A stretch of DNA of 64,000 nt, taken from contig NZ_QGMY01000009.1 of assembly GCF_003173355.1 (NCBI RefSeq), forward strand, positions 62,001 through 126,000. The letters run 5' to 3'. The notes under the pieces were generated by a model, which saw nothing but the letters and a program-made list of their open reading frames with translations, ran no database searches and had not been told where the DNA came from. Shown one piece after another: positions 1-64,000 of the stretch (the first letter of the stretch is position 1; each line of letters starts with the position of its first letter). The stretch is from Methanospirillum lacunae. GTDB lineage: Archaea; Halobacteriota; Methanomicrobia; Methanomicrobiales; Methanospirillaceae. Made by a program: the position numbers and the translations under genes.

Positions 1-1
1 C

Positions 2-70
2 AGGTCCGACATTCTCAAAAACCTGGGAGAGATCTATGGGTTCTTCCTGCATCCGGTACATACTCATTAA
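2..70 (+). CDS. C-terminal end of an unidentified protein (cut by window edge)
   Basis: An open frame enters from the left edge and ends at a TAA at 68-70. It encodes 22 residues ending in FFLHPVHTH. No other frame here stays open with a protein-like composition. The fragment is too short to assign a family, and it could be chance reading frame rather than a gene end. Confidence 0.35.
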   Translation, partial: RSDILKNLGEIYGFFLHPVHTH

Positions 71-151
71 CCAATATTTATGGGGTCTGTTCCTATAATG
101 GATCTATCCTTCAGGCAACGTAAAGGCTCATTAAAACGTATTACCGTTTAC

Positions 152-904
152 TTAACCAGAAAATTTACATTTCCAACATACTGGACAGTGAGGATCTCTT
201 CTGACCTGAAAGTTCTCTATAGAACCCTGTTCCCCATCCCAGAGAACAAGTCTACCTGCCTGAATCCTGCCGGTCCCGGTGATCATCTTAATTACTTCAT
301 TCGCTTCCATAAGACCAATAATGCCGGCTGTGACACCAAGCACAGGAACAACCGGATATCTAGGCGAATGATGGATGAAACACTGCAGACAGGCCGTATC
401 ACCGGGAATTATCACCATCATCTGTCCCTTTAGCCCGTGAACAGCCCCATGGACAAACGGGACTTTGTTCCTGACACAATAGGAATTCAGAACCCGGCGG
501 GTTTCCATAGAGTCAACAGCATCTACTATGATATCTGCACCTTTTGCAAGGATAGGAAGAGAATTTGAGGCAATAGATTCATGGATCGCATGAATAGAAA
601 TCTCAGGATTTAGAGAGTGAAGTTTTTCTTGTGCAGAAGTTATTTTCTCTCTGCCGATGTCATCAGACCAGTGTAGAATCTGGCGGTTCAGATTGGATAA
701 TGCCACGGTGTCCTGATCAACAATAGTCAGAGTCCCAACTCCAGCTGCTGCAAGATACAAGGTTATTGGAGATCCAAGACCACCACAACCTGCGATGAAT
801 ACATGGCTTTTTTTGAGAGCTTCCTGTCCTTTTGATCCAAATATCAGGATCTGACGGAGATAACGTTCTCTCTCATTATCTGATAACGTAAAATCTGAAG
901 ACAA
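152..904 (-). CDS. ThiF/MoeB/HesA-family adenylyltransferase (E1-like)
   Basis: A 250-residue E1-like enzyme. The family adenylates the C-terminal Gly-Gly of a small ubiquitin-like sulfur carrier (MoaD or ThiS type) in the cytoplasm. A Rossmann nucleotide motif GCGGLGSP lies near residue 40, followed by the conserved segment LSNLNRQ. Two CxxC pairs, CLQC near 174 and CPVC near 241, match the structural zinc site. The full N-terminal motif RYLRQILIFG is present, so the start is credible. It is a paralogue of the protein at 45839-46576; unlike that copy it has no MoaD-like gene beside it. It points away from the thiI and larE-like genes downstream. Substrate is not determined. Confidence 0.88.
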   Translation of the reverse strand: MSSDFTLSDNERERYLRQILIFGSKGQEALKKSHVFIAGCGGLGSPITLYLAAAGVGTLTIVDQDTVALSNLNRQILHWSDDIGREKITSAQEKLHSLNPEISIHAIHESIASNSLPILAKGADIIVDAVDSMETRRVLNSYCVRNKVPFVHGAVHGLKGQMMVIIPGDTACLQCFIHHSPRYPVVPVLGVTAGIIGLMEANEVIKMITGTGRIQAGRLVLWDGEQGSIENFQVRRDPHCPVCWKCKFSG

Positions 905-1042
905 TTGACGTACTCCATGGTGATTACTAATGAATTCACACTATAACCATTCAATCTCCAAAATATTTGAGTAGGAACAGAGGAGGGCAGGATATGCCCC
1001 CCATATGGCAATGGCATATACAAAGCGGACGGTACAGGTTTA

Positions 1043-1237
1043 TTATATAGAATTTGGCATCAGGCTGGTACCATTACATATGGCATTGAGGTTATGCATG
1101 TGCCAACAATAATTTCCCCGCTTGAGCTCCCTGGGATATGGAATCTCATACACCACTCCGACCCCATATTCCTGGGAATAATATTCTTCATTGTCTGGCA
1201 GTGAAGCCAGAATTCCTGCATTTATTTGAGGATTCAT
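1043..1237 (-). CDS. small uncharacterised protein with PxELxRGxYC motif
   Basis: A 64-residue protein of no recognised family. I chose the ATG at 1237 because a GAGGT ribosome site lies 5 bases upstream; a longer reading to 1297 has no such support. Its C-terminal half holds YPRELKRGNYCWHMH. The unrelated locus at 50987-51214 encodes a similar segment, YPWELIRGDYCHH, so the two are probably members of one small family. No membrane segment or signal peptide is visible. It stands alone between the ThiF-like gene and thiI. Confidence 0.5.
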   Translation of the reverse strand: MNPQINAGILASLPDNEEYYSQEYGVGVVYEIPYPRELKRGNYCWHMHNLNAICNGTSLMPNSI

Positions 1238-1521
1238 ATCTACCTCGTGTCCACCATGTGAACATACAATTGTCAACTTCCAGAGAAATAGTCCCACCAG
1301 TAGCGGCAGCTCTTACCATATTCCGGATGGGCTTATAAATAAGAGTCATTAAACAAATCATTCAGATATCAAAGATTTTCTAAATAACGAGCCAAACATA
1401 TTGCCTCATTCTCATACCTTTTAACCACCAAGAAGAAATTCTATTCAGATTTGAACCCAAAAGTTGATGCATTACAATCATCTGACAATGGACATTCTGA
1501 TTTTATCTGAACGGAACTTGT

Positions 1522-2619
1522 ATGAACACTGATATTTGGTTAGTTAGATATTCTGAAATATTTCTAAAAAGTGAACCTGTCAGGAGATCATGGGAGGATA
1601 TCCTAATCAGGTCACTGTCGGGCAGATTGCCAGACTGCGATGTGACCAGGGAGAGAGGGCGTATATGGATATCAGGACCAGTAAATCCAGACCAGCTCAG
1701 ATATACATTTGGTGTGCATTCCTTTTCTCCATGTAAAAAAGAATCTCTCACCAATATAAAAGAACAAATAATCAGGTTTGCTGGAGAGACTGGTATCAGG
1801 AATGCATCCACCTTTGCTCTTAGAATCCACCGGACAGGAGAACATTCCTTTACTTCCCAGGAACTAGCACGGGATCTTGGAGATCATGTGAGAATTTTTT
1901 ACCCATCGTTACGCGTAGACCTTAAAAATCCAGAGTACGAACTACATATTGAAGTCAGGGAACGGAATTGTTATTTTTACACCGAAATATTCCCCGGACC
2001 AGGTGGAGTGCCCCCTGGTGCATCAGGAACCCTTGTTGCCCTTCATTCAGGTGGCATTGATTCGCCTGTTGCGATGTATATGATGATGAAACGGGGTTGT
2101 AAAATCATCCCGGTCTACATAAAAATCGCCCCATTTCATGATGACAGTTCAGAAGAGAGGGCACGTCTCATCGTTGAGCATCTCAGAAGATATCAACCAG
2201 ATCTCTCAATTCAGGTGATCGAAGATGGCCAGGTGTATGCAAACCGCATGCAACTCAAAAAGAAAGGTATGGAAAAGTATGCATGTGTTCTCTGCAAACG
2301 ACATCTCTATCGTATTGCTGAAGAGATAGCACAAAAATCAGGAGCAAAAGGAATTGTTACCGGGGAATCTCTTGGCCAGGTCGCCTCCCAGACACTTGAT
2401 AATCTCTTTGTTCTTGATGATGCTATTGATATGCCGGTGTATCGCCCACTCATCGGATATGATAAAGAGGAGACAATAAACATTGCACGTACCATCGGAA
2501 CATTTGATCTTTCAATCATGCAGGTCCCGTCATGCTGCTGTGCTATCCCGTTTAAACCGGCTACAACATCAGAACGGGGAAGGATCAATGAGATAGAAAA
2601 GAATCTTTACAACAAGTAA
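1522..2619 (+). CDS. thiI: tRNA sulfurtransferase ThiI-like (4-thiouridine synthesis)
   Basis: A 365-residue ThiI-family enzyme, which thiolates U8 of tRNA by ATP-dependent adenylation; in some organisms it also serves thiazole synthesis. An N-terminal ferredoxin-like region and THUMP domain span about residues 1-165. The PP-loop SGGIDSP is at 176-182. A CVLC pair at 255-258 corresponds to the catalytic CxxC known in methanogen ThiI, where it supports an iron-sulfur cluster. A run of three cysteines at 338-340 falls in the AANH-domain region where the bacterial catalytic Cys lies. The C-terminal rhodanese domain of E. coli ThiI is absent, as usual in archaea. A larE-like gene follows 48 bases downstream on the same strand, suggesting a sulfur-transfer operon. 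Confidence 0.92.
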   Translation: MNTDIWLVRYSEIFLKSEPVRRSWEDILIRSLSGRLPDCDVTRERGRIWISGPVNPDQLRYTFGVHSFSPCKKESLTNIKEQIIRFAGETGIRNASTFALRIHRTGEHSFTSQELARDLGDHVRIFYPSLRVDLKNPEYELHIEVRERNCYFYTEIFPGPGGVPPGASGTLVALHSGGIDSPVAMYMMMKRGCKIIPVYIKIAPFHDDSSEERARLIVEHLRRYQPDLSIQVIEDGQVYANRMQLKKKGMEKYACVLCKRHLYRIAEEIAQKSGAKGIVTGESLGQVASQTLDNLFVLDDAIDMPVYRPLIGYDKEETINIARTIGTFDLSIMQVPSCCCAIPFKPATTSERGRINEIEKNLYNK

Positions 2620-2667
2620 GGCTTTGAAATCTTTGGTAATGTAGATAATACGCAGGAAGAAAAACCC

Positions 2668-3471
2668 ATGGACCTTTCAACTAAACTCTCCAGACTTGAA
2701 GAACTCATCAGGAATAAGGCACCGATTCTTATTGCGTACTCAGGAGGAGTGGATAGTTCACTCCTGGCTGCAGTAGCACAGGAAATTCTTGGATCTGATA
2801 ACGCCCGCTGTGTCCTTGTAGACGGGCCTGAAGTTCCACGCAGAGGAGTTGCAGAAGCGATATCAAACGCAAGATCACTGGGATTAAATCTTGAGATAAT
2901 CAAGGGAGAGTCACTTTCTAAAGACCTGAAACAGATCAACCCATCAGACCGATGCAGACACTGCAAGATAGGTACATATCAAATCCTTGCAGAGGCAGCT
3001 AAACGATACGGAAGTAATTCAATCGCAGATGGAGCAAACATTTCAGATCTGGGAGAACACCGCCCGGGAATCGAGGCCTTCAGCTCATGTGGTGTGATTC
3101 ACCCTTTCATTATGGCAGAGATCACAAAACAGGATATCAGGGAGATCGCACGGTTGAAAGGACTCCCATTCTGGGATAAACCGTCATCGGCTTGCCTGTA
3201 TTCCCGCATTCCATATGGCGACGAGATAACAGACAAAAAGCTGCAGATGATAGAGGAGAGTGAAGAATTACTCACGAATCTCGGATTTAAACAAGTCAGA
3301 GTGCGTCATCACGGAAATATTGCTCGAATAGAGGTACAGCCTGAAGATATGCTCAAAATTATTGGCCTGAAAGCAGACATCGAGATGAAAATTCGTAAGA
3401 TAGGGTTCTCATATGTTACATTAGACCTTAGAGGATACCGATCAGGAAGCATGGACGAAGTGCTGTCATAG
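2668..3471 (+). CDS. larE: LarE-family ATP-dependent sulfur transferase (three-cysteine type)
   Basis: A 267-residue PP-loop enzyme of the LarE family. LarE inserts sulfur into the pyridinium precursor of the nickel-pincer nucleotide cofactor; in the well-studied bacterial enzyme the sulfur comes from its own Cys176. The PP-loop SGGVDSS is at 25-31. Cys96 and Cys99 (CRHC) and Cys176 (SSACLYSR) form the three-cysteine set known to bind a [4Fe-4S] cluster in catalytic LarE forms. No larB, larC or larA gene is in the window, so the cofactor role is not confirmed; another thiolation substrate is possible. It follows thiI closely and precedes a small unknown gene by 9 bases. Confidence 0.85.
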   Translation: MDLSTKLSRLEELIRNKAPILIAYSGGVDSSLLAAVAQEILGSDNARCVLVDGPEVPRRGVAEAISNARSLGLNLEIIKGESLSKDLKQINPSDRCRHCKIGTYQILAEAAKRYGSNSIADGANISDLGEHRPGIEAFSSCGVIHPFIMAEITKQDIREIARLKGLPFWDKPSSACLYSRIPYGDEITDKKLQMIEESEELLTNLGFKQVRVRHHGNIARIEVQPEDMLKIIGLKADIEMKIRKIGFSYVTLDLRGYRSGSMDEVLS

Positions 3472-3480
3472 TCGTGATAT

Positions 3481-3792
3481 ATGACCGAAACCGGAGAAGG
3501 ACAGGATATTACCAGAGTCATCCTGACTTCTGACCGGTTTCGGGCATGGATTGATGATCGGTCTATCGGTCACGTACGGGTCATAAAGCGAATCAACTTT
3601 TGTATAATCATCTCGGCTATACGCCAGATAGCATCGATTCAAAAGAAAGATTCTGAAAATTCCCAGACTATTCGTATATATATTCCCCGATCACTTATGT
3701 CTATCAACTCAGAAAATCTTCAGGTGTTTATTCAGTTTGCAAGAGACTGTGGAAATATCCTGATTGAAATTATAGAGATTGAAGAACTATAA
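3481..3792 (+). CDS. uncharacterised protein in the thiI-larE operon
   Basis: A 103-residue protein with no family I can name. It starts 9 bases after the larE-like stop, so it is probably co-transcribed. The sequence mixes basic N-terminal residues with a hydrophobic beta-rich middle (NFCIIISAIRQIA) and an acidic C-terminus ending IEIIEIEEL, suggesting a small alpha/beta fold. There is only one cysteine and no signal peptide. Position suggests an accessory role in sulfur transfer, which is inference only. Confidence 0.55.
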   Translation: MTETGEGQDITRVILTSDRFRAWIDDRSIGHVRVIKRINFCIIISAIRQIASIQKKDSENSQTIRIYIPRSLMSINSENLQVFIQFARDCGNILIEIIEIEEL

Positions 3793-4100
3793 GATATCAG
3801 ATTGGTAACCGAAGTAATTACTACCAAATTCCTTTACAAATCCAGAGTTAGGCACCATATGGATGGGAAAAAGCCGGACTCATGGTACCTACAAACAGGA
3901 GGCGTGTATCCTAGTCAGTATTTCACCCGTACAATGAGGAAATTCAAATATACGTCTTCTAACAGATAACGTACAGTCAAAGCGAGAATATTCTAATAAT
4001 ATTTCGAGATAAGTCAGAAAACATAGTTACTTTGTTTGAATGAGGACCATCAGGCACCAGATCTCATTCAGGAACCAATAATTCAGAAGATAGAATTCCC
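3793..4100. other. gap of 308 bases with one possible short ORF
   Basis: Mostly non-coding. An ATG at 3859 opens a 36-codon frame to 3969 (MDGKKPDSWYLQTGG at its N-terminus) with no clear ribosome site; it may be chance. The rest is AT-rich and probably holds the promoter of the next gene. No repeats were seen. Confidence 0.35.
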
Positions 4101-5021
4101 ATGAGTCTGAAATATAGTATAAACAGGGCGGTGGAGATCACTCACTCGTTACCTGAAACAATCATAGATTCAAGGTTCTTAACTCATGAAGAGGACAGTT
4201 CCTATTCGCCGCCAATGGGGGTTACCCCCGGATCCCTGGAACATGTTATTTTTATTACCCTGACCCTCTCAATTGACAATGGTCTCCATTCCTCTATACT
4301 CTGGGATTCTTCACGGCAGGCATATGAGTCAGAGCAGACCAGATATCTCTTTTCTCCAGAGTCCCTTTTCAGTGAAGAACTAGATCAGGTCAGATATGAT
4401 CTGAAAAATCTCAACATGGGAGGGACTAAAAATAAAAACGCGGAGATATGGAAGAATGCAGGCTCATATCTATTTCAGAAGTGGGGAGGAGATCCTAGAA
4501 ATTTCCTCAGGTCATGCCAGTGGAATGGGCCTGAAATTCTGAACCGGATGATATCAGCCAGGTATCATGAGGCATACGACTTCCAGCATTTCATCGGGGA
4601 GAGAAAAGGCATGTTATGGCTTTCACTGCTCAAAAACGATGCCGGGATTGATACACTCACGAATCTGAATAAAATTCCGCTGCTCACTGATATTCATATC
4701 GTCAGGGCAAGTATTGCCCTCGGGCTGGCATATGGTTCATACTCAGGACAGATCTCGTTGATATCTCAAAAAGTCAGAGAATTATGGGAAGAGGCACTAA
4801 CTCAGAACGGATCGGACAAGGATGGAATTACCACATTTGATCTGTCAGAAGTGCTTCGGAATCTTTCCAGAAACGGATGTTCACACAAAGATGGAAAGCG
4901 AACCAGATGCCAGCATTTTGAAGAATGCCCATTCAACCGATTCTGTGTGGAAGGTCTCTTTGCTCTTGAAAATAAGGGAGTTCTTATCGATACAATGAGC
5001 CAAAGTAATCCTACAAAATGA
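4101..5021 (+). CDS. uncharacterised helical protein with C-terminal four-cysteine cluster motif
   Basis: A 306-residue protein, mostly helical and without membrane segments. The C-terminal region at about residues 258-281 reads C-x9-C-x5-C-x5-C, ending CPFNRFC, which resembles the iron-sulfur cluster loop of the endonuclease III class (C-x6-C-x2-C-x5-C) but with wider spacing. The middle part (FLRSCQWNGPEILNRM) is reminiscent of proteins distantly related to helix-hairpin-helix glycosylases, yet no helix-hairpin-helix with catalytic Lys/Asp can be pointed out. A DNA-related or metal-binding role is inference. It is monocistronic, with about 300 bases on either side. Confidence 0.6.
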   Translation: MSLKYSINRAVEITHSLPETIIDSRFLTHEEDSSYSPPMGVTPGSLEHVIFITLTLSIDNGLHSSILWDSSRQAYESEQTRYLFSPESLFSEELDQVRYDLKNLNMGGTKNKNAEIWKNAGSYLFQKWGGDPRNFLRSCQWNGPEILNRMISARYHEAYDFQHFIGERKGMLWLSLLKNDAGIDTLTNLNKIPLLTDIHIVRASIALGLAYGSYSGQISLISQKVRELWEEALTQNGSDKDGITTFDLSEVLRNLSRNGCSHKDGKRTRCQHFEECPFNRFCVEGLFALENKGVLIDTMSQSNPTK

Positions 5022-5357
5022 TAGATTGAAGCATTGTCTATCAAATCAAAATATCTCCTCAATTCCCTCATATAAAATCCCTCTCTTTTATCCAGCCACG
5101 CAATCAGATATGATTATTGAATATGAAATTATATCAAGAGTATTTCAGGTGATTCTCCCGGTCTGATCAATGGACGTTTTCAGTCCTGAATTTCAACATA
5201 CAGCAATCTCTTCTTCGGGAAAAGTGATAGGAATTTCTGTAATCCGGAGAGGAAGACCGGGAAACGATGGTTCAGTTAAACAAAATTTTCATGAAAACCA
5301 AATAGGTATATAATAATAGGCTTCACAGGAATACAATAAATACGCGAACTGTATACC
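5022..5357. other. gap of 336 bases with one possible short ORF
   Basis: No recognised gene. An ATG at 5171 opens a 47-codon frame to 5314 (MDVFSPEFQHTAISSSGKV at the start), with fairly protein-like composition but no ribosome site or known relative. The last 60 bases are AT-rich and likely carry the promoter of the first AEC permease. Confidence 0.3.
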
Positions 5358-6305
5358 ATGGAACAACTATACCCCCTTATCCGTTCGGTTTCTATCTTCT
5401 TTTTATTAGTTTTGTTTATTCAGATCTTAAAACGGAGAGGTTTTTTTGAAACAGGTAATACCGCAATTTTTGGAAAGGTGATTACAGAGATCATACTTCC
5501 GATTACTATTTTCTCAACGCTGGCAGTAGGAGAGATTAAACCACAATTAATTTATGCATCACTCATTTACCTTGTTGCCAGCCTCCTCATCTGTTGTATC
5601 GCCTACATTATCTGTACATTATTCCACTTTTCAAACCCGATTACAGGAACAATCGTCATTCTTGCAGGATTTGGAAGTACCTCAACTATCGCATATCCGC
5701 TTATTAGCCAGACGTATGGCATAAATAGTGAAGCAATGACAAGTGCTCTGATTATTGGTGAATTTGGATCATGTATTCCATTTTTTACAATTGGAATCCT
5801 GATTGTTGCATATTTTGGCCAAAGATCAAGAGGGAGTCTTTTTTATAATAATATAATAGCATTTTTCAGATCTCCTATCTTTATCTCTTTGATTGCTGGA
5901 TTGGTAGTTTCCCAGATTCCCACCCTTTCCACTTTAATGACATCACCATTTTTTACAAGTTTTTTTGAATATTTTAATAACGGGTTTGAAATGCTCGTTG
6001 CCATTACGATTGGTCTGATGCTTAAACCAATAAAAATCAATGATATTCTCATATATATGGCAATCACCCTCCCTCTGGCATTAATTTGTCTCCCACTATT
6101 AGTCTATGCAGGAGCAACCCTGACCCAAACACCCTCTCTGATCCGGGAAATTCTGGTAATAGAAGCGGCAGTTCCTTCAGGAACTGTAGCAGCAGTTATG
6201 GCTGAAAGATATGGATGTGACGGATCTCTGGCTTCTACTATTGTGATAATTTCGTTTTTGCTCAGCCTGGTAACGATTCCTCTGATTTCAATTACTCTTT
6301 TATAA
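5358..6305 (+). CDS. AEC-family permease (auxin efflux carrier type), copy 1
   Basis: A 315-residue integral membrane protein of the AEC (auxin efflux carrier / malate permease) family, with about ten hydrophobic segments spread over the whole length. The inner-repeat glycine motif ILAGFGSTST lies near residue 100, and a matching segment near the C-terminus has AVPSGTVAAVMAERYG, as expected for two inverted halves. The family moves organic acids or amino acids across the cytoplasmic membrane; the substrate here is unknown. It is followed after 129 bases by a second copy on the same strand, and both lie directly upstream of the nitrogenase-like operon. Confidence 0.85.
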   Translation: MEQLYPLIRSVSIFFLLVLFIQILKRRGFFETGNTAIFGKVITEIILPITIFSTLAVGEIKPQLIYASLIYLVASLLICCIAYIICTLFHFSNPITGTIVILAGFGSTSTIAYPLISQTYGINSEAMTSALIIGEFGSCIPFFTIGILIVAYFGQRSRGSLFYNNIIAFFRSPIFISLIAGLVVSQIPTLSTLMTSPFFTSFFEYFNNGFEMLVAITIGLMLKPIKINDILIYMAITLPLALICLPLLVYAGATLTQTPSLIREILVIEAAVPSGTVAAVMAERYGCDGSLASTIVIISFLLSLVTIPLISITLL

Positions 6306-6434
6306 TGAAAAAAGGTGAAATATGAAACAAAACATGTCAGATACCAGGGTCATTTTCGTACTATTTCAAAAAATAACCCCAAATAATATTTCCCGATCTC
6401 AAACAGAGGGGCATCGTTTCAGGGGCAGATTCTG

Positions 6435-7427
6435 ATGACAACTGTTATTTCACTACAGCCAATCTATCAATTTGTATTAATTGCACTCATAATCATTGGC
6501 TCAATTAAATATTTAAAATACAGAGGGTTCTTCACCGATGATGATCAGTCAGTTTTTGATAAACTAGTAACTGAATTAGCACTTCCAGCAGTTATTTTTT
6601 CTTCCCTTGCGAAACTTGAGTTTTCGATTAGTACCATCGCACCTGCTTGTGTGCTCTTTATTACTTTGTTACTGGCTTTAATTATTGCATACATTTTTTG
6701 TCGTATCTGCAAATTTTCTCGGCCGATTTCTGGGACGATAATTATGGCCTCTGGATTTGGTAGTACTGCAACAATGGCGAGTCCCCTTATTTATGAATTA
6801 TTTAGCTCACAACCAGATGTCATTCAAAAAGGGCTTACTATCGGAACATTAGGATCCGCTATTCCCTTTTTCACACTGGGAGTAATTATTGCTTCGTATT
6901 TCGGAGCTCAATATGCAGAAAGAGAGGTCAGGATATCATATACATTAAAAAACTTTTTCATGACCCCTATCTTTATCTCCTTTATTGTTGGGATACTGGT
7001 AGCTTTTCTGCTTCAAGAATTTCATATTCCAGGTACAGTATATTTTGTTGACATTTTTACTAACTTTTTCACAATTATTAGTGTATCAATGAATCTCCTG
7101 ATCTGGATTGCATTAGGCCTCATGCTTCGACCAATTAAAATAAAATTTATTATTCCCATCCTTTTCGTTATCATCTGCATTAAAATGCTATTCGAACCCA
7201 TTGTTGCAACATTATTATCTACATCTCTTGGTTTGTCACTTATTACCCAAAACCTTCTAATCTTGGAAAATGCAATGCCATCAGGTGCAATAGCCGCTGT
7301 ACTTGCAAGTAGGTACGGATGTGACAGTTCGCTTGCAGGATGGTTAATTGTTGGAACATATGTAATTTCACTTATTACCATGCCACTTGTTTTTATGGCA
7401 CTTCAAATAAATTGCATTTTTTCATAA
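6435..7427 (+). CDS. AEC-family permease (auxin efflux carrier type), copy 2
   Basis: A 330-residue paralogue of the preceding permease. Shared landmarks are ASGFGSTATMASPL in the first half, IPFFTLGVIIASYFG just after it, and AMPSGAIAAVLASRYGCD near the C-terminus. About ten membrane segments are visible. The two copies have diverged enough that they may carry different substrates or form a pair. The gene ends 370 bases before the nitrogenase-like H subunit gene on the same strand, so it may be functionally linked to that operon without necessarily being co-transcribed. Confidence 0.85.
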   Translation: MTTVISLQPIYQFVLIALIIIGSIKYLKYRGFFTDDDQSVFDKLVTELALPAVIFSSLAKLEFSISTIAPACVLFITLLLALIIAYIFCRICKFSRPISGTIIMASGFGSTATMASPLIYELFSSQPDVIQKGLTIGTLGSAIPFFTLGVIIASYFGAQYAEREVRISYTLKNFFMTPIFISFIVGILVAFLLQEFHIPGTVYFVDIFTNFFTIISVSMNLLIWIALGLMLRPIKIKFIIPILFVIICIKMLFEPIVATLLSTSLGLSLITQNLLILENAMPSGAIAAVLASRYGCDSSLAGWLIVGTYVISLITMPLVFMALQINCIFS

Positions 7428-7797
7428 ATAAAGTGGAAATCAAGGACTTGGTGTACCATTCATGAAATGAGTAGTTTTGTATAGGGAGACGGGGCATCTA
7501 TGTCACAATCATAATTATGACCTGGACTCACTATGATAGCGCGATCAGCATCAATGGATGAATGGTTCAGGATTCCAGAGCATGAAAACCTGATTAAAGG
7601 GACAGATATCCCACCAGTCTGCATGTAATCCATACTCAAAAGAACTGTATTTTCACCCTGATTGTATCAGGTCAATTCTGATCATACCAATAATTGCCTG
7701 ATCTTTTTCATTTTTAGAAACATACAGCCATCAGTTGCACCCTTCTTTCGGTTTATCCTTGTTCGTGATGACCTTTGTATCAGAACTTGGAGAAAAC
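7428..7797. other. 370-base leader region upstream of the nitrogenase-like operon
   Basis: No convincing gene. An ATG near 7532 opens a 31-codon frame (MIARSASMDEWF at the start) that ends before 7630; its status is unknown. I looked for the GGAA-N6-TTCC operator of the methanogen nitrogen regulator NrpR and did not see a clear copy. The start of the H subunit is set by GGAG a few bases before the ATG at 7798. Confidence 0.4.
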
Positions 7798-8682
7798 ATG
7801 ACCGGAACCAGAAATATTGCCATTTATGGAAAGGGGGGTATTGGAAAGTCAACTACGACTTCCAATATCAGTGCAGCCCTTGCTGATAGTGGCCTGAAGG
7901 TCATCCAGATAGGATGCGACCCAAAGAGTGATTCAACCAACAACCTCCGTGGAGGAAAATCCATTCCATCAGTTCTTGATGCAATCAGGAGCGGGAAAAA
8001 GGTTGAAATTGAAGACATCGTGTACGAGGGATTTGGTGGCGTACTATGCATAGAAGCTGGAGGACCTGAACCCGGTGTCGGATGTGCAGGACGAGGTATC
8101 ATTGCTGCAATCGAGCTTCTCAGACAGAAGAAGGTCTTTGAGCAGTATAAACCGGATGTTGTTCTCTACGATGTCCTCGGCGATGTTGTCTGTGGAGGAT
8201 TCTCAGTACCAATCCGTGAAGGAGTGGCAGAACAGGTATATACGGTAACCTCCGCCGATTTCATGGCAGTGTATGCTGCAAATAACCTCTTTAAGGGTAT
8301 TAAGAAGTACGCAAACAGCGGAGGAGCCCTCTTCTCTGGCATCATCGCAAACTCGGTTTCTCTGCCAATCCACAAAGAGATCATTGATGATTTTGCAGCA
8401 CAGACCGGGACAACGATCGCTGAATATGTTCCACGATCGATCACCATCACACGGAGTGAACTTCGTGGTCAGACTGCAGTTGAGTATGATCCCGATTCAG
8501 AGCAGGCTGAGGTCTACCGCAGGCTTGCAAAAGCGATCATAACCAACGAGAAGAAGTACGTCCCTGCCCCGCTTGACGCAGAAGGGCTGAAAGGCTGGGC
8601 TGAGTCATGGTCAGACCGCCTCCTTGACAAAAAGGAAGAGGAACAGACTCACCGGTCAAAGACTGCAATAGCTGCAACATAA
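7798..8682 (+). CDS. nitrogenase iron-protein-like ATPase (NifH-like subunit)
   Basis: A 294-residue NifH homologue. Such dimers hold one [4Fe-4S] cluster and pass electrons to a catalytic partner at the cost of ATP. The P-loop GKGGIGKS is at 11-18, the switch segment CDPKSDST at 40-47, and the cluster cysteines at Cys96 (GVGCAGRG) and Cys132 (DVVCGG). Arg99, equivalent to the ADP-ribosylated arginine of NifH, is present. I start at 7798 rather than at the upstream in-frame ATG at 7735 because GGAG precedes it and the family begins just before IAIYGKGG. No PII-type nifI genes follow, unlike methanogen nif operons. The D-like subunit begins 18 bases downstream. Confidence 0.93.
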   Translation: MTGTRNIAIYGKGGIGKSTTTSNISAALADSGLKVIQIGCDPKSDSTNNLRGGKSIPSVLDAIRSGKKVEIEDIVYEGFGGVLCIEAGGPEPGVGCAGRGIIAAIELLRQKKVFEQYKPDVVLYDVLGDVVCGGFSVPIREGVAEQVYTVTSADFMAVYAANNLFKGIKKYANSGGALFSGIIANSVSLPIHKEIIDDFAAQTGTTIAEYVPRSITITRSELRGQTAVEYDPDSEQAEVYRRLAKAIITNEKKYVPAPLDAEGLKGWAESWSDRLLDKKEEEQTHRSKTAIAAT

Positions 8683-8700
8683 TCACAGAAAGGAGTAATT

Positions 8701-10257
8701 ATGGTATATAACACCAGGGAAGAGGCAGAAAGGGAACTCTATGAGAAGAAGATAGATCTCTCACAGAACACCTGCCCAAATCGTGAACAGCGGGCAAACG
8801 GTATCAATATCTTCTATGGAAAGGCAAGTGAGCTTGTTGACCAGGCAAAGTCAGGATGCCTCAAAAATCATGAGCGGGGATTTGCCCAGTCATCGGGATG
8901 TACGCTCAACTTCTACCTCTCGGTTCGTGTCGGAACCATCAGGGATTCGGCAACCATCTTCCATGCTCCGGTAGGGTGCTCGTCATCAGCACTCGGGTAC
9001 CGGGAACTCTTCAGGGGTATCCCGGTTGAGCTTGGAAGACCTGTAAACTACGACCTGCACTGGATGACCACGAACCTTCGGGACAGAGATGTGGTATATG
9101 GTGCAGGCGACAAACTCAAGAAGACTATATACGAGGCACAAAGACGGTACAATCCAAAGGCCATCTTTATTCTGACATCCTGTACAACCGGAATTATCGG
9201 TGAGGATATTGAAGGAGCAGTCGCAGATGTCCAGCCGCACATCGATGCGACCATCGTTCCAATCCACTGTGAAGGAGTCAGATCCCGGCTGGTTCAGACC
9301 GGATATGATGCATTCTGGCATGCCATTCTGAAGTACCTGGTAAAGAAACCACAGAAGAAGCAGGAAGACCTGGTCAATGTTGCAAGCATGCTCTCATATA
9401 CCTGGCAGGACAGGCTTGAAATCCAGAGACTGCTGAGCAAAGTAGGTCTTCGTGCAAACCTGATTCCTGAGTTTGCAAGTGTTGAGCAGTTCCAGCAGCT
9501 CTCTGAAGCAGCAGTGACAGCACCGCTCTGCCCCACATATACCGATTACATCTCACGTGGACTTGAGCAGGAGTACGGTGTTCCATACTTCATGTATCCG
9601 TCACCAATGGGAGTTGCAAACACCGATCAGTGGCTCAGACAGATAGGAAAACATACCGGAAAGGTTGATGAGATCGAGGCATTGATCGAGGATGAACACA
9701 AGACCTGGCTTCCAAAGCTGCAGGCAATCAGATCAGAATTCGACCGGATTGCAGCAGAGAAAGGAAGCAAAGTCAGGGTTCTCGGATCACTTGGTCAGGG
9801 AAGACTGCTTGCTCAGCTCCCGTACTTTGACGAACTCGGACTCACCTCTCCGGCAGCGATGTCACAGGACTATGACAACCTGATCCTGGAAGATCTTGAG
9901 GATGTCATTGCAAAGGTTGGTGACTTCGATCTCCTGGTTAACACCTTCCAGGCCGCAGAACAGTCACATATCACCGAGCAACTTGATCCTGATCTGACAC
10001 TCAGCTGCCCGTTCCAGGGTGGTGCATACAAGAGAGTTAAAGGATCAACCAGGATTCACGCACTTCGTGGAGATCCAGACCCCTGGAGTGCCCAGAGTGG
10101 ATACACCGGGGCAATTGCGTATGGAAACTTCCTGCTTCAGGCTCTCAAGAGTTCTGCATTCCAGAAGACCCTGAAAGCAAAGACAAAAGACAGTTACCGC
10201 GAGTGGTGGTTCAAACAGTCAAACCCGCTCTATTACATGAAGCCGGAGAGTATTTAA
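8701..10257 (+). CDS. nitrogenase component 1-like alpha subunit (NifD-like)
   Basis: A 518-residue NifD homologue. P-cluster-type cysteines are present at 67, 93 and 161 (contexts FAQSSGC, HAPVGC, ILTSC). Cofactor ligand positions are also kept: Cys277 (TAPLCPTYTDYIS) aligns with NifD Cys275 and His453 (RIHALRGD) with His442. In contrast, in the CEGVR segment starting at Cys190 the positions of NifD Gln191 and His195, important for N2 reduction, read Val198 and Tyr202. This combination excludes a plain CfbD or ChlN role and argues for a reductase with a complex Fe-S cofactor but a non-N2 substrate, as in methylthio-alkane reductase. A ribosome site AAAGGAG lies about 5 bases upstream. Confidence 0.9.
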   Translation: MVYNTREEAERELYEKKIDLSQNTCPNREQRANGINIFYGKASELVDQAKSGCLKNHERGFAQSSGCTLNFYLSVRVGTIRDSATIFHAPVGCSSSALGYRELFRGIPVELGRPVNYDLHWMTTNLRDRDVVYGAGDKLKKTIYEAQRRYNPKAIFILTSCTTGIIGEDIEGAVADVQPHIDATIVPIHCEGVRSRLVQTGYDAFWHAILKYLVKKPQKKQEDLVNVASMLSYTWQDRLEIQRLLSKVGLRANLIPEFASVEQFQQLSEAAVTAPLCPTYTDYISRGLEQEYGVPYFMYPSPMGVANTDQWLRQIGKHTGKVDEIEALIEDEHKTWLPKLQAIRSEFDRIAAEKGSKVRVLGSLGQGRLLAQLPYFDELGLTSPAAMSQDYDNLILEDLEDVIAKVGDFDLLVNTFQAAEQSHITEQLDPDLTLSCPFQGGAYKRVKGSTRIHALRGDPDPWSAQSGYTGAIAYGNFLLQALKSSAFQKTLKAKTKDSYREWWFKQSNPLYYMKPESI

Positions 10258-11606
10258 TGAGCAGTGCAGAAGCAGAATCGGCATCTGAAGATTTATCAGA
10301 GGGAAGAGCAATAGAGGCTCCTAGGTTTTCCTGTGCACTCGGGGGAGCTCTTGGAACTGCATTAGGGATTTACGGAACTGTCCCAATTCTCCACTCAGGA
10401 GCTGGATGTGGTATCGGTCAGCTTTTCGGCCAACTCTATGCAGGAGGACAGAATGCAGGTGGTCCACAGGGAGGAACCAGTACTCCCTGTTCCTCACTTG
10501 TCGAGCACCACGTGGTATTTGGCGGTGAAGAGAAACTCAAGGATCTCATCAAAGCAAGTACTGAGCTGATGGAAGGTGATCTGTATGCTGTTATCACCGG
10601 CTGTGTTCCGTCTCTTATCGGAGATGATGTAAATGCAGTTGTCAGGCCATTTAAAGATGAGAACGATATCATTTACGTGAAAACTTCCGGATTTACCGGG
10701 AATTCATATGAAGGGTACGAACTCTTCTTTGAAGCGGTGATAAACGATATCCTGAAACCGGCAGAGAAGATTCAGCTTAAGACTGTGAACATATTCGGCA
10801 TTGTTCCCTATCAGCATGTCTTCTGGAAAGGAGATGCCAAGACCATAAAAGACCTGCTTGCACGAATTGGTGTTACCGCAAACGTGTTCCTTGGCGAATT
10901 TGACGGAACAAACCAACTCAGGAACATTCCGGCAGCAGAATATAACATCGTCCTCTCAACATGGAACGGTCACCGTGTTGCAAACCTGCTCAAAGAGAAG
11001 TTTGACACACCATTCTTGTCATTCCCATCAGTTCCCATCGGACCGAAACAGACCACAGAGTTCCTCCGGACCGTCGGAAAAGCACTCAATGTCTCTGAGA
11101 AGATTGTTAAATCCGTCATTGAATCAGAAGAGAGGCGTGTATACCGGTTCATTGAGTACGGTGGTGATGCCCATATGCTTGTCAGGCCACATCCCTTCTT
11201 TGCGGTTGTAGCAGACTCAGGAACTGCCATTGGGATCACCCGTTTTCTGGTCAATGAGCTTGGATATCTGCCTGATGTCGTCCAGATAGCTGATGAACCA
11301 CCAGAGGAAGTCAGGAAAGAGATTACAAAACATCTCACCGAAGGTCTTGAAACACCGGTGAAACCAGATGTGATATTTGAGACTGATTCCCATCTCGTGA
11401 GGCAGAATCTCAAGAATCGCCCCTTCCTGTTCCTGTATGCAAGTTCTCTTGAAGCACCGACTTCATTGCAGGAATTTGGAGCAATACCGATCACAGTCTC
11501 ATTCCCTGCGATGAACAGGCTCATCTTAAACCGGACGTATGCCGGGTTTGATGGTGCTCTCACGCTCTTTGAAGAGACGGTCAGCACCTTTGTTGGCCCG
11601 CTATAA
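10257..11606 (+). CDS. nitrogenase component 1-like beta subunit (NifK-like)
   Basis: A 449-residue NifK homologue. The start at 10257 overlaps the alpha-subunit stop as TAATG, with GGAGAG just upstream; longer in-frame readings run into the alpha gene. The three beta-side P-cluster cysteines appear at 26 (RFSCALGG), 51 (HSGAGCGIG) and 116 (ITGCVPSLIGDD), and VVFGGEEKL matches the family motif. The protein therefore completes an alpha2-beta2 component 1 with the D-like subunit. The presence of this subunit separates the system from CfbCD of F430 synthesis, which has no K. No nifE, nifN or nifB gene is in the window, so cofactor assembly would have to rely on genes elsewhere. Confidence 0.9.
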   Translation: MSSAEAESASEDLSEGRAIEAPRFSCALGGALGTALGIYGTVPILHSGAGCGIGQLFGQLYAGGQNAGGPQGGTSTPCSSLVEHHVVFGGEEKLKDLIKASTELMEGDLYAVITGCVPSLIGDDVNAVVRPFKDENDIIYVKTSGFTGNSYEGYELFFEAVINDILKPAEKIQLKTVNIFGIVPYQHVFWKGDAKTIKDLLARIGVTANVFLGEFDGTNQLRNIPAAEYNIVLSTWNGHRVANLLKEKFDTPFLSFPSVPIGPKQTTEFLRTVGKALNVSEKIVKSVIESEERRVYRFIEYGGDAHMLVRPHPFFAVVADSGTAIGITRFLVNELGYLPDVVQIADEPPEEVRKEITKHLTEGLETPVKPDVIFETDSHLVRQNLKNRPFLFLYASSLEAPTSLQEFGAIPITVSFPAMNRLILNRTYAGFDGALTLFEETVSTFVGPL

Positions 11607-11700
11607 GGGAGGGTATATGCACGTGCAGTCATAAAAAAAGTGGAGATAGATATTCTGGCATCAGGGGAAGATCAGACATCAACCTTCCTCCCTAATCTCC

Positions 11701-11793
11701 AGATTGTAGTAAAGAATCAAAGCCGTTCTCACGTTACAAAAAATGGTGTGAAAAGATACACCACCTTTCGAGCCTCATATTAAACTACAATCT
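11701..11793 (+). other. candidate structured RNA segment: nested inverted repeats after the K-like gene
   Basis: The 10-base arms AGATTGTAGT (11701-11710) and ACTACAATCT (11784-11793) are perfectly complementary. Between them lies a second hairpin, TGGTGT (11744-11749) with ACACCA (11758-11763). This could be a structured 3' untranslated region or a small RNA. It lies about 95 bases beyond the K-like stop codon. Chance is possible in AT-rich sequence. Confidence 0.3.
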
Positions 11794-11829
11794 TACTTCC
11801 TCACGGGAAATATCTTTTTTCCGGACACC

Positions 11830-11862
11830 GGTGCTGATAGATCAGGCATGTTCATCAGCACC
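11830..11862 (+). terminator. hairpin downstream of the nitrogenase-like operon
   Basis: Perfect 9-base arms GGTGCTGAT (11830-11838) and ATCAGCACC (11854-11862) enclose a 15-base loop. No T-run follows, and archaeal termination usually depends on T-runs, so this may be an RNA-stabilising structure instead. The remaining intergenic sequence to 12178 is AT-rich with no gene seen. Confidence 0.3.
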
Positions 11863-12178
11863 CCGGTTCCACAGGAATGAGCAAAGTCTGAAAATCTCCT
11901 ATTATTAGTTTCGCATATTCATTGAAGATGTATTTCCGGTTTTGATTCCAACCGGTTATTTCATTGACTATTCAGGTTTATTTTGTTTTTTGGGATTCTA
12001 TGTAGTTTAAATAAGAATCAGTTCTTTATTGTTACAAGTGAATAAGCTGAATCAAAAATGTACTGAGTTGAAATAATCCTTGATAATCAAACGAATTATT
12101 GATTTCAGCATGAAACCGAGATTTTTTTAAATAACTTTTTTATTTGAATATTTTAAACATTCTAAAGAAAAAAGGGTG

Positions 12179-13381
12179 TCAGGAGTAACAGGTAACAATT
12201 TCTTTTTCAAGAATATCAAGGCCTGTTTGCATCTCTTGTTTGGTAATCGTGAGAGCAGGAAAAATCCTGATGATATGACCATGTTTCAGATTTAAGATTA
12301 AACCATTATCCAGGCATCGCGTTACGATTTCCGCAGATTTTAAGTCGTCAGTTAGTTCAAGAGCAATCAACAGACCCTGACCTCTCACTTCAGTAATTGC
12401 TTTTGGGTACTTCTCTTTCCACCCATTCAAACGTTTGATAGTGTCAATTCCCAGATCACTGACGTGAGATTCGATATCCGAATCAATCAGATATCTGATA
12501 ACTGCTTCAGAAACTGCACAGCCAAGAGGGTTTCCATTATACGTTCCTCCATGATCCCCTTTCTGGATACCATTAACAACTTCATCAGTAACTGCAAATG
12601 CAGAAAAGGGGAATCCTCCGGCGATTCCTTTTGCCATCGTGATAATATCAGGTTTTGCTCCTTTACTTATGGAATAAAAAAGCGGACCGGTCCGGAAAAA
12701 CCCGGTTTGTATCTCATCAGCGATAAAAAGAACGCCATGTTCCCGGCATACTTCCGATAGTTCCAGAAGGTATGATTCTGAAGGGATATTTACACCACCT
12801 TCACCTTGGATAGGTTCCACGATGACCGCAGCCACATCCTGGTCGATGATCTCCTTAACCGCTGAAATATCATTAAACGGCACAAAGAAATATCCCGGCA
12901 TAAGCGGATTGAATTTATTCCGGTGAACATCCTGTCCTGTAGCAGAAACGGTACTAATTGTCCGTCCGTGAAAACTCATTTCGGTTGATATAATATTTTT
13001 CTTTCCGGTAACCTTCCGGGCGAGTTTGATTGCTGCATCATTCGCTTCTGCTCCACTATTGGCAAAGAATATCCGGGTAAGGTGCTTTGGAAGAATCTCA
13101 TGAAAGAGTTGGATTAATCGTGAACGTGCTGGTGAATATGTCGCTCCTGAATTTGGGTTTTGTATAATTTTTTTGCTTTGATTGCAGAGTGCTTCAGTGA
13201 TTATCGGATTAGCATGACCAATACAGGTGACACCCCATCCCGAAGTAAAATCAAGATACTGTTTGCCATTTTCATCCCAGACATACACACCATCGCCTTT
13301 CTCAATAGAAAGGTGTGTTTTATCTGCAAATGGGATATAATACGAATCTTCTATAAGAAACGTGTTATTCGTTTCATTCAT
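12179..13381 (-). CDS. class III PLP-dependent aminotransferase (acetylornithine/GABA type)
   Basis: A 400-residue fold-type I aminotransferase of class III. Landmarks are the N-terminal GDGVYVWDENGKQYLDF, the glycine-alanine segment NSGAEANDAA near 110, the Asp motif ADEIQTGFFRTG near 220, and the PLP lysine in MAKGIAGGFP near 255. The family transfers an omega-amino group, as in acetylornithine or GABA aminotransferase; residues here do not let me choose between them, so I give no symbol. It is transcribed toward the nitrogenase-like operon, about 570 bases away. A metabolic link to that operon and the AEC permeases is possible but unproven. Confidence 0.85.
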   Translation of the reverse strand: MNETNNTFLIEDSYYIPFADKTHLSIEKGDGVYVWDENGKQYLDFTSGWGVTCIGHANPIITEALCNQSKKIIQNPNSGATYSPARSRLIQLFHEILPKHLTRIFFANSGAEANDAAIKLARKVTGKKNIISTEMSFHGRTISTVSATGQDVHRNKFNPLMPGYFFVPFNDISAVKEIIDQDVAAVIVEPIQGEGGVNIPSESYLLELSEVCREHGVLFIADEIQTGFFRTGPLFYSISKGAKPDIITMAKGIAGGFPFSAFAVTDEVVNGIQKGDHGGTYNGNPLGCAVSEAVIRYLIDSDIESHVSDLGIDTIKRLNGWKEKYPKAITEVRGQGLLIALELTDDLKSAEIVTRCLDNGLILNLKHGHIIRIFPALTITKQEMQTGLDILEKEIVTCYS

Positions 13382-13567
13382 TACGTTGCCTCTTTAAAAG
13401 TAATCTTATTGCCGCGGTAATCGTTTATTATTTTATTTGTAATCCGTTAAATGTTGTCAGGAATAATTGAATTTCTATTTACGATAACTAAAACCCGAAA
13501 TGCTCTTCTTTGATGACAAAAATGGTAGATGATACATCGCGTTTCATATCGGATACCCAATTTGATA

Positions 13568-14218
13568 TCAGGAAATCCAGGTATATTCTGAATGAGATGC
13601 TGGTTTGCTCCCTGAAATAATAATTGCAGGGTGGATATAGATCCTCATCTGCTCATCCGGGGTTTCACCTTCCCGGGAAAAATGCCACCGGGAAAGAAAC
13701 TCATCTATCGGTATTACTCCTCGTGTTCCGAGGAGAGCAGGATCCTCAAAGTAAACATTCCTGCAATCAACTCCGATCACGACCATGTAATGGCCGTCAC
13801 CCCAGACCTCTTCCCATCGTTCAGGTCTGATCTTTACCCAGATGCCATCATTTTCATACCCATTCCATGCCTGTGCGATAATAATCACCGGAATTCGGGT
13901 TTCGATATACTTCTTCAGATCATCGATGGTTGTCTGCTCCTGAAGGGAAGCCTCAAGGCCGTATGAGATGGCGACTTGTACTATCTTTTCCGGTGCAGTT
14001 CCCTGGTCTTTGCTGGTTTCTAACTGATCCATCAATTCCCGTTCTTCTATGCAAACCCCCCAGTATCTGAGAACCGCTTGAAGTGACGACGCCCCACAGC
14101 TGTACCGGGTACTCTGAATAACCTCAGGCACAGAATTGAGAATTATGGTATCAGGTTCGGGAGTATCGGCACCCTCATATGCAGGGCAACATGGAAAATT
14201 AACAGGCATAGATCTCAT
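13568..14218 (-). CDS. C39-like cysteine peptidase family protein
   Basis: A 216-residue protein of the peptidase C39 type 2 fold. The catalytic triad candidates are Cys in STRYSCGASSLQAVL (about residue 42), His in GDGHYMVVIG (about 150) and Asp in YFEDPALLG (about 163). No membrane segment or export signal is clear, and the ABC-transporter part of C39 bacteriocin exporters is missing, so this is a stand-alone peptidase or peptidase-like protein. The start at 14218 has no good ribosome site; an ATG at 14209 is an alternative. Its target is unknown. Confidence 0.75.
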   Translation of the reverse strand: MRSMPVNFPCCPAYEGADTPEPDTIILNSVPEVIQSTRYSCGASSLQAVLRYWGVCIEERELMDQLETSKDQGTAPEKIVQVAISYGLEASLQEQTTIDDLKKYIETRIPVIIIAQAWNGYENDGIWVKIRPERWEEVWGDGHYMVVIGVDCRNVYFEDPALLGTRGVIPIDEFLSRWHFSREGETPDEQMRIYIHPAIIISGSKPASHSEYTWIS

Positions 14219-14393
14219 CGGAGGGGAAATATGTCATAGAACCTTTTATAAGATTTTTCATAGTTACTACGTGACAGCGTAGTATCATCTATTTGACTCT
14301 CTCTTATCGATATATAGAACGGTTTGAAATGATCCAATCCATATACGTCGGGGAGTTTATCTATTTCAAAAATTATAAAACTGTGGTGAAGGC

Positions 14394-14924
14394 ATGAACG
14401 CATTAAACCCATTTCACAAATCCAGAATTTTCTTTCCAGGTCTTATCTATCTTGGAGTATTCATTTTCTGTATCGGCTTGATCCAACCAGGATCAGCAGC
14501 CATTTTTTCTCAGAATGGAACAGAGATACCGGGAGCTCATCTCATAGAGACCATGAATAATGCTACCAATTTATCTCCAACTCCTTTCCCCATTCAGTTC
14601 TTTTATAATACCCACTACGGATCCTGTCAGGCAGTAATCCAGTACCCGGACAAATTTTCAACTAACCATACAGACATCCAGGTAGAGTATGATGATCTCT
14701 TTAAAGTACAGAAAATCCACCCAGTACAATGAATATAAACCCGGTTTAACAAGAAAGACATCCATTATCTGATTATTTTCATGGGAAATGTTGCGATCAT
14801 GGATAGTGGGGATATTGAAACGTATACCGAACCCCTGACCCGCTGGTATCAGACCAATACGAAGAAAAATCCTCTCACGGGGTTGGTCTCATGGATAACA
14901 TCCTTCACAAAAGAAGATCAGTAG
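14394..14924 (+). pseudogene. decayed secreted thioredoxin-like protein
   Basis: The first part (14394-14732) has a signal-type N-terminus ending near GLIQPGSAAIF and then FFYNTHYGSCQAV, a thioredoxin-like strand and active-site region with only one cysteine. Two in-frame stops (14730 and 14736) interrupt it. The same frame then continues to a TAG at 14922-14924 with protein-like sequence (FMGNVAIMDSGDIETYTEP) resembling the second half of such secreted thioredoxin-like proteins. I therefore read it as one inactivated gene rather than a 112-residue protein. It lies at the edge of the thiol and arsenic island, which holds further decayed genes. Confidence 0.5.
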
Positions 14925-14931
14925 TATTTAG

Positions 14932-15087
14932 GTAATCACTATAGCAGAAGAAAGGAAGAAAAAAGGGTTTTTTGCAGCGATTAAGAAATCATTTACGAAG
15001 TTAGGCGGGTGTTGTAAAGGAGATTCATCCTGTTGCTACACCCCTCCGACAGAGTCAGAATATCCCAAGAAAGATAAAAAAAACTGA
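14932..15087 (+). pseudogene. cysteine-rich reading-frame fragment without start codon
   Basis: An open frame directly after an in-frame TAG (14929-14931) encodes about 51 residues with the segment FFAAIKKSFTKLGGCCKG and a later CC pair, ending in a lysine-rich tail and TGA. There is no ATG, GTG or TTG near its beginning. It may be the end of the preceding decayed gene after a frameshift or a separate remnant. The paired cysteines suggest metal or thiol binding. Confidence 0.35.
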
Positions 15088-15095
15088 AGAAGGAA

Positions 15096-15467
15096 TCAAT
15101 CCTCATTCATTTTTATCCTTCGTAATGGCACTTCCTCATCATCAATCATAGGGATATGCATGTGCTCGATTCCCCACTCACAGAGTGTATCGAGAAGAGG
15201 TATGAGGGTTTTTCCCAAGGGTGTGAGAGAGTATTCCACCTTTGGTGGAACCTGTTTGTACACTTTCCTTCTGATTATTCCATCCTCCTCCAGTTCACGT
15301 AAGTGTTTGGTGAGCGTCACATCGGTGATTCCAGGGATAGCCCGTTGAATCACACTGAATCGGAGAATTCGCTTTCGTAAATACCAGATGATCAGAGGTT
15401 TCCACTTCCCGCCGATCACATCAAGGGTTCCCTCAACCGGACAGAAATAACAGGATGGGTCTTTCAT
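15096..15467 (-). CDS. HxlR-family transcriptional regulator
   Basis: A 123-residue winged-helix regulator of the HxlR family. The signature GGKWKPLIIWYLRKR is at about 20-34, and the recognition region GITDVTLTKHLRELEEDGII follows. The N-terminal CYFCPVEGTLDVIGG contains the conserved cysteine used for redox or electrophile sensing in several HxlR proteins, here as CxxC. A perfect 8-base inverted repeat lies 9 to 30 bases upstream of its start, fitting autoregulation. The divergent neighbour at 15607 (small membrane proteins) may share this control. Confidence 0.9.
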   Translation of the reverse strand: MKDPSCYFCPVEGTLDVIGGKWKPLIIWYLRKRILRFSVIQRAIPGITDVTLTKHLRELEEDGIIRRKVYKQVPPKVEYSLTPLGKTLIPLLDTLCEWGIEHMHIPMIDDEEVPLRRIKMNED

Positions 15468-15475
15468 GGGAATCT

Positions 15476-15497
15476 ATACTATGGTTTTGCATAGTAT
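15476..15497. promoter_or_regulatory. candidate HxlR operator
   Basis: Perfect inverted repeat ATACTATG (15476-15483) and CATAGTAT (15490-15497) with 6 bases between. It sits in the divergent promoter region immediately before the HxlR gene, the usual place for an autoregulatory site. Confidence 0.55.
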
Positions 15498-15606
15498 CTA
15501 CAAAAATGAGTGGTATCCCCTATATGTTTGGCGTAAACCAAAATGTGTACATACGAATTGGGCATGATAAATAACACACAGAGACGAGAATTGTTCTGGA
15601 TGTGAC

Positions 15607-16017
15607 ATGGATGAAACCTGTCTGGCTACTGACAAGAAACCAGAGAGTAAGTCGACGATATGGCGATCATTCCTCTCAATATTCTCTTATTGCCCCTATA
15701 CAATGCTTGGAAAAAAGATCCTATGGTCTCTACAAGGAAAGAAAACACAATCTTCTGAATCTCTGAAAAACCGCGAAACATACCTGAAAAGTAAAAACAC
15801 ATTTGGACTTGGAATTATTCTTATAGGAGTATTCTGCCCGATATTCTGGATCTCGTTATTAACCGGAGCGGAGGGTGAAGAACTGATCAGAAGTGGTATT
15901 AACTCACTGCTTGTTGTCCTATTTGGAATTTTCTATATCGCATATCACCATCTTCAGATTCGAAAAAAAAACAAAAAGACACAGTTTAACGAAAAGGTTG
16001 AGAGTTGGGATCTATGA
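15607..16017 (+). CDS. small membrane protein (tandem family, copy 1)
   Basis: A 136-residue protein with a soluble N-terminal part of about 65 residues and two membrane segments, GLGIILIGVFCPIFWISLL and LLVVLFGIFYIAYHHL, then a basic tail. The motif G-x-FCP-x-FW is shared with the next gene, so the two are paralogues. I do not recognise the family. The cysteine-proline in the first membrane segment could bind a metal. Its position next to an HxlR gene suggests control by that regulator. Confidence 0.6.
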   Translation: MDETCLATDKKPESKSTIWRSFLSIFSYCPYTMLGKKILWSLQGKKTQSSESLKNRETYLKSKNTFGLGIILIGVFCPIFWISLLTGAEGEELIRSGINSLLVVLFGIFYIAYHHLQIRKKNKKTQFNEKVESWDL

Positions 16018-16055
16018 TCTGCATCACCTATTCATTCAAAAAACAGGACTGATCC

Positions 16056-16286
16056 ATGTACCAGACTAAAAAGCAGATATATAGCCTGATGAAGGTGGGG
16101 GGGATGTTTGCCTTTGTGGGGATTTTTTGCCCGTTCTTCTGGATGAGAATATTAGCCGGAGATTATGGATCAGAAACAGTAGTATACGGACTTCATTCAG
16201 CAGCTTTTATTGGAATTGGATTCGTTCTAATCGGTAAGAGTTGGTATGATCTAAAACATATAGATGAATGTACCTTAAATTGTTAA
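16056..16286 (+). CDS. small membrane protein (tandem family, copy 2)
   Basis: A 76-residue protein consisting almost entirely of two membrane segments. FAFVGIFCPFFWMRILAG matches the first membrane segment of the preceding gene, and the second pair also aligns. It lies 38 bases downstream of copy 1, so co-transcription is likely. The C-terminus carries two additional cysteines (DECTLNC). Function unknown. Confidence 0.6.
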   Translation: MYQTKKQIYSLMKVGGMFAFVGIFCPFFWMRILAGDYGSETVVYGLHSAAFIGIGFVLIGKSWYDLKHIDECTLNC

Positions 16287-16524
16287 TCTTGACTATTTTC
16301 TTCCAAAGGGTTCAGAAAGATTTCATTTCTGTGGAAAAAGGTGTGGCTATGATCCCTGACAATCAGGAGATGAACATCCACACTCTTTCTGTCGATTCAT
16401 CCAGTGAATGTATAGGAAATACTCACTCGTTCTATCGGTGACATCGTGATTTCAGGAAGCGGTGATATTATTCATTATATCTGACCCTGGAAAAAAACAA
16501 GTAAAATGGGATAATATTCACCCC

Positions 16525-16872
16525 TTATTCATGTCCCGGAGTGAGCATTTGCTCTCCGAGATCCGTGATCCGATAAATGATCCATGTTCCCTGTTGATCT
16601 CCTTCAATGAGATTACCTTTTTTCAACACGGTAAGGTGATACGAAAGTTTTGAATCTGCGATTTTTATGCATTCTTTGATGACGCAGACACAGAGTGGTT
16701 GGATTGCAAGAAGATAGAGGATTTTTAACCGAATAGGATCTGACAGTGCGTGATGGATACTGCTCATCTGTGAGATATACGTCAGAGAAGGAAGACGTTC
16801 ACATAGTTCATCCACTCCTATAGCAGAATCCAGAATGCCCTGAACCCGTTCGGGTATATCAATTGATTTCAT
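16525..16872 (-). CDS. ArsR-family metalloregulator, copy A
   Basis: A 115-residue winged-helix protein. The segment LAIQPLCVCVIKECIKIADS carries a CVC pair in the helix used for As(III) or metal sensing in ArsR, and KLSYHLTVLKKGNLIEG is the recognition part. It is closely similar to the ArsR at 23585-23920. The family represses resistance operons until metal binds. It lies downstream of the CSCS permease on the same strand, with a 315-base gap. Confidence 0.88.
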   Translation of the reverse strand: MKSIDIPERVQGILDSAIGVDELCERLPSLTYISQMSSIHHALSDPIRLKILYLLAIQPLCVCVIKECIKIADSKLSYHLTVLKKGNLIEGDQQGTWIIYRITDLGEQMLTPGHE

Positions 16873-17187
16873 GAATGTATCATGTCGATAGTTTTGGGTT
16901 TGTATTCATGAGTATTTTCAAAAATTCAGTTAAATATGAAATGCATTCCTATTAATAAACTACGGTACAGGTATTTTCAAAAAATATCTCGTTGATATAA
17001 TCTCCATTTCTTTTGAATATTTTTTTAAAGATAAATCTGAATGAATTCTTACATCCCGAATAAGTGGTCGTTCTTCCGGAAAAAAAGGAGAGCAGGTTTG
17101 TGTGGGTGGATATGCAATCTGCATGGGGATGACTGATTCATGAGAAAAATTCAGATTTTTCTCAAATTTGTGAACATCCTGATCTAT
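16873..17187. other. 315-base gap with a direct repeat upstream of ArsR copy A
   Basis: AT-rich. The 13-mer GTATTTTCAAAAA occurs at 16912-16924 and 16971-16983, 59 bases apart, within 120 bases of the ArsR start. These could be regulator half-sites or promoter elements. No gene was seen. Confidence 0.35.
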
Positions 17188-18147
17188 TTATCCTAATATC
17201 ATATTGAAAATAATCCCGGTCATCGTGATAGCAACAAAGAGTATCCCGGCGAAAATCACAAGCAGCCGAATCTTCAGAACCTTCCTGAGAATTATCATCT
17301 CTGGCACTGAAAGGCCTATCACAGCCATCATAAATGCGAGAGCTGTACCCATTGCAACACCTTTTTCAGTCAGAACCTGTAAAATCGGAATCATGCCTAC
17401 TGCATTCATATAAAGCGGAATTCCGATAAGTACGGCCAGGGGAACAGCAAAAGGATTATCTGGGCCTGCATATTGGGACAATAACTCCATTGGAGCATAT
17501 CCATGGATTATACCTCCAACTCCAATACCAAGGAGAATGTAGGGAAGTACCCGGAGCGTGATATTTTTCGATTCATTTTTTGCAAAGATTATCCGGTCTT
17601 TCCAACTCAGTACTTTTTCACTCATTACCGGAAGATTTGATGCATATACAAAATCCTCAATTTCACTTTCAAGATGAAGTCTACCAATGATTATCCCGGC
17701 TGTCACAGCAATAATAAACCCGGTTATGATGTAAAGTGCTGCTATCTGCCAACCGAACATGGTATACAGCATGGTCGCAGCGATCTCGTTGATCATAGGT
17801 GATGCAATCAGGAAAGAGAAGGTTACTCCAAGAGGTACTCCTGATTCAATAAACCCAATAAACATGGGTACTGCAGAACATGAACAGAAGGGAGTAGGAA
17901 TTCCTAACAGTGCGGCAATTACATTCCCAACCCCCTCGTGACGACCTCCCAGCCATTTTCGGATCTTTTGCGGCGTGATAAATGATCTGATGATTGCGAT
18001 AAAGAATACTACCAACATCATCATAATCGTGACGTAGATAGAATCAAAAATAAAAAAATGAACCGATGAACCGGCTGGTGAATCTGGTGAGAGATTGAGA
18101 AGTGTGTACGTCACCCAGTCTGCAAATTTTTCGATCATGATGACCAT
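17188..18147 (-). CDS. CSCS-type permease (ArsP/DUF318 family), copy 1
   Basis: A 319-residue membrane protein with about eight segments. The family signature TPFCSCSAVPMFIGF is at about 80-95. This permease superfamily includes ArsP, which exports trivalent organoarsenicals, and others linked to metals or thiols; the substrate here is unknown. It shares the N-terminal segment LNLSPDSPAGSS and the C-terminal ALAFMMAVIGLSVPEMIILRK with the second copy at 20614-21588. An ATG at 18138 is an alternative start. A DGC-type cysteine-rich protein gene lies upstream on the same strand, the same pairing as for copy 2. Confidence 0.82.
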   Translation of the reverse strand: MVIMIEKFADWVTYTLLNLSPDSPAGSSVHFFIFDSIYVTIMMMLVVFFIAIIRSFITPQKIRKWLGGRHEGVGNVIAALLGIPTPFCSCSAVPMFIGFIESGVPLGVTFSFLIASPMINEIAATMLYTMFGWQIAALYIITGFIIAVTAGIIIGRLHLESEIEDFVYASNLPVMSEKVLSWKDRIIFAKNESKNITLRVLPYILLGIGVGGIIHGYAPMELLSQYAGPDNPFAVPLAVLIGIPLYMNAVGMIPILQVLTEKGVAMGTALAFMMAVIGLSVPEMIILRKVLKIRLLVIFAGILFVAITMTGIIFNMILG

Positions 18148-18307
18148 CCAATATCCAGGTGTAATTGATCAATCATGTCGCGTTCGAAAGATTGTTCAGA
18201 ACAAATCAAATTTTTTCCAGAAGAGGATAATGGAATAAGAGGGTTATTCGGGAAAAAAAGAGAGATCATAATACTGACCCCTTTGTAAAAAACATTCATG
18301 GTTCTCC

Positions 18308-18688
18308 TCATTTTTGTTTTACGGCATTGATCACGGTTATGAGATCTGACTCATTAAATTCTGGCCCTGAAGTTTTTGTTATCCCTAACTCAGTAATCAG
18401 CACATATCGGTCAATGGGGATCTTTTTGGCATCTAAGATTTTTTTGCCGCATTGTATCGGACAACCGTCGATGACTATTCGTTCATCTGCCCCTTTGGCC
18501 ATAGTGATGAGTGCTTCAACATCACCACCAATACCCGCAAGACAAGAGCCCGTCCCAAATCCTTCCTTGTTGAGCTGACAGGCCGCAGCATTAGAGAGCT
18601 GGCCAACATTAGACGCAATTCCAGAACAGGAATATATGATGCGAGGGACTCCTTTTGCACCACAACTGCAAGTAGTTTTTTCATTCAT
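18308..18688 (-). CDS. DGC-domain putative zinc-binding protein, copy 1
   Basis: A 126-residue cysteine-rich protein. I start at 18688, where AAGGAAG precedes the ATG; an ATG at 18727 lacks such support. The family features are CSCGAKG near the N-terminus, YSCSGIASNVGQLSN, and the DGC motif VIDGCPIQCGKKIL. The DGC family is annotated as zinc-binding and is often found with heavy-metal and arsenic genes; biochemical function is not established. It is a close relative of 19856-20308. Confidence 0.8.
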   Translation of the reverse strand: MNEKTTCSCGAKGVPRIIYSCSGIASNVGQLSNAAACQLNKEGFGTGSCLAGIGGDVEALITMAKGADERIVIDGCPIQCGKKILDAKKIPIDRYVLITELGITKTSGPEFNESDLITVINAVKQK

Positions 18689-18933
18689 TTCTAATTCTTC
18701 CTTTTTCAACTTTTGTCGAAATAACATAGTATGCGAAATCGGATAAACTTTGCTGTTTCAACTTATTTTGTATCATGAAGAATCACGAACATTTTACAAT
18801 AATATTTACTCAAGCAGACGGATTTCAGGTAAGGGATTCATCACAATGATAATCTCGGCTTTTCGAAAATCATTTCTAACGAGTAACAAAAGAACAAGTG
18901 CGGAGGTTCAATAATCACTTCGGGATCTAATAT

Positions 18934-19440
18934 TTAGCGGTGATCCATTCCAAATCGTTTGCCCAACGTTATCTTCAGATCATTCATGAAATCTGCTTTA
19001 TCCCTGAGTTTATACCAAAGACCAATCTGATTCTCAGCCTGAAACCCGGTATCATTGGTATACCCAATCATCAGTGACGACGAAGTCACTCCGTAACGGG
19101 ATACTAGGTCTGCATTCTCCGGTACTTCAGCATTGATGTGTGCAATATATCAGCTTCCCGTCTGCCAGTTCACGGGCAAATGAGGCGTTTATCGTCACTT
19201 CAGCAAGTTCCCCAAGGACCTGACAGGAGTAACACTGCTAGGTAGGATGAAAATGATAGACCTCGATTACTGATGGCGAAACTGATGCACGAACCGATAT
19301 TACAAATTCAACGGAGGACTGATTATCCAGGATGAACCTTTTATTGCACCCACACCCTCCCAAAGGATCAATAGCCCGGTAATGAGTGCCAGAACAAGAA
19401 GGGGAATCAGCAGTCCGTTGTATGGTTTTTTATCAGCCAT
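18934..19440 (-). pseudogene. decayed ArsF-like lipoprotein/thioredoxin-like gene
   Basis: Translation on the minus strand from the ATG at 19440 gives a lipophilic leader (PYNGLLIPLLVLALITGLL), then after a frameshift VIEVYHFHPT, a stop, and QCYSCQVLGELAE, and after another shift ENADLVSRYGVTSSSLMIGY to a TAA at 18934. These blocks match the intact genes at 24151 and 24654 (VEVYHFHPT, ADLVKKFGVTGSSLMIGV). At least two frameshifts and one stop make it nonfunctional. It sits in the same strand order as the neighbouring DGC genes. Confidence 0.8.
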
Positions 19441-19486
19441 ACAAATAAAAAAAGGACCATATCAAAGTTTACTCTGGTGAGCAGAA

Positions 19487-19843
19487 TCACCGGAGCTGTT
19501 CCCGGACAACTGTGGTCAGAAGTTCGATCTCATCGAACCGGGGCTCTTCCATCCCATTTTTTATAATTCCACACTCAGTTGCAATGAAAAGAATCTCTGG
19601 TTCATATCCCTGCTCCCGCACCTTCTTGCTCCCACAGCAATCACTGCATCCGTCAAGAACCACAATCTTCTCAGCATGAGAAAGAGCATCACAGAGCCGG
19701 TCCGGATCCACCCGGCAGGAGATACAATGTTCAATCATACCCGGACACTTTCGCATCAAATGCTCTCCCGTCTTCGTGGTGAGTTTACCCGTATTTGATA
19801 TCCCTGAGCAGGTGATCAGGGTTATCCCGTCATCATCATGCAT
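19487..19843 (-). CDS. DGC-like cysteine-rich protein
   Basis: A 118-residue protein with TCSGISNTGKLTTKTGE at the N-terminus, then CISCRVDP, and the motif VVLDGCSDCCGSKKV, corresponding to the DGC motif. It is a more distant relative of the two other DGC proteins in the island, and lacks the N-terminal CSCG. Ten or more cysteines suggest metal or thiol chemistry. It starts 12 bases after the next upstream DGC gene ends, so they are in one operon. Confidence 0.7.
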   Translation of the reverse strand: MHDDDGITLITCSGISNTGKLTTKTGEHLMRKCPGMIEHCISCRVDPDRLCDALSHAEKIVVLDGCSDCCGSKKVREQGYEPEILFIATECGIIKNGMEEPRFDEIELLTTVVREQLR

Positions 19844-19855
19844 AAAAAAATGAGC

Positions 19856-20308
19856 TTAACAGCACTTTCCACCACAACCGCCAGAACCGTCGGAGGGTTT
19901 CTTTCCTTTCCCTGACTCCTGGAGTTTTCCTTCACCTTTCCAGGCAGCTGAGGCAATCGCCTCGACCTGGTCAGGGGTGAATGACCGGTCACCACTCTTT
20001 TTTTCAACACCGAGATCGGTGATCACCAGGTGCTGGTGAACCGGGACTCCTCCTGCCTCGGCGATCTTCTTTGCACAATGCATCCCGCACCCGTCGATCG
20101 CAACAACCTCATCGACCTCTTTGGCACGTTTTGCAAGGGCTTCAGATGATGCAAGCAGAGCAGTGCAGGCATATCCCCCGTACGATTCTTCATCAAGCTG
20201 GATAGCAGCGGCGTTTGAGATCTGACCGGTGTTCGCCTGACCACAACAGGGGAAAATGATCCGTGATTTATCACCGCCACCACAGGAACAGGGTGCCTGC
20301 TCTGCCAT
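19856..20308 (-). CDS. DGC-domain putative zinc-binding protein, copy 2
   Basis: A 150-residue relative of 18308-18688. CSCGGGDKSRIIFPCCGQAN at the N-terminus, VAIDGCGMHCAKKI in the middle and a C-terminal tail ending in GGCGGKCC, an additional cysteine-rich patch not found in copy 1. Its ATG overlaps the stop of the upstream small thioredoxin gene as TAATG, so translation is coupled. Cytoplasmic; likely handles a thiol- or metal-bound ligand together with the thioredoxin and permease, by inference from the operon. Confidence 0.82.
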   Translation of the reverse strand: MAEQAPCSCGGGDKSRIIFPCCGQANTGQISNAAAIQLDEESYGGYACTALLASSEALAKRAKEVDEVVAIDGCGMHCAKKIAEAGGVPVHQHLVITDLGVEKKSGDRSFTPDQVEAIASAAWKGEGKLQESGKGKKPSDGSGGCGGKCC

Positions 20309-20544
20309 TATGCCCCCTTGAGGATCTCGATGATCTCATTCACGGTTGGAACCCGGCCAGCCACAACCTCTTCTCCGTCTTTAAACAGGGAAGGGGTCAT
20401 CAGAATTCCACGACTGACGATCTCACTCAGATCTTCAACTTTGATGACCTCTGCCTGAATTCCTGCTTTCTTCACGGCTTCATTCACGTTATCATACATC
20501 CTTTTGCATTTTGTGCATCCGGAACCTAATATTTCGAGTTTCAT
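20308..20544 (-). CDS. small redox-active disulfide thioredoxin
   Basis: A 78-residue minimal thioredoxin of the small redox-active disulfide type. The active site is GCTKCK (CxxC) at residues 9-12 and the cis-Pro is in MTPSLF. It starts 69 bases after the CSCS permease and is translationally coupled to the DGC gene. Such proteins accompany permeases of the ArsP/DUF318 family. A palindrome TATTTGAAATA sits about 13 bases before its ATG, suggesting an internal regulated promoter. Confidence 0.88.
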   Translation of the reverse strand: MKLEILGSGCTKCKRMYDNVNEAVKKAGIQAEVIKVEDLSEIVSRGILMTPSLFKDGEEVVAGRVPTVNEIIEILKGA

Positions 20545-20553
20545 AATTTCACT

Positions 20554-20567
20554 ATTATTTGAAATAT
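20554..20567. promoter_or_regulatory. candidate operator upstream of the small thioredoxin
   Basis: ATTATTTGAAATAT, whose core TATTTGAAATA is palindromic. The same core occurs as a longer perfect palindrome upstream of acr3 (27963-27977). The position, 10 bases before the thioredoxin start, suits a repressor site. Confidence 0.4.
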
Positions 20568-20613
20568 ACTGTCTCTATGAGATATTCATTTTTCGCAAAA
20601 ATCTTCATTTCCT

Positions 20614-21588
20614 CTACCCCATCACCCAGTTGAAGAGATACCCGGTAAGGATTATTCCCGAGCCAACCACTCCGATAAATATGGCAAGAAGCCGGGGTTT
20701 GAGAACCTTTCTGAGTAGGATCATCTCAGGGATCGAGAGAGCGGTCACTGACATCATGAATGCAAGGGCCGTTCCCATCGCAACCCCGGCACGGGTCAGT
20801 TCTGACACCAGCGGAATGACTCCGGCTGCATTACTGTACAGGGGTATTCCGATGATAACCGCTACAACAACCGCGAACGGGTTATCCTTCCCGGCATACG
20901 CAGCCAGAGCTCCGGCTGGAATCCATCCATGCATCAGGGCACCAATCCCGATACCTATCACAACATACAGCCAGATCCGTTTTATGATATCCAGTGTTTC
21001 AACCCAGGATTCCTGGAACCGTTCTGTGTACGTTGGTTCATACATCGCTATCCGGGTTGGTTTGACTTTGACCTGATAGACATACTCTTCAACAAACCGC
21101 TCAAGTTTCAATCTGCCAATGACCAGACCGGCAACGATGGCTATCACTTCACCGGAAATGATATAGACTGCAGCGATCTGCCAGCCGAAGAGACCATAGA
21201 GCATTACCAGAGCGACTTCGTTCACCATAGGGGCTGCTATCAGATACGTGAACGTGACCCCAAGTGGGATGCCGGCCTCGACAAAACCGATAAAGAGTGG
21301 TACTGCAGAACAGGAACAGAACGGTGTAATAATTCCGAGCAAGGCAGCCAGGATATGCCCGATGAATGTTGATCCCTTCCGTTCTGCAAGCCATGCTTTT
21401 GTCTTTTCAGGTGAGAAAAACGATCTGAGAAAGGTTACGAAAAACACAATCACAAGCAACAGGATGAAGATCTTCACCGTGTCGTAGAGAAAGAAGTTAA
21501 GTGAACTTCCTGCCGGACTGTCCGGGCTGAGACCGAGTAGTGAGTAGACGATCCAGTCAGCAGCGGTTTGTACTATCTCAAATACCAT
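20614..21588 (-). CDS. CSCS-type permease (ArsP/DUF318 family), copy 2
   Basis: A 324-residue membrane protein with about eight segments and the signature TPFCSCSAVPLFIGFVEAG at about 93-111. It shares long blocks with copy 1 but differs in the central cytoplasmic loop (about 165-200). The start at 21588 lies 29 bases from the upstream small gene, implying an operon 21872 to 19487: small protein, permease, thioredoxin, DGC, DGC. Organoarsenical or metal-thiol export is a family-based inference. Confidence 0.82.
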   Translation of the reverse strand: MVFEIVQTAADWIVYSLLGLSPDSPAGSSLNFFLYDTVKIFILLLVIVFFVTFLRSFFSPEKTKAWLAERKGSTFIGHILAALLGIITPFCSCSAVPLFIGFVEAGIPLGVTFTYLIAAPMVNEVALVMLYGLFGWQIAAVYIISGEVIAIVAGLVIGRLKLERFVEEYVYQVKVKPTRIAMYEPTYTERFQESWVETLDIIKRIWLYVVIGIGIGALMHGWIPAGALAAYAGKDNPFAVVVAVIIGIPLYSNAAGVIPLVSELTRAGVAMGTALAFMMSVTALSIPEMILLRKVLKPRLLAIFIGVVGSGIILTGYLFNWVMG

Positions 21589-21617
21589 TTTTACTTCCGG
21601 ATTTTGATTTCAATGAT

Positions 21618-21872
21618 TTAAGGGAATTGTTTTTTATAAACAGCAAGGATTGCTCTCATGTACGCTTCATCAGCTGCTTTTGGGACATAGTTGTACACTT
21701 TCACTCTCTTCAGCAGATTCTCTCTAATCTGCTGGTCAGACGGGAGGTTCATCTCCTTTACTTCAGCAATGATCTCGTCAAGCATGGTGATACCGGTGGG
21801 GACTCCGTTGACTGGGACCATTTTAATCTGCCGGAGTGCATCAGCCTGACAACACGGAATATCCTTGTTCAT
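21618..21872 (-). CDS. small conserved protein of the permease operon
   Basis: An 84-residue soluble protein. It has an N-terminal CC pair (DIPCCQADALRQIKMV) and the segment NGVPTGITMLDEIIAEV, then a basic helical C-terminus. I have seen similar small proteins beside CSCS permeases and small thioredoxins but cannot name a characterised member. It is the first gene of the operon that continues with the permease. No promoter element is evident within the 107 bases upstream. Confidence 0.65.
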   Translation of the reverse strand: MNKDIPCCQADALRQIKMVPVNGVPTGITMLDEIIAEVKEMNLPSDQQIRENLLKRVKVYNYVPKAADEAYMRAILAVYKKQFP

Positions 21873-21979
21873 CTCATCAACCTCAATATTTTGAAAAACC
21901 TATGTTTAGATACATCTGGCGTCTGTTTCATGTTCACCAGGTACCTCCGATTCAAATATCAGACATCAAATTCCACATC

Positions 21980-22177
21980 CTATTCTTTCCAAGAATCCTG
22001 ATTGTCCGGATTTTTTTGTTGCCTGCCCGATCCACAACAGCAAGGACAAAAGCCAGGTCCATTTCTGATGAATCTGCGCATAATCAACATCATTCCAAAA
22101 AATAACAAGAGGCACACAATGGCCATTCCCGCAAAGAAGAAGAATGGCATTCCGAAAAACGGTATCATGAAAGGCAT
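21980..22177 (-). CDS. small membrane protein with CPCCC motif
   Basis: A 65-residue protein with one long hydrophobic segment (FFFFAGMAIVCLLLFFGMML), a short basic linker and FCPCCCG facing the other side, then a polar tail. An overlapping frame (21966-22181) is also open but lacks protein-like composition. Likely a metal-binding membrane peptide; function unknown. Confidence 0.5.
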   Translation of the reverse strand: MPFMIPFFGMPFFFFAGMAIVCLLLFFGMMLIMRRFIRNGPGFCPCCCGSGRQQKNPDNQDSWKE

Positions 22178-22606
22178 TCAATTTTCATCTCGTTATGGTT
22201 TGATACGAACAGGGGCCACACATTTCAACATTAATTGAATTATATTCAGTACTATTTAAAAATACGTATCTGAAATCAGATAAAAGGGTATAATAATCAT
22301 TTTTTAATTTCAGAAAATTCTGAATTTTAACAGAAGGATTATCATTCGTCTTTCTCATTACAGCATCAGAACTGTTGTTTCATTCGCATGATCTTCATCC
22401 CACGCAACATCATTCGAATTATTATATACCGAAAATTCATTCAAAATTTCAGTTATTAATGTTTAGGTGAAGCAATCATTTAAGAATTTTTTTAACCTAT
22501 TTTATTTTTGATATATGAGGGCATTTTATGATTTATTCTTCTTCGGTGAGAATCTTGTGTATGAGGTGCAATACATCTTTTGAAAATGTGCCAGTCGATA
22601 CAAGCA
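22178..22606. other. 429-base gap containing two perfect palindromes
   Basis: No gene seen. ATCTGA-AA-TCAGAT lies at 22268-22281 and TTCAGAA-AA-TTCTGAA at 22309-22324. Both have a two-base AA centre and related arms, so they may be sites of one regulator. The rest is AT-rich. Confidence 0.4.
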
Positions 22607-22732
22607 TCAGACAGCAACTCTTTTTCCGTTACCGAGAGAAATCAACGCCATCTTACCTCTATCATTGATATTTACTTGTTTTCTCATCTCTTTTGGAATC
22701 ACAATCTTCCCCCTCGTATCAGTTGATAGAAT
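22607..22732 (-). pseudogene. AbrB/SpoVT-type DNA-binding domain remnant
   Basis: The minus strand reads LSTDTRGKIVIPKEMRKQVN, then ALISLGNGKRVAV and a stop at 22607-22609. This is the swapped-hairpin AbrB domain with its GK-V-IP motif. No start codon is in frame and a stop lies just upstream, so the N-terminus is lost. It lies in the decayed middle of the resistance island. Confidence 0.65.
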
Positions 22733-23011
22733 CGCTCAACACCGTAAGAATAAGCCCCTATCTAAAAAAAAATGTTGAACCTGTTGAATTTGATACCGTT
22801 TTCATTTCTCCACCTCTCACGATTCAAACTTATATGAAACAAGTACAGATAAATGCCTCCTATGTTTACGGAAAATTAAAATTATTAGAATCATGTCTGG
22901 TAATCAACGTCACACTGTTCCTGATCGTCAGAAGAACCAATAGTGCCAATTCGGAGAAAATTGAACACTTCAGCGAGAACGAACAAGTAGTTAAGACCAG
23001 ATGAAAACTCC

Positions 23012-23439
23012 ATGAACAAGGAATTTGGTATTGAACGGATACATGTCGGTGTAGATGTTTTTCATACCTCTGTCCGGTGCTCTAATACCAGGACTACCCT
23101 AGCATCAGTGATCCAGGAGATCACCCCAGCACTTACCAAACAGGGAATTCGGATCAGGTATTCGGAAACGGTGCTCCCATCCGATCAGTAACCGGAGTGA
23201 AACAAAGTCCTGATCAATGGCAAACCGCTTGAAGAGTACATACCCAATGCACAGTTGTCCAGACCTTCTGGGTGTCCAGTGTACGTATTATTGAAGAGGT
23301 ATCAGCAGAATGCTGAACTATTCAAATCCATGATGAGTTCTATGAATTGATCCCTGCTGATCTCATCCGCCGAGTATTGGTTACTGCTGCAGACGGGATT
23401 GAAGGAGAGAAAAAATCGCTCATAAAATGCTGCGAATAA
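23012..23439 (+). pseudogene. decayed DUF2703-like gene
   Basis: The ATG at 23012 opens 59 codons with IRIRYSETVLPSDQ before a stop. A shifted frame continues VLINGKPLEEYIPNAQLS, and a third gives FYELIPADLIRRVLVTAA ending in CCE and a TAA at 23437-23439. The order of these blocks matches DUF2703 proteins (thioredoxin-like, cysteine-rich, common in arsenic or metal islands). The cysteine region between blocks is degraded. At least two frameshifts. Confidence 0.7.
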
Positions 23440-23492
23440 GTGGTTTTATACGCATACCCCAGTGAAAGATCGGGGCCAGGGTTAATAATGAT

Positions 23493-23508
23493 TTCAATTG
23501 TTATTGAA
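23493..23508. promoter_or_regulatory. candidate ArsR operator upstream of ArsR copy B
   Basis: TTCAAT-TGTT-ATTGAA, a perfect inverted repeat that can also be written TTCAA-N6-TTGAA. It lies about 77 bases before the ArsR start. The same TTCAA-N6-TTGAA pattern occurs at 24026-24041, upstream of the arsF-like genes. Confidence 0.5.
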
Positions 23509-23584
23509 TCAAATGAAACGATGTCAACGATAAACCGGAGTATTTCATACTATGAAGAACAAAAGAATAATCGGATTGTAACAT

Positions 23585-23920
23585 ATGGGATTGCCTGAAC
23601 CAATTGAGGAAAATTTAGATCAGATCGGTGGAGTAGAGGGTCTTAAACAATATCTTCCACCAGACGATGAACTACTCAGAAAAAAGAGCGTTTTCACCGC
23701 TTTATCTGATGTATACCGCCTTCAAATTCTTTACCTCCTCAACATTCAACCTCTCTGTGTCTGTGTGATTAAGGAGGTTATCGATATTGCTGACTCCAAA
23801 CTATCGTATCACCTTAAAACTCTCACCACCGTAGGATTAATAGAAAAAGAACAGGATGGCATCTTTCTCATCTATTCTATCACCCAAATGGGAAAACGGT
23901 GTATTCAGATCTGGGTATAA
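23585..23920 (+). CDS. ArsR-family metalloregulator, copy B
   Basis: A 111-residue winged-helix regulator. LNIQPLCVCVIKEVIDIADS contains the CVC sensing pair, and KLSYHLKTLTTVGLIEKEQ the recognition region. It is a paralogue of copy A at 16525. An inverted repeat upstream (23493-23508) and another between this gene and the arsF-like operon (24025-24042) make it the likely repressor of both. It lies 230 bases before the arsF-like genes on the same strand. Confidence 0.9.
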   Translation: MGLPEPIEENLDQIGGVEGLKQYLPPDDELLRKKSVFTALSDVYRLQILYLLNIQPLCVCVIKEVIDIADSKLSYHLKTLTTVGLIEKEQDGIFLIYSITQMGKRCIQIWV

Positions 23921-24024
23921 TTTATCGATTCTTTTTTTCATGATTGCGTTATGAGAGGGGCGATACCTCTCGTTTGGTACATAATCCCTGAAATTTTCAA
24001 ATTTTTACGGCAACTTTATTATCA

Positions 24025-24042
24025 ATTCAAAATAAATTGAAT
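24025..24042. promoter_or_regulatory. candidate ArsR operator upstream of the arsF-like operon
   Basis: ATTCAA-AATAAA-TTGAAT, perfect 6-base arms with a 6-base centre. It contains TTCAA-N6-TTGAA, the same geometry as the site before ArsR copy B. About 110 bases upstream of the first arsF-like gene. Confidence 0.5.
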
Positions 24043-24150
24043 GATGGGGCAGTCAGATATGAGCGTGTTCGGTGTCATACCAATTCCAGAATATATTCCA
24101 TCATCTCGTACTGACAACAAACCCATTCTTCTTTTCTTTCAGGTGTATTC

Positions 24151-24624
24151 ATGAAACAGCAATCATCAACGAAATGTAACGAAAGGAGTACAGTGATATT
24201 CCTGCTCCTGTGTATCGCCTGCTTTGGATTCTTCATTTCAGGAGCCGCTGCAGCAGAAGCAAACAATACCTCTTCAAGCGTTAAACAGGTTGAAGTGTAT
24301 CACTTTCATCCAACGAACGGATGTATTACGTGCACAACCATCGGGAACTATGCTGAAGAGTTGATAAAAAAATCATATCCAGCAGAACTTGAAAACAAGA
24401 AGATCGTCTTTGATCATATCAATTATCAAGACCCCAAGAACGCAGACCTCGTTAAGAAATTCGGAGTAACCGGTTCCTCATTGATGATCGGAGTAACTGA
24501 TGCAACCGGTTTCCACAAAGAAGAGAACCTTAAGGTCTGGTATATTGTTGGGGACAAAGGGAAATTCGATACCTACCTGAAAGACCTCCTAGACAAGAGA
24601 CTCTCCGGTTCATTAGAGGCATAA
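24151..24624 (+). CDS. secreted ArsF-family thioredoxin-like protein, copy 1
   Basis: A 157-residue exported protein. A hydrophobic leader (FLLLCIACFGFFISGAAAA) ends near residue 36. The body begins VEVYHFHPTNGCITCTTIG, with a CxxC thioredoxin-type site, and continues ADLVKKFGVTGSSLMIGV. The family is annotated after ArsF, part of the ArsEFG set implicated in export of aromatic arsenicals; annotation as a nitroreductase subunit also exists. It probably faces outside and works with the CcdA/ArsG-like membrane protein encoded two genes on. A second copy follows. Confidence 0.78.
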   Translation: MKQQSSTKCNERSTVIFLLLCIACFGFFISGAAAAEANNTSSSVKQVEVYHFHPTNGCITCTTIGNYAEELIKKSYPAELENKKIVFDHINYQDPKNADLVKKFGVTGSSLMIGVTDATGFHKEENLKVWYIVGDKGKFDTYLKDLLDKRLSGSLEA

Positions 24625-24653
24625 TATCCCCCGGGTTTATTTGCTTGGTTTAT

Positions 24654-25172
24654 ATGACTGATAGAACATCAGGGATTTTCACTGAATACATGATACAGAA
24701 TCATGTGCAAACAACACATGCACGACGTTCCCTTTTTTTCCTGATCGTTGCAGTATTCGTGGGGTTGATCTTGGTTACCGGATGCACAACACCGGCAGGT
24801 CAGTCAAAGACTGCCGGTTTCTCGTCACCGGTTGAGAAAGTTGAGGTGTACCATTTCCATCCTACCAACGGGTGTCGGAGCTGCACAACCGTAGGTGATT
24901 ATGCAGAAGAAACGGTGAAAGAGTATTTCCCAAACGAACTCAGGAACGGGAAACTCATCTTTGATCACATCAATTTCCAGGATGAGAAGAATGCCGATCT
25001 TGTGCAGCAGTATGGAGTAACGGGTTCCTCACTGATGATCGGGGTGTACAACAAGACCTCCTTTACCAGAGAGAATAATCGTAAGGTCTGGTATATGACC
25101 GGGAACAAGACCCAGTACATGAATTACCTAAAAGGTGTTATCGATCAACGGCTTGCAGGAGACCTCTCGTGA
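24654..25172 (+). CDS. ArsF-family thioredoxin-like lipoprotein, copy 2
   Basis: A 172-residue paralogue of copy 1. The leader ends in a lipobox LVTGC, so it is probably a lipoprotein anchored outside. The active segment is VEVYHFHPTNGCRSCTTVG (CxxC). I use the ATG at 24654; ATG 24690 is an alternative that gives a more usual signal peptide, and a TTG at 24645 is less likely. Its stop overlaps the GTG start of the next gene (GTGA), so translation is coupled to the ArsG-like permease. Confidence 0.78.
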   Translation: MTDRTSGIFTEYMIQNHVQTTHARRSLFFLIVAVFVGLILVTGCTTPAGQSKTAGFSSPVEKVEVYHFHPTNGCRSCTTVGDYAEETVKEYFPNELRNGKLIFDHINFQDEKNADLVQQYGVTGSSLMIGVYNKTSFTRENNRKVWYMTGNKTQYMNYLKGVIDQRLAGDLS

Positions 25173-25897
25173 CTGACCTGATGAGTTTCATGGAAGCGAT
25201 GGGGACGAGTGACATCCCCCTCGTTGCTGCGTTCTTCATCGGCCTGATGATGGCGATAAGTCCCTGCCCGATGGCGACAAACGTCACGGCAATTGCATAT
25301 GTCTCCCGCAAGATAGGGGACAGCCGGTATACAATCCTGGTAGGACTGTTCTACAACCTTGGCCGGGTGTTTGTGTATGTTACCATTGCTGCCCTCATCG
25401 TCCTGTGCGGGCTTAATGTCCAGGCAATTGCCCTGTTCCTACAGGAATATGGTGATCTCCTCCTCGGTCCGATCCTTCTTATCTGTGGTATCCTGATGCT
25501 TGAGATCATACCACTCTCCTTTGGGTTTGAACATGCCGGCCTGCAGGATCTCAAGGAACGGATGAGCCAAAAGTTGTCAGATCAGGGGTTGCTCGGGAGT
25601 TTTCTCCTCGGGATCCTCTTTGCCTTGAGTTTCTGTCCGTTCAGTGCGGTCCTCTTCTTCGGGATGCTTGTGCCACTGGCTTTGAGTACTCAGGATCCGA
25701 TCGGAGTTCCTCTGGCATTTGGGTTTGCAACCGGCCTGCCGGTGATCCTCTTCTCAGTGCTTCTGGTCACCGGGGTGAAGCGATGTAGTAATTTTTTGGG
25801 AAAGGTGCAGGCTGCCGAGGTCTGGTTCAGAAGAATCGTAGCGGTGATATTCATTCTGATAGGTCTGTATTTCACCGCGTTGCTGTTTATGGGATAA
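25169..25897 (+). CDS. ArsG/CcdA-family membrane thiol transporter
   Basis: A 242-residue protein with six membrane segments of the CcdA/DsbD core type. Cysteines in membrane segments are GLMMAISPCPMATN (about residue 33) and ALSFCPFSAVLFFG (about 155), the pair that shuttles electrons across the membrane in CcdA proteins. In annotation the subgroup is called ArsG, an aminobenzylarsenical efflux permease. The GTG start overlaps the preceding stop. With two external CxxC partners, an electron relay to the outside is as likely as direct export. Confidence 0.8.
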   Translation: MTDLMSFMEAMGTSDIPLVAAFFIGLMMAISPCPMATNVTAIAYVSRKIGDSRYTILVGLFYNLGRVFVYVTIAALIVLCGLNVQAIALFLQEYGDLLLGPILLICGILMLEIIPLSFGFEHAGLQDLKERMSQKLSDQGLLGSFLLGILFALSFCPFSAVLFFGMLVPLALSTQDPIGVPLAFGFATGLPVILFSVLLVTGVKRCSNFLGKVQAAEVWFRRIVAVIFILIGLYFTALLFMG

Positions 25898-25976
25898 TCA
25901 TTCCAAAAACCCCAACGGTGCCCTGTTGGGGGCCCCAGGCAGAACGGATGAAAAGGACTTATCATCCAAAAAAAGA

Positions 25977-26387
25977 TTATTTTTTGAGATTTAAATCAAT
26001 CCAGGTGATTATCTCATCCCTTACCTGTCTGAAGATCTTCATCTGCTCTTCTTCGCTCCCTGTTGCAGATGACGGGTCCGGAAAACTGACATGGACCATC
26101 TGCTTTGCTCCCGGGAACATAGGACAGGCAGCATTGGCACTATCACAGACAGTCACTACGAGATCGATATCCAGGTCAAAGAACTCGATAAGTACCTTTG
26201 ATCGGTGATGACTGATATCAATTCCAATCTCTTCCATCGCCCGGATAGCAAGGGGATGAACCCGTGTTACTTCCGTTCCAGCACTGAATCCTTCGTATCG
26301 ATCGCTGTACTTCGCATTGAGATACCCTTCGGCCATCTGGGAGCGGGCAGAATTGTGGGTGCAGATAAAGAGGACTTTTTGTTTCAT
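25977..26387 (-). CDS. arsC: arsenate reductase, low-molecular-weight phosphatase type (ArsC)
   Basis: A 136-residue protein. The start at 26387 is chosen since the family begins KVLFICTHNSARSQMAEG; the longer frame to 26597 overlaps the arsR gene. The catalytic P-loop is C-T-H-N-S-A-R-S from Cys9. CDSANAACPMFPG near 80-92 gives the two further cysteines used in thioredoxin-linked ArsC, and the Asp of FPDPS acts as acid. Reduces As(V) to As(III) for export by Acr3, encoded upstream in the same operon. Confidence 0.92.
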   Translation of the reverse strand: MKQKVLFICTHNSARSQMAEGYLNAKYSDRYEGFSAGTEVTRVHPLAIRAMEEIGIDISHHRSKVLIEFFDLDIDLVVTVCDSANAACPMFPGAKQMVHVSFPDPSSATGSEEEQMKIFRQVRDEIITWIDLNLKK

Positions 26388-26398
26388 AGGAGTACCAA

Positions 26399-26773
26399 TT
26401 ATTTCTGTTTCGTATTCTTCTTCCACTGTTGATGAAGGAACGTGATGATCGTCCGGTCTGCATCTTCCCTGAACCTGTAGATCTTGTGATTTGACCGGTA
26501 ATAGGTCTCGATAAGCCCAGCATCTTTGAGGATCTTCAGGTGGTTGGAGATGAGAGTGGATGATTCTTTGAAGATCCAGATGAATTCGCAGACACACTGG
26601 TCACGATTACTGAGCATCAGGAGAATCTTCAGCCTGATGGGTGACTGATAACCTTGAGTATCTGCTCCATTTTTGTGCGGTTTCATCCTATGTGCTGATT
26701 TCACCTGGTTCAGTTCCTCCTCCCAGTCTTCCCGGATGGCACAGTCGGCAGGACAACACCGGGTACTCACCAT
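26399..26773 (-). CDS. arsR: ArsR-family regulator, copy C
   Basis: A 124-residue winged-helix regulator. RDQCVCEFIWIFKESSTLIS has the As(III)-type CVC site, and ISNHLKILKDAGLIETYY is the recognition region. The N-terminus has an additional cysteine cluster (TRCCPADC) not in copies A and B. It lies between acr3 and arsC on the same strand, 11 bases before arsC, so it is the operon's own repressor. The palindrome at 27963-27977 upstream of acr3 is its likely site. Confidence 0.9.
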   Translation of the reverse strand: MVSTRCCPADCAIREDWEEELNQVKSAHRMKPHKNGADTQGYQSPIRLKILLMLSNRDQCVCEFIWIFKESSTLISNHLKILKDAGLIETYYRSNHKIYRFREDADRTIITFLHQQWKKNTKQK

Positions 26774-26852
26774 ACTTTTACGCCTAAATAAGAAACCAGG
26801 TTATTCCTGGGAGTTGACATGCGTAATCATTTCCTTGTATTTTAGATAAAAT

Positions 26853-27920
26853 TCAGGAAAGGGAACATTCTCCTCCTGACTCATTCCCGTACCATTTTCC
26901 TTTTAGATAGAGAGCGACATTGACCAGGCTTATAAGAACAGGAACTTCCACCAGTGGGCCGATGACGGTGGCAAAAGCGACCGGTGATGCGATCCCAAAT
27001 ACGGCGATCGCAACGGCAATAGCAAGTTCAAAGTTGTTTGAGGCGGCCGTGAACGAGAGGGTAGCAGATTTCTGGTAATCCACCCCTGCTTTCCAACTCA
27101 TCCAGAAGGTTGCCATGAACATGATCAGGAAATAGCAGATCAGGGGGATGGCAACCCTGATGACATCGAACGGTACGGTAATGATGTATTCTCCTTTCAG
27201 GGAGAACATGACAATGATAGTAAAGAGCAGAGCAATCAGGGTGATTGGAGAAATTCTTGGGATGAAGACTGTCTCATACCATGATTTTCCTTTCATTTTA
27301 ATGAGGATAATCCGGCTGAACAGTCCGGCAAGAAATGGAATACCGAGATAGATGAAAACACTGATGGCGATCTCTATCATTGTGATCGATACAGATGTGC
27401 CTGTGATCCCAAAGATCGGGGGAAGCACGGTGATGAAAACCCATGCATACAGGGAGAAGAACAGGACCTGAAAGATTGAGTTTAATCCTACGATGGCAGC
27501 ACAATATTCGCAGTCTCCTCCGGCAAGGTCATTCCAGACGATAACCATTGCGATACACCGGGCAAGACCAACCAGGATAAGGCCATACATGAGGAGTGGC
27601 TGATCCGAGAGGAAGAGCAAAGCAAGAAGAAACATGAGGATCGGCCCGATGATCCAGTTCTGTACAAGAGAAAGCCCCAGAACTTTTGTATCCTTAAATA
27701 TCAGGTGCAGTTCCTCATACTTAACTTTGGCGAGCGGAGGATACATCATGAGTATCAGGCCGATTGCGATGGGGATCGACGTCGTCCCAACCGAGAGGCT
27801 GGTAATGAAGGCTGGAGCTGCCGGTGCGAAGTACCCAATCGCAATTCCGATAATCATTGCGAGGAAGATCCAAATCGTCAGGTACGTATCTAGGAAGGAT
27901 AACCGTTTGATAGTGGACAT
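26853..27920 (-). CDS. acr3: arsenite efflux transporter Acr3
   Basis: A 355-residue membrane protein with ten segments, of the ACR3 (bile/arsenite/riboflavin transporter) type. Landmarks are [18 protein letters not shown] near 55-75 and the conserved cysteine segment [17 protein letters not shown] near 115-132, where Cys is required for As(III) transport. It is the first gene of an acr3-arsR-arsC operon. The C-terminus ends in a short cytoplasmic tail with one cysteine. Confidence 0.95.
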
Positions 27921-27962
27921 AATGATTCAACCGTGTGAGTCACAATAGTGAACTAACTCAGT

Positions 27963-27977
27963 ATTATTTGAAATAAT
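27963..27977. promoter_or_regulatory. palindromic operator candidate upstream of acr3
   Basis: ATTATTT-G-AAATAAT, a perfect 15-base palindrome, 42 bases upstream of the acr3 start. Its core recurs at 20554-20567 before the small thioredoxin, so one ArsR protein could control both. Confidence 0.55.
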
Positions 27978-28090
27978 GTATATACTTATGGTAAAGGATA
28001 CAGACAAACGATAATGAAACGATATTTTATCTTTAAAATTGGAATAGTATGAGATTTTGAAGTTTGTTGAGATCTCTACAATTAATTATC

Positions 28091-28504
28091 TTACCTCTTC
28101 ACCGCAGTGGCATTGATATGAAATCCTTTGTTTTTTTCAGGAACGACTTCTCCGGTTATTCGTACGATATCGAGGTATTTTGGAGGCTCTCCGGTGTATC
28201 GGATTGTAATAGAGTTTTTGGCATTCTTTTCAGTACAGAGAGTACACCCGACCCGGTCAGCAACGGCAAATGCCTTTTTTTCAGGAGAGGTCTTTGAAAC
28301 CACTGCTTTCAGTGATATTGTCTTTCCATAATACTGAGGGGGATTGGTGAGTATTGATTGCACATCAGGTACCTCGATAATATCAGAGAAATTAGTAGAA
28401 CTCGACCGATTTCCCGGGATTTGTGTCTGGTTTGATCCGGACGCAATCCCAGAGAGGATGAGGAGTATCAGGGAGAAGGTGAGTATATGCCAGATATGAG
28501 TCAT
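28091..28504 (-). CDS. exported OB-fold protein
   Basis: A 137-residue protein with a signal peptide (ILTFSLILLILSGIASGS) and an OB-fold body: LTNPPQYYGKTISLKAVV, then KAFAVADRVGCTLC, ending EVVPEKNKGFHINATAV. Such single OB folds are found in proteins like CcmE and in nucleic-acid binders; outside the cell the former type is more plausible. The CTLC pair could bind a metal or form a disulfide. It lies upstream of and on the same strand as acr3, 114 bases beyond the acr3 palindrome. Confidence 0.6.
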   Translation of the reverse strand: MTHIWHILTFSLILLILSGIASGSNQTQIPGNRSSSTNFSDIIEVPDVQSILTNPPQYYGKTISLKAVVSKTSPEKKAFAVADRVGCTLCTEKNAKNSITIRYTGEPPKYLDIVRITGEVVPEKNKGFHINATAVKR

Positions 28505-28648
28505 GATATGTGGTATGAAAGATTTCCATTCTATCTATAAATATTAAGGGATTTCAGGACTGTGAGGCCATTTCACCAAAGGATGAGGTGATGTAGGTAC
28601 AGATATCAATATTTATTAAAATGGACTCTCCATGTACACCCAGTTATC

Positions 28649-29341
28649 GTGAAGATCGGGATCGTGAGTGACGGGCAGTATGGGGAACGGGCGTATGAGC
28701 AGATACGCAGGCGATTTTCCACCGAATGGATCCTGCTTCCGTTTTCCTCATTGCTGGTTGTTGATGATATCGATCTCACAATCCCTCCCTGTGATCTATA
28801 TATCTCCTATCTTCGACATCCCGATATTGCGATAGAACTGATCAAGACCGGTGTCCCGGTCCTGCTCGGGGTGAACTTAGGTCCTGGATTCATCGCCCAA
28901 GCAAAGGAGTATAACCCTGCTGTAATCGGACCTGAAACGATGTGTTCTCTTTTGCCAAACACGGAGTTCTGGCAGATCAACGAGTATGCAAAGGTGTTTG
29001 GCAGGCCGGTATTTCATGTCCTTCTGGAGGGAGAGCAGATTGTCTGGTGCCAGCCGATCCGCCGGTCGCCATGTGGATCAACAGATGTTGCAGCACGTGA
29101 ACTGAACAAGCAGATGTTTGATCAGGAGACGATGAACCGGTTTGCCCTTTCCATCTGTCATACCTGCCGGGCTCCCAGGTTTGGGAAGACTTGTGACAAG
29201 GAGAAGGCCGGGATTATTCATCTGGAAGAACTCGTCTCTTCGTTGAAAGGGATAAATCCGGGACTATGGGAGAAGAGTACCCAGGCTTTGAAGAAGGTAA
29301 CATGTACAATAGTTTCTGCCTGCGATGATGAGGCCAAATAA
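28649..29341 (+). CDS. DUF166 family protein
   Basis: A 230-residue cytoplasmic protein of the DUF166 family, which is found mainly in methanogens. It starts MKIGIVSDGQYGERAYEQI, has a middle domain with IELIKTGVPVLLGVNLGPG, and a C-terminal part with SICHTCRAPRFGKTCDKEKAG, whose cysteines may bind metal. No enzyme activity is established for the family. The start codon at 28649 is a GTG. No operon partner on its strand. Confidence 0.75.
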   Translation: MKIGIVSDGQYGERAYEQIRRRFSTEWILLPFSSLLVVDDIDLTIPPCDLYISYLRHPDIAIELIKTGVPVLLGVNLGPGFIAQAKEYNPAVIGPETMCSLLPNTEFWQINEYAKVFGRPVFHVLLEGEQIVWCQPIRRSPCGSTDVAARELNKQMFDQETMNRFALSICHTCRAPRFGKTCDKEKAGIIHLEELVSSLKGINPGLWEKSTQALKKVTCTIVSACDDEAK

Positions 29342-29657
29342 GCTAATTTTAAAAAGATATCTCAATATCATCAGCCGTAAGGGTTTTTCTTCCAGAATGG
29401 GTTGCCAGCTTATTGGCTTTTTTTGCCAGTTTTCCGATGTACAGTACGACTCATTAGTTATGTTTATCCGGTTGGGTATGTAAGGGTGATTGAATCACCC
29501 ATCCATCAAAAACGCCGCGAGTGTTGCCGAGATTCAACACTCATACAAAGAATAACGGGAGTGACCCCGTCGTTCTTCTCAACCTCCCCAGAAAGGCCGG
29601 AGTATCCCCCCGGCACAATACTATCTGATCTCACAACGTAGTATGCCAATGACGAGA
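29342..29657. other. 316-base gap with an open frame on the minus strand
   Basis: The minus strand has an unbroken frame of about 56 codons overlapping the end of the 81-residue gene, containing VPGGYSGLSGEVEKNDGVTP and ending in a TGA near 29510. It lacks an obvious start and could be a third member of the small operon or noise. A hairpin GGGTGATT/AATCACCC near 29485-29501 could end transcription. Confidence 0.35.
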
Positions 29658-29903
29658 TCAGAACCGTATCAATTTCAGAAGCCCGGATAACTGGCTGATG
29701 TGATCCATCGAGGTTGCTGCAAGAGCCAGAGGATCTACAGTTATCGAACCGTCCTTCTGTTCTTCTACAGATTCCACCACCAGGGCAGCGAATTCAATAG
29801 AAGAAGAAGCCAGTTTCATGTACTGTTGGTACAAAAAGACAAGTCCCAGTATGTTAACGATGGTTACACCACCAAGAACACCACTTAACATTTCCCGGAT
29901 CAT
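29658..29903 (-). CDS. small membrane-anchored protein of unknown function
   Basis: An 81-residue protein with one N-terminal membrane segment (GGVTIVNILGLVFLYQQYM) and an acidic helical remainder. Its ATG overlaps the stop of the preceding gene (ATGA-type), so the two are translationally coupled. No homologue recognised. Confidence 0.5.
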   Translation of the reverse strand: MIREMLSGVLGGVTIVNILGLVFLYQQYMKLASSSIEFAALVVESVEEQKDGSITVDPLALAATSMDHISQLSGLLKLIRF

Positions 29904-30181
29904 ATTCTTCCCCCGTACCTGAAATGATCCTGAACCGACATGTTACCTGGCACAAACCCTCTGATTATCATCGCCCGGTTTCTGGTTCCCTGAAACCCAA
30001 AGGCAAGCAGTCCTGAACCATTCACCCGGGTTTCTCCAGAGAGGCCCGAACCGATAACCCGTGAAGAATCATACTCCCCCTTCCTCAGGATCCCGGATAC
30101 GTACACTGATGCATCACCAAGAGAACGCTCCACACCTGCGTCAAGAAACATGCATCGATCCCTGAGTTCAGATCCTTTCAC
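29900..30181 (-). CDS. small beta-rich protein of unknown function
   Basis: A 93-residue protein with many Gly, Ser and Arg residues and short repeats such as GSGLSGETRVNGSGLLAFG, suggesting a beta-strand-rich fold. It has no signal peptide. It is followed by and overlaps the membrane-anchored small gene. GC content is higher than in the flanking AT-rich gap. Not recognised. Confidence 0.45.
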   Translation of the reverse strand: MKGSELRDRCMFLDAGVERSLGDASVYVSGILRKGEYDSSRVIGSGLSGETRVNGSGLLAFGFQGTRNRAMIIRGFVPGNMSVQDHFRYGGRI

Positions 30182-30711
30182 AACGGCTGGTATGGGCTTG
30201 ACACCTTAATTTTTTCTAATACTTCATGATGCATAAACAATACATTTATAGAATATAGGAATCTGTTTCCATTCTTTTTGATATTTTATATCGATCAAAT
30301 ACCACTACCAAACAGTATAGGGACGATACCAATAGACAACAAGTAACTATTAAGATCATTGAGATTAGCAAATTAAGAACAGAATAATACACATATTTGA
30401 GGTGCAGACCACCTCGTCATAAAAACACACCCAGAAACGTCTTCCAAATTCCACGATATCAAATTCCTGCCTGTGCGGAAAGACAGGGATTTTCAAACCA
30501 ATAAACCTCTATTATCTACATTGGATTTGGTTTTCATTATTATATCCCAACAGGAGATATTAGGAAATTATATTGCTATTGAACAGATTGAGGAGAGTAA
30601 TTTGGATATCAAAACCAGGAAAGATCACACTCACATTCTATCTACTGGCAATTTGATAAACAATGATGATCGGTATTACAGATACAATAAAAGCGATCTG
30701 TTTCAAATAAT
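30182..30711. other. 530-base AT-rich gap
   Basis: No supported gene. A plus-strand frame at 30473-30814 has poor composition and runs into the 3' end of the subtilase gene on the opposite strand; I regard it as chance. No repeats beyond simple AT tracts were noticed. Confidence 0.4.
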
Positions 30712-33700
30712 CTATTCAATAACAGTAATCACTTTTGATTTAACTAAATTACCACTGGAAATTTCATTCTTTACGAGGAATGTCACATCATATGATCCTT
30801 GTTTGGCGTATTGATGAGTAGTATTCTGAGAGGTGGATGTAACACCATCTCCAAAATCCCAGTACCATGATGTTGGATTACCTGTACTCATATCAGTGAA
30901 CTGAACAGATAGCGGCATACGTCCCTGAATTGGGTATACTACAAAATTGGGTTCAATGTTACCAGGAATCGGTGTGGGTGTTGGTGATGGAATAACACCA
31001 TTCGTAACAGTGACATATTTGCTCCATTCGCCAACTCCACCACTCTGATTACTACATGCTCTCAGTGTTACTGAATAAACACCAGGCGCAGTATATGTAT
31101 GTGAAGAATTTTGCGCTGTACTGGATGATCCATCACCAAATTGCCAGTACCATGACGTTGGTGATCCAAGTGAACTATCATTGAATTGAACAGTATGAGG
31201 TGCTGCCCCATAGGTTGGAGATCCAGTGAAGAATACCATTACCTGTCCGGGTATTGGATTTCCTACCGATTCGATCGTTTGATTACCACCAAGATCAGTA
31301 AAAGTCCAGTTTGGCACTGCTCCGACAGATGCGTTGTTCACCAGAACGTCTGTCAGAATGGAACCTGGTCTTGCCTGAGTATAATATGAAGCATTTGTTC
31401 CGGAAGGATACATTCTGACGCCTGATGGAAATGTTTTTGTCCACCGGTCAGAGGTTGCATTAACCATCACGTCAGAATACATTATATCGAAGGGGAAGGG
31501 AAAGCTGGACATATCGGTGGTCGTATTTATAAGTTTAATCTCATATGATCCGGTTGGTATTCCATGGAGGTCAAGAGTGGCACTGATGTTGCCTGACTGA
31601 TCATCATACCAGGGAGAATAGTTGACAACTATCGGATCATACGAGTAAAGAGGTTCCAGACAGACATTCATCGAAGGGCTGAGAAATGACCCGTTTATCT
31701 CGATGTGAGCAAAGGTATTATTCAAAGCTGAAGAAGGAGTTATTGACTCAATAACGGTCTGAGTTGAGTATGCATCGAGAATTGTAAATATGTCTTTCTG
31801 TGAGCACTGCTGATCATCAGGATTGGTGAGTATCACGGTATAATTACCAGGAGTAAAACCCCATATCCCAAAAGATGTGCTGACAAAACTTGAGTTTGAA
31901 AAAAGTACCTGAGTATAATTTGGTACGATATATCCATAAGGAGTGAGAAGCGCAACACGAATACCATCAACAAAGTTGGATCCAATAATTGCTAACTCGG
32001 CAGCATGAGAGTTATATGAAAAATTTGGTTCAATCCTGGATAATTGAGGTGCTGGAGCAGTCGCTAGCACCGTGAAGGCATTAGAGATAGAACAATATGA
32101 ACCGCTTTGGTTTACAGTAACATTCCAGAGATCGGTGGAATGAATATATGGAATATTAAATACCCCGGTTAGATTATTGCCTTGTAGCGTACCGACTGCA
32201 GAAATATCTGCCATCCCATTCCTGCTCAAATTGACGGTATTTACATAATCAAAATTCGAACCTGTGAGGGTGAAGGGAACATGCGTGCCTGCCTGACCTA
32301 ATGCCGGAATAATACCTGTGATAACAGGCGAAGATATGGTACTTTCAGAAACAGTAAACCCATTTGGTAATTCGAAGGTCTGGCCATATGGATTTGTAAC
32401 AGAAATATTCCATGTTCCTACAGAAGCACCGGTAATTGGGAATAAACAGGAGATTGAATGAGGAGATATGACGGCTACATTGATTGCCGTGATATTTTTT
32501 CCCCCTTGCCTGGTGAGATTGACAATTGATCGATCAAAGAGGTTATTGCCTGAAATATTCGTTATAGCAACCGTGTGGTTGTTATACCCATGATTTGGGT
32601 ACACTGAATTGATCTCTGGAGGAGAATTCCAGTATAACGCGTGAGCTGCATTCACTCTCCCATTGGTCACCGTGGGATAGAGGTTGCCATCTCCAATAGG
32701 ATCAGTAGTTGATAAGATCCGGTCTACAAGTTCTTTGTTTGTCAGATATGGATTCCAACTCAGGAGAAGTCCCGCTACACCCGCAACGTGTGGAGTTGCC
32801 ATAGATGTCCCTGATAGCCATGAATATGGTTCATAACCCCATGAGGTACTATATATGTCACCACCCGGGGCCATGAGGTCGACAGAGGTTTTCCCATAAT
32901 TGGAGAACCATGATTTATAATTATTGGAATCTATCGATCCAACAGATATAATGTTGGGATTTTGATAGTCTGCAGGATATACTGGACGCTTGTCATTATC
33001 TGACCCCTCATTCATTGCCGCACATACCATGAGAAAATGGGTACTATTTATTATATCAGACCATGCCTGTGAATATGGGGCCCCCCCATATGAGTTTGAC
33101 GTAATCCGGGCGCCCATCATGTCTGCGTACAGATATGCTGCAATCAGGGAGGATGTATAATGCCCTTCGACAGTCACATTGTACGTATTGAGCGGCATTA
33201 TAGAGGTGTGCCAGTTCACCCCGCAGACTCCTAATCCATTATCTCCAACTGCTCCGATGGTTCCTGCACAATGGGTTCCATGCAGATCTGTCGCCATGGG
33301 ATCCGGACGCAGGGGATCAAAACTGTATCCATGATAATCATCAACATATCCGTTTCCATCATCATCGATGCCATTGTCCGGAATCTCGTGACTGTTGACC
33401 CACATATTCCCTGCCAGGTCCGGATGTGTATAGTCAACCCCACTGTCTATAACTGCAATGATGATATCCTTTGATCCTGTTATGTCACGCCAGGCTTCCG
33501 GTGCATTGATATCGACCCCGGGAGTCCCACCATTTTGACCGGTGTTATGCATTCCCCAGAGATCATTAAAATACGTATCATTTGGAATGTTGGCCAGGTA
33601 ATTTTCTTGATCTGATGCTGAAAGGGCAGAGGAATTATTCTCATCATCTGGCATACGTATTAGATAATCCGGTTCTGCATATTCAATGTACGGGCTTTTT

Positions 33701-34068
33701 GAATACATCTCCATCGCTTTTGATACATTGTTACTCCCTATTCTGACGAGTTCAAGACCGGGAAGACCAAGGGGAGTATAATCAGTCATCACAGAGGCAT
33801 CAGCCTGTGCATTAAGACTAGCCGAAGCAGAGACGAACTCCTGAGATGTTACCAAATCTGTGTTATATTTTACCAGAAGACGATCCGGAGCATACTCATA
33901 AGTCCCACTTCCCGTTTCATGAAATATGACTGAATGGTTCGATGAGGTTGTATCGATAAAAGAGGGGGTTTTTTGTTGAACGTCTGTATTGGCAGACATA
34001 AGTGGAATTATTGCTGATATCAGAAGGATGATCAATACTATTCGTAGATAAGAGATCCACACGCCCAT
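30712..34068 (-). CDS. secreted subtilisin-like (S8) serine protease with IPT/TIG and PKD repeats
   Basis: A 1118-residue exported protease. The signal peptide covers about residues 1-26 (IVLIILLISAIIPLMSA). A propeptide of about 130 residues ends near EYAEPDY. The catalytic triad is Asp208 (AVIDSGVDYTHPDL), His266 (DLHGTHCAG) and Ser422 (GTSMATPHVAG), with the oxyanion Asn in the segment VCAAMNEGS. Residues about 485-865 hold three or four IPT/TIG-like beta domains, and two PKD domains follow at about 945-1030 and 1040-1118 (SWYWQFGDGSS, SWYWDFGDGVTS). No C-terminal anchor is visible, so it may be released or bound through PKD domains. Monocistronic. Confidence 0.92.
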   Translation of the reverse strand: MGVWISYLRIVLIILLISAIIPLMSANTDVQQKTPSFIDTTSSNHSVIFHETGSGTYEYAPDRLLVKYNTDLVTSQEFVSASASLNAQADASVMTDYTPLGLPGLELVRIGSNNVSKAMEMYSKSPYIEYAEPDYLIRMPDDENNSSALSASDQENYLANIPNDTYFNDLWGMHNTGQNGGTPGVDINAPEAWRDITGSKDIIIAVIDSGVDYTHPDLAGNMWVNSHEIPDNGIDDDGNGYVDDYHGYSFDPLRPDPMATDLHGTHCAGTIGAVGDNGLGVCGVNWHTSIMPLNTYNVTVEGHYTSSLIAAYLYADMMGARITSNSYGGAPYSQAWSDIINSTHFLMVCAAMNEGSDNDKRPVYPADYQNPNIISVGSIDSNNYKSWFSNYGKTSVDLMAPGGDIYSTSWGYEPYSWLSGTSMATPHVAGVAGLLLSWNPYLTNKELVDRILSTTDPIGDGNLYPTVTNGRVNAAHALYWNSPPEINSVYPNHGYNNHTVAITNISGNNLFDRSIVNLTRQGGKNITAINVAVISPHSISCLFPITGASVGTWNISVTNPYGQTFELPNGFTVSESTISSPVITGIIPALGQAGTHVPFTLTGSNFDYVNTVNLSRNGMADISAVGTLQGNNLTGVFNIPYIHSTDLWNVTVNQSGSYCSISNAFTVLATAPAPQLSRIEPNFSYNSHAAELAIIGSNFVDGIRVALLTPYGYIVPNYTQVLFSNSSFVSTSFGIWGFTPGNYTVILTNPDDQQCSQKDIFTILDAYSTQTVIESITPSSALNNTFAHIEINGSFLSPSMNVCLEPLYSYDPIVVNYSPWYDDQSGNISATLDLHGIPTGSYEIKLINTTTDMSSFPFPFDIMYSDVMVNATSDRWTKTFPSGVRMYPSGTNASYYTQARPGSILTDVLVNNASVGAVPNWTFTDLGGNQTIESVGNPIPGQVMVFFTGSPTYGAAPHTVQFNDSSLGSPTSWYWQFGDGSSSTAQNSSHTYTAPGVYSVTLRACSNQSGGVGEWSKYVTVTNGVIPSPTPTPIPGNIEPNFVVYPIQGRMPLSVQFTDMSTGNPTSWYWDFGDGVTSTSQNTTHQYAKQGSYDVTFLVKNEISSGNLVKSKVITVIE

Positions 34069-34320
34069 GAAACAATATATTCAGAAACTTGATATAAAAA
34101 CAGATGGTACCTGCAAACGTACCTTATCAATATATGCGATGCAGGATTTCTACGAATTGGTGACCACCTCCGCGTAGGGCAAAAAACCGGTTTTATGGGG
34201 CTTTGATGGGGCTGTACAGATGTATGAAAAAACAGTATCCTGTACTTTTGGCTGCTTTTTTATATTCAATGCCGTTGTTATCCAGAATTAATACTTCCTG
34301 ACTCTGCCTTTTCTTGATAC

Positions 34321-34660
34321 TCACCCATATACACCGACCCAAAGCCATTGATACCATTTTGATACATACTGCCAAAGTCTCTCAATTGTTACTCCCTGCT
34401 CATAAGGCCGGCGGGCACGTTCTCATGTAGGCGTCTCGTGCTTTCACCTGATGGGCGAAGTCTCCGAAAAGGATGGATAGTATACCCGAGGAAGTCAAAC
34501 CCCTGAATGGTCTGTCCAATACATCGTTTCTTCTTATGTACCTGCATGTTCAGCTCATTGAGAATGTGGTAGATGAGGCAAATTGCACGATGGAGTTGAC
34601 ACTGGATATTAGTTAATCTAACAAAGTCGTCAATATGTTTGCGTAAAGAAAAATTATATC
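34321..34660 (-). pseudogene. C-terminal remnant of a reverse transcriptase (group II intron-type)
   Basis: On the minus strand one frame reads RKHIDDFVRLTN, then ILNELNMQVHKKKRCIG and QGFDFLGYTIHP, which are the catalytic YxDD-type motif (here HIDD) and the following motifs of retroelement reverse transcriptases. A one-base shift near 34430 is needed to continue into GVTIERLWQYVSKWYQWLW and a stop at 34321-34323. The N-terminal two thirds are absent, so it is a dead fragment. It marks an old mobile-element insertion. Confidence 0.75.
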
Positions 34661-34760
34661 ACAAGATATAGACTGACATCATCAAAGGCCTCCTCTTGTC
34701 GGAGTAATGACCATAAACGGTATCACAATTCTAGACAATGAAATAACTACGAGAACCAAA

Positions 34761-35558
34761 ATGTCCACTGTAATTTATTACTTTACTGGCACCGGAAACT
34801 CACTATCTGTTGCTAAGAAAATCGCAGCGACACTAGGGGAGACTGAGTTGGTGCCTGTTGCATCATTTTATGATACAACTGGGGACATTACCCCAGGAGT
34901 AGAGCGTATAGGGATTGTTTTCCCAGTATACTTCATAGGTCTGCCAGCGATGGTGGCATCATTTGTATCCCGTCTCCGCTTCAGGAATGAAAAATATATC
35001 TTTGCTGTCTGCACATTCGGGGGAACCGGGGCTGCCCCCGCCCTTCAGCAGCTCAACGGAATTCTCCAGCAGAATACGTCCCATGGGCTTGATGCGGGTT
35101 TCATGGTAAAGATGCCAGGCAACTACATCCTGATGTACGAGTCCCCGAAAGGAGAGAAACGTGCAAAAATACTTGCAACGGCGGATAATGAAATCGCCCG
35201 GATTGCCGAGGCTGCCCTGCAATGCCGGAAAGCAAAGCTCCCCTATTCGTTCTTCGGAGAGATCCTTCACATCCTGTTCTATCACCGGTTCCTCAGCCGT
35301 GTCCATGGAGAGGACCAGAAGTTCACTGTATCAGAAAAATGCACTTCCTGTGGGACCTGCGCCGCAGTCTGCCCGGCAAATAATATCAAAATCGTCCAGA
35401 AAAAACCGGTCTTTCAGCACCGCTGCGAACTCTGCTGCGGCTGCATCCACAACTGTCCGGTTCAGGCTATTCAGGTCGGGATAAAAACAGAGGGATGGCA
35501 GCGGTATCGAAACCCGGATGTAACAGTATCTGAACTGAAACTCAGGGAGTTGTCATGA
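34761..35558 (+). CDS. flavodoxin-ferredoxin fusion (EFR1-type)
   Basis: A 265-residue redox protein. The N-terminal flavodoxin-like domain starts VIYYFTGTGNSLSVAKKIA, an FMN phosphate loop. The C-terminal domain has two [4Fe-4S] ferredoxin motifs, CTSCGTCAAVCP (about 194-205) and CELCCGCIHNCP (about 221-232). Start chosen at 34761, because the flavodoxin fold begins at that Met; an in-frame ATG at 34707 would add 18 residues. Likely a cytoplasmic electron carrier. It lies close to, but is divergent from, the Rieske and CDGSH genes. Confidence 0.9.
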   Translation: MSTVIYYFTGTGNSLSVAKKIAATLGETELVPVASFYDTTGDITPGVERIGIVFPVYFIGLPAMVASFVSRLRFRNEKYIFAVCTFGGTGAAPALQQLNGILQQNTSHGLDAGFMVKMPGNYILMYESPKGEKRAKILATADNEIARIAEAALQCRKAKLPYSFFGEILHILFYHRFLSRVHGEDQKFTVSEKCTSCGTCAAVCPANNIKIVQKKPVFQHRCELCCGCIHNCPVQAIQVGIKTEGWQRYRNPDVTVSELKLRELS

Positions 35559-35744
35559 AGACCAGGTAATGGTATGGTACGTTAACTGAAGATGATGATA
35601 CATGTAAGATCTGATTAGTGGAAAGGCGCTACTAAAAAAAACAACCGGTAAATCTCGTCTCACGACAATTAACTTTCAGATAAATTTAACCCCAAATTTT
35701 GGTGGATAAGAAAACTAAAAAGTATGACTCTCAATTCAACGCTC

Positions 35745-36158
35745 TTACACGTTCACCAGGATGTCGTTACCGTCTATTTTTACTTCATAGGCCGGTACAT
35801 CATAGGTTTTGATAGAACTCTGTGCCTCGGCTATCCCTTCAAACATGGCACTCATCTCAGTTCTCACGTGTTCAGGACATCCGCTGAACTTTTTGGCGAT
35901 ACCGGCTAACTCAAGAACAGGTCCTGATACTTTTTTTCCAGTTTTCACATCAAATTTTGAAGAGTGCATGGGGCAGACGACAAGTGTCCCTTCCAGTTTA
36001 CCCCTGGCAAGACTGGCGTTCTCATGGCCACACCGATCTCCAATAGCATAGAATGTGCCACCGACATTTGCGATGCACAGTTCTTTATCGTTGATCTCAA
36101 CATGTTTCATTGTTCCGGGAGGTATCTCCCCGGTTTTAGCAACTTTAATAAGACTCAT
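35745..36158 (-). CDS. Rieske-type [2Fe-2S] ferredoxin
   Basis: A 137-residue soluble Rieske protein. Cluster ligands are CxH in GDRCGHENASL (about residue 42-44) and CxxH in VVCPMHSSKFD (about 62-65). I start at 36158, following AGAGG-like purines; a longer frame to 36212 lacks support. The last 50 residues (EHVRTEMSAMFEGIAEAQ) form an extension beyond the usual ferredoxin length. Electron carrier or oxygenase-like ferredoxin; last gene of the three-gene set with the CDGSH protein and the SnoaL-like protein. Confidence 0.88.
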   Translation of the reverse strand: MSLIKVAKTGEIPPGTMKHVEINDKELCIANVGGTFYAIGDRCGHENASLARGKLEGTLVVCPMHSSKFDVKTGKKVSGPVLELAGIAKKFSGCPEHVRTEMSAMFEGIAEAQSSIKTYDVPAYEVKIDGNDILVNV

Positions 36159-36189
36159 TTCTCTTCCTCTAAAAATTGTAGATTTTTTT

Positions 36190-36891
36190 CTAATGCTGAA
36201 TATGACTACCATCGCAGAATGGTTTATTCATAGATTTCCCGCATCGGCAGAGCGTGACCCGATTTCGGAACGTGTAGGGTTTCCCATCTGATGATACAAC
36301 CGGGATACCCCCTCTCACCCAAAGTGGCCCGTGCTCCCCACGTGCCGGGTACTCGATGATGACAATAGACTTTTCGAGATCAGGCTCGATTGCCTTACCC
36401 GTTTTTTTATCTTTCAGGACAAGGCGCCCAGAAGGGCAGTTGCAGGCCTCCTCAATTGCGGTATCCCTTGCCACTGGATCATCAGAATTCTCCGTGAGAC
36501 CCCAAATCCCGCCTGCCCGCATACAAAACCGTGCATGGACACAAAGATTCTCATAATCGAGGAGATCCAGTTCCGGACCTTTAATAACCAGGGGGTATTT
36601 CAGGTACGGCTCACTCCCTGCCTTCTCTGTCCCGTTAAAGTTTATTTTAGAATGGGTCCCATCGCAGAATGGCTTATTCTGCGAATGTCCACATCGGCAG
36701 AGTGCGTAAGTCTCCTGCACTGGATAATTCTTAGTAACCTTCCAGTTTCGGCAATATCCTTCATCATCATTACAAATCTCTTGCTGGATTAGGGGAACTC
36801 CTCCACTTATGATGTAGGGTCCATTCTTTGTTACTGTAACCCTCATTTCTTTATCTGCTGGCGTCTCTTCTTGCTGGGATTGATCTTTCAT
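36190..36891 (-). CDS. CDGSH iron-sulfur protein with central ferredoxin-like domain
   Basis: A 233-residue protein containing two CDGSH [2Fe-2S] motifs, CRCGHSQNKPFCDGTH and CRCGKSMNKPFCDGSH, at about residues 65-80 and 215-230. Between them a divergent mono-cluster domain has LCVHARFCMRAGGIW and later EEACNCPSG, typical of the Fer4_19 type. The start at 36891 has GGTGA upstream. It lies in one direction with the Rieske gene (31 bases) and the SnoaL-like gene (46 bases), under likely TrmB control. Function is electron transfer or redox sensing by family inference. Confidence 0.9.
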   Translation of the reverse strand: MKDQSQQEETPADKEMRVTVTKNGPYIISGGVPLIQQEICNDDEGYCRNWKVTKNYPVQETYALCRCGHSQNKPFCDGTHSKINFNGTEKAGSEPYLKYPLVIKGPELDLLDYENLCVHARFCMRAGGIWGLTENSDDPVARDTAIEEACNCPSGRLVLKDKKTGKAIEPDLEKSIVIIEYPARGEHGPLWVRGGIPVVSSDGKPYTFRNRVTLCRCGKSMNKPFCDGSHIQH

Positions 36892-36937
36892 ACTATCTTC
36901 ACCCTTAATCCAACTCCAATCCACGTTCCCGGGCGTC

Positions 36938-37375
36938 TTACATCAGGCCAATCTGCTGCATCAGGGAGATCTTATCATAGAAGAGTTTTTCTTCAATAAT
37001 CTCCCCGTCCTTCCAGTGAGCGACCGTGCAGAACTCGACCTTGAAAGATTTCCCGTTCGGTGGAATCTCTTTCCCATCAGGCGTTGTCATCGGGCCCTTG
37101 AATGTACCGGTAAATTCTGCCACCGAACACGTCCAGTCTCCCTGACCAAAGAAGACCTTGTAGGGTCGGTTCCCAACTCTGTTGTCAGGGAAAATCTTGA
37201 AAAATGCAATCGCCTCTTCTCTGTGGGAAGGCCTTCCATGAGTCGGTTTTTCCTGTCCTGGCCAGAATACATCTACATGGGATGCATGCCTTTTGTCAAA
37301 CGTTTCCCAGTCCTGGTTATTCCAGGCATCATCCAGTGTCTGCATCAAATGCATGTTCTCTTCAACAGTTGACAT
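36938..37375 (-). CDS. SnoaL-like / ester cyclase family protein
   Basis: A 145-residue protein of the NTF2-like fold, ester cyclase subgroup. LMQTLDDAWNNQDWETFDKR begins the first helix and VDVFWPG the first strand; EFTGTFKGPM and CTVAHWKDGEIIEEKLFYD are the typical late strands. Catalysis is not established. It is the first gene of a redox operon (SnoaL-like, CDGSH, Rieske). Divergent from the TrmB gene with a perfect palindrome between. Confidence 0.82.
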   Translation of the reverse strand: MSTVEENMHLMQTLDDAWNNQDWETFDKRHASHVDVFWPGQEKPTHGRPSHREEAIAFFKIFPDNRVGNRPYKVFFGQGDWTCSVAEFTGTFKGPMTTPDGKEIPPNGKSFKVEFCTVAHWKDGEIIEEKLFYDKISLMQQIGLM

Positions 37376-37429
37376 ATTTTATCACCTCTTTATTCGATCG
37401 TGAATTATCATATCTAGGCAATAACAGTT

Positions 37430-37442
37430 ATGTAACTTACAT
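37430..37442. promoter_or_regulatory. candidate TrmB operator
   Basis: ATGTAA-C-TTACAT, a perfect 13-base palindrome in the 92-base region between the divergent SnoaL-like and TrmB starts. The position suits joint control of both units. Confidence 0.5.
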
Positions 37443-37467
37443 GAGGGTATATGTCACATTACTCCTT

Positions 37468-38253
37468 ATGACGATGGATACCAAAACAATACGGCTTCTT
37501 CAAAGACTTGGTCTTACAGCATACGAAGCAAAAGCATATGCAGTTCTGGCACAGGCGGGAACCCTGTCGCCCTTTGATCTTGCTGAAGAATCCGGAATCC
37601 CACGGACAAAAATATATGATACTATACGTCGTCTGGAGCGGGAAGACCTTGTTCTCGTGGAAAAAGGAAGACCTTCTAAAATTTCTGCAATCTGTCCAAC
37701 TGAAGCAATCAGGGGGCGGAAAGCCATTCTTGATGCAGAGATTGATCAGATGACAAACGAGTTCAAGATGAATTTTGACAAACGCAAAGAACAGGATATC
37801 CCCCGGTCAAGCATCATTCATGGACTAGACAATATTGTAGTCAGGACTGCCGATATGATGCGGAGGGCTAAAGCCAGCCTCTATCTTTTTGGAACGCTCT
37901 ATTATCCGGAAGAAGTAGAGCCTATCAGGCAGCAGATTGAAGTAGTCAAAAAACGGGGTGTTATTATACGGATATCGACAAATAACCCAGTTCTCGTAAA
38001 AAAGAAGATCGTTGATGTGTCCGAATCCTTTTCCAAAGTGATAAACGATATCCAGGTAGCACCAGAGCCTTTCATCCGAACACTGACTATTGATAACAAG
38101 GAGATGCTGATGATGTTTCCTCTGCCTGAATCAGACCAAGAATATCGCGAGAATGTTATAGCCCTCTGGATTGAGAACGAAACAGTAACGAAAGCCATTA
38201 ATAACGTTTTCAATATTACATGGGGAAACCGGAACTGGGTAAGTCAAAGCTAG
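37468..38253 (+). CDS. TrmB-family transcriptional regulator
   Basis: A 261-residue archaeal regulator. The N-terminal winged helix reads LLQRLGLTAYEAKAYAVLAQ then GIPRTKIYDTIRRLEREDLV, the classic TrmB recognition part. The C-terminal domain (about 110-255) is of the phospholipase-D-like/effector type with KASLYLFGTLYYPEEVEP. Starts at 37441, 37468 or 37474 are possible; family alignment suggests 37468 or 37474. TrmB proteins sense sugars or redox state; the ligand here is unknown. Divergent from the redox operon. Confidence 0.87.
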   Translation: MTMDTKTIRLLQRLGLTAYEAKAYAVLAQAGTLSPFDLAEESGIPRTKIYDTIRRLEREDLVLVEKGRPSKISAICPTEAIRGRKAILDAEIDQMTNEFKMNFDKRKEQDIPRSSIIHGLDNIVVRTADMMRRAKASLYLFGTLYYPEEVEPIRQQIEVVKKRGVIIRISTNNPVLVKKKIVDVSESFSKVINDIQVAPEPFIRTLTIDNKEMLMMFPLPESDQEYRENVIALWIENETVTKAINNVFNITWGNRNWVSQS

Positions 38254-38464
38254 ATTATATCAGGTTAAGGTTTTTAAGACACGATAGTTTACATTTCATA
38301 AAACCTTGGACCAATGGGCATGTCGAATGTTTAGGATTCGATTTTAGTATATAAACATGCCCTAGTAGGCGCCAGCACTCCTTGTCATTATTAATTCCAA
38401 GAGTTAACACTACTAAAATTAACGATTATTCGATTACAGGTTCAGTAAATGTAAAGGGGTTTTT

Positions 38465-41290
38465 ATGTCAAATACTAATTCAGCAATTATCGGTTCAGAA
38501 GACACTACATCGCTTAAGAAGATTATTGATTCAATTCCTGATGCCACACTCATTATTGGCAAAAACGGATTATTTATTGACTGTAACAAAGCAACCCTCA
38601 AAATATTTGGTGCTAGTAATCGCGATGAAATAATTGGAAAACCTCCCGGATTGCTTGCGCCCCAAAATCAAAGAAATGGAAATAGTTCAGATTATGAAAG
38701 TAGAAAGTACATACAAAAAGCACATGAGTCAGGATCTATAGCCTTTTTTTTTGACCACAACACCCTGGATGGAAGAATTTTTCAGGCGAGGGTAACCTTA
38801 TCAGAAATTGAGTACGAAGGTGAAACATGCCTCCTGACAACAATTGCTGATATAACGGGCCAGGTCAGGATGGAAGAAAACCATACTCTGATTCATGAAA
38901 ATCCTTACGCCCTTGTTGAAATGGATGCTACATTACTGGTATCAGAGGTTAACCAGGCTTTTCTTGAAATGTCAGGGTACAGAAGAGAAGAATGGATAGG
39001 ACGATCCTTTAAAGATTTTAAGATCATTGAGCGTAATGGCCAGACAGTCAACGAAGCAGTCCAAAACAAGAAGAAGGCTACAGGAAAACTTGTCATTGAT
39101 TTTCCAAATGGTATCAAAACACTTGAATATTCCCATATTCCTATACAAGATGATTCAGGTCACATCTACAAAATATTTGCCATTTTTTCAGACCTTACCG
39201 ATCTTGTTGAAAAGATCCACGAGTCAGAATCACTCATTTCAGAAAATCCAGCATCAATTATCACAATGGATCCTACAGGCAGGATTACGGCAACAAATCC
39301 CGCCTTTCTAGAATTATCCCGGGTATCCAAAGAGAAACTGCTTGCAATGAGGATGCAGGATTTTAACATCCTGGAGCGGGAAGGTCAATCATTTCAGAAT
39401 ATTACTGCATCGAAAAAAGCCGCTAAAGGGAGGCTTGTTGTCGATTTTGGATGGGCCGTTAAAATTCTTGATTTCACCTATATTCCAATTGTTGATGCAA
39501 ATGGCAAGGTATCATCTCTGGTTGCTATGTACCTGGATGTCACAGATCAGGTATCCTATATCGATGAGATAAAAACATTTATCAAGGAAAATCCCCATGC
39601 GATTATCACGGTAAAACCCGATTTATCAATTACTGATGTAAATCCCGCATTTTCGCGAATGATGGGATATAGTTATGAACAAAGTCTAACATTAAAACTT
39701 TCTGACATTAAAGTTCTTGAACGTGAAGGTAAAACATTACGTGATTCACTGGTATCCAAAAAACCAGTAGAAGGGAAACTTGTAGTTGACGTGCCAGCAG
39801 GAATCAGGCATGTGGAATGTGTATACATTCCAATTATGGATAAAAAAGGAGAAGTTCAGAAGTTTATCGAAATATTTACCGATCTGACTGCAATTAAATC
39901 GATGGTACAATATTTGAGTAAATCAGTTGCCAATATTCAGGATAATATCAGTTCTTTAGCCCAGGGAGATACTAATTTCACCTGCACTGTCCTTGATGCA
40001 GATGAACATTCTGTCTCTGCAAGAGAAGAATTTGTAAAAATAAGCCAGGCAGTTGAGACAGCACGAAATGCGATAACCCGATTAGTACATGATTCAAATA
40101 CCATCGCTAAATCTGCCATCGCTGGAGATTTAAAATATAGATCTGACCCCACCATCCATAAGGGAGATTATCGTGCAGTTATTGAAGGGATGAATCAGAC
40201 TCTGGATTCCATTTCAACTCCGATTCAGGAATCTATGAAAATTGCAGATTCATATGCAAAATACAACTTCACTGCACGGTTTGATCCATCACTCAGCGTA
40301 AAAGGTGACTGGACACAATTTGTTGTTGCTCTGAACAATATTGGAGTCCAGGTGTCTGAAGCGATGTCATTGATATCGAAAAATGTTACCGAACTCGTCA
40401 CAAGCACTGAAGAGGTTAATGCAAGTATTGAAGAAGTTCTTGCAGGATCTCAACAGATAGCATCAAATACAAGTAAAGTTAGTCAGAATGCAGAACAGGG
40501 CAATGAGGGAATCGCACAGGTCCTCAAAGCAATGGAGGATCTCAACGTTACAGTAGGAGCTGTCTCACAAAAAGCTGAATCTGTCTCCATTGCCTCTAAC
40601 GCAGCTAATGATCTTGCTAAAAAAGGAGTAGAACAGGCAAAACAATCAGAAAAGGCCATGGGAGATATTAAACTATCGACGAATGAGGTAGACACCATTG
40701 TTACCGGTATCAACTCCCAGATGGATGAAATCGGAAAGATTGTCCGGTTAATATCTGACATTGCAAATCAGACTAATTTACTTGCTCTCAATGCTGCTAT
40801 AGAAGCTGCCAGGGCTGGAGAAGCGGGGAGAGGATTTGCAGTGGTAGCTGCTGAAGTCAAATCCCTTGCCCAGGATTCACGAAAATCTGCAGAAAATATA
40901 GAATATATGATAGCAGCCCTGCAGACAAAAGCTAAACAGGCAACCGAAGCGATGGGAAAATCTACTCATGCTGTGTATGATGGAAGCTCATCACTTGAAC
41001 AGACTCTTATATCATTTAATCAGATCGCTCAAACAATTGAAGATATAAACCGTAACACCGTAGAGGTTGCATCTGCTTCAGAAGAGCAGGCTGCATCTGT
41101 TGAAGAGGTCACGGCCAGTATACAGGAAGTATCGTACCTGGTACAAAATACATCACACGAAGCAGGAGATACTGCTGCAGCAACTGAAGAAACGAGTGCA
41201 TCTATTGATGAAATCGGGCGCATCATGAATGGTGTAGTTACAATTGCTGATAGTATTGCTGGCGAAATGACTAAGTTTAAGGTAGCCTGA
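38465..41290 (+). CDS. cytoplasmic methyl-accepting chemotaxis protein with PAS repeats
   Basis: A 941-residue soluble chemoreceptor. Four PAS domains occupy about residues 12-480; the last three are tandem repeats of about 115 residues, each with a core like [18 protein letters not shown] and KLVVD. A HAMP-like linker (about 490-640) leads into the signalling domain, whose hairpin tip has [20 protein letters not shown]. No membrane segment is present, so it senses an internal signal. The CheW gene follows by 4 bases. The repeats may have arisen by internal duplication. Confidence 0.92.
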
Positions 41291-41294
41291 TTTC

Positions 41295-41810
41295 ATGGCT
41301 GAAATCCAGTATGTTTCTCCGCATAATACCAGGATGGGCAGCCTTCAAAATGAAGAAGAACTCCAGATCGTAGAGTTTCTTCTTGGAAAAAATAAATTTG
41401 CTCTCAACCTGTTTGATGTAAAAGAGATTGTTGAATATACCCGGATTACACCCATTCCCGGTAGTGGAAAGTATATCAAAGGTATTATCGATCTACGAGG
41501 GGAGATTACAACAATAATTGATCTCAAAGCAAAATTAGAGATAATATCTTCAAAAGATCACCAGGATCAATCCAGAATCATTGTAATAGATAGTTCTGTG
41601 ACAAAGAGTAAAACAGGTATTCTTGTTGATGATGTTACAACTGTTCTATCGATTACCGAATCAGAGATAGAAAAAAAGGTGTGCGATGAAAATGGATCAT
41701 CCTTCATTCTAGGGGTTATCAGACATAAACAAGGGGATAAAGAATCTGATCATGTTGAACTGGTAATATGGCTGGATATTCCAGGACTTCTGAAAGAGAT
41801 GGGCCAGTAA
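41295..41810 (+). CDS. cheW: CheW coupling protein
   Basis: A 171-residue CheW. IVEFLLGKNKFALNLFDVKE and PGSGKYIKGIIDLRGEITTI are the family signatures. It couples receptors to CheA. It lies 4 bases after the PAS chemoreceptor, so they form a unit. No cheA, cheY or cheR is in the window. Confidence 0.93.
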   Translation: MAEIQYVSPHNTRMGSLQNEEELQIVEFLLGKNKFALNLFDVKEIVEYTRITPIPGSGKYIKGIIDLRGEITTIIDLKAKLEIISSKDHQDQSRIIVIDSSVTKSKTGILVDDVTTVLSITESEIEKKVCDENGSSFILGVIRHKQGDKESDHVELVIWLDIPGLLKEMGQ

Positions 41811-42040
41811 TGGAATGTATGCCTATATAAAATTGGAACTTTTTCAAAAATGGGATCTGTTGTTCACCCATAAATATAATTATCAGTACTTGGATTCATC
41901 TCAGATCAGAAAAATGAATGTAGTCTGTAAAACCACATTATTCGTTTTGAAGTTTTATCTATTAATTTTGAATATTAATAAAATATTTATATCACAATTC
42001 AAAAGAGGGGCCATTTTAAAATGCATACATTTCTACCACT

Positions 42041-44145
42041 ATGAATACAAAGGCTGATGACGAAAAAAAAAGATTCTCGATGTATTAAAAGAAGATCGTA
42101 TTTCTCTATCAATATCAGCAATTGCACGTTTTACCGGAATTAACCGTCATACTGTTGCCCGTCATTTAGACCTGCTTGAACTACTGGGAAAGGTAAGAAA
42201 GATAGAGAAGGGAACTGCGAAAAAATACTTATTAGTAAAGAATATCCCTGTATTCGGATTGATTGACATCAGCACTGATCTCATCATAATCTTAAATTCT
42301 AACTTAGTGGTCCAATATCTCAACGCAGCAGCATGCACATACTTTTCTGTATCGTTGAACAATTGCATAGGTGCCAATGTACATACATTAAAATTTTCAT
42401 TATTATCAAAAAATGAAGTAACCAGAGTATTAAGTTTTTTTTCATTTGATACATCAGAGATGGTTGTTGTTCAGGATTCCAACAATTTCTGGTTTGAGAT
42501 TACAATTCTTCGATTCTCTCTCCTTCATGCATCTAATCAGATAGCGATTATCTGTAAAAATATCACTGAAAAAAGAATCTCTGAAGAAGAATTGAGAATA
42601 ACCCAGGAAAAATACGTCCATGCATTTCATGAATCTCCTAATGGCATAATAATGAGCGATTTAGAAACCGGTGAAATATTAGAAGTAAATATGTCATATT
42701 GTAATCTAATCGGGTATTCATCCACTGACTTAATAAGAAAGACTACAGTGGAATTAGGACTTTTACAATCACATACATTTCGCAAATCCATCATTCGAAA
42801 TATCATAGAAAGCGGATTAAATCGATATAATTATGAACTGAAAATTGACAACCCAACCGGACGAATAATTGATGTATCCTGTTTTTCAAGCATTATTCAC
42901 ATGCAAAAGCGAAACTGCATGCTTACAGTAATTCGGGATATTACTGAACAAAAGCAGGCAGCAGAGAGAATACGTAAAACTGATGAATTATATCACCTGG
43001 TTGCCGATAACACCATGGATATTATCTGGCTCATGAATCCAATATCATTTTCATTGTCTTTCATTAGTCCCTCTGTCAACCGTTTACTAGGATGGACATC
43101 TGAACAGGTATTACAGATGAATATTCGGGATCTTATTACGCAATCAACATACATGAGGATGATAGTAAAGGTCCGGCGTTATATAAAAGGTCACAACGAA
43201 GGAAAGTTTCCTGACTTTTTTAGAGTTCGAATTTACTTTAAAAATTCTGATGGACTTATTGTGCCAACTGAGACCCTTATTTCATTTATTAAAGATAAAG
43301 CCGGTGAAATTACCCAATTGTTAGGAGAGTCCAGGGATATTTCATACCGGCTTAAGATCGAAGAACAACTCAGACGATATAAACGGTATTATCATCTATT
43401 TGCAGATTCGACTTCAGATCTGGTATGGGTCATGGATCCTTCAACACGATTATTGAAATATATGAGCCCGTCATCCATATCCATGCTCGGATGGGAACCT
43501 TCTGAATTCTGTGAAAAACCAATTGAAGAATTTGTTTCCCATGAGATGCGTGAGGTTCTCATTTCCAGTTGTCAAAAACATTATCAGGAATTTCTCGACA
43601 CAAATACGAGCAGGCAGTATATATGTGAATTACAAGTATTATCCAAATCCGGTAATGTTGTCTGGAACGAAATTATTTCTCATTATTACCGGAATGAAGA
43701 GACCGGGGCTATTGAGGTAATAGGGACATCACGAGATATCAATGAAAAGAAACGTTTGGGTATCAGGATAAGAGATCTTGAAGGAAATTTCAGGTTAATC
43801 TTTGACAATTTAAAACATATTATCTGGACGTTAGATTATCAATCCCGGGTAATTACATATGTAAGCCCTTTGCTATCTGGTTTTCTGGGGTATCAGCCAG
43901 ACGAAATTACAGGCTATTCTTTATCTGATATTCATCCCAATATTCTCGAAAAAATTGGTCTAAATATTCTTATAAGACAGATTACTGAATACGAACTTGG
44001 AGATGAAACTGCTAAGTATCGGGAGACAACGTTTTTTTATAATCACCCAGACGGAAGCATAATGCCAAGAGAAATTATCACTGCACTCATCTTGATATCA
44101 GAGCAGAGACCGGTTCAAGCCGTCGGGATTCTTAAATCTGTGTAG
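42041..44145 (+). CDS. multi-PAS sensor with N-terminal winged helix; frame broken in an A9 run
   Basis: The open PAS region (ATG at 42259) encodes 628 residues with about four PAS domains and no kinase or output domain. In the same frame, upstream from about 42070, lies an unannotated winged helix: ILDVLKEDRISLSISAIARF then GINRHTVARHLDLLELLGK. No start codon is in that frame. An ATG at 42041 is in the other frame; it reaches the run of nine A at 42063-42071 and would end at a TAA at 42086. A -1 shift at AAA-AAA, or one more A, joins the two. Either recoding, transcript slippage or a one-base error is possible. Intact, it would be a PAS-regulated DNA-binding protein. Confidence 0.7.
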
Positions 44146-44514
44146 AATCAAAAAATGTTTGAGAAAATGTAACTGAGTTCCATTTAAATATATAAAAAAC
44201 CGTTAATTGAATCAAAAGACGTTTTCCAGTCATTTTTTTCTCGTTTCTAAATAGTCGTGATCGTTAGTTTTAATAGCAGGATGAATTGCCCATAGATTTG
44301 ATTCCGGCCCAATGATCAAAGAATATCGATTCAATTTGATCATCTCTTGAGAAAAGAGAATAATTAATCGATCATTTTTTATTAAACCATGTATACCTGA
44401 CCAAGTTGCTAAATAATCAATCCGGATTATCAGGACGATATTGCCGAAATATTCGAATATATATTCCCGGAAAAGTAACTCTAGTATGTAACAGGTGAAG
44501 TGCCTGTAACAAAA
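44146..44514. other. 369-base gap upstream of tRNA-Cys
   Basis: AT-rich with no open frame of note. The 60 bases before the tRNA should hold its promoter; an inverted repeat ACAGGTGA...TGCCTGT lies at about 44490-44508 immediately before the tRNA. Confidence 0.4.
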
Positions 44515-44585
44515 GCCAGAATGGCAGAGAGGCTATGCAGCTGACTGCAGATCAGCATAGCCCGGTTCAATTCCGGGTTCTGGCT
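44515..44585 (+). tRNA. tRNA-Cys (anticodon GCA)
   Basis: A full cloverleaf. The 7-base acceptor stem GCCAGAA pairs perfectly with TTCTGGC (44578-44584), followed by discriminator T, usual for tRNA-Cys. The anticodon stem GCTGA/TCAGC encloses the loop CTGCAGA with GCA. The T-arm CCCGG/CCGGG encloses TTCAATT. CCA is not encoded and there is no intron. With the ThiI-like gene in the window, U8 is a possible thiolation site. Confidence 0.95.
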
Positions 44586-44857
44586 CTGAAATATCAACTA
44601 CCATTACCGCTATTTCCAAGTTCTGATCTTTGAATATCAAAAACATTATCGCGATTTTTTAGATCTTACCCAAACATCATCACTATCATCGCTACCCCGG
44701 GATACGACACAAAATAACCATAAGAAGAAGAACCTCATCATAGTTGAGAAAATATTTCGCCTCACACTCGTCAAATTGAACTTGTTTTCTATCGTAACTC
44801 ATGAATAAGGAGTAAACATTCAACAAGCTATTATCCTCAAAATTACGAACTCTGTAT

Positions 44858-45439
44858 ATGCAACGAGTAGATACCCGGATTCTGATCCTGATACTCTGTC
44901 TTATGGCAGTCATATTATCAGCCGGCTGCACAAATCCTGACACCGGGAACCAGACAACTTCAAAAACAACAACACCATCTACTCATGTAGCCCAATCAGG
45001 TAATGAGTCATCATGGATGACCGTGCCAATAACTGATGTGATGACTGGAAAGCAGACAACCATTGAAGAACTGGCAGAAGAAGGGAAACCGGTAATAATT
45101 CATTCATTTGCAGTCTGGTGTCCGGCCTGTTCAATACAACTCCGTGAAACTGCAAAACTCCTCAAAGAAAACCCGGGAGCATACACAGTTCTTGGAATAG
45201 ATCTTGATTCACGTGAAAATACTAATATGATCAAGAGTCACATTGAGAAAAACCAGTTTGTTGGAATGTACATTGCTGCTCCTATTGAACTAACAAAGGG
45301 CTTAGTCCAGACAGTAGGACCAAAAGTTGTACAGTCACTTCCACAGACTCTGATAATATGCAATAAAAAAATCACGTATGTGGGAGATGGTGCATTCCCT
45401 GAAGAAAAACTCAAATTAATCCTGTCAGAACTCTGTTAA
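44858..45439 (+). CDS. TlpA-like thioredoxin lipoprotein
   Basis: A 193-residue exported protein. The N-terminal hydrophobic segment ends in lipobox LSAGC at about residue 27, followed by a Thr/Ser-rich linker. The thioredoxin site is SFAVWCPACSIQLRE (CxxC), with the cis-Pro in SLPQTLI. Likely attached to the outside of the membrane, acting in thiol redox. No operon partner: tRNA-Cys lies upstream and a converging operon downstream. Confidence 0.87.
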   Translation: MQRVDTRILILILCLMAVILSAGCTNPDTGNQTTSKTTTPSTHVAQSGNESSWMTVPITDVMTGKQTTIEELAEEGKPVIIHSFAVWCPACSIQLRETAKLLKENPGAYTVLGIDLDSRENTNMIKSHIEKNQFVGMYIAAPIELTKGLVQTVGPKVVQSLPQTLIICNKKITYVGDGAFPEEKLKLILSELC

Positions 45440-45538
45440 TACACAAAAAAATAAAAATCCGGAAACATCCGGAACCTTTTTGCCTCGGCCTGATACACGA
45501 AATTATTCTGTCAGATATCGATAAAACTTCAAACAAAC

Positions 45539-45811
45539 CTATCCACCCGATACGGGGGGAAAGAGTTTTATTTCATCACCATCATGAACCGGTGTTGAAA
45601 GACCATCAAGATCTTTAAACCCTGTCCCATTCACCAGGATATTCACGTACCGCTTCAATTCTCCATCCTGAAACAGAAGGGCAGAAAGACCCGGATACCG
45701 ACTCGTCAATTCAGTTATAATATCCTGTACAGTCTTGACATTGTCAAGTTCAACGTCTTTTACACCGGCTGTTTCCCGGTAATTTGCAAACAGAATTACT
45801 TTAAGAGTCAT
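45539..45811 (-). CDS. MoaD/ThiS-family ubiquitin-like sulfur carrier
   Basis: A 90-residue beta-grasp protein ending PPVSGG. The C-terminal Gly-Gly is the site adenylated and thiolated by ThiF/MoeB enzymes. VILFANYRETAGVKDVEL and FPPVSGG match MoaD. It is the last gene of an operon, 27 bases after a ThiF-like gene, its obvious activating partner. It may serve molybdopterin synthesis, tRNA thiolation or protein modification (SAMP). Confidence 0.9.
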   Translation of the reverse strand: MTLKVILFANYRETAGVKDVELDNVKTVQDIITELTSRYPGLSALLFQDGELKRYVNILVNGTGFKDLDGLSTPVHDGDEIKLFPPVSGG

Positions 45812-45838
45812 AATTATCGCCTATGTATCTTCTCTTAT

Positions 45839-46576
45839 CTATTTCAGATGTGAGCATGCAGGGCAGTGGGGATTTCGGACGATTGGAATTTCATGAAATT
45901 CCAGGTACTCTCCATCATATATCACCATACGGTTTAAAGCGAGTTGACCCACTCCAGTAATGGCCTTGATAGCTTCAGTCACCTGCAGCGTTCCAAGCAC
46001 ACCTGGCGTTGCTCCTAGTACCGGAAAGACTTCTTTTGGAGGAGCTTCGGGTACAAGACATTCAAGACACGGGGTTTTTCCAGGAATAATTGTTGTTAGC
46101 CGGCCTTCCAGACCCCAAACAGAAGCATGGATAAAGGGAATATTGTGATGAATTGCTGCTTTATTGAGAAGATACCTGGTTGGATAGTTATCTAGGGCAT
46201 CAATGATGATATCAGCGCCCTTCGTGATATCCAGGTAATTATCCTCATCTATCTTCTCCTGAAGAGCTGTTACTTTAAGAGAGGGATTAATGCCTGCAAG
46301 TTTTACACTGGCGCTCTTGACTTTATACTGGTCAACATTCTCATCCCAGTGTAATATCTGGCGGTTCAGGTTAGACAGGTCAACAACATCCATGTCCACA
46401 ATCACAAGATGACCAACTCCTGCTACTGCAAGATACGTTGCAACCGGACTTCCAAGCCCGCCACATCCTGCAATAAACACAGTGGCATCTTTCAGTTTCT
46501 CCTGCCCGGCATCACCAAATCCACGAATCAGAATTTGGCGATTATATCGCTTTTGATCGTACGGTGTCAATGTCAT
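45839..46576 (-). CDS. ThiF/MoeB-family adenylyltransferase, copy 2
   Basis: A 245-residue paralogue of 152-904. The nucleotide loop is IAGCGGLGSPVATYL near 35, and the segment DLSNLNRQILHW follows. The zinc-binding pairs are CLECL near 170 and CPAC near 238. It lies in one operon with a MoaD-like protein downstream and with a binding protein, an Fe-S protein, a G3E GTPase and an ABC ATPase upstream. Adenylates the MoaD-like partner, by inference. Confidence 0.9.
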   Translation of the reverse strand: MTLTPYDQKRYNRQILIRGFGDAGQEKLKDATVFIAGCGGLGSPVATYLAVAGVGHLVIVDMDVVDLSNLNRQILHWDENVDQYKVKSASVKLAGINPSLKVTALQEKIDEDNYLDITKGADIIIDALDNYPTRYLLNKAAIHHNIPFIHASVWGLEGRLTTIIPGKTPCLECLVPEAPPKEVFPVLGATPGVLGTLQVTEAIKAITGVGQLALNRMVIYDGEYLEFHEIPIVRNPHCPACSHLK

Positions 46577-46648
46577 ACAAACAAGTCAGTACTATGAGTT
46601 CCGTGATGATCCATAAAATCCCGGTGATCCGGGCAAATGTTGACATCA

Positions 46649-47599
46649 TCACCACCTCTGATATTCATAAATTCCGTCCCGATAATGGTGCCCTGCCAGA
46701 TGAATCGCATTCACCGCTGTCAGATCAAAGATCTCATCCGGAGAGATGCAATGTTCAGTTGAGCCAAGGGTATAGAGTGTGTGAGAAAACTCATCTGTAG
46801 AGTTGAGATATTCCAAAGGAAGGGCAGCACAATAATGCGGAGATATCCTATATGCTTCTTCTACAAAGGCTTTATCAACAAATCCACAGGTATCTGCAAC
46901 AATTTTCGCACATTCCCCTGGATTTTTGCGTATCATCTGGCATGCATCTTCATGTGCCCTTATAAATGCTGGAACAATGTTTCCCCGGCTTATCAGATCA
47001 TCGGTTGCAACAATCCCATAACTTGGGTTGAACGGCCATATGTCCTCGGCAGGAACAACAATATGTGCAGAGCCATACCGTCGAGCTGCAACCGCAAGAG
47101 CAGGAGTTCCTGCTGCTGCTGCTATCTCCCCATCTTCAAGAGCATCATGAAGAAAATCAGCCCATGCATAATTTTTTACCTGGACTGTGTTTTTTCCATA
47201 TCTGGAAAGAAGATTTCTCACAATGATATCATGGATAGAACCTTTTGGAGGGGTTCCGATGCATTTTCCTGCAAACTGATCGAGAAAACCATTCATGCCA
47301 GAAAATGAACTGAGAGGGAGTATAGAAGGACCCGCAATGATCACTGTGCCTTCAATATGACCTCCGGCAACGCATCGTGCCTGAAGTCCCCGGTCCAGAC
47401 CTATAATAAAAGGAGGAAGACCAATATACGCAATATCAAGGTTTCCTTTCTCCATTGCTCTGATTATATCAGGGCCTGATGGAAAAAGAGTCCACTCGGC
47501 TTGAATCTGATTTTTTTCCAGCAGATCAGTGCCCATTAAAATGAAAGCCGTATGGTATACTGTTGAAAGATGACCAATACGGATTCGATGAAGTGTCAT
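46649..47599 (-). CDS. periplasmic-binding-protein-like protein without signal peptide (SsuA/NMT1 type)
   Basis: A 316-residue type II binding protein. It begins MTLHRIRIGHLSTVYHTA, with no leader. MEKGNLDIAYIGLPPFIIG and DALEDGEIAAAAGTPALAVA are the two ligand-binding region motifs of the sulfonate/thiamine precursor group (SsuA/NMT1). Lack of export suggests a cytoplasmic role as enzyme or sensor. It lies 9 bases after the Fe-S protein gene. C-terminal extension has several His (HLAGHHYRDG). Confidence 0.82.
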   Translation of the reverse strand: MTLHRIRIGHLSTVYHTAFILMGTDLLEKNQIQAEWTLFPSGPDIIRAMEKGNLDIAYIGLPPFIIGLDRGLQARCVAGGHIEGTVIIAGPSILPLSSFSGMNGFLDQFAGKCIGTPPKGSIHDIIVRNLLSRYGKNTVQVKNYAWADFLHDALEDGEIAAAAGTPALAVAARRYGSAHIVVPAEDIWPFNPSYGIVATDDLISRGNIVPAFIRAHEDACQMIRKNPGECAKIVADTCGFVDKAFVEEAYRISPHYCAALPLEYLNSTDEFSHTLYTLGSTEHCISPDEIFDLTAVNAIHLAGHHYRDGIYEYQRW

Positions 47600-47608
47600 A
47601 AGAATATA

Positions 47609-48223
47609 TCAGAGAATCCTGATATCCTCCACACGGACGTGAATACCGTCCTTTTTCTGAAGAACCATGTTCACAAGAGCCGTGTGTGCGAGATCGATCA
47701 TACAATAACCAGGAAGGAAATACTGCCTGATTCCCAGAATCGGTGGTCGCTTTATCGGCTCTGCAATACCTTCAAAGGCATGGACATGGTATGCCTGAAC
47801 ATCATGTGGCTCTTCTGACCGAGCTGCCAGGGGACCAACTGTGTGACATTCAAGAACACCGGTTACCGGATTTGCAGACAGGACCCTGAGTGCATGATAC
47901 AGCGGACAACCAGGACCTGCCGGCCTTCCGGTAATTAAATCTCCAGCCTTGATATCCCATTTCTCGACAAGGTCTGCTCTGAATGGCACCACAAATTTCC
48001 GTGCAGATGGTTCACCGGGAAAAGCCTTCAATACAAAATCATACTCTTTCCCTGTGACATCAACTCCGGAATAGGAGACTGTTCTGGCAGTATGTTCTGA
48101 TGCAGTCACTGAATACGGGCAGTCTTCCTTTGATCGCTCACCAGTTATGAGAGCCTTTGAAAATTCGACACAAGTGGAGAAACCACATGCACCACAATCC
48201 CTGCCTGGAGGTTGCCAGACCAT
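47609..48223 (-). CDS. [4Fe-4S] protein with extended C-terminal domain
   Basis: A 204-residue protein. The N-terminal DCGACGFSTCVEFSKALI and a later CPYS form a C-x2-C-x4-C-x16-C [4Fe-4S] motif of the kind found in RnfB and the corrinoid Fe-S protein family. The remaining 150 residues form a separate domain with GDLITGRPAGPGCPLYHALR and a C-terminal segment of unknown fold. It lies 5 bases after the GTPase gene. Role in the six-gene set unknown. Confidence 0.78.
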   Translation of the reverse strand: MVWQPPGRDCGACGFSTCVEFSKALITGERSKEDCPYSVTASEHTARTVSYSGVDVTGKEYDFVLKAFPGEPSARKFVVPFRADLVEKWDIKAGDLITGRPAGPGCPLYHALRVLSANPVTGVLECHTVGPLAARSEEPHDVQAYHVHAFEGIAEPIKRPPILGIRQYFLPGYCMIDLAHTALVNMVLQKKDGIHVRVEDIRIL

Positions 48224-48228
48224 CTTGT

Positions 48229-48936
48229 TCAGTCACCCCGGTAGATAGGTTCTGCATTGTCAAGGGTTCTGATGATTCCAAAGTGATTTTTCCATCCAAT
48301 CTCTTTCTTACCGATGCAGACTGTACAGACTCCAAGTGGCGAAGTTCCACGGAGTGTAACAGTTCCCGCATCCTCGACATCAGGGAATGATCTGATCTTG
48401 TTTATCAGGAACCGCAGACCTGATCCCTGCAGTGCATTTGTCTCAATTATCTCAATTTCTGGAGAAGCAGAGAGAATACCCTCACGGTACACTTCCTTTT
48501 CAGCCTGTGAAACAAGATCAACTTTGGTGACTACCGCAACATCAGCAAGAGCAATCATCGGAGCCATCTTGAGTGGTGCCTTGCTTCCTGATACTGCCGA
48601 GAGAACCACTACACCAAATGACTGGGTAGTATATGGTGTGCAACGCAGGCACAGTCCTGCACTCTCGACAATTAACAGGTCTGACTCCACAGCCACAGCC
48701 CAGGCAAGGGCATCGGCAAGCACGAGGATACCCATGTGATCAGGACAGACATCCCCAGAGTAGGTTTTACGGGTTGGAATGCCAAACTCTTCCCGGAGTT
48801 CTTCATCCTCAAAAGCTCTCACAACATCAATCTTCAGGTATGACGGCTTGAATTCTCCAGAGAGTTCCTTTATAACCTGCCTGATAACTGCAGTTTTTCC
48901 AACGCTCGGTGGTCCTGCGACAATAAGAAGTTTCAT
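48229..48936 (-). CDS. G3E-family (CobW/HypB/UreG-like) GTPase
   Basis: A 235-residue P-loop GTPase. Walker A is AGPPSVGKTAVIRQV at 7-21; VESAGLCLRC near 88-98 has a metal-binding CxxC-like pair and TKVDLV near 145 the base-specificity motif. The C-terminal PLGVCTVCIGKKEIG adds a second CxxC. G3E proteins deliver nickel, cobalt or zinc to enzymes. The start overlaps the end of the ABC ATPase (ATGA). Confidence 0.85.
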   Translation of the reverse strand: MKLLIVAGPPSVGKTAVIRQVIKELSGEFKPSYLKIDVVRAFEDEELREEFGIPTRKTYSGDVCPDHMGILVLADALAWAVAVESDLLIVESAGLCLRCTPYTTQSFGVVVLSAVSGSKAPLKMAPMIALADVAVVTKVDLVSQAEKEVYREGILSASPEIEIIETNALQGSGLRFLINKIRSFPDVEDAGTVTLRGTSPLGVCTVCIGKKEIGWKNHFGIIRTLDNAEPIYRGD

Positions 48937-49736
48937 GCTGTCACCTTTGCTTTTGAAACGATCACCGGTGAATCAGAAAACCGCTCTCCGTTCCTGAGTT
49001 TTTCTCTGATATCAGAGACATATTGATCAATATCTGAAAGATTTCTGACAAGAGCCTGTTCGGATCCTGCCGGGTAAATAACCTCACGAACTGCCCCATT
49101 TTGCATGACAATTCTCCGGTCAGTGCTCAGAGCAAGCAGAGGATCATGTGTAACCAGGATTACAGCACGACGATGTTCTTTGATCCGGCTGATAACCCGT
49201 TCCTTGGCAATACCTGCATTCTCAACTTCGTCCAGAAGAAGAATGGGAGCGTCACCAATACGAATGGCATCTGCGATAAAGAGCGAACGGGTCTGACCTC
49301 CTGACAGGGCCGTCATTCGGTACTGCGGGAGAATCTTCTCACCGGTGAACTCATTTGCAAGTTCAATGGTTTCAAGAAGAACTGACTGATCTGCAATTCC
49401 CCTGGCCTTCATGTGAACAGCGAGAAAATCGACAACTTTCAGATCTGCTATACACCGGTTATTCTGAGTAATCATAACAATCGGCTTTTTTGCAGGATTT
49501 CGAACCATCTCTTCCGGTGGTTCAGCACCATTAATTCTGATAGTTCTTCGGGTGACTGTATCTCCCTGCGCCAGGACTTCAATGTCATTAATGAAAGCGG
49601 ATTTGCCCGATCCGGTTGATCCAACAATGGATACAGAGTCACCAGGCTGAATATCAATCCGGTCAAAAAATTCCTCCTGGCCATCTCTGCTCCGGCCTGG
49701 CAGGATTGTGATGATATAATTCTGGAGAGATTCCAT
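48933..49736 (-). CDS. ABC-type ATPase, likely soluble
   Basis: A 267-residue ABC ATPase. Walker A is IVGSTGSGKSAFINDI near 38-53, the signature is LSGGQTRSLFIADAI near 144, Walker B is PILLLDEVENAG near 165 and the H-loop Thr-His-Asp is near 198. The Q-loop reads ITQNNRC. No permease gene is in or near the operon. It is the first gene of the six-gene operon, with direct repeats upstream (49781-49834). Confidence 0.85.
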   Translation of the reverse strand: MESLQNYIITILPGRSRDGQEEFFDRIDIQPGDSVSIVGSTGSGKSAFINDIEVLAQGDTVTRRTIRINGAEPPEEMVRNPAKKPIVMITQNNRCIADLKVVDFLAVHMKARGIADQSVLLETIELANEFTGEKILPQYRMTALSGGQTRSLFIADAIRIGDAPILLLDEVENAGIAKERVISRIKEHRRAVILVTHDPLLALSTDRRIVMQNGAVREVIYPAGSEQALVRNLSDIDQYVSDIREKLRNGERFSDSPVIVSKAKVTA

Positions 49737-49780
49737 GAAGTACCGTCTATGTCCATAGATATAAGAGAAGAGAAAGTGGC

Positions 49781-49834
49781 AATAAAATTATCCCATTAAG
49801 GAAGATATATACAATAAATTTATCCTATTGAGAA
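49781..49834. repeat. imperfect 22-base direct repeat upstream of the six-gene operon
   Basis: 49781-49802 and 49813-49834 differ at four of 22 positions; the shared text is AATAAA-TTATCC-ATT-AG-A. The units are 32 bases apart, about three helical turns, and lie 45 to 98 bases before the ABC ATPase start. Candidate regulator sites or tandem promoters. Confidence 0.45.
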
Positions 49835-49919
49835 AAATATTGTGGCAATTTGATTATTGTCAGACGTTAGGTAATGCAGGCTGGCAATCTGCAACTATCA
49901 GAAAAATAGGTTTGAAAAT

Positions 49920-50732
49920 TTAAACGGGAGTCACAGCCTTGACTATCATTATCAGGGCCATTAGTCCCACCGAGACACCTAGCATCCATCTGATCGTCAC
50001 GGGGGAAAAATAGGGAGATAACCTAACACCGATTGCGGCACCTAAAAAGACTCCAATTGCAGTACTAAAGAGAAAAGGAAGACTCACGTGACCAAGACAA
50101 AGACTGGTTGCAGCAGCTCCTGATGAGGTTATTATGATAGATGCAAGGGAGATGATGACCGCCTCATGGATCTGAATTTTTCTGGTAATCAGTGCAGGAA
50201 CGAAGATTATCCCTCCTGAAATCCCGGTTAAACCACTAACCAGTCCCCCAAGACATCCAATAGAATACAGAAAGCGATTTGTGATACACTTCTTTCGAAC
50301 ATTTTTTTCTGATTCCTGATGCCGATTACTTGACAAAATCTTCAACCAGACATATGTACCTTCATTCCAGAGCGTAAGTCTGAATGCCATGATCAGAAGA
50401 AATAACCCAAATATACCAGTTAATGCCCATCCTTGTAAAAATTGAACACTATATGAACTCAAAATAGATGCCGGAAGAGAAAATATAATTATTCGAAAAA
50501 TGATTGAAAGATGCTCCTTTACTTTATCAAACTGAAAAAGAGTTGCAGATAGTGTGGTACATATTGTAGCTGTAATACTAGTTCCAACAGCGATTTCTGG
50601 AGTAAGGCTAAAAACCAGCGTATACATCGGAACGAGGATAAACCCGCCACCAAGACCGATGAGTACAGATAGAATTCCCACAAATAGTGACCCGATTCCA
50701 GCAAGAATAAGATCTGGTGAAAGATATATCAT
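49920..50732 (-). CDS. TSUP (TauE/SafE) family permease
   Basis: A 270-residue membrane protein with about eight segments. The two halves have the family glycine motifs, GIGSLFVGILSVLIGLGGGF and GGLVSGLTGISGGIIFVPAL. TSUP proteins move sulfite, sulfonates or related sulfur compounds. It may supply sulfur substrates given the neighbouring sulfur-handling genes, but this is inference. Not co-directional overlap with the operon: a 183-base gap separates them. Confidence 0.87.
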   Translation of the reverse strand: MIYLSPDLILAGIGSLFVGILSVLIGLGGGFILVPMYTLVFSLTPEIAVGTSITATICTTLSATLFQFDKVKEHLSIIFRIIIFSLPASILSSYSVQFLQGWALTGIFGLFLLIMAFRLTLWNEGTYVWLKILSSNRHQESEKNVRKKCITNRFLYSIGCLGGLVSGLTGISGGIIFVPALITRKIQIHEAVIISLASIIITSSGAAATSLCLGHVSLPFLFSTAIGVFLGAAIGVRLSPYFSPVTIRWMLGVSVGLMALIMIVKAVTPV

Positions 50733-50986
50733 GGCACCAAGGGTTTTTAACAGGAATTATTACTGATTTTAAACGAATGGACTTTTTTTTAAACCGGAAG
50801 AGAAGGATAACTCCATCCGGCTTATAATGCAAAGGCGACTGATCCGAGGTAACGCAACGGCATAGATACATCCAGAGCCGATATCTGCGATGTTCAGATA
50901 CGACCAGTTGAATATTGATAATCCCGGGGTCCAGTCCGGGATCATCCCTTAGAGGTGTGATGTTCTGTGATGAGTGAAAACGTCTT

Positions 50987-51214
50987 TCAGTGGTGACAGT
51001 AATCTCCTCTGATAAGTTCCCACGGGTAGATATATGCAATCATGTTATCTCCTGCATCCAGGAATGATTCAGGAGAATCACGGGCAGATAGCGTATATGC
51101 TCCCGCTCTGGATTTGACATAATTCATGAAATCTCTCCTGTGATTCACGATTGTGAACACATCATATTGATCCTTCCCAAACATAATATGCATTGTATCG
51201 GCAGTTCTTACCAT
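50987..51214 (-). CDS. small uncharacterised protein with PxELxRGxYC motif (second copy)
   Basis: A 75-residue protein whose N-terminal half has VFTIVNHRRDFMNYVKSRAG and whose C-terminus has YPWELIRGDYCHH. The latter matches the small protein at 1043-1237 (YPRELKRGNYCWH). The minus strand downstream of its stop, to about 50800, keeps an open protein-like frame with IPDWTPGLSIFNWSYLN, so it may be one part of a longer decayed gene. Confidence 0.45.
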   Translation of the reverse strand: MVRTADTMHIMFGKDQYDVFTIVNHRRDFMNYVKSRAGAYTLSARDSPESFLDAGDNMIAYIYPWELIRGDYCHH

Positions 51215-51309
51215 GGATCCAGTTCCATCTGCCGTTTGTGATAGATTAATTCAATATCCAGTGAAATTTATCGCCGCATAAATACTTTAAGTGGAGTTGT
51301 ACCAGAGTT

Positions 51310-52578
51310 ATGATCTCTATCCTGCTCGTAGATGATGAACCCGTTCTGTTAGATCTAGGATCCTTCTACCTGACACAGCGTGAGCATTTTACCGTTGATA
51401 CCGCATCAAATGGAAAAGAAGCCCTGGAACGGTTGGAAAAACGGCCATACCAGATCGTAGTATCGGATTACGACATGCCATACATGAACGGTATCGAACT
51501 GCTCAGGGAAGTAAAGCAACGGTCACCAAACCAGCCATTTATTATCTTTACCGGAAAGGGAAGGGAAGAGATAGTAATCGAAGCCCTGAATCTTGGTGCA
51601 GATTTTTATCTCCAAAAAGGGGGAGATGCAAAGGCTCAGTATACTGAACTTGCACACAAATGTCGAAGGGCAATCGAACGAAGACAGGCACAGGACCAGA
51701 TACGACACCTTGCAAGGTTGTATTCGCTCCTTTCACGAGTCAATAAAGCAGTATACCAGATCAGATCACGTGATGATCTCATAAAGGAAGTCAGTCATAT
51801 TGCTATTGATCAGGGAGGATTTAAGGCAGCATCTGTTTGTATGCTCCATCCCATATCCAACCTGCCCGAAATTGTTGCTTACGATACTTCACCGGAGATC
51901 CTGGGGAAGACAACAGAACCCTTCATAAGCCCGGACTCTGTTCCAACTCTGCATACTCTTAAAGAAGACCGATTTCATGTCTGTTCAGACAACAGACGTT
52001 ATCCACATGAAGAACCGTATGGCCGTGCTCTTTGTGCAACAGGGTTTCTCACCAGTGCGTCATTTCCGCTCAGAGTTAGTGATGGATTAATCGGAGCACT
52101 CACACTGCATTCTGATGAGGCTGACTTTTTTAGTGAAGAAGAGGTGCTCCTCATGATGGAAATTACAGAAAGTCTATCACTGGCATTTGAACTCATGGCA
52201 CAGGAACAGGAAAAAGAACAGGTTGCAGATAGACTGAACATGATGCTCAGTGCTATAGAGAGTGATAATGATGCATTCTTCATAATCGATACTAAGGGAA
52301 CTATCCAATATGCAAATCATGCAGCACGACTGATTGTATCAGATGAGTGCAAAGATTTCAAATCACACCAATACAATATCTCCAGTACCGGTCTCTTGAT
52401 TTCCAGGGAGGTTTCTCAGTTGGAACACCAGGTACCGGAAGATATCATGACAAAACATGATACTGAATCATATAATCCTGGAAAGACAAAACCGGTGCAT
52501 CCAAGCCTTTCGGTAAGATCATTTGATCATGACAACTGTCGATATTTCCTTGTTCATGTGAAAAAGGAGACAAATTAA
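51310..52578 (+). CDS. response regulator with REC, GAF and PAS domains
   Basis: A 422-residue signalling protein. The REC domain (about 1-120) starts ISILLVDDEPVLLDLG and has the phospho-acceptor Asp in VVSDYDMPYMNG and the conserved Lys in FYLQKGGD. A GAF domain at about 135-295 and a truncated PAS domain at about 310-415 follow. There is no DNA-binding or enzymatic output domain, as in many archaeal regulators. The cognate kinase is not evident. Confidence 0.88.
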   Translation: MISILLVDDEPVLLDLGSFYLTQREHFTVDTASNGKEALERLEKRPYQIVVSDYDMPYMNGIELLREVKQRSPNQPFIIFTGKGREEIVIEALNLGADFYLQKGGDAKAQYTELAHKCRRAIERRQAQDQIRHLARLYSLLSRVNKAVYQIRSRDDLIKEVSHIAIDQGGFKAASVCMLHPISNLPEIVAYDTSPEILGKTTEPFISPDSVPTLHTLKEDRFHVCSDNRRYPHEEPYGRALCATGFLTSASFPLRVSDGLIGALTLHSDEADFFSEEEVLLMMEITESLSLAFELMAQEQEKEQVADRLNMMLSAIESDNDAFFIIDTKGTIQYANHAARLIVSDECKDFKSHQYNISSTGLLISREVSQLEHQVPEDIMTKHDTESYNPGKTKPVHPSLSVRSFDHDNCRYFLVHVKKETN

Positions 52579-52589
52579 GGGTTTTTAAG

Positions 52590-52892
52590 TTACTTCTTTT
52601 CAATTAATGCCAGAATATGACCAGCAGTCTTAAAATTCGGTCGTTCTTCTTTTTGTACAATCTGGTAAAATTCACAATTCAGACAGTTACCAAGTTTTTG
52701 AGCATGGGTACCCTGTACCTTCCCCCCACATAACGTTCCGGTGATTGCCCAGCACGCTCGACCTCCTTGTGAACCACTGTTCACTCCATCAACCCGCGAC
52801 TCAACAGTAGCAGGACAAACACCTAGTTCTTTAACCTTCGCGCCCCCAGGCTGACGACCACATTTCTTAAATTCCCAACAATTTATTTTCAT
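52590..52892 (-). CDS. two-CW domain protein, copy 1
   Basis: A 100-residue cysteine-rich protein. It has two related Cys-Trp segments, NCWEFKKCGRQPGG and RACWAITGTLCGG, each with later cysteines (GVCPA, GNCLNCEF), probably a metal- or cluster-binding fold. Function is unknown. A close copy lies 166 bases upstream (53059-53367). Confidence 0.78.
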   Translation of the reverse strand: MKINCWEFKKCGRQPGGAKVKELGVCPATVESRVDGVNSGSQGGRACWAITGTLCGGKVQGTHAQKLGNCLNCEFYQIVQKEERPNFKTAGHILALIEKK

Positions 52893-53058
52893 CCAGAATT
52901 CCTCAGTGAAATACCACGTAGATCATAACTTAATTTAGGGACAGTATCATGACAGAGATGAGAAACCATACAATTGAAAACCAGTAGATTCTACGTACAT
53001 GTATCGGGGTAGAATTACTTTAGGATATTTATGAAAAAAAGTGGCTTATCTTGTCATC

Positions 53059-53367
53059 CTATTCTTCATCTCTAATGAGGGATAGAATATAGCCGGCAGT
53101 CTTAAAATTCGGTCTCTCTTCTTTTTGTACAATCTGGTAGAAATCGCAATTCAGACAGTTACCCATTTTGGATGCATGGGTGCCCTGTACCTTCCCCCCA
53201 CAAAACGTTCCTGTAATTGCCCAACAGGAGCGGCCACCGTTTAATCCGCCGTTAACCCTGTCAGTACGTGATTCCACCGCAGCAGGGCATACACCAAGAT
53301 CCTTAACTTTCTCTCCGCCGGGCTGACGACCACACTTCTTAAATTCCCAACAGTTTTGTTTACTCAT
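53059..53367 (-). CDS. two-CW domain protein, copy 2
   Basis: A 102-residue near-duplicate of the preceding gene, with NCWEFKKCGRQPGGEKVKDL and RSCWAITGTFCGGKVQGTH, all eight cysteines conserved. The pair clearly arose by tandem duplication. Each has its own upstream region, so they may be separately expressed. Function unknown. Confidence 0.78.
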   Translation of the reverse strand: MSKQNCWEFKKCGRQPGGEKVKDLGVCPAAVESRTDRVNGGLNGGRSCWAITGTFCGGKVQGTHASKMGNCLNCDFYQIVQKEERPNFKTAGYILSLIRDEE

Positions 53368-53620
53368 AACTCTGTCCTGATACTTTCATCGTACCATTAT
53401 TATGCTTCCATTCCGGCATGAAGTGGATAAAATCCGGGCGGATTGAAGACACGTGTAATCTATTATAGAAACACATGACGTGAAAAGATCTGGGATGCGG
53501 CAAAACCCGCTGTAATCTTCTTATCCCTTTAATAATTGCTATCACAGGTACAAATTGACTAAAAATAATCCAAATAATATCGCGAAACATGGGGGATGAG
53601 GGGCAACCCCTCAATCTTTT

Positions 53621-53909
53621 TCACCCCATGATCACCGGACGGACGAGATCCGCAATACTGTAAAGACTCTGCCTGGCGTCTATGTAACTGAGACGCTCTT
53701 TGAGCAAAGCATTGGTTTTCAGACGCCTGATTGCATAACGCACTGTCCGCGGAGGCAGTCTGGTTTTTTCGATAATGTCTTTCTGGGTGAGAGGCTCACC
53801 CGTCTCAAGCACCTTAAACACCAGTTTTGCTGATGGAGGCAGGCGCTCGATTGTTATCTCGTCATAGTCTTCTGCCTCAGTAGAGGCAAAAACGATCCCT
53901 TCTCGTCAT
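53621..53909 (-). CDS. MarR-like winged-helix regulator with a probable frameshift near its start
   Basis: The clear part, read from a GTG at 53821, is FKVLETGEPLTQKDIIEKTR and LPPRTVRYAIRRLKTNALL, a short winged helix. The same frame stays protein-like upstream (EITIERLPPSAKL) to 53905 without any start codon. An ATG at 53907-53909 is one base out of frame; removing one base from the A-run at 53888-53892 (T-run on the coding strand) gives a smooth N-terminus, MTRRDRFASTEAEDYDE. Product of about 95 residues if intact. Whether this is decay or an indel error is open. Confidence 0.6.
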
Positions 53910-53979
53910 AGTGACTATACATATGTTATATCCGGAGCTAGATAAATGTTCACAATTGTGAATATGCGATAATGATGCC

Positions 53980-54207
53980 TTACGCCTCGTACCCCAGATA
54001 ACTTCCTACGTCCCCAGGACGCTTAAACTCGGAAAAGTCTTCCTTTTCAAGATTGTTTGTTATACTATTATCTTCATATCCCGGAGGAATCAGCAGGTCT
54101 ATCTGTTCAAATGACTGGAAAGAACGCGGACGGATTCTCCTAAATGGCATGTAAGATATACCCTCCAGTGCACCATTTACAAAATGACTGCGAGAAACAG
54201 AAACCAT
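53980..54207 (-). CDS. hypothetical small protein
   Basis: A 75-residue reading frame with acidic C-terminal half (ITNNLEKEDFSEFKRPGDVG) and a basic N-terminal half. No signal, membrane segment or known motif. It lies between a winged-helix gene and the radical SAM gene. No ribosome site is obvious; it may not be expressed. Confidence 0.35.
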   Translation of the reverse strand: MVSVSRSHFVNGALEGISYMPFRRIRPRSFQSFEQIDLLIPPGYEDNSITNNLEKEDFSEFKRPGDVGSYLGYEA

Positions 54208-54291
54208 TCATCTGAAACAGATTTGAGTGAGAAAAGAAATAGAGATCTTGTTTATGGTTATTATTACCCATATCTGTGAGAGTTCCCATCA

Positions 54292-55293
54292 TTAGAGATC
54301 AAGGTCAGGAATGAGATCGCATCCTGTACATGGAAGACACATAGTCCTCGAATGAAGGGGAGAAAGCCCGTGAGCCCCGAGAATCTTCTTGGAAGAAAGG
54401 GCCAGGTGATGCAGACGTTCTGCAGTAGGCCGGGCCGCTCCTGGAAGGGGATAATCAGGATTTACTGATATCGCTCTGAGCACAGGGATTACTCCAATTG
54501 CGGCGAGAGTCTCAACTCCTGAAAGTACTGTTTCATCAGATTCTCCAAGCCCGATAATCATATTAGAACTAACACGGTTTTTTCCAAAGAGCGGGGCAGC
54601 ATGTTTGAGCTCTTTGATCACCTGATCAAGTTTAAGATCAGGGCAATAGCGGGAGAAGAGATCGCGGTCCATCGTCTCAACATTAAATTTTACCTCATGA
54701 GCACCAGCAGCATAAAGTAGATCAGAACTTCCTGATGTCGGATATACAGAAACCCCAATCGGCACATCGTATTCTCTGACAAGATCTTCCACAAGGGCAG
54801 TCATCCGATCAAGTTCTTTCTCAGGTGTTTCGGTAACACCACCTGTGAGTGAGATCGCATGAAGATCGCCAGAGAGGTATACCTGGTCAATCATGGAGAG
54901 AACCCGTTCCGGACTTTTTACGGGACCATTCAAGCGAGGAACCGGACAAAATGCACAATGATAGGTACACTGCTCTGAAACCGTTATGTATGCCTGCTTC
55001 GGACAATGAAACCCAACTGGTTCCAGGCTACCTTCTGCCAAAATCTCTCCATTTCTTTCAATAACAACACCATCTTTCTCTTTCCTTATATGAAGTGGGC
55101 TATCATTGCGAATAGAGAGTCTGACTCTTCGTTTCCCGTCAGTGAAAAAGACAGATCTGCCGCCTGCTCCAGGACCTGCTGTTGATCTCCCTACATATTC
55201 TTCAGTCTGGAGATCTGTATCAACGGTAGCATGACCAACACTGATAAGCACTGCCTTATCCCGGGAAGTTAATTCGATTGTAATATATATCAC
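54292..55293 (-). CDS. radical SAM protein (biotin synthase/HydE-like architecture)
   Basis: A 333-residue radical SAM enzyme. The cluster motif is SEQCTYHCAFCPVPR (CxxxCxxC) near residue 110-120. An N-terminal domain of about 95 residues precedes it. The barrel has GGVTETPEKELDRM and VKFNVETMDRDLFSRYCPDL. A C-terminal CLPCTGCD could bind a second cluster. The two methanogen-specific genes DUF1894 and DUF1890 lie just upstream on the same strand. Substrate unknown. Confidence 0.88.
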   Translation of the reverse strand: MIYITIELTSRDKAVLISVGHATVDTDLQTEEYVGRSTAGPGAGGRSVFFTDGKRRVRLSIRNDSPLHIRKEKDGVVIERNGEILAEGSLEPVGFHCPKQAYITVSEQCTYHCAFCPVPRLNGPVKSPERVLSMIDQVYLSGDLHAISLTGGVTETPEKELDRMTALVEDLVREYDVPIGVSVYPTSGSSDLLYAAGAHEVKFNVETMDRDLFSRYCPDLKLDQVIKELKHAAPLFGKNRVSSNMIIGLGESDETVLSGVETLAAIGVIPVLRAISVNPDYPLPGAARPTAERLHHLALSSKKILGAHGLSPLHSRTMCLPCTGCDLIPDLDL

Positions 55294-55416
55294 ACCTCAA
55301 ATCTGGAATCTTAAAATAATCCGGCCCTGTTGGGTACATTTAATATGTGTAACACTCTGGTCAGAAGAGAGAACCGATACAGGCAATCAATGCCGCATCG
55401 GTAAGATTCTAAAAAA

Positions 55417-55704
55417 TTACTTCGTATATGGCTTTGCAAAAGAGGAAAGCCGTGCTGCTTCAACGGGATCTTCAATTTTTAGAACAAATGTTCCATGACA
55501 TGGTTTCACATATGGAAATACAACAATAGTCCCATCTGTTCCAATTACAATCGGAGGAGGTCCAATTATACCCTCACCAAACAATTTCGTCCCAGGTTCA
55601 ATGAGATACACACGTGGACACGTTTTGGATATCAACTCACGACATTCTTTAAAGGTAAGACCCTTCGCAAGAACTTCTGATTTTAGTTCTTCGATACAGC
55701 CCAT
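55417..55704 (-). CDS. DUF1894 family protein
   Basis: A 95-residue protein. It begins MGCIEELKSEVLAKGLTFKE and has EGIIGPPPIVIGTDGTIVVF and KPCHGTFVLKIE, as in DUF1894, a family known from methanogens. Three cysteines are present (positions 3, 29 and 69). Its start overlaps the end of the DUF1890 gene by 22 bases, so the two are co-translated. Role unknown. Confidence 0.75.
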   Translation of the reverse strand: MGCIEELKSEVLAKGLTFKECRELISKTCPRVYLIEPGTKLFGEGIIGPPPIVIGTDGTIVVFPYVKPCHGTFVLKIEDPVEAARLSSFAKPYTK

Positions 55705-56159
55705 CCTAACACCTCACTCATCTTCTTTTTCAGGGGCATCGGGTTATGAACAGCCACTTCCACGATAGTTTCACCCTCATACTCGACCAATTTTGCAATT
55801 TCTTCAGCAGATCTTCCAAAGACGATGGTAATAAATCGGGCTTCAGGGAGCAGATATCTCATAGTGGCAGCATATGATATTCCGGCATCACTATGAGCAA
55901 ATGCCAGACAGAGATCGTATTTCTCACCCTTGTCTGTAATATCTTCTACAGCCTTCTCCAAAGTAGTCATAGCGGAAATATAGTGTTTTTCGGGATCCGA
56001 TGTCATTAATAGTTTCATGACTGCCGGGTTTCCTGCAATAAGACAAGAATACCCATTTTTCCGCAGTTGGTATGCAGTAAAGACAGCAAGAGAATTTTGA
56101 ACCGGGACCTCAGGGCAACCAAGTACGATCAGTGCCTTTTTCTCTTCTATTTCGCCCAT
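55683..56159 (-). CDS. DUF1890 family protein
   Basis: A 158-residue protein of the DUF1890 family, restricted to methanogens. KALIVLGCPEVPVQNSLAVF and LIAGNPAVMKLLMTSDPEKH suggest a Rossmann-like nucleotide- or cofactor-binding fold. It overlaps the DUF1894 gene and is followed by the radical SAM gene, which argues for a joint pathway. Confidence 0.78.
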   Translation of the reverse strand: MGEIEEKKALIVLGCPEVPVQNSLAVFTAYQLRKNGYSCLIAGNPAVMKLLMTSDPEKHYISAMTTLEKAVEDITDKGEKYDLCLAFAHSDAGISYAATMRYLLPEARFITIVFGRSAEEIAKLVEYEGETIVEVAVHNPMPLKKKMSEVLGWAVSKN

Positions 56160-56426
56160 AGTAATCGCAATTATCAGAAGGAGATTTCAGAATTTAAGTG
56201 ATACCCTTACCCTGGAACACACCTTCAGATTATGCCATGATATCTTGATGGCATACAGGTTCTCAATTGTGAACGCGGATGAAACAAATCACAATCAAAT
56301 CGGACAAACAAAAGCAAATTTTCTATTTTAGTCAACTTATAGGCATTATAATTATACAATAAGAGCATAAAAGTTGCCTCAATAATACGGATTATTGCAC
56401 CACTCATGGAATATGATCCCTAGAAC

Positions 56427-57430
56427 ATGCGACAAGTGAAAAACGTTACCAAGGCAACATCGTGGGTAGTGCTTGTATTCAGTCTCGCACTCCTCATGGT
56501 TGCTCTGCCAGTAGTCGCTGAAGATTCGAAACAAAAGATGTTGCTAACATCGGGTATCAACCAAGCACCCATCACCTCGCATTTACAACTGCGTACCAGA
56601 AGATACTATAATGAAACTCTCTCCCCCCTCGGAGTAAAGGAAGTTAAGGCATATAGTTTCCCAACCGGGGCACCTGAGATCCAGGCACTTCTGGCAGGAG
56701 ACATCGACTTTGCATATGTCGGATCCGCACCGTTTGTAACTGGTGTCGCCAATGGGCTTAATGCAAAGATCATCGCTGCAGTAAACACTCAGGGATCTGA
56801 TCTGGTTCTGAAAAAGGATCTTCCGTACACAACTCCCGCTGACCTTAAAGGACTAAAGATCGCGACATTCCCAGCAGGAACTATTCAGGACACAATCCTT
56901 GGTGACTGGCTCAAGAAGAATGGTCTCGATGCAGACAAGGATGTTGAGATCATTCCTCTCGGACTTGGAGATGCCATCACTGCATTCCTTGCCGGAAAAG
57001 TAGATGCAGCATTCCTGCCACAGCCATCACCAGTCACTATTGAAGATTCAGGTACAGGAAAGATCATGGTTCATTCTGGAGAAATGGAACAGGACCATGC
57101 ATGCTGTGTCCTTGTAGCGACAGATGATGTCATCAAAAATCACCCAGAACTTGTAGAACAGGTCCTCAAAACTCATCTGAAAGCAACCGAGTTTAATGCC
57201 GCAAACAAAGAGGAAGCTGCAAAGCACCTGAGTGAACTGACCGGACTTAATACATCCATCATTCTCAAGTCCTTTGATGAATGGGATGGTCAATTTGTAT
57301 CAGACCCGGCAAAGATTACTACGTCAGTGAAACCTTTGCAAAAATCCAGAAGGATCTCGGATACATCAAGAAGGATGTTTCTGATAAGGATCTCTTTGAT
57401 ACAAGTTTGTGGGGAAAAGTCAAGGCTTAA
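56427..57430 (+). CDS. secreted ABC substrate-binding protein, C-terminus frameshifted
   Basis: A type II binding protein with a clear signal peptide (VVLVFSLALLMVALPVVAED). MLLTSGINQAPITSHLQL and LKIATFPAGTIQDTIL are SsuA/NMT1-type motifs. After SDPAK near 57312 the reading frame shifts; the other frame continues DYYVSETFAKIQKDLGYIKK and ends at a TAA at 57428-57430, which is the expected family C-terminus. One missing base in the AAA at 57311-57313 explains it. Without repair the product would run on to 57500 with unrelated sequence. No permease gene is near. Confidence 0.8.
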
Positions 57431-57675
57431 TTCCAAAAACCCTTTCTTTTTTTACCACTCATTTATCATTTCTCATGGTATCAGGCCATTAGGTTGCTGA
57501 TAGAACCATAGTACCATAGTTCAATAAAAACATCATGTTTTTTCAGAAAAAGACTTTGAATAGTTCATAATGTGACAAAAATACGTTCCAAAATATAGGT
57601 TCTAACCCATGAAAGAATCAAGAATACCAAGCCTAAATCCGAACATATTTACTTTCCCTTCTCCCATATGTCGAT

Positions 57676-59070
57676 ATGGATACTGCGATCCTTGTCGATT
57701 GCATAAAATTATTTGAGATGGTTTCTGTCGTCATGGTTATCGCTTATCTCTTTAGCAGAAGCCGTTTTTATCAGGAAATACTTGAACATCGCCCAACTAT
57801 CTCAACACACATTATTCTCGCGCTCATTTTTGGTATCCTATCAATTTACGGAATGTCTAGTGGCATCAATTACTTTGGTGCAGTTGTAAATATTCGAGAC
57901 CTGGGTCCCATTATCGGTGGTCTCTCATGTGGTCCTTTTGTAGGAATTGGTGCCGGTATCATCGGGACATGTTACCGGTTATCTGTCGGCGGACCGAATG
58001 TCTTTGGAGCCGCACTGGGACCAATTATTTCCGGAATCTGTGGCAGTGCAATCTTTATCCTCAATAAACGGGAGGTTCTTTCAACAAAATATGCAATTAT
58101 TGCTACAATAGGAATTGAAGTTGGAGTATCACTCATCACATTATTAATACGAGCTCTCGGGGGCTCAACCTCGACCCTTCTGACAGTATTCATCAACGTA
58201 GCAGTTCCGATGATCTGTCTGACTTCAGTTGCAGCAGGAATATTTGCATTCATCATTCACAACCTGATCCAGGAAAGACAGGTTAAACTCGAAAAAGAGA
58301 AACTTGAGCAAGAGATAGCAAAAAAAGAAGCCGAACTCAGTATCGCTGCTGAAATACAGAAAAGTTTTCTCCCAGATTCTCTCCCATACTTTCCAAAATA
58401 CGAGATGGCTGGAAAAAGCATTCCTGCAAAAGAAGTTGGGGGCGACTTTTTTGATTTTATGCCACTTGAACTGATCCCATTCTCAAAAAGTCAGATGGGT
58501 ATTATGATTGCAGATGTTGCAGGGAAGGGAGTCCCTGCAGCATTATTCATGGCTCTCTCACGAATCGTTATCAGGATCAGTGCACTCTGGTTTAAAAACT
58601 GTGCTGAGGCCATTGCTTTTGCCAACCCGGTAATCACCCATGATTCAAAGACCGGGATGTTTGTAACCCTGTTCCTTGGCATCCTTGATAATGAGACGAT
58701 GACTATGTCCTATGTTAATGCCGGGCACAACCCCCCTCTTGTATTCAGGACAGGTACCGAGAAGATTGAGGAGTTGAAACCGACGGGTATTGCAATTGGT
58801 GTTATTGAGGATATCGCCTTTGACCAGAAGTCAGTTCATCTGCAGAATGGTGATGTTGTTGTCCTGTATACAGACGGTGTAACCGAAGCGATTAACACGA
58901 ATACAGAAGAATTCGGCGTCCCAAGACTTATCCAAACAATAAAAGACTCTGTCTCCCTTCCTTCCCAGGAAATGGTGGATACCATCGTCACAAGAGTCAC
59001 AGAATTTTGTGGTGCTCAACCACAACATGATGATATCACCCTCCTTGTGATCAAGGTTCATGATTCATAG
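57676..59070 (+). CDS. membrane SpoIIE-type PP2C phosphatase with 5TMR-LYT sensor
   Basis: A 464-residue protein. About residues 1-205 hold five or six membrane segments of the 5TMR-LYT type (GPIIGGLSCGPFVGIGAGII). A coiled coil at about 205-230 leads to a SpoIIE/PP2C phosphatase domain with EVGGDFFDF, IMIADVAGKGVPAALFMA, VNAGHNPPLVFRTG, LYTDGVTEA and a final QHDDITLLVIK, which supply the metal-binding Asp residues. It dephosphorylates Ser/Thr on a partner, typically an anti-sigma antagonist in bacteria; the archaeal target is unknown. Confidence 0.9.
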   Translation: MDTAILVDCIKLFEMVSVVMVIAYLFSRSRFYQEILEHRPTISTHIILALIFGILSIYGMSSGINYFGAVVNIRDLGPIIGGLSCGPFVGIGAGIIGTCYRLSVGGPNVFGAALGPIISGICGSAIFILNKREVLSTKYAIIATIGIEVGVSLITLLIRALGGSTSTLLTVFINVAVPMICLTSVAAGIFAFIIHNLIQERQVKLEKEKLEQEIAKKEAELSIAAEIQKSFLPDSLPYFPKYEMAGKSIPAKEVGGDFFDFMPLELIPFSKSQMGIMIADVAGKGVPAALFMALSRIVIRISALWFKNCAEAIAFANPVITHDSKTGMFVTLFLGILDNETMTMSYVNAGHNPPLVFRTGTEKIEELKPTGIAIGVIEDIAFDQKSVHLQNGDVVVLYTDGVTEAINTNTEEFGVPRLIQTIKDSVSLPSQEMVDTIVTRVTEFCGAQPQHDDITLLVIKVHDS

Positions 59071-59081
59071 GGGTATCTTCC

Positions 59082-60494
59082 ATGAATTCTCTGATGCGAG
59101 TACGTTTGAACACCGTACTGGATGAAAATACATTTACCCCACTTATCAGATCTGAAGATACCGAACTCATTGGCGGAACTGGGTATATAGAAGGAAGACA
59201 GGTATGTGTGATAGCCCTAAATCCCGTAGCTTCGGTTCCACTTGATCCGTTTGAAGTTCTCCAGGACGAACTGGCACTTCTTGACCATGCAGAGATGAAT
59301 CATCTTCCAATCCTTCACCTCGCTGATCGTCCTGAACGAGTGGCTATGGGCACCACTGCCATTCCTCTCTCCATTATGCGGACATACATTGAACCTAAAG
59401 GGGTGGGCAGTGTGTTCACCAGGTTCGCACGGTTGTCCGGAGTTGTTCCCCGTATTGCGGTCGTCTTCAGTCCAATAGCAACAACCCTGACATATCCGGT
59501 CGCTGAATGTGATGTCGTACTGATGACAAAAGCATCAGGCATGTCACTTGCACGTCCTGATATGCAGCGACTCATGACAGGAGAATCAGAGTCATATGAA
59601 GCATATGGAGGAGCAGAAATGCATGCATCAGTTTCCGGAACCTGCGATATCCTCTGTGATACTCCAACCGATGCCCTCCAATTAGTCAGGAAAACTCTCC
59701 AGATATTTCCATCGTATTATTCGGATAGTCCACCGGTTTTCGAGCCACGGAATCCTGATCCTGATGCCCGGCTTCCATCTCCCCTGACACTGGCATACCC
59801 ATATTCACGTTTTGATATGCACAATCTCATTGAAACATTCATAGATCATGAGACCTTTCTTGAGCATCGGGCATTGTATGCGACTGAACTCATCACAGGG
59901 TTTGCCAGAGTGAATGGAATGAATATTGGAGTTGTTGCCAACAATTCCCTGAATAAGGGTGGCATCCTCTTTCCTGAAACCTGCATAAAACTTGCCTCGT
60001 TTGCCTCCCTCTGTGATTCATTCAATATCCCCCTCCTGTTCCTTGCAGACCTGCCCGGATTTATGGTTGGAAAAGAGTCAGAAAACGCAGGGATTATTCA
60101 TCATGGCGCTTTGATCTTCTCGACGCTTGCAAACCTGTCTGTTCCCAAGATCTGTATCATTGTCAGAAAGGCCTATACTGCTGGATTGTACGCTATGTGT
60201 GGAACAGGTTTTGAGCCTGATCGTCTGCTATCATTTCCTGATGCAGAACTTACTATATACGGCACCAGAGCTGCCTCAAAACTGGCCAAAGAGAGTGGGT
60301 ATACCCTTGAGAAGATAAAAGAAGTTGAAGATGCGGTAAAAGCAACTGCAAATCCAAGGCTCCATGTAGAGTCAGGATATATAGATGGAATAATCGAACC
60401 TGATCAGGTGCGAAGTGAACTTTCTGTTTTTCTTGAGTGGGCGTATTCTCTTCCATTAAATCGGACATTTCCAAGAAGAGTACTCTGTCTTTAA
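59082..60494 (+). CDS. carboxyltransferase-domain protein (acyl-CoA carboxylase beta type)
   Basis: A 470-residue crotonase-fold carboxyltransferase of the MmdA/PccB kind. The second-half segments NNSLNKGGILFPETCIKLAS and LLFLADLPGFMVGKESEN are the CoA-binding motifs, and VRKAYTAGLYAMCG the oxyanion region. Shorter than typical 510-residue members and with a divergent first half. Biotin carrier and biotin carboxylase genes are not in the window. It starts 11 bases after the phosphatase stop, an unusual pairing. Substrate unknown. Confidence 0.82.
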   Translation: MNSLMRVRLNTVLDENTFTPLIRSEDTELIGGTGYIEGRQVCVIALNPVASVPLDPFEVLQDELALLDHAEMNHLPILHLADRPERVAMGTTAIPLSIMRTYIEPKGVGSVFTRFARLSGVVPRIAVVFSPIATTLTYPVAECDVVLMTKASGMSLARPDMQRLMTGESESYEAYGGAEMHASVSGTCDILCDTPTDALQLVRKTLQIFPSYYSDSPPVFEPRNPDPDARLPSPLTLAYPYSRFDMHNLIETFIDHETFLEHRALYATELITGFARVNGMNIGVVANNSLNKGGILFPETCIKLASFASLCDSFNIPLLFLADLPGFMVGKESENAGIIHHGALIFSTLANLSVPKICIIVRKAYTAGLYAMCGTGFEPDRLLSFPDAELTIYGTRAASKLAKESGYTLEKIKEVEDAVKATANPRLHVESGYIDGIIEPDQVRSELSVFLEWAYSLPLNRTFPRRVLCL

Positions 60495-60718
60495 AATTCT
60501 TCTGTTTTTATTTTAATACTCTTTCCGGTTGAATATACTGATCTCAACCAGGGTTGGCTTGGATCTCTACACTTTTCGTTCACAATTTGATGTTAAAAAA
60601 AGACATTTCATATGATGTAAACCGCATAATGAGATACGCAAGGGATATAATTTCTGAAACCACATTGCTACAAACCCAAGGTTAATGCTCCAATCAGGCA
60701 CAAAAACAGGGAGAAACT

Positions 60719-60913
60719 ATGAAAATTATCTTCCCTGATGGACACGAGAGAGAGATTGCTTCAAGAGGAAGGACGATAGAGGCAATCATTCAGGAGCAGG
60801 GACTCAACCCGCTTGAACTTCTCGTCTCACGGGACGGAGAGATCATTCCCGAGGACACAATTGGGAATGAGAGTGATTCCATCAGGCTCATCAGGATATC
60901 TCATGGAGGGTAA
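60719..60913 (+). CDS. ubiquitin-like sulfur carrier (ThiS/MoaD/TtuB type)
   Basis: A 64-residue beta-grasp protein ending RISHGG, with the Gly-Gly tail needed for thiocarboxylation. KIIFPDGHEREIASRGRTIE is the first hairpin. Its end overlaps the start of the TtuA-like gene by 11 bases, making the partner obvious. Sulfur carrier for tRNA 2-thiolation is the likely role. Confidence 0.88.
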   Translation: MKIIFPDGHEREIASRGRTIEAIIQEQGLNPLELLVSRDGEIIPEDTIGNESDSIRLIRISHGG

Positions 60914-61829
60914 ACCAGTCTGTTCACACTGTTCAGGCCGGGCTGTGTACCTGGACAGGGAAAGTGGGACTCATCTCTGCAGTCAGCATCTCAAAGAATC
61001 GGTTCAGGCCAGGGTACTGAACCGTATTATACAGGAAAAGCCACTTCCGGATAAATTCGGAGTTGCATTTAGCGGAGGAAAAGACAGCACTGCACTACTT
61101 GCTGTCCTGGTTGCCCTGAAAGAGAAAATACCATCCAGACTTATCGCCCTCACTGTTGACGAAGGGATTGGCGGGTACCGTGAAGAGACCATCAGGCATG
61201 CCAGGGATGTCTGTTCCAGGCTCAATGTTGAACACCGGATCATCACCTTTCCTGATCTGTTTGGCTTGAGTCTCGATGATTTCATGAAAAATTCGAGTAG
61301 GAAAGCATGTACAATCTGTGGAATATTAAGGAGACGTGCCCTTGAAGTTCTCGCAGACCAGGAAGGAGTCCATCTTCTTGCGACTGGCCATAACCAGGAT
61401 GATCATGCACAGACAACACTCATGAACGCTTTCTCAGCTGATATTAAGAAAGTGTTTGCAGGTTCAGGAAGAACATCACAGTTTGCACGCCGTATCAAGC
61501 CATTTGCAGCGGTGAGTGAGAGAGAAGTGACACTCTATGCAATCCTTTCTGATCTGTTTATCGATCTTCCCGAATGCCCGTATGCAAGTGACGCATTCAG
61601 AGGAGAAGTCAGAAGACTCCTGAACCGGTTTGAACAGGAACATCCCGGTTCGATGAGAAATCTTGCACACGCTGAGGAAGAGATCAGATCACGGCTCAAA
61701 GGTAAAGTCCAACTCCAGCCACTGGAAAACTGTAAAGTCTGCGGGTGGTCTGGATCAGGAGAAATATGCCAGGTATGTACGGTACTCAAAGAGCAAAAAA
61801 ACAAGAATAATTCATCGACCGGGCAGTGA
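60903..61829 (+). CDS. TtuA/Ncs6-family tRNA 2-thiolation enzyme
   Basis: A 308-residue ATP-dependent thiolase. N-terminal zinc site CSHC at 7-10 with CSQH at 26-29. PP-loop SGGKDST at 57-63. Cys136, Cys139 and Cys225 (contexts KACTICG and LPECPY) match the three ligands of the catalytic [4Fe-4S] cluster. C-terminal zinc site CKVC at 277-280 and CQVC at 289-292. Start at 60903 gives overlap with the sulfur carrier gene. Thiolates position 54 or 34 of tRNA. Confidence 0.93.
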   Translation: MEGKPVCSHCSGRAVYLDRESGTHLCSQHLKESVQARVLNRIIQEKPLPDKFGVAFSGGKDSTALLAVLVALKEKIPSRLIALTVDEGIGGYREETIRHARDVCSRLNVEHRIITFPDLFGLSLDDFMKNSSRKACTICGILRRRALEVLADQEGVHLLATGHNQDDHAQTTLMNAFSADIKKVFAGSGRTSQFARRIKPFAAVSEREVTLYAILSDLFIDLPECPYASDAFRGEVRRLLNRFEQEHPGSMRNLAHAEEEIRSRLKGKVQLQPLENCKVCGWSGSGEICQVCTVLKEQKNKNNSSTGQ

Positions 61830-63017
61830 TCATACCCCTTCCACAATCTCCCTGACACCCTCAACCAGGGTCTGGATCTCTTCTTCAGTGTTATACAGGT
61901 ATAAACTGGCCCGTACGGTCCCGTCTGGAAGATTAAGATATTGCATAAGCGGCATGCAACAGTGATGCCCTGATCTCACGATGATAGAGTACTGATCGTC
62001 CAGGATATGTGCCACCTCATGAGGATGAAGACCCTCAACAATAAACGAAACAACCCCTATCCTCTTCTCCCCTTCGGGAGGCCCGATGATCGTTACACCT
62101 TCTATTCCCGATAACCCTGATAGCAATTTTCTCGTAAGAACATCTTCATGAGCTTCAATTGCACCCATTCCGATGGCATTGAGATATTTTACTGCTGCCC
62201 GAAGGCCGAATGCACCTGCAATATTGGGAGTGCCTGCCTCATACTTTGAATATCCTGATGCAACGAGGTACCCGTCAGTGGTAACATCATCAATCATTCC
62301 CCCACCAAGAAGCAGAGGTTCCAAACTATCTTCAGCCATCCAGAGCACACCGGTCCCGGTAGGACCGAGCATCTTGTGACCTGAAAAACAGAGATAGTCA
62401 CAACCAATATCCCTTACATCGGTCTTGAAATGGGGGACAGACTGGGCTCCATCCACAAGACAAAGAGCATCATGATCATGGGCGATCTCTGCAATATCTT
62501 TGACAGGTTCAACACTACCAAGTACGTTTGAAGCATGGCTGATAGCAACGAGTCGGGTATTTTTGGTTATTGCTGATGAGATATCGTCAGCCGTAATTCC
62601 GGCCATTGGATTTCTGGCAGGAGATATTACATTCACAGTTACACCCTTTTCCCGAAGAGCATACCAGGGAAGCAGGTTGGAGTGATGATCAGTAACAGTG
62701 GTAATTATCTCATCGCCTGGCCTGAATGTCAGACCGCGTGCAACCATATTGATTGCTTCTGTGCAGTTTCTGACAAAGACCGGTGTTCCGCATTCTCCTC
62801 CGATGAATCGGTTTACCGTCTCATGAGCATCCCAGTACAGTTGCCCTGCAATCTGCGAGAGCCGGTGTACTCCGCGTCCCACATTGGCCCGGTAGTGGGT
62901 TTCATACTCCACCATTGCATCGATAACCGGCTGTGGAGATAGGCTTGTCGAGGCGTTGTCAAGGTAGATGACCTCCCGGGAAAGAGGAATGTCCTCTCTT
63001 ATCTGATCGACATTCAT
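61830..63017 (-). CDS. SufS/CsdA-type cysteine desulfurase
   Basis: A 395-residue PLP enzyme of the group II cysteine desulfurases. The PLP lysine is in CFSGHKMLGPTGTG near 225; the active-site cysteine is in VRSGHHCCMPLM near 355. Start at 63017 has GGGAGG upstream; ATG 63050 is the alternative. It converges on the TtuA-like gene, with stops directly abutting, and is divergent from nadA. Supplies persulfide sulfur, likely for TtuA and for Fe-S clusters, including that of NadA. Confidence 0.92.
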   Translation of the reverse strand: MNVDQIREDIPLSREVIYLDNASTSLSPQPVIDAMVEYETHYRANVGRGVHRLSQIAGQLYWDAHETVNRFIGGECGTPVFVRNCTEAINMVARGLTFRPGDEIITTVTDHHSNLLPWYALREKGVTVNVISPARNPMAGITADDISSAITKNTRLVAISHASNVLGSVEPVKDIAEIAHDHDALCLVDGAQSVPHFKTDVRDIGCDYLCFSGHKMLGPTGTGVLWMAEDSLEPLLLGGGMIDDVTTDGYLVASGYSKYEAGTPNIAGAFGLRAAVKYLNAIGMGAIEAHEDVLTRKLLSGLSGIEGVTIIGPPEGEKRIGVVSFIVEGLHPHEVAHILDDQYSIIVRSGHHCCMPLMQYLNLPDGTVRASLYLYNTEEEIQTLVEGVREIVEGV

Positions 63018-63142
63018 CTGATCTGATGCCCTCCCATGATGTACTACCATGTATTGTCAGCTGGTTAAGAATCTCATGGATGCTGATACTGCCGGAACCG
63101 TGGGCATTATCCCAAAGGAAGATACAGATAGTTATCACAATC

Positions 63143-64000
63143 GTGAAAGCGCTTCCATCAGACGAAGAACCAGTGGAGCCGGCATGTAACTATGATCTCA
63201 TCAGCGAGATCAGGGAACTTGCTGACCGTCAGGGGGTTCTCATCCTCGCCCATAACTATCAGGCCCCTGAGATCTACCAGATCGCAGAGAAAATTGGTGA
63301 TTCTCTGGAACTGGCAAGATTAGCTCAGGAAACCGATGCGGAGACGATCCTCTTTTGTGGTGTTGACTTCATGGCTGACACCGCAAAGATTTTAAATCCG
63401 CAGGCACGCGTCCTGATTCCGGATCCACAGGCACGGTGCACCATGGCTCACATGGCAGGAGAGCAGGCAGCCATTGACCTCAGGGAGCAGTACCCTGATG
63501 CTGAGGTGGTCAGTTATGTCAACACCACAACAGCAACCAAGGCAGTGAGTGACATCTGCTGTACTTCCGCAAACGCGATCGAGATCGTAGATTCTGTTGA
63601 CTCAGAGCAGGTGATCTTTCTTCCTGACAGAAACCTTGCTGCATATGTGAGCAGGTTTACGCGAAAAGAGATCATCCCTGCAGCCGGGTACTGTTATGTC
63701 CATGATGCTATCACCAGAGAAAGTGTCGATGCCATGCAGAAACTTCATCCAGGTGCAGTCTTTGTGGCACATCCAGAATGCAGGCCTGAAATCATCGACA
63801 TGGCTGATGCAGTCTGCTCAACCGGTGGAATGGCAAGGTTCTGCCGGGATGCCTCTGTATCATCCTTTATCATCGGCACCGAATCAGGCATGCTCCATCG
63901 CCTCCGGTCAGAAGTTGCAGAAAAGAAATTCTTTTCAGTAGCCGGGATCTGTGCCCCTATGAAACAGATAACGCTTGAGAAGATCAAGGCCTGTCTAACA
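63143..64000 (+). CDS. nadA: quinolinate synthase NadA (cut by window edge)
   Basis: The first 286 residues of NadA, which condenses iminoaspartate and dihydroxyacetone phosphate to quinolinate for NAD synthesis. LILAHNYQAPEIYQIAE, FCGVDFMADTAKILNP, VNTTTATKAVSDICCTSANA and VAHPECRPEI mark the three repeats and the [4Fe-4S] ligands; TESGMLHRL follows. The GTG at 63143 is the only good in-frame start; a ribosome site AAAGGAAG lies about 22 bases upstream, farther than usual. The C-terminus is outside the window. Confidence 0.93.
   Translation, partial: MKALPSDEEPVEPACNYDLISEIRELADRQGVLILAHNYQAPEIYQIAEKIGDSLELARLAQETDAETILFCGVDFMADTAKILNPQARVLIPDPQARCTMAHMAGEQAAIDLREQYPDAEVVSYVNTTTATKAVSDICCTSANAIEIVDSVDSEQVIFLPDRNLAAYVSRFTRKEIIPAAGYCYVHDAITRESVDAMQKLHPGAVFVAHPECRPEIIDMADAVCSTGGMARFCRDASVSSFIIGTESGMLHRLRSEVAEKKFFSVAGICAPMKQITLEKIKACLT

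Follow-up and report, generated by a model that had tools for sequence, protein, structure and literature searches.

Organization of the locus

The window, that is, the whole analysed stretch of 64,000 nucleotides from Methanospirillum lacunae, contains an intact HDK operon of nifH-like, D and K genes (Table 1). The ATG of K overlaps the stop codon of D (TAATG), and the H protein has the P-loop and the two [4Fe-4S] cysteines, at residues 96 and 132 when numbered from the ATG at 7798. A longer alternative start for H, TTG at 7735, appears in the ORF listing; the ATG at 7798 has GGAG ahead of it. H scored 387 bits with TIGR01287, under the 394 cut-off, and in the profile search D and K fell under every nitrogenase equivalog cut-off, with comparable scores of D for the NifE and NifD profiles. 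A copy of D with 93 % identity was found in one Methanospirillum MAG contig. Complete NifDKEN is encoded on another contig of the M. lacunae genome, and its NifD has the usual residues. Immediately upstream of H are two permeases of the auxin-efflux-carrier family (5358–7427), which are not kept in the closest relative (G207).

Table 1. Features of the operon and its surroundings, in positions of the window
Feature	Position	Strand	Description
LarE-type sulfur transferase	2668..3471	+	TIGR00268, 287 bits (cut-off 150)
c2, small conserved protein	3481..3792	+	~100 aa; upstream of the operon; co-occurs with the operon
nifH-like reductase component (H)	7798..8682	+	294 aa; PF00142, E=1.7e-100
D subunit, catalytic alpha-like	8701..10257	+	518 aa; PF00148, E=2.2e-62
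D P-cluster ligands, predicted	8899..9183	+	Cys67 (8899), Cys93 (8977), Cys161 (9181)
Segment L197 V198 Q199 T200 G201 Y202	9289..9306	+	versus NifD Gln191/His195 and MarD His194/Trp195/Phe199
Cys277, predicted cofactor ligand	9529..9531	+	equivalent to NifD Cys275, MarD Cys270
Cys436, possible extra ligand or proton donor	10006..10008	+	equivalent to MarD Arg428, NifD Gly424
His453, candidate second cofactor ligand	10057..10059	+	invariant in clade A, the G582 paralogue and Ca. Chlorohelix
K subunit, beta-like	10257..11606	+	449 aa; PF00148, E=9.5e-65
K P-cluster ligands, predicted	10332..10604	+	Cys26, Cys51, Cys116 from ATG 10257 (10332, 10407, 10602)

Predicted cluster ligands and active-site residues

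The numbering of MarD (9fmg) was recovered exactly from the PDB alignment, and the residues of the window protein were placed against the ligand set published for MarD, including that of its P-cluster (PMC12552129). The predicted P-cluster ligands of D, Cys67, Cys93 and Cys161, correspond to NifD Cys62, Cys88 and Cys154 and to MarD Cys66, Cys91 and Cys158 and are invariant among the aligned relatives. In the alignment of K relatives, Cys26, Cys51 and Cys116 match MarK Cys32, Cys56 and Cys121, and all six P-cluster cysteines are present in D and K.

A sequence-only reading of the locus had placed Cys277 and His453 of D at the positions of NifD Cys275 and His442, and Val198 and Tyr202 at those of Gln191 and His195. 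Its residue numbering is exact (Val198, 9292–9294; Tyr202, 9304–9306; Cys277 and His453 as in Table 1). The placement of Cys277 is borne out, as the cofactor cysteine stands opposite it in all 32 relatives of the alignment, which include NifD and Mar-type sequences. That of Val198 and Tyr202, within D residues 190–204 (9268–9312), was recovered by MAFFT and by two profile–profile alignments. A shifted alignment near residues 190–202 was checked for as a source of error and can be dismissed, since the stretch from C190 to G201 runs without a gap in the profile–profile alignments to both NifD and MarD. In these alignments Val198 also faces MarD Trp195, and Tyr202 faces MarD Phe199. The neighbouring Gln199, which had escaped the earlier reading, is invariant. 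On the homocitrate side, Val198 and Phe438 stand in place of NifD Gln191 and Lys426. Three other NifD residues, Val70, Arg96 and Arg359, have their counterparts in V75, R101 and R368; for the roles of NifD Lys426 and Arg96/Arg359 we assume what is general nitrogenase knowledge.

The equation of His453 with NifD His442 is only approximate. The two residues lie in the same loop, and all 19 clade members as well as two deep relatives (50 and 45 % identity) have His453, but the profile alignment sets Leu455 opposite His442, with His453 two residues earlier. Across D, 241 of 518 positions are invariant in the 19 clade members, falling to 129 once the deep relatives join. Between residues 430 and 470, only P430, D431, P437, F438, G440, H453, R456, D458, Q465 and G470 survive this extension, and His453 is therefore the sole cysteine or histidine there that is kept throughout.

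MarD binds its cluster via His429 in Loop I (PMC12552129), a position held in the window protein by Pro437, directly after Cys436. All 19 clade A sequences and Ca. Chlorohelix have this cysteine; the G582 paralogue has Ala in its place. Neither Cys436 nor the use by Mar of a histidine from another loop had figured in the sequence-only reading.

Two AlphaFold models of D (mean pLDDT 81.6 and 84.9) both had MarD as their best fold match (Foldseek TM 0.79/0.87, then 0.82/0.90), followed by NifD. Confidence in the loop is low, with residues 437–455 below 50 in the first model and block means of 63–66 in the second. In the second model, which was built on a deeper alignment, strands 432–435 and 448–451 end just before Cys436 and just before His453, so that His453 would occupy, within a low-confidence stretch, the topological place of NifD His442. 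As far as this loop can be modelled, the strand ends are compatible with Cys436 and His453 both facing the cluster.

Family and distribution

The best sequence relatives of solved structure were MarD for D (9fmg_A, E=1e-70) and MarK for K (9d9u_C, E=6.8e-87). In the trees, clade A, to which the window operon belongs, forms one group with the G582 paralogue and Ca. Chlorohelix, supported at 100/100 (D tree) and 100/98 (K tree). The Mar clade is separate (99/98 and 97/91, respectively), Nif also stands apart, and the D and K trees agree. Membership spans methanogens, other archaea and Ca. Chlorohelix (Chloroflexota). The distribution is patchy. Of 232 genomes in the class, 10 gave matches, two sister-clade matches included, and further clade members occur in presumed Methanosarcina and relatives. 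The window enzyme is thus assigned to a sister family of Mar, which would work like Mar but lacks Mar's own hallmarks.

A search of the open literature returned no published function for clade A. By description, the 'Green clade' of Dos Santos et al. 2012 (PMC3464626) is similar in occurring in archaea and in having three P-cluster cysteines per subunit and Cys275; His442 is reported to be absent from its proteins, and their function is unnamed there.

Cofactor supply

NifB was sought in 17 genomes, of which 15 carry all or most of an intact clade A operon and two have a broken or partial copy or the sister clade only. It is encoded in all 17 and passes the TIGR01290 cut-off in 15. In four operon carriers, namely G468 (closed), G080 and G114 (both 99 % complete) and G078 (90 %), no PF00148 match was found in the score range of NifDKEN. 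A FeMoco made by NifEN is therefore unlikely, and a homocitrate-containing FeMoco was rejected on the same ground. Since NifB is always encoded and NifDKEN sometimes absent, the pattern points to a simpler, iron-only precursor cluster; by analogy, an iron-only NifB-derived cluster, as in Mar, would be the simplest reading.

The presence of NifB was nevertheless rejected as proof of the cofactor. Methanogens also need NifB for the MCR activation complex (PMC12552129), which makes its presence in these organisms permissive rather than diagnostic. Ca. Chlorohelix offers the stronger case for cofactor supply, with NifB and NifX genes in the same cluster.

Sulfur genes near the operon

The cluster of the Ca. 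Chlorohelix relative (45 % identity) comprises NifB, NifX, H, D, K, O-acetylhomoserine sulfhydrylase (MetY; TIGR01326, 672 bits, cut-off 495) and binding proteins of the SsuA/TauA type. On the Ca. Chlorohelix plasmid (L091), a single MetY gene has a NifB-HDK set of Mar type on one side and a clade A set on the other.

In four archaeal genera (g1, g12, g27 and g87), no more than 6 kb separates MetY from the D gene, against a chance expectation of about 1 % or less each. Counted by genome, full-length copies at this distance occur in G158, both genomes of g27, four presumed Methanosarcina-group genomes and one of the three from Methanospirillum, with a per-genome chance of about 1 %. MetY in the window genome is 59 kb downstream of the operon on the same contig; G197 and G468 show no MetY linkage, the nearest full-length copy in G197 being ~540 kb off. 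A general sulfur island could account for this co-location.

Importers of the SsuA type lie next to clade A or sister operons at several loci (L027, L032, L066, L083–085 and L088), and no ABC importer adjoins the operon in the window genome. The window itself also has ThiF, ThiI, LarE, TauE and SsuA-like genes. All three Methanospirillum genomes with clade A have the LarE-type gene close to the operon; in genus g27 it is more distant. The stretch 44515–63050 contains tRNA-Cys, a second ThiF, a PP-loop ATPase, a cysteine-desulfurase-like class-V aminotransferase, SsuA/NMT1-like binding proteins (46649–47599 and 56427–57500) and TauE (49920–50732).

The small protein c2 is encoded by 8 of 9 clade A genomes and by 4 of 223 others of the class (hypergeometric p=2e-11). 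Other copies often lie near MetY. It had no Pfam match and no significant PDB match, and is likely a new partner in sulfur metabolism.

In G582 (C57:64000–116000, L083–L085), an island combines four nitrogenase-like DK pairs with several importers of the SsuA type. It also contains NifB and NifX-like genes, genes for radical SAM/B12 proteins, and a double-cubane reductase together with its activase.

Proposed function and alternatives

We consider it probable, though far from certain, that HDK is a reductase driven by ATP, in which a P-cluster and an iron-only cluster derived from NifB serve to cleave a C–S bond of an organosulfur compound for sulfur assimilation. The proposal draws on what can be read from sequence, namely the operon, fold, P-cluster cysteines, Cys277, loss of the N2-reducing residues, clade and neighbourhood; the identity of the cluster, its ligation by His453 and, from kinship and context, the C–S cleavage are what we infer. 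The H dimer, with one [4Fe-4S] cluster, would deliver electrons to D2K2 in an ATP-driven manner. The electrons would then pass via the P-cluster to an [Fe8S9C]-type NifB-derived iron-only cluster in D, whose ligands would be Cys277 and probably His453, with a possible contribution from Cys436. There the C–S bond of a small organosulfur compound would be reductively cleaved, and the thiol, sulfide or sulfite product would enter sulfur assimilation, for example through MetY. Polar compounds imported by ABC transporters, such as sulfonates and methylthio-acids, seem likelier substrates than volatile thioethers.

The earlier suggestion of a FeMo-co-like or simpler cofactor and of a substrate other than N2, perhaps with a C–S bond, accords with the best match to MarD, the P-cluster cysteines and Cys277, NifB in genomes without NifDKEN, and the nearby sulfur genes; it needs amending in that the enzyme is not simply another Mar, as Arg428–His429 and Trp195 are absent. 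In a bolder form, which we regard as possible but speculative, clade A would represent a third mode of holding a NifB-type carbide-iron cluster: Cys277 and His453 would bind it, and Cys436 would serve as a further ligand or as proton donor. These reductases of methanogens and Chloroflexota would remove sulfur from an organosulfur compound that is taken up by the cell and is not a substrate of any known nitrogenase relative; methyl-coenzyme-M-like and sulfonate compounds would be candidates.

A rather unlikely alternative is a sulfonate reductase with its own cluster chemistry, resembling isethionate reductase in function and freeing sulfite or sulfide from a sulfonate taken up by the cell. Binding proteins of the SsuA/TauA type are repeatedly found next to the family, and a nitrogenase-like isethionate enzyme exists: IsrBHDK of Rhodobacter capsulatus is likewise an HDK system in sulfur assimilation, with an SsuCAB importer (PMC11423573). 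However, IsrD has a single P-cluster cysteine and no Cys275, and its radical SAM partner is not NifB-like (PMC11423573). The window protein has every one of these cysteines, and identity with Isr was rejected on the cysteine pattern. Moreover, NMT1/SsuA-type binding proteins serve many ligands and here score under the SsuA cut-off.

Slightly less likely still is a true MarHDK that would convert volatile thioethers (dimethyl sulfide, methylthioethanol) to methanethiol. MarHDK of Rhodospirillum rubrum (PDB 9fmg, 9d9u; PMC12552129) shares with the window operon its layout, fold, six P-cluster cysteines, a cofactor cysteine (Cys270), NifB-type maturation and links to MetY, which lies nearby in several lineages, and MarDK is the top match in both sequence (34 % identity for D) and fold. 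On the other hand, Arg428–His429, a hallmark kept in the Mar-type sequences of Treponema and Chlorohelix, is replaced by Cys436–Pro437; around S2B, Trp195 gives way to Val198 and His194 to Leu197, and His375 is not conserved, while the window protein has the invariant His453 and Cys436 and a longer loop. In the D and K trees alike the clade stands apart from Mar (support 100/100 and 100/98), and relatives of the window operon have SsuA-type importers nearby. Ca. Chlorohelix carries both Mar-type and clade A sets, and the two are therefore not redundant. True Mar membership was rejected on the hallmark residues and the trees.

Reduction of N2 by an alternative or Group IV-A 'Nfa'-like nitrogenase is very improbable. 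The fold, P-cluster and cofactor cysteines, a histidine near the place of His442, though two residues off in the profile alignment, and the Val70, Arg96 and Arg359 positions are shared with Mo-nitrogenase NifDK, and Endomicrobium has been reported to fix N2 via a Group IV enzyme without NifEN (PMC9147875). However, identity to NifDK is 20 %, some carriers are without NifEN, the host already has a complete NifDKEN with an NifD that keeps the N2-reducing residues, and the gene context is one of sulfur, not nitrogen; a nitrogenase was rejected because Gln191, His195 and Lys426 are replaced. Least probable of all is a NifEN-like scaffold for cofactor assembly: despite similar NifE and NifD profile scores, a common fold and a cysteine equivalent to Cys275, D clusters with Mar and not with NifE in the tree, comes with an H of its own and is part of a complex with six P-cluster cysteines (NifE has neither its own reductase nor a P-cluster role), and G468 has no other intact client, so that the scaffold was rejected by the tree and the dedicated H.

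Implications

To our knowledge, nitrogenase was until recently thought to be the sole enzyme with these clusters, and Mar is the first relative shown to carry them but not to fix N2. If the proposal is correct, clade A would be a second non-N2 family with a changed ligand set, and would show how one and the same cluster is adapted to different reactions by the surrounding protein. The family is present in presumed Methanosarcina and in methanogens without nitrogenase, and would extend the anaerobic sulfur cycling of methanogens by an organosulfur route; the residues named above are open to test.

Several clade A D genes contain stop codons (L041/L051 in G506, L077 in G638 and L078 in G642, presumed Methanosarcina-group genomes), which suggests a dispensable function. 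In G158 (C1:2062692–2081495; L026, L027), three clade A D genes lie within 20 kb, one of them directly followed by an SsuA-type ABC transporter.

Follow-up and report, generated by a model that had tools for sequence, protein, structure and literature searches.

The six-gene unit at positions 45539-49736 of the window (the whole 64,000-nucleotide stretch of Methanospirillum lacunae DNA that was analysed) is probably a second module for the biosynthesis of coenzyme M (CoM), a sulfur cofactor without which methane can be neither formed nor oxidised anaerobically. Within it, a protein with the fold of a sulfonate-binding protein (SBP) most likely converts sulfoacetaldehyde to CoM, a reaction carried out elsewhere by MMP16/ComF. 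That SBP acts somewhere in the CoM pathway is very probable; that it is the terminal CoM synthase is less firm, but the reading we favour. M. lacunae carries both systems, so SBP would be the second one here.

Layout of the unit

The six open reading frames all lie on the minus strand, each open and started by ATG (Table 1). A sequence-only reading had described genes that overlap or nearly touch, and the spacing of -4 to 72 bp bears this out: the ABC ATPase and GTPase genes overlap by 4 bp, followed by gaps of 5 bp (GTPase to Fe-S protein), 9 bp (Fe-S protein to SBP), 72 bp (SBP to ThiF) and 27 bp (ThiF to MoaD). The unit is composed of two modules, an ABC-GTPase-FeS triad and SBP-ThiF-MoaD. 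The TauE/SafE gene is a possible but unproven member; its product is a membrane protein, but no ABC permease.

Table 1. Genes of the unit and its upstream neighbour, in window coordinates
Feature	Position	Strand	Length (aa)	Family match	Remark
ABC ATPase, triad gene 1	48933..49736	-	267	PF00005 (ABC_tran) 1.7e-13	soluble, without permease
HypB-like G3E GTPase, triad gene 2	48229..48936	-	235	PF02492 (cobW) 8.8e-10	
Fe-S protein, triad gene 3	47609..48223	-	204	PF04060 2.1e-11	
SBP, cytosolic sulfonate-binding-protein fold	46649..47599	-	316	NMT1_2 1.3e-11	proposed CoM synthase
ThiF/MoeB-type E1 adenylyltransferase	45839..46576	-	245	PF00899 5.4e-75	two CxxC pairs
MoaD/SAMP1-like sulfur carrier	45539..45811	-	90	PF02597 (ThiS/MoaD) 8.1e-19	C-terminal Gly-Gly
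TauE/SafE sulfite-exporter-family membrane protein	49920..50732	-		PF01925 1.2e-40	upstream of unit, 183 bp gap

Family matches confirm the combination of a sulfur carrier pair with a metal GTPase that had been proposed. The MoaD protein scores 87.9 bits against SAMP1, above the SAMP1 cut-off, and the top NCBIfam match of the GTPase is HypB (4e-17, under the HypB cut-off). Across 37 sequences the Walker and LSGGQ regions of the ABC ATPase and the CxxC pairs of the GTPase (ESAGLCLRC, VCTxC) are conserved. The N-terminal 4Fe-4S domain of the Fe-S protein resembles the corrinoid/Fe-S protein (2ycl, Z 5.8 over 44 residues), and Cys10, 13, 18, 35, 106 and 174 are invariant in 27 sequences. For its C-terminal beta domain (residues 61-204) VIA-align gave no clear solved match, the best rows having Z <4, which is not proof of a new fold.

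The earlier judgement that a classic importer is unlikely and that the pathway is cytoplasmic agrees with our results, as neither a cognate permease nor a signal peptide was seen. By hydropathy and by eye, SBP carries no signal peptide or lipobox, as had been claimed; its N-terminus is not strongly hydrophobic, and its database relatives, read by eye, start approximately where the mature fold starts. A profile built from one BPD_transp_1 protein was used to search within 2 kb of SBP in 74 related loci. Besides the lack of a permease in the unit itself, which had also been noted, this search returned a permease in a single locus (L186 of 74). A permease in orthologous loci had been named as the observation that would refute the sequence-only reading, and the one in L186 is part of a separate, complete importer with its own second SBP. 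An importer with a missing permease is rejected on the SBP N-termini and this survey. A phage or mobile element was also considered and rejected: 11 pattern matches to SBP relatives were obtained in viral contigs, and none was confirmed.

Distribution of SBP and MMP16

Genome samples were even draws and not independent lineages, and the co-occurrence p-values ignore kinship. In 150 genomes of the order, SBP was scored at E<=1e-112, with a wide gap to the next match at 2.5e-20. Cysteate synthase is present in 87 of these genomes, seven of which have no over-threshold MMP16. SBP is found in six of the seven, the remaining one having a truncated MMP16 and no SBP, and in 3 of the 80 genomes with MMP16 (Fisher p 1.1e-6, kinship ignored). 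Both states occur within genus g4, where G140 has MMP16 and no SBP while G017/85/93/97/113 have SBP and no MMP16. The Methanoregula genomes with SBP and without MMP16 retain L-ASST, reported as a backup for MMP16 (PMC12068725).

A phylum sample of 294 genomes was scored at E<=1e-60, a threshold also used for Nitrospirota and excluding weaker transporter SBPs. ComDE occurs without MMP16 in 31 of them; three with MMP16 fragments (341, 353, 385) were set aside from the contingency. SBP is present in 19 of the remaining 28 at any completeness, in 16/16 at completeness >=94% and in 19/20 at >=90%, and these SBP-bearing genomes span six family codes. The nine with neither gene are 75-91% complete. 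Where both ComDE and MMP16 are found, SBP is also present in 22 of 119 genomes and absent in 97. As SBP and MMP16 stand together in the window genome and in these 22, SBP is no simple substitute there. Over-cut-off ComDE is missing from 7 of 48 SBP-bearing phylum genomes (008, 239, 252, 276, 304, 376, 415), some of them near-complete, and from 8 of 48 named SBP genomes. The named set comprises the 74 loci, obtained with two short peptide patterns, so that close relatives are over-represented; 48 were used for the COG1900 and ComDE checks.

The association extends beyond the archaea. Among 198 Nitrospirota genomes, 22 have SBP, 21 have over-cut-off ComDE and 20 have both (p 4e-24, uncorrected), and cysteate synthase adjoins ComDE in 20 of the 21. 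A search for the COG1900 domain gave no match in 13 SBP-bearing Nitrospirota genomes. Cysteate synthase, ComDE and SBP form co-directional runs in Hydrothermarchaeum (L159), Archaeoglobaceae (L169), Mnemosynella (L186) and Geoglobus (L188, L189). Methanoperedens nitroreducens (G154) has SBP and cysteate synthase-ComDE, and COG1900 was not found there, in conflict with passages of a Methanoperedens paper stating that ComDEF is encoded (PMC4683180).

Fold of SBP and its partner genes

The structure model of SBP (pLDDT 87) matches SsuA (3e4r, Z 28.8, rmsd 3.0 over 282 residues), followed by THI5 (Z 26.8), MqnD (Z 23.4) and DszB (Z 19.5). At the sequence level its matches are limited to NMT1_2/NMT1 and SsuA_fam (8.5e-27, under the family cut-off) and do not include PF01837 or TIGR03287. 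SBP shares with MMP16/ComF (COG1900, TIGR03287) the proposed reaction and the genomic slot adjoining cysteate synthase and ComDE, but has a type II periplasmic-binding-protein fold instead of COG1900. This fold, with the top matches, is common to SsuA/TauA, from which SBP differs by having no visible signal peptide, no permease partner and a conserved Cys/His/Glu set. THI5, MqnD and DszB resemble it in fold, in being cytosolic and in biosynthetic or C-S chemistry, but sequence gives no membership in any of these families. THI5-type enzymes have a PLP-binding lysine and a metal motif. No Lys is found among the SBP residues conserved at >=85% in 83 sequences, nor was an invariant PLP lysine seen, and by eye the THI5 metal motif was not apparent.

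Invariant where aligned in these 83 sequences are Tyr15, His16, Trp36, Tyr58, Cys76, His81, Glu83, His123, Asp124, Tyr194, His216, Tyr256, His305 and Tyr306. The nearest solved structure by sequence is 3un6 from S. aureus (profile E 7.5e-8), zinc-bound by its title only, whose His/Glu residues align with His16, His81, Glu83 and His123.

The arrangement of the triad exceeds what chance would give. It was studied in 37 triad-type loci (L038 and L042-L077) and is complete and in the same order in 36 of them and in the window; in the exception, L076, the GTPase is broken and an ABC match is absent. The Fe-S protein has matches at E<=7.4e-9 in 89 of the 150 order genomes and at E<=0.001 in 96, seven covering the short Fe-S motif only. 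A 2025 paper describes an ATPase, a Ni2+-binding GTPase and a COG2000 Fe-S protein adjoining the CoM operon, with a role not known (PMC12068725, Fig 2 legend). The assertion that no such system is described therefore stands for the six-gene set in the literature searched, where we also found no description of an SBP-based system, but not for the triad. M. lacunae itself has a second triad adjoining MMP16 (TIGR03287, 531 bits), cysteate synthase (613 bits) and ComDE (240/202 bits). The two copies agree in their three genes and gene order and are 58/67/47% identical, but the window copy groups in its own SBP-linked clade and is not flanked by CoM genes. Neither cysteate synthase nor ComDE is present in the window, and the over-threshold cysteate synthase and MMP16 lie on contig C2 of the same genome. 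In six close relatives the SBP-linked triad has cysteate synthase and ComDE alongside, with no MMP16 in the operon, nor genome-wide above the L-ASST level. Triads split into separate clades by partner gene, the eight SBP-linked rows forming one clade (support 100/100). The triad is not exclusive to SBP: it accompanies MMP16 operons as well, and a third clade of triads is associated with secreted PKD proteins.

In 11 of the 74 loci a MoaD with C-terminal Gly-Gly is found no more than 1.5 kb from SBP, and in 63 MoaD is not near it. As the triad is also missing from most SBP loci, neither partner is obligatory.

The computations show the gene content of the unit, the lack of a signal peptide on inspection, the SBP fold and its strictly conserved residues, the co-occurrence with cysteate synthase/ComDE, the reciprocal replacement of SBP and MMP16, and the partner-specific triad clades. 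From these we infer the reaction, sulfur donor, metal and electron path of the proposed SBP system as follows. The SsuA-like cleft would hold the sulfonate end of sulfoacetaldehyde, and the invariant Cys76 with His16, His81, Glu83 and His123 would carry sulfur and/or metal at the aldehyde. Sulfur would arrive on the ThiF-activated MoaD C-terminus, at least in M. lacunae; MoaD/ThiF may be the donor, a reading we hold tentatively. The triad would load metal or supply low-potential electrons to the terminal enzyme with which it is paired, MMP16 or SBP, and is possibly, with slightly less assurance, its metal/electron partner.

Alternative explanations and implications

The window pair resembles the protein-thiocarboxylate carriers (ThiS/MoaD with ThiF/MoeB) in its Gly-Gly MoaD and adjoining ThiF-type E1, but it stands beside SBP instead of MoaE or ThiG. 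It is conceivable, if somewhat doubtful, that ThiF and MoaD serve molybdopterin synthesis and adjoin SBP by accident, since relatives (L044, L046, L048) have ThiF-MoaD-MoaE near the SBP operon and the tree places the window ThiF as sister to theirs. Yet no MoaE match was found among the annotated ORFs beside the window pair, and in the tree the MoaD of the window is not part of the Moco MoaD clade of its relatives (100/99), its nearest neighbour being a Methanocella MoaD that follows NifS-NifU-SBP (L131). MoaD adjoins SBP also in Methanosarcinaceae, Methanobacteriaceae and Asgard archaea. Apparent cysteate synthases beside MoaD were discarded: NCBIfam assigns those in L145 and L155 to threonine synthase, and L136 and L140 gave weak matches only.

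For SBP itself, an earlier sulfur step is unlikely, in which it would bind, hand over or help to make sulfite for cysteate synthase while TauE removes the excess. This would fit the SsuA-like fold, the adjoining TauE/SafE (window, L121, L124) and the genes reminiscent of assimilatory sulfate reduction (CysD/CysN/CysH/sulfite-reductase-like, identified by eye) next to SBP in Methanococcoides/Methanolobus loci, but it leaves the presence of SBP where MMP16 is missing unexplained, and the 97 SBP-free genomes with ComDE and MMP16 indicate a sulfite supply independent of SBP. The presence of SBP exactly where MMP16 is lost would not be expected either if SBP sensed CoM, sulfoacetaldehyde or some other sulfonate in the cytosol and regulated the ABC ATPase or the pathway in the manner of the cytosolic CmpC/NrtC binding domains. 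We consider such a sensor very unlikely despite the fold match to the CmpC/NrtC cytosolic regulatory domain (9uak, Z 27.8) and the adjacent ABC ATPase, joined in relatives by an HTH regulator, as most SBP loci have no adjoining triad ATPase and the catalytic-looking Cys/His/Glu are kept strictly across phyla. Equally improbable is that SBP makes another thiol cofactor (for example coenzyme B mercaptoheptanoate or homocysteine) or partners a radical SAM sulfur-inserting enzyme, its ComDE link reflecting a common sulfur supply. Homologues (44-50% identical) of the radical SAM protein encoded at window 54292-55293 do occur at most some 6 kb from SBP in L108, L129, L130 and L132, the threonine synthases of L145 and L155 are near SBP, and the seven phylum genomes above lack ComDE. 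Against this stand the coincidence of SBP and ComDE in Nitrospirota, the cysteate synthase-ComDE-SBP operons and the 13 Nitrospirota SBP genomes without COG1900; L-ASST methanogens, yet, retain SBP.

The evidence favours an organosulfur cofactor, CoM, over the metal-sulfur cofactor suggested in the sequence-only reading, whose guess of CoM or sulfonates as ligand would accord with the CoM pathway to which the sequence evidence points. The last CoM step was given to MMP16 recently and is still described as incompletely resolved, MMP16 mutants growing with sulfide (PMC12068725). The published M. acetivorans MMP16 deletion strain needs added CoM when sulfide is lacking, and CoM formation in E. 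coli fed sulfoacetaldehyde is reported for the M. jannaschii MMP16 homologue. On balance we lean towards a second, unrelated CoM synthase family, a cytosolic metallo- or persulfide enzyme of sulfonate-binding fold, fed by MoaD thiocarboxylate in some lineages. It would take the place of MMP16 in archaea that include Methanoregula, Methanocella-type methanogens, Methanoperedens and Archaeoglobi. In Nitrospirota it would complete a CoM pathway of the archaeal type (cysteate synthase-ComDE). If this is true, a non-orthologous synthase would explain how MCR archaea that make sulfoacetaldehyde manage without MMP16, a new enzyme class would have been built on a transport-protein fold, and the orphan triad would gain a testable role. 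CoM or a related thiol would then be predicted in Nitrospirota bacteria.

The six-gene unit and its surroundings

The six genes that the sequence-only reading had described are present on the minus strand, with intergenic gaps of -4, 5, 9, 72 and 27 bp, and its domain assignments were matched by domain searches. An ABC ATPase, a HypB-like GTPase and an Fe-S protein form the triad (module 1); module 2 holds a cytosolic protein with a sulfonate-binding (SsuA) fold, here called SBP, with ThiF and MoaD. No export signal was seen in the SBP by inspection and no permease is present in the unit, as had been claimed. The unit is real, and we judge the earlier doubt about import to be correct.

The window is located on contig C9 of a 3.74 Mb genome. 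Homologues of its radical SAM protein (44-50% identical) lie near SBP in four loci (L108, L129, L130, L132), and a PP-loop ATPase resembling LarE by eye is found near SBP in L129, L130, L132 and L155. Contig C8 carries two further units of a GTPase and a permease-less ABC ATPase. A DUF364/DUF4213 'heavy-metal chelation' protein accompanies one of them, and an SBP_bac_6 protein having no evident signal accompanies the other.

Positions of the unit, of other window features and of the contig C8 units (fetched loci L039 and L040)
Feature	Position	Strand	Remark
Six-gene unit	window 45539-49736	-	
TauE/SafE-family membrane protein	183 bp upstream of unit	-	same strand as unit
Thioredoxin/TlpA-like protein	window 44858-45439	+	N-terminal lipoprotein-like signal; adjoins unit on opposite strand
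Small Cys-rich proteins, two tandem paralogues	window 52590-52892, 53059-53367	-	100 and 102 aa
Radical SAM protein	window 54292-55293	-	MSMEG_0568/LipS2-like, below cut-offs
GTPase/ABC unit, contig C8	L039 7823-10353		
GTPase/ABC unit, contig C8	L039 19078-19941 with L040 1-1850		

The triad and its partners

Matches to the Fe-S protein at E<=7.4e-9 occur in 89 of 150 genomes of the order. In a neighbourhood comparison, ABC-GTPase-FeS was intact and in order at 36 of 37 triad-type loci, most of which have MMP16 (ComF, COG1900, TIGR03287), cysteate synthase (TIGR03844) and ComDE next to the triad (neighbour labels c5, c4 and c3). This standard operon is also found in the window genome (contig C2, L038). 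MMP16 is the main coenzyme M (CoM) synthase of M. acetivorans (PMC12068725), and the Fig 2 legend of that paper remarks that an ATPase, a Ni2+-binding GTPase and a COG2000 Fe-S protein often lie beside CoM genes. As these are the same genes, module 1 is, as far as that legend goes, known already as a CoM-gene neighbour, not by function.

In a tree of concatenated triad proteins, SBP-linked triads (8 rows, 100/100) and PKD-linked triads (4 rows, 100/99) separate from the remaining 25 MMP16-type rows, L059 being scored as MMP16-type though its MMP16 lies elsewhere in the same genome. Partner type changes the minimum number of times on this tree. Two genomes (G000, G025) each have one SBP-linked and one MMP16-type triad, and G085 has one SBP-linked and one PKD-linked. 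Since the triad separates by partner, it seems to be tuned to it. The conserved CxxC pairs of the GTPase and the CFeSP-like 4Fe-4S domain of the Fe-S protein suggest metal loading or ATP-driven reduction. The PKD-type proteins beside the third clade (L057, L068, L071, L074) are secreted. Two genomes (G064, G125) lack over-threshold cysteate synthase and MMP16.

Occurrence of SBP and MMP16

Six relatives (G017, G085, G093, G097, G113, G143) have the operon SBP - HTH regulator - [divergent] ABC-GTPase-FeS - cysteate synthase - ComDE, from which MMP16 is absent in all six, one ORF being unlabelled in each of the L043 and L048 listings. The top MMP16-model match in these genomes is a homologue (~160 bits) like L-ASST, the protein reported to back up MMP16. 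Across the 150 genomes, 87 have cysteate synthase and 86 MMP16 over threshold, and close SBP homologues (E<=1e-112) occur in 10. Cysteate synthase without over-threshold MMP16 was found in seven genomes, six of them with SBP; in the seventh (G135, 59% complete) the MMP16 match is truncated. Six genomes have MMP16 and lack cysteate synthase. G087 (L115) and G091 encode a divergent relative of MMP16 that scores 275-290 bits, short of the cut-off; in L115 its gene adjoins the HTH regulator that elsewhere flanks the CoM operon.

The phylum sample of 294 genomes includes 150 with ComDE and 125 with MMP16 over threshold, and SBP (E<=1e-60) is present in 48. ComDE without MMP16 occurs in 31 genomes, three of which bear MMP16 fragments. 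With these set aside, 19 of 28 have SBP: 16/16 at completeness >=94% and 19/20 at >=90%. SBP is found in 22 of the 119 genomes with both ComDE and MMP16, and in seven without ComDE.

When GTDB genomes were scanned, 74 SBP loci emerged. They lie in Methanoregula, Methanocella, Methanoperedens, ANME-2, Methanococcoides/Methanolobus, Methanothrix and Methanobacteriaceae, and also in Archaeoglobi, Hydrothermarchaeum, Hecatella, Asgard archaea, Nitrospirae and Deltaproteobacteria. Of 48 named-locus genomes tested, 40 have ComD and 13 MMP16 over threshold. Cysteate synthase, ComDE and SBP are consecutive in L159, L169, L186, L188 and L189, the cysteate synthases of the last two being divergent (L188, 251 bits against a cut-off of 324.9). 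In Mnemosynella (L186 / L238) a complete SsuABC-like importer directly follows these genes, possibly for uptake of CoM or sulfonate beside synthesis.

Of 198 Nitrospirota genomes, 22 have SBP and 21 have over-threshold ComDE; 20 genomes have both. The cysteate synthase gene is immediately next to ComDE at 20 of the 21 ComDE loci (L195-L215), the remaining one ending at a contig end, and SBP lies beside the pair in L195, L227 and L228. No match covering the COG1900 domain was obtained in the 13 SBP-positive genomes examined. This gene set is an archaeal-type route to sulfoacetaldehyde/coenzyme M in bacteria, and SBP is the sole visible candidate for its last CoM step.

A candidate second coenzyme M synthase

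The SBP model (pLDDT 87) matches SsuA, THI5, CmpC/NrtC regulatory domains, MqnD and DszB. In an alignment of 83 sequences (10 from A1, 73 from loci), Tyr15, His16, Trp36, Tyr58, Cys76, His81, Glu83, His123, Asp124, Tyr194, His216, Tyr256, His305 and Tyr306 are invariant where aligned. By profile alignment, the zinc-bound S. aureus binding protein 3un6 has the same residues at the His16, His81, Glu83 and His123 columns. These conserved residues suggest an active site or a metal site rather than a pocket that serves transport alone.

A MoaD with a Gly-Gly end lies within 1.5 kb of SBP at 11 of the 74 loci, in methanogens and Asgard archaea; L131 has the order NifS - NifU_N protein - SBP - MoaD. 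In trees, the window MoaD does not belong to the clade of Moco MoaDs from its relatives and is nearest to that of L131 (51%); this Moco clade includes the MoaD proteins of G025 (L047) and L121. Among the ThiFs, the window protein is sister to those of Moco type. Given the 11 loci and these mixed placements, a dedicated MoaD/ThiF sulfur donor is plausible in the window genome but would not be a general feature.

For an SBP-type protein in CoM synthesis, the parts of the open-access literature covered, which took in PMC4683180, PMC6286981 and PMC12713407, yielded MMP16 papers and reviews only. On the best reading, the six-gene unit is a CoM module, and its 'binding protein' is a candidate for a second CoM synthase. 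As MMP16 is also present in the window genome, SBP would provide a second system there, perhaps one used when sulfur or metal conditions differ.
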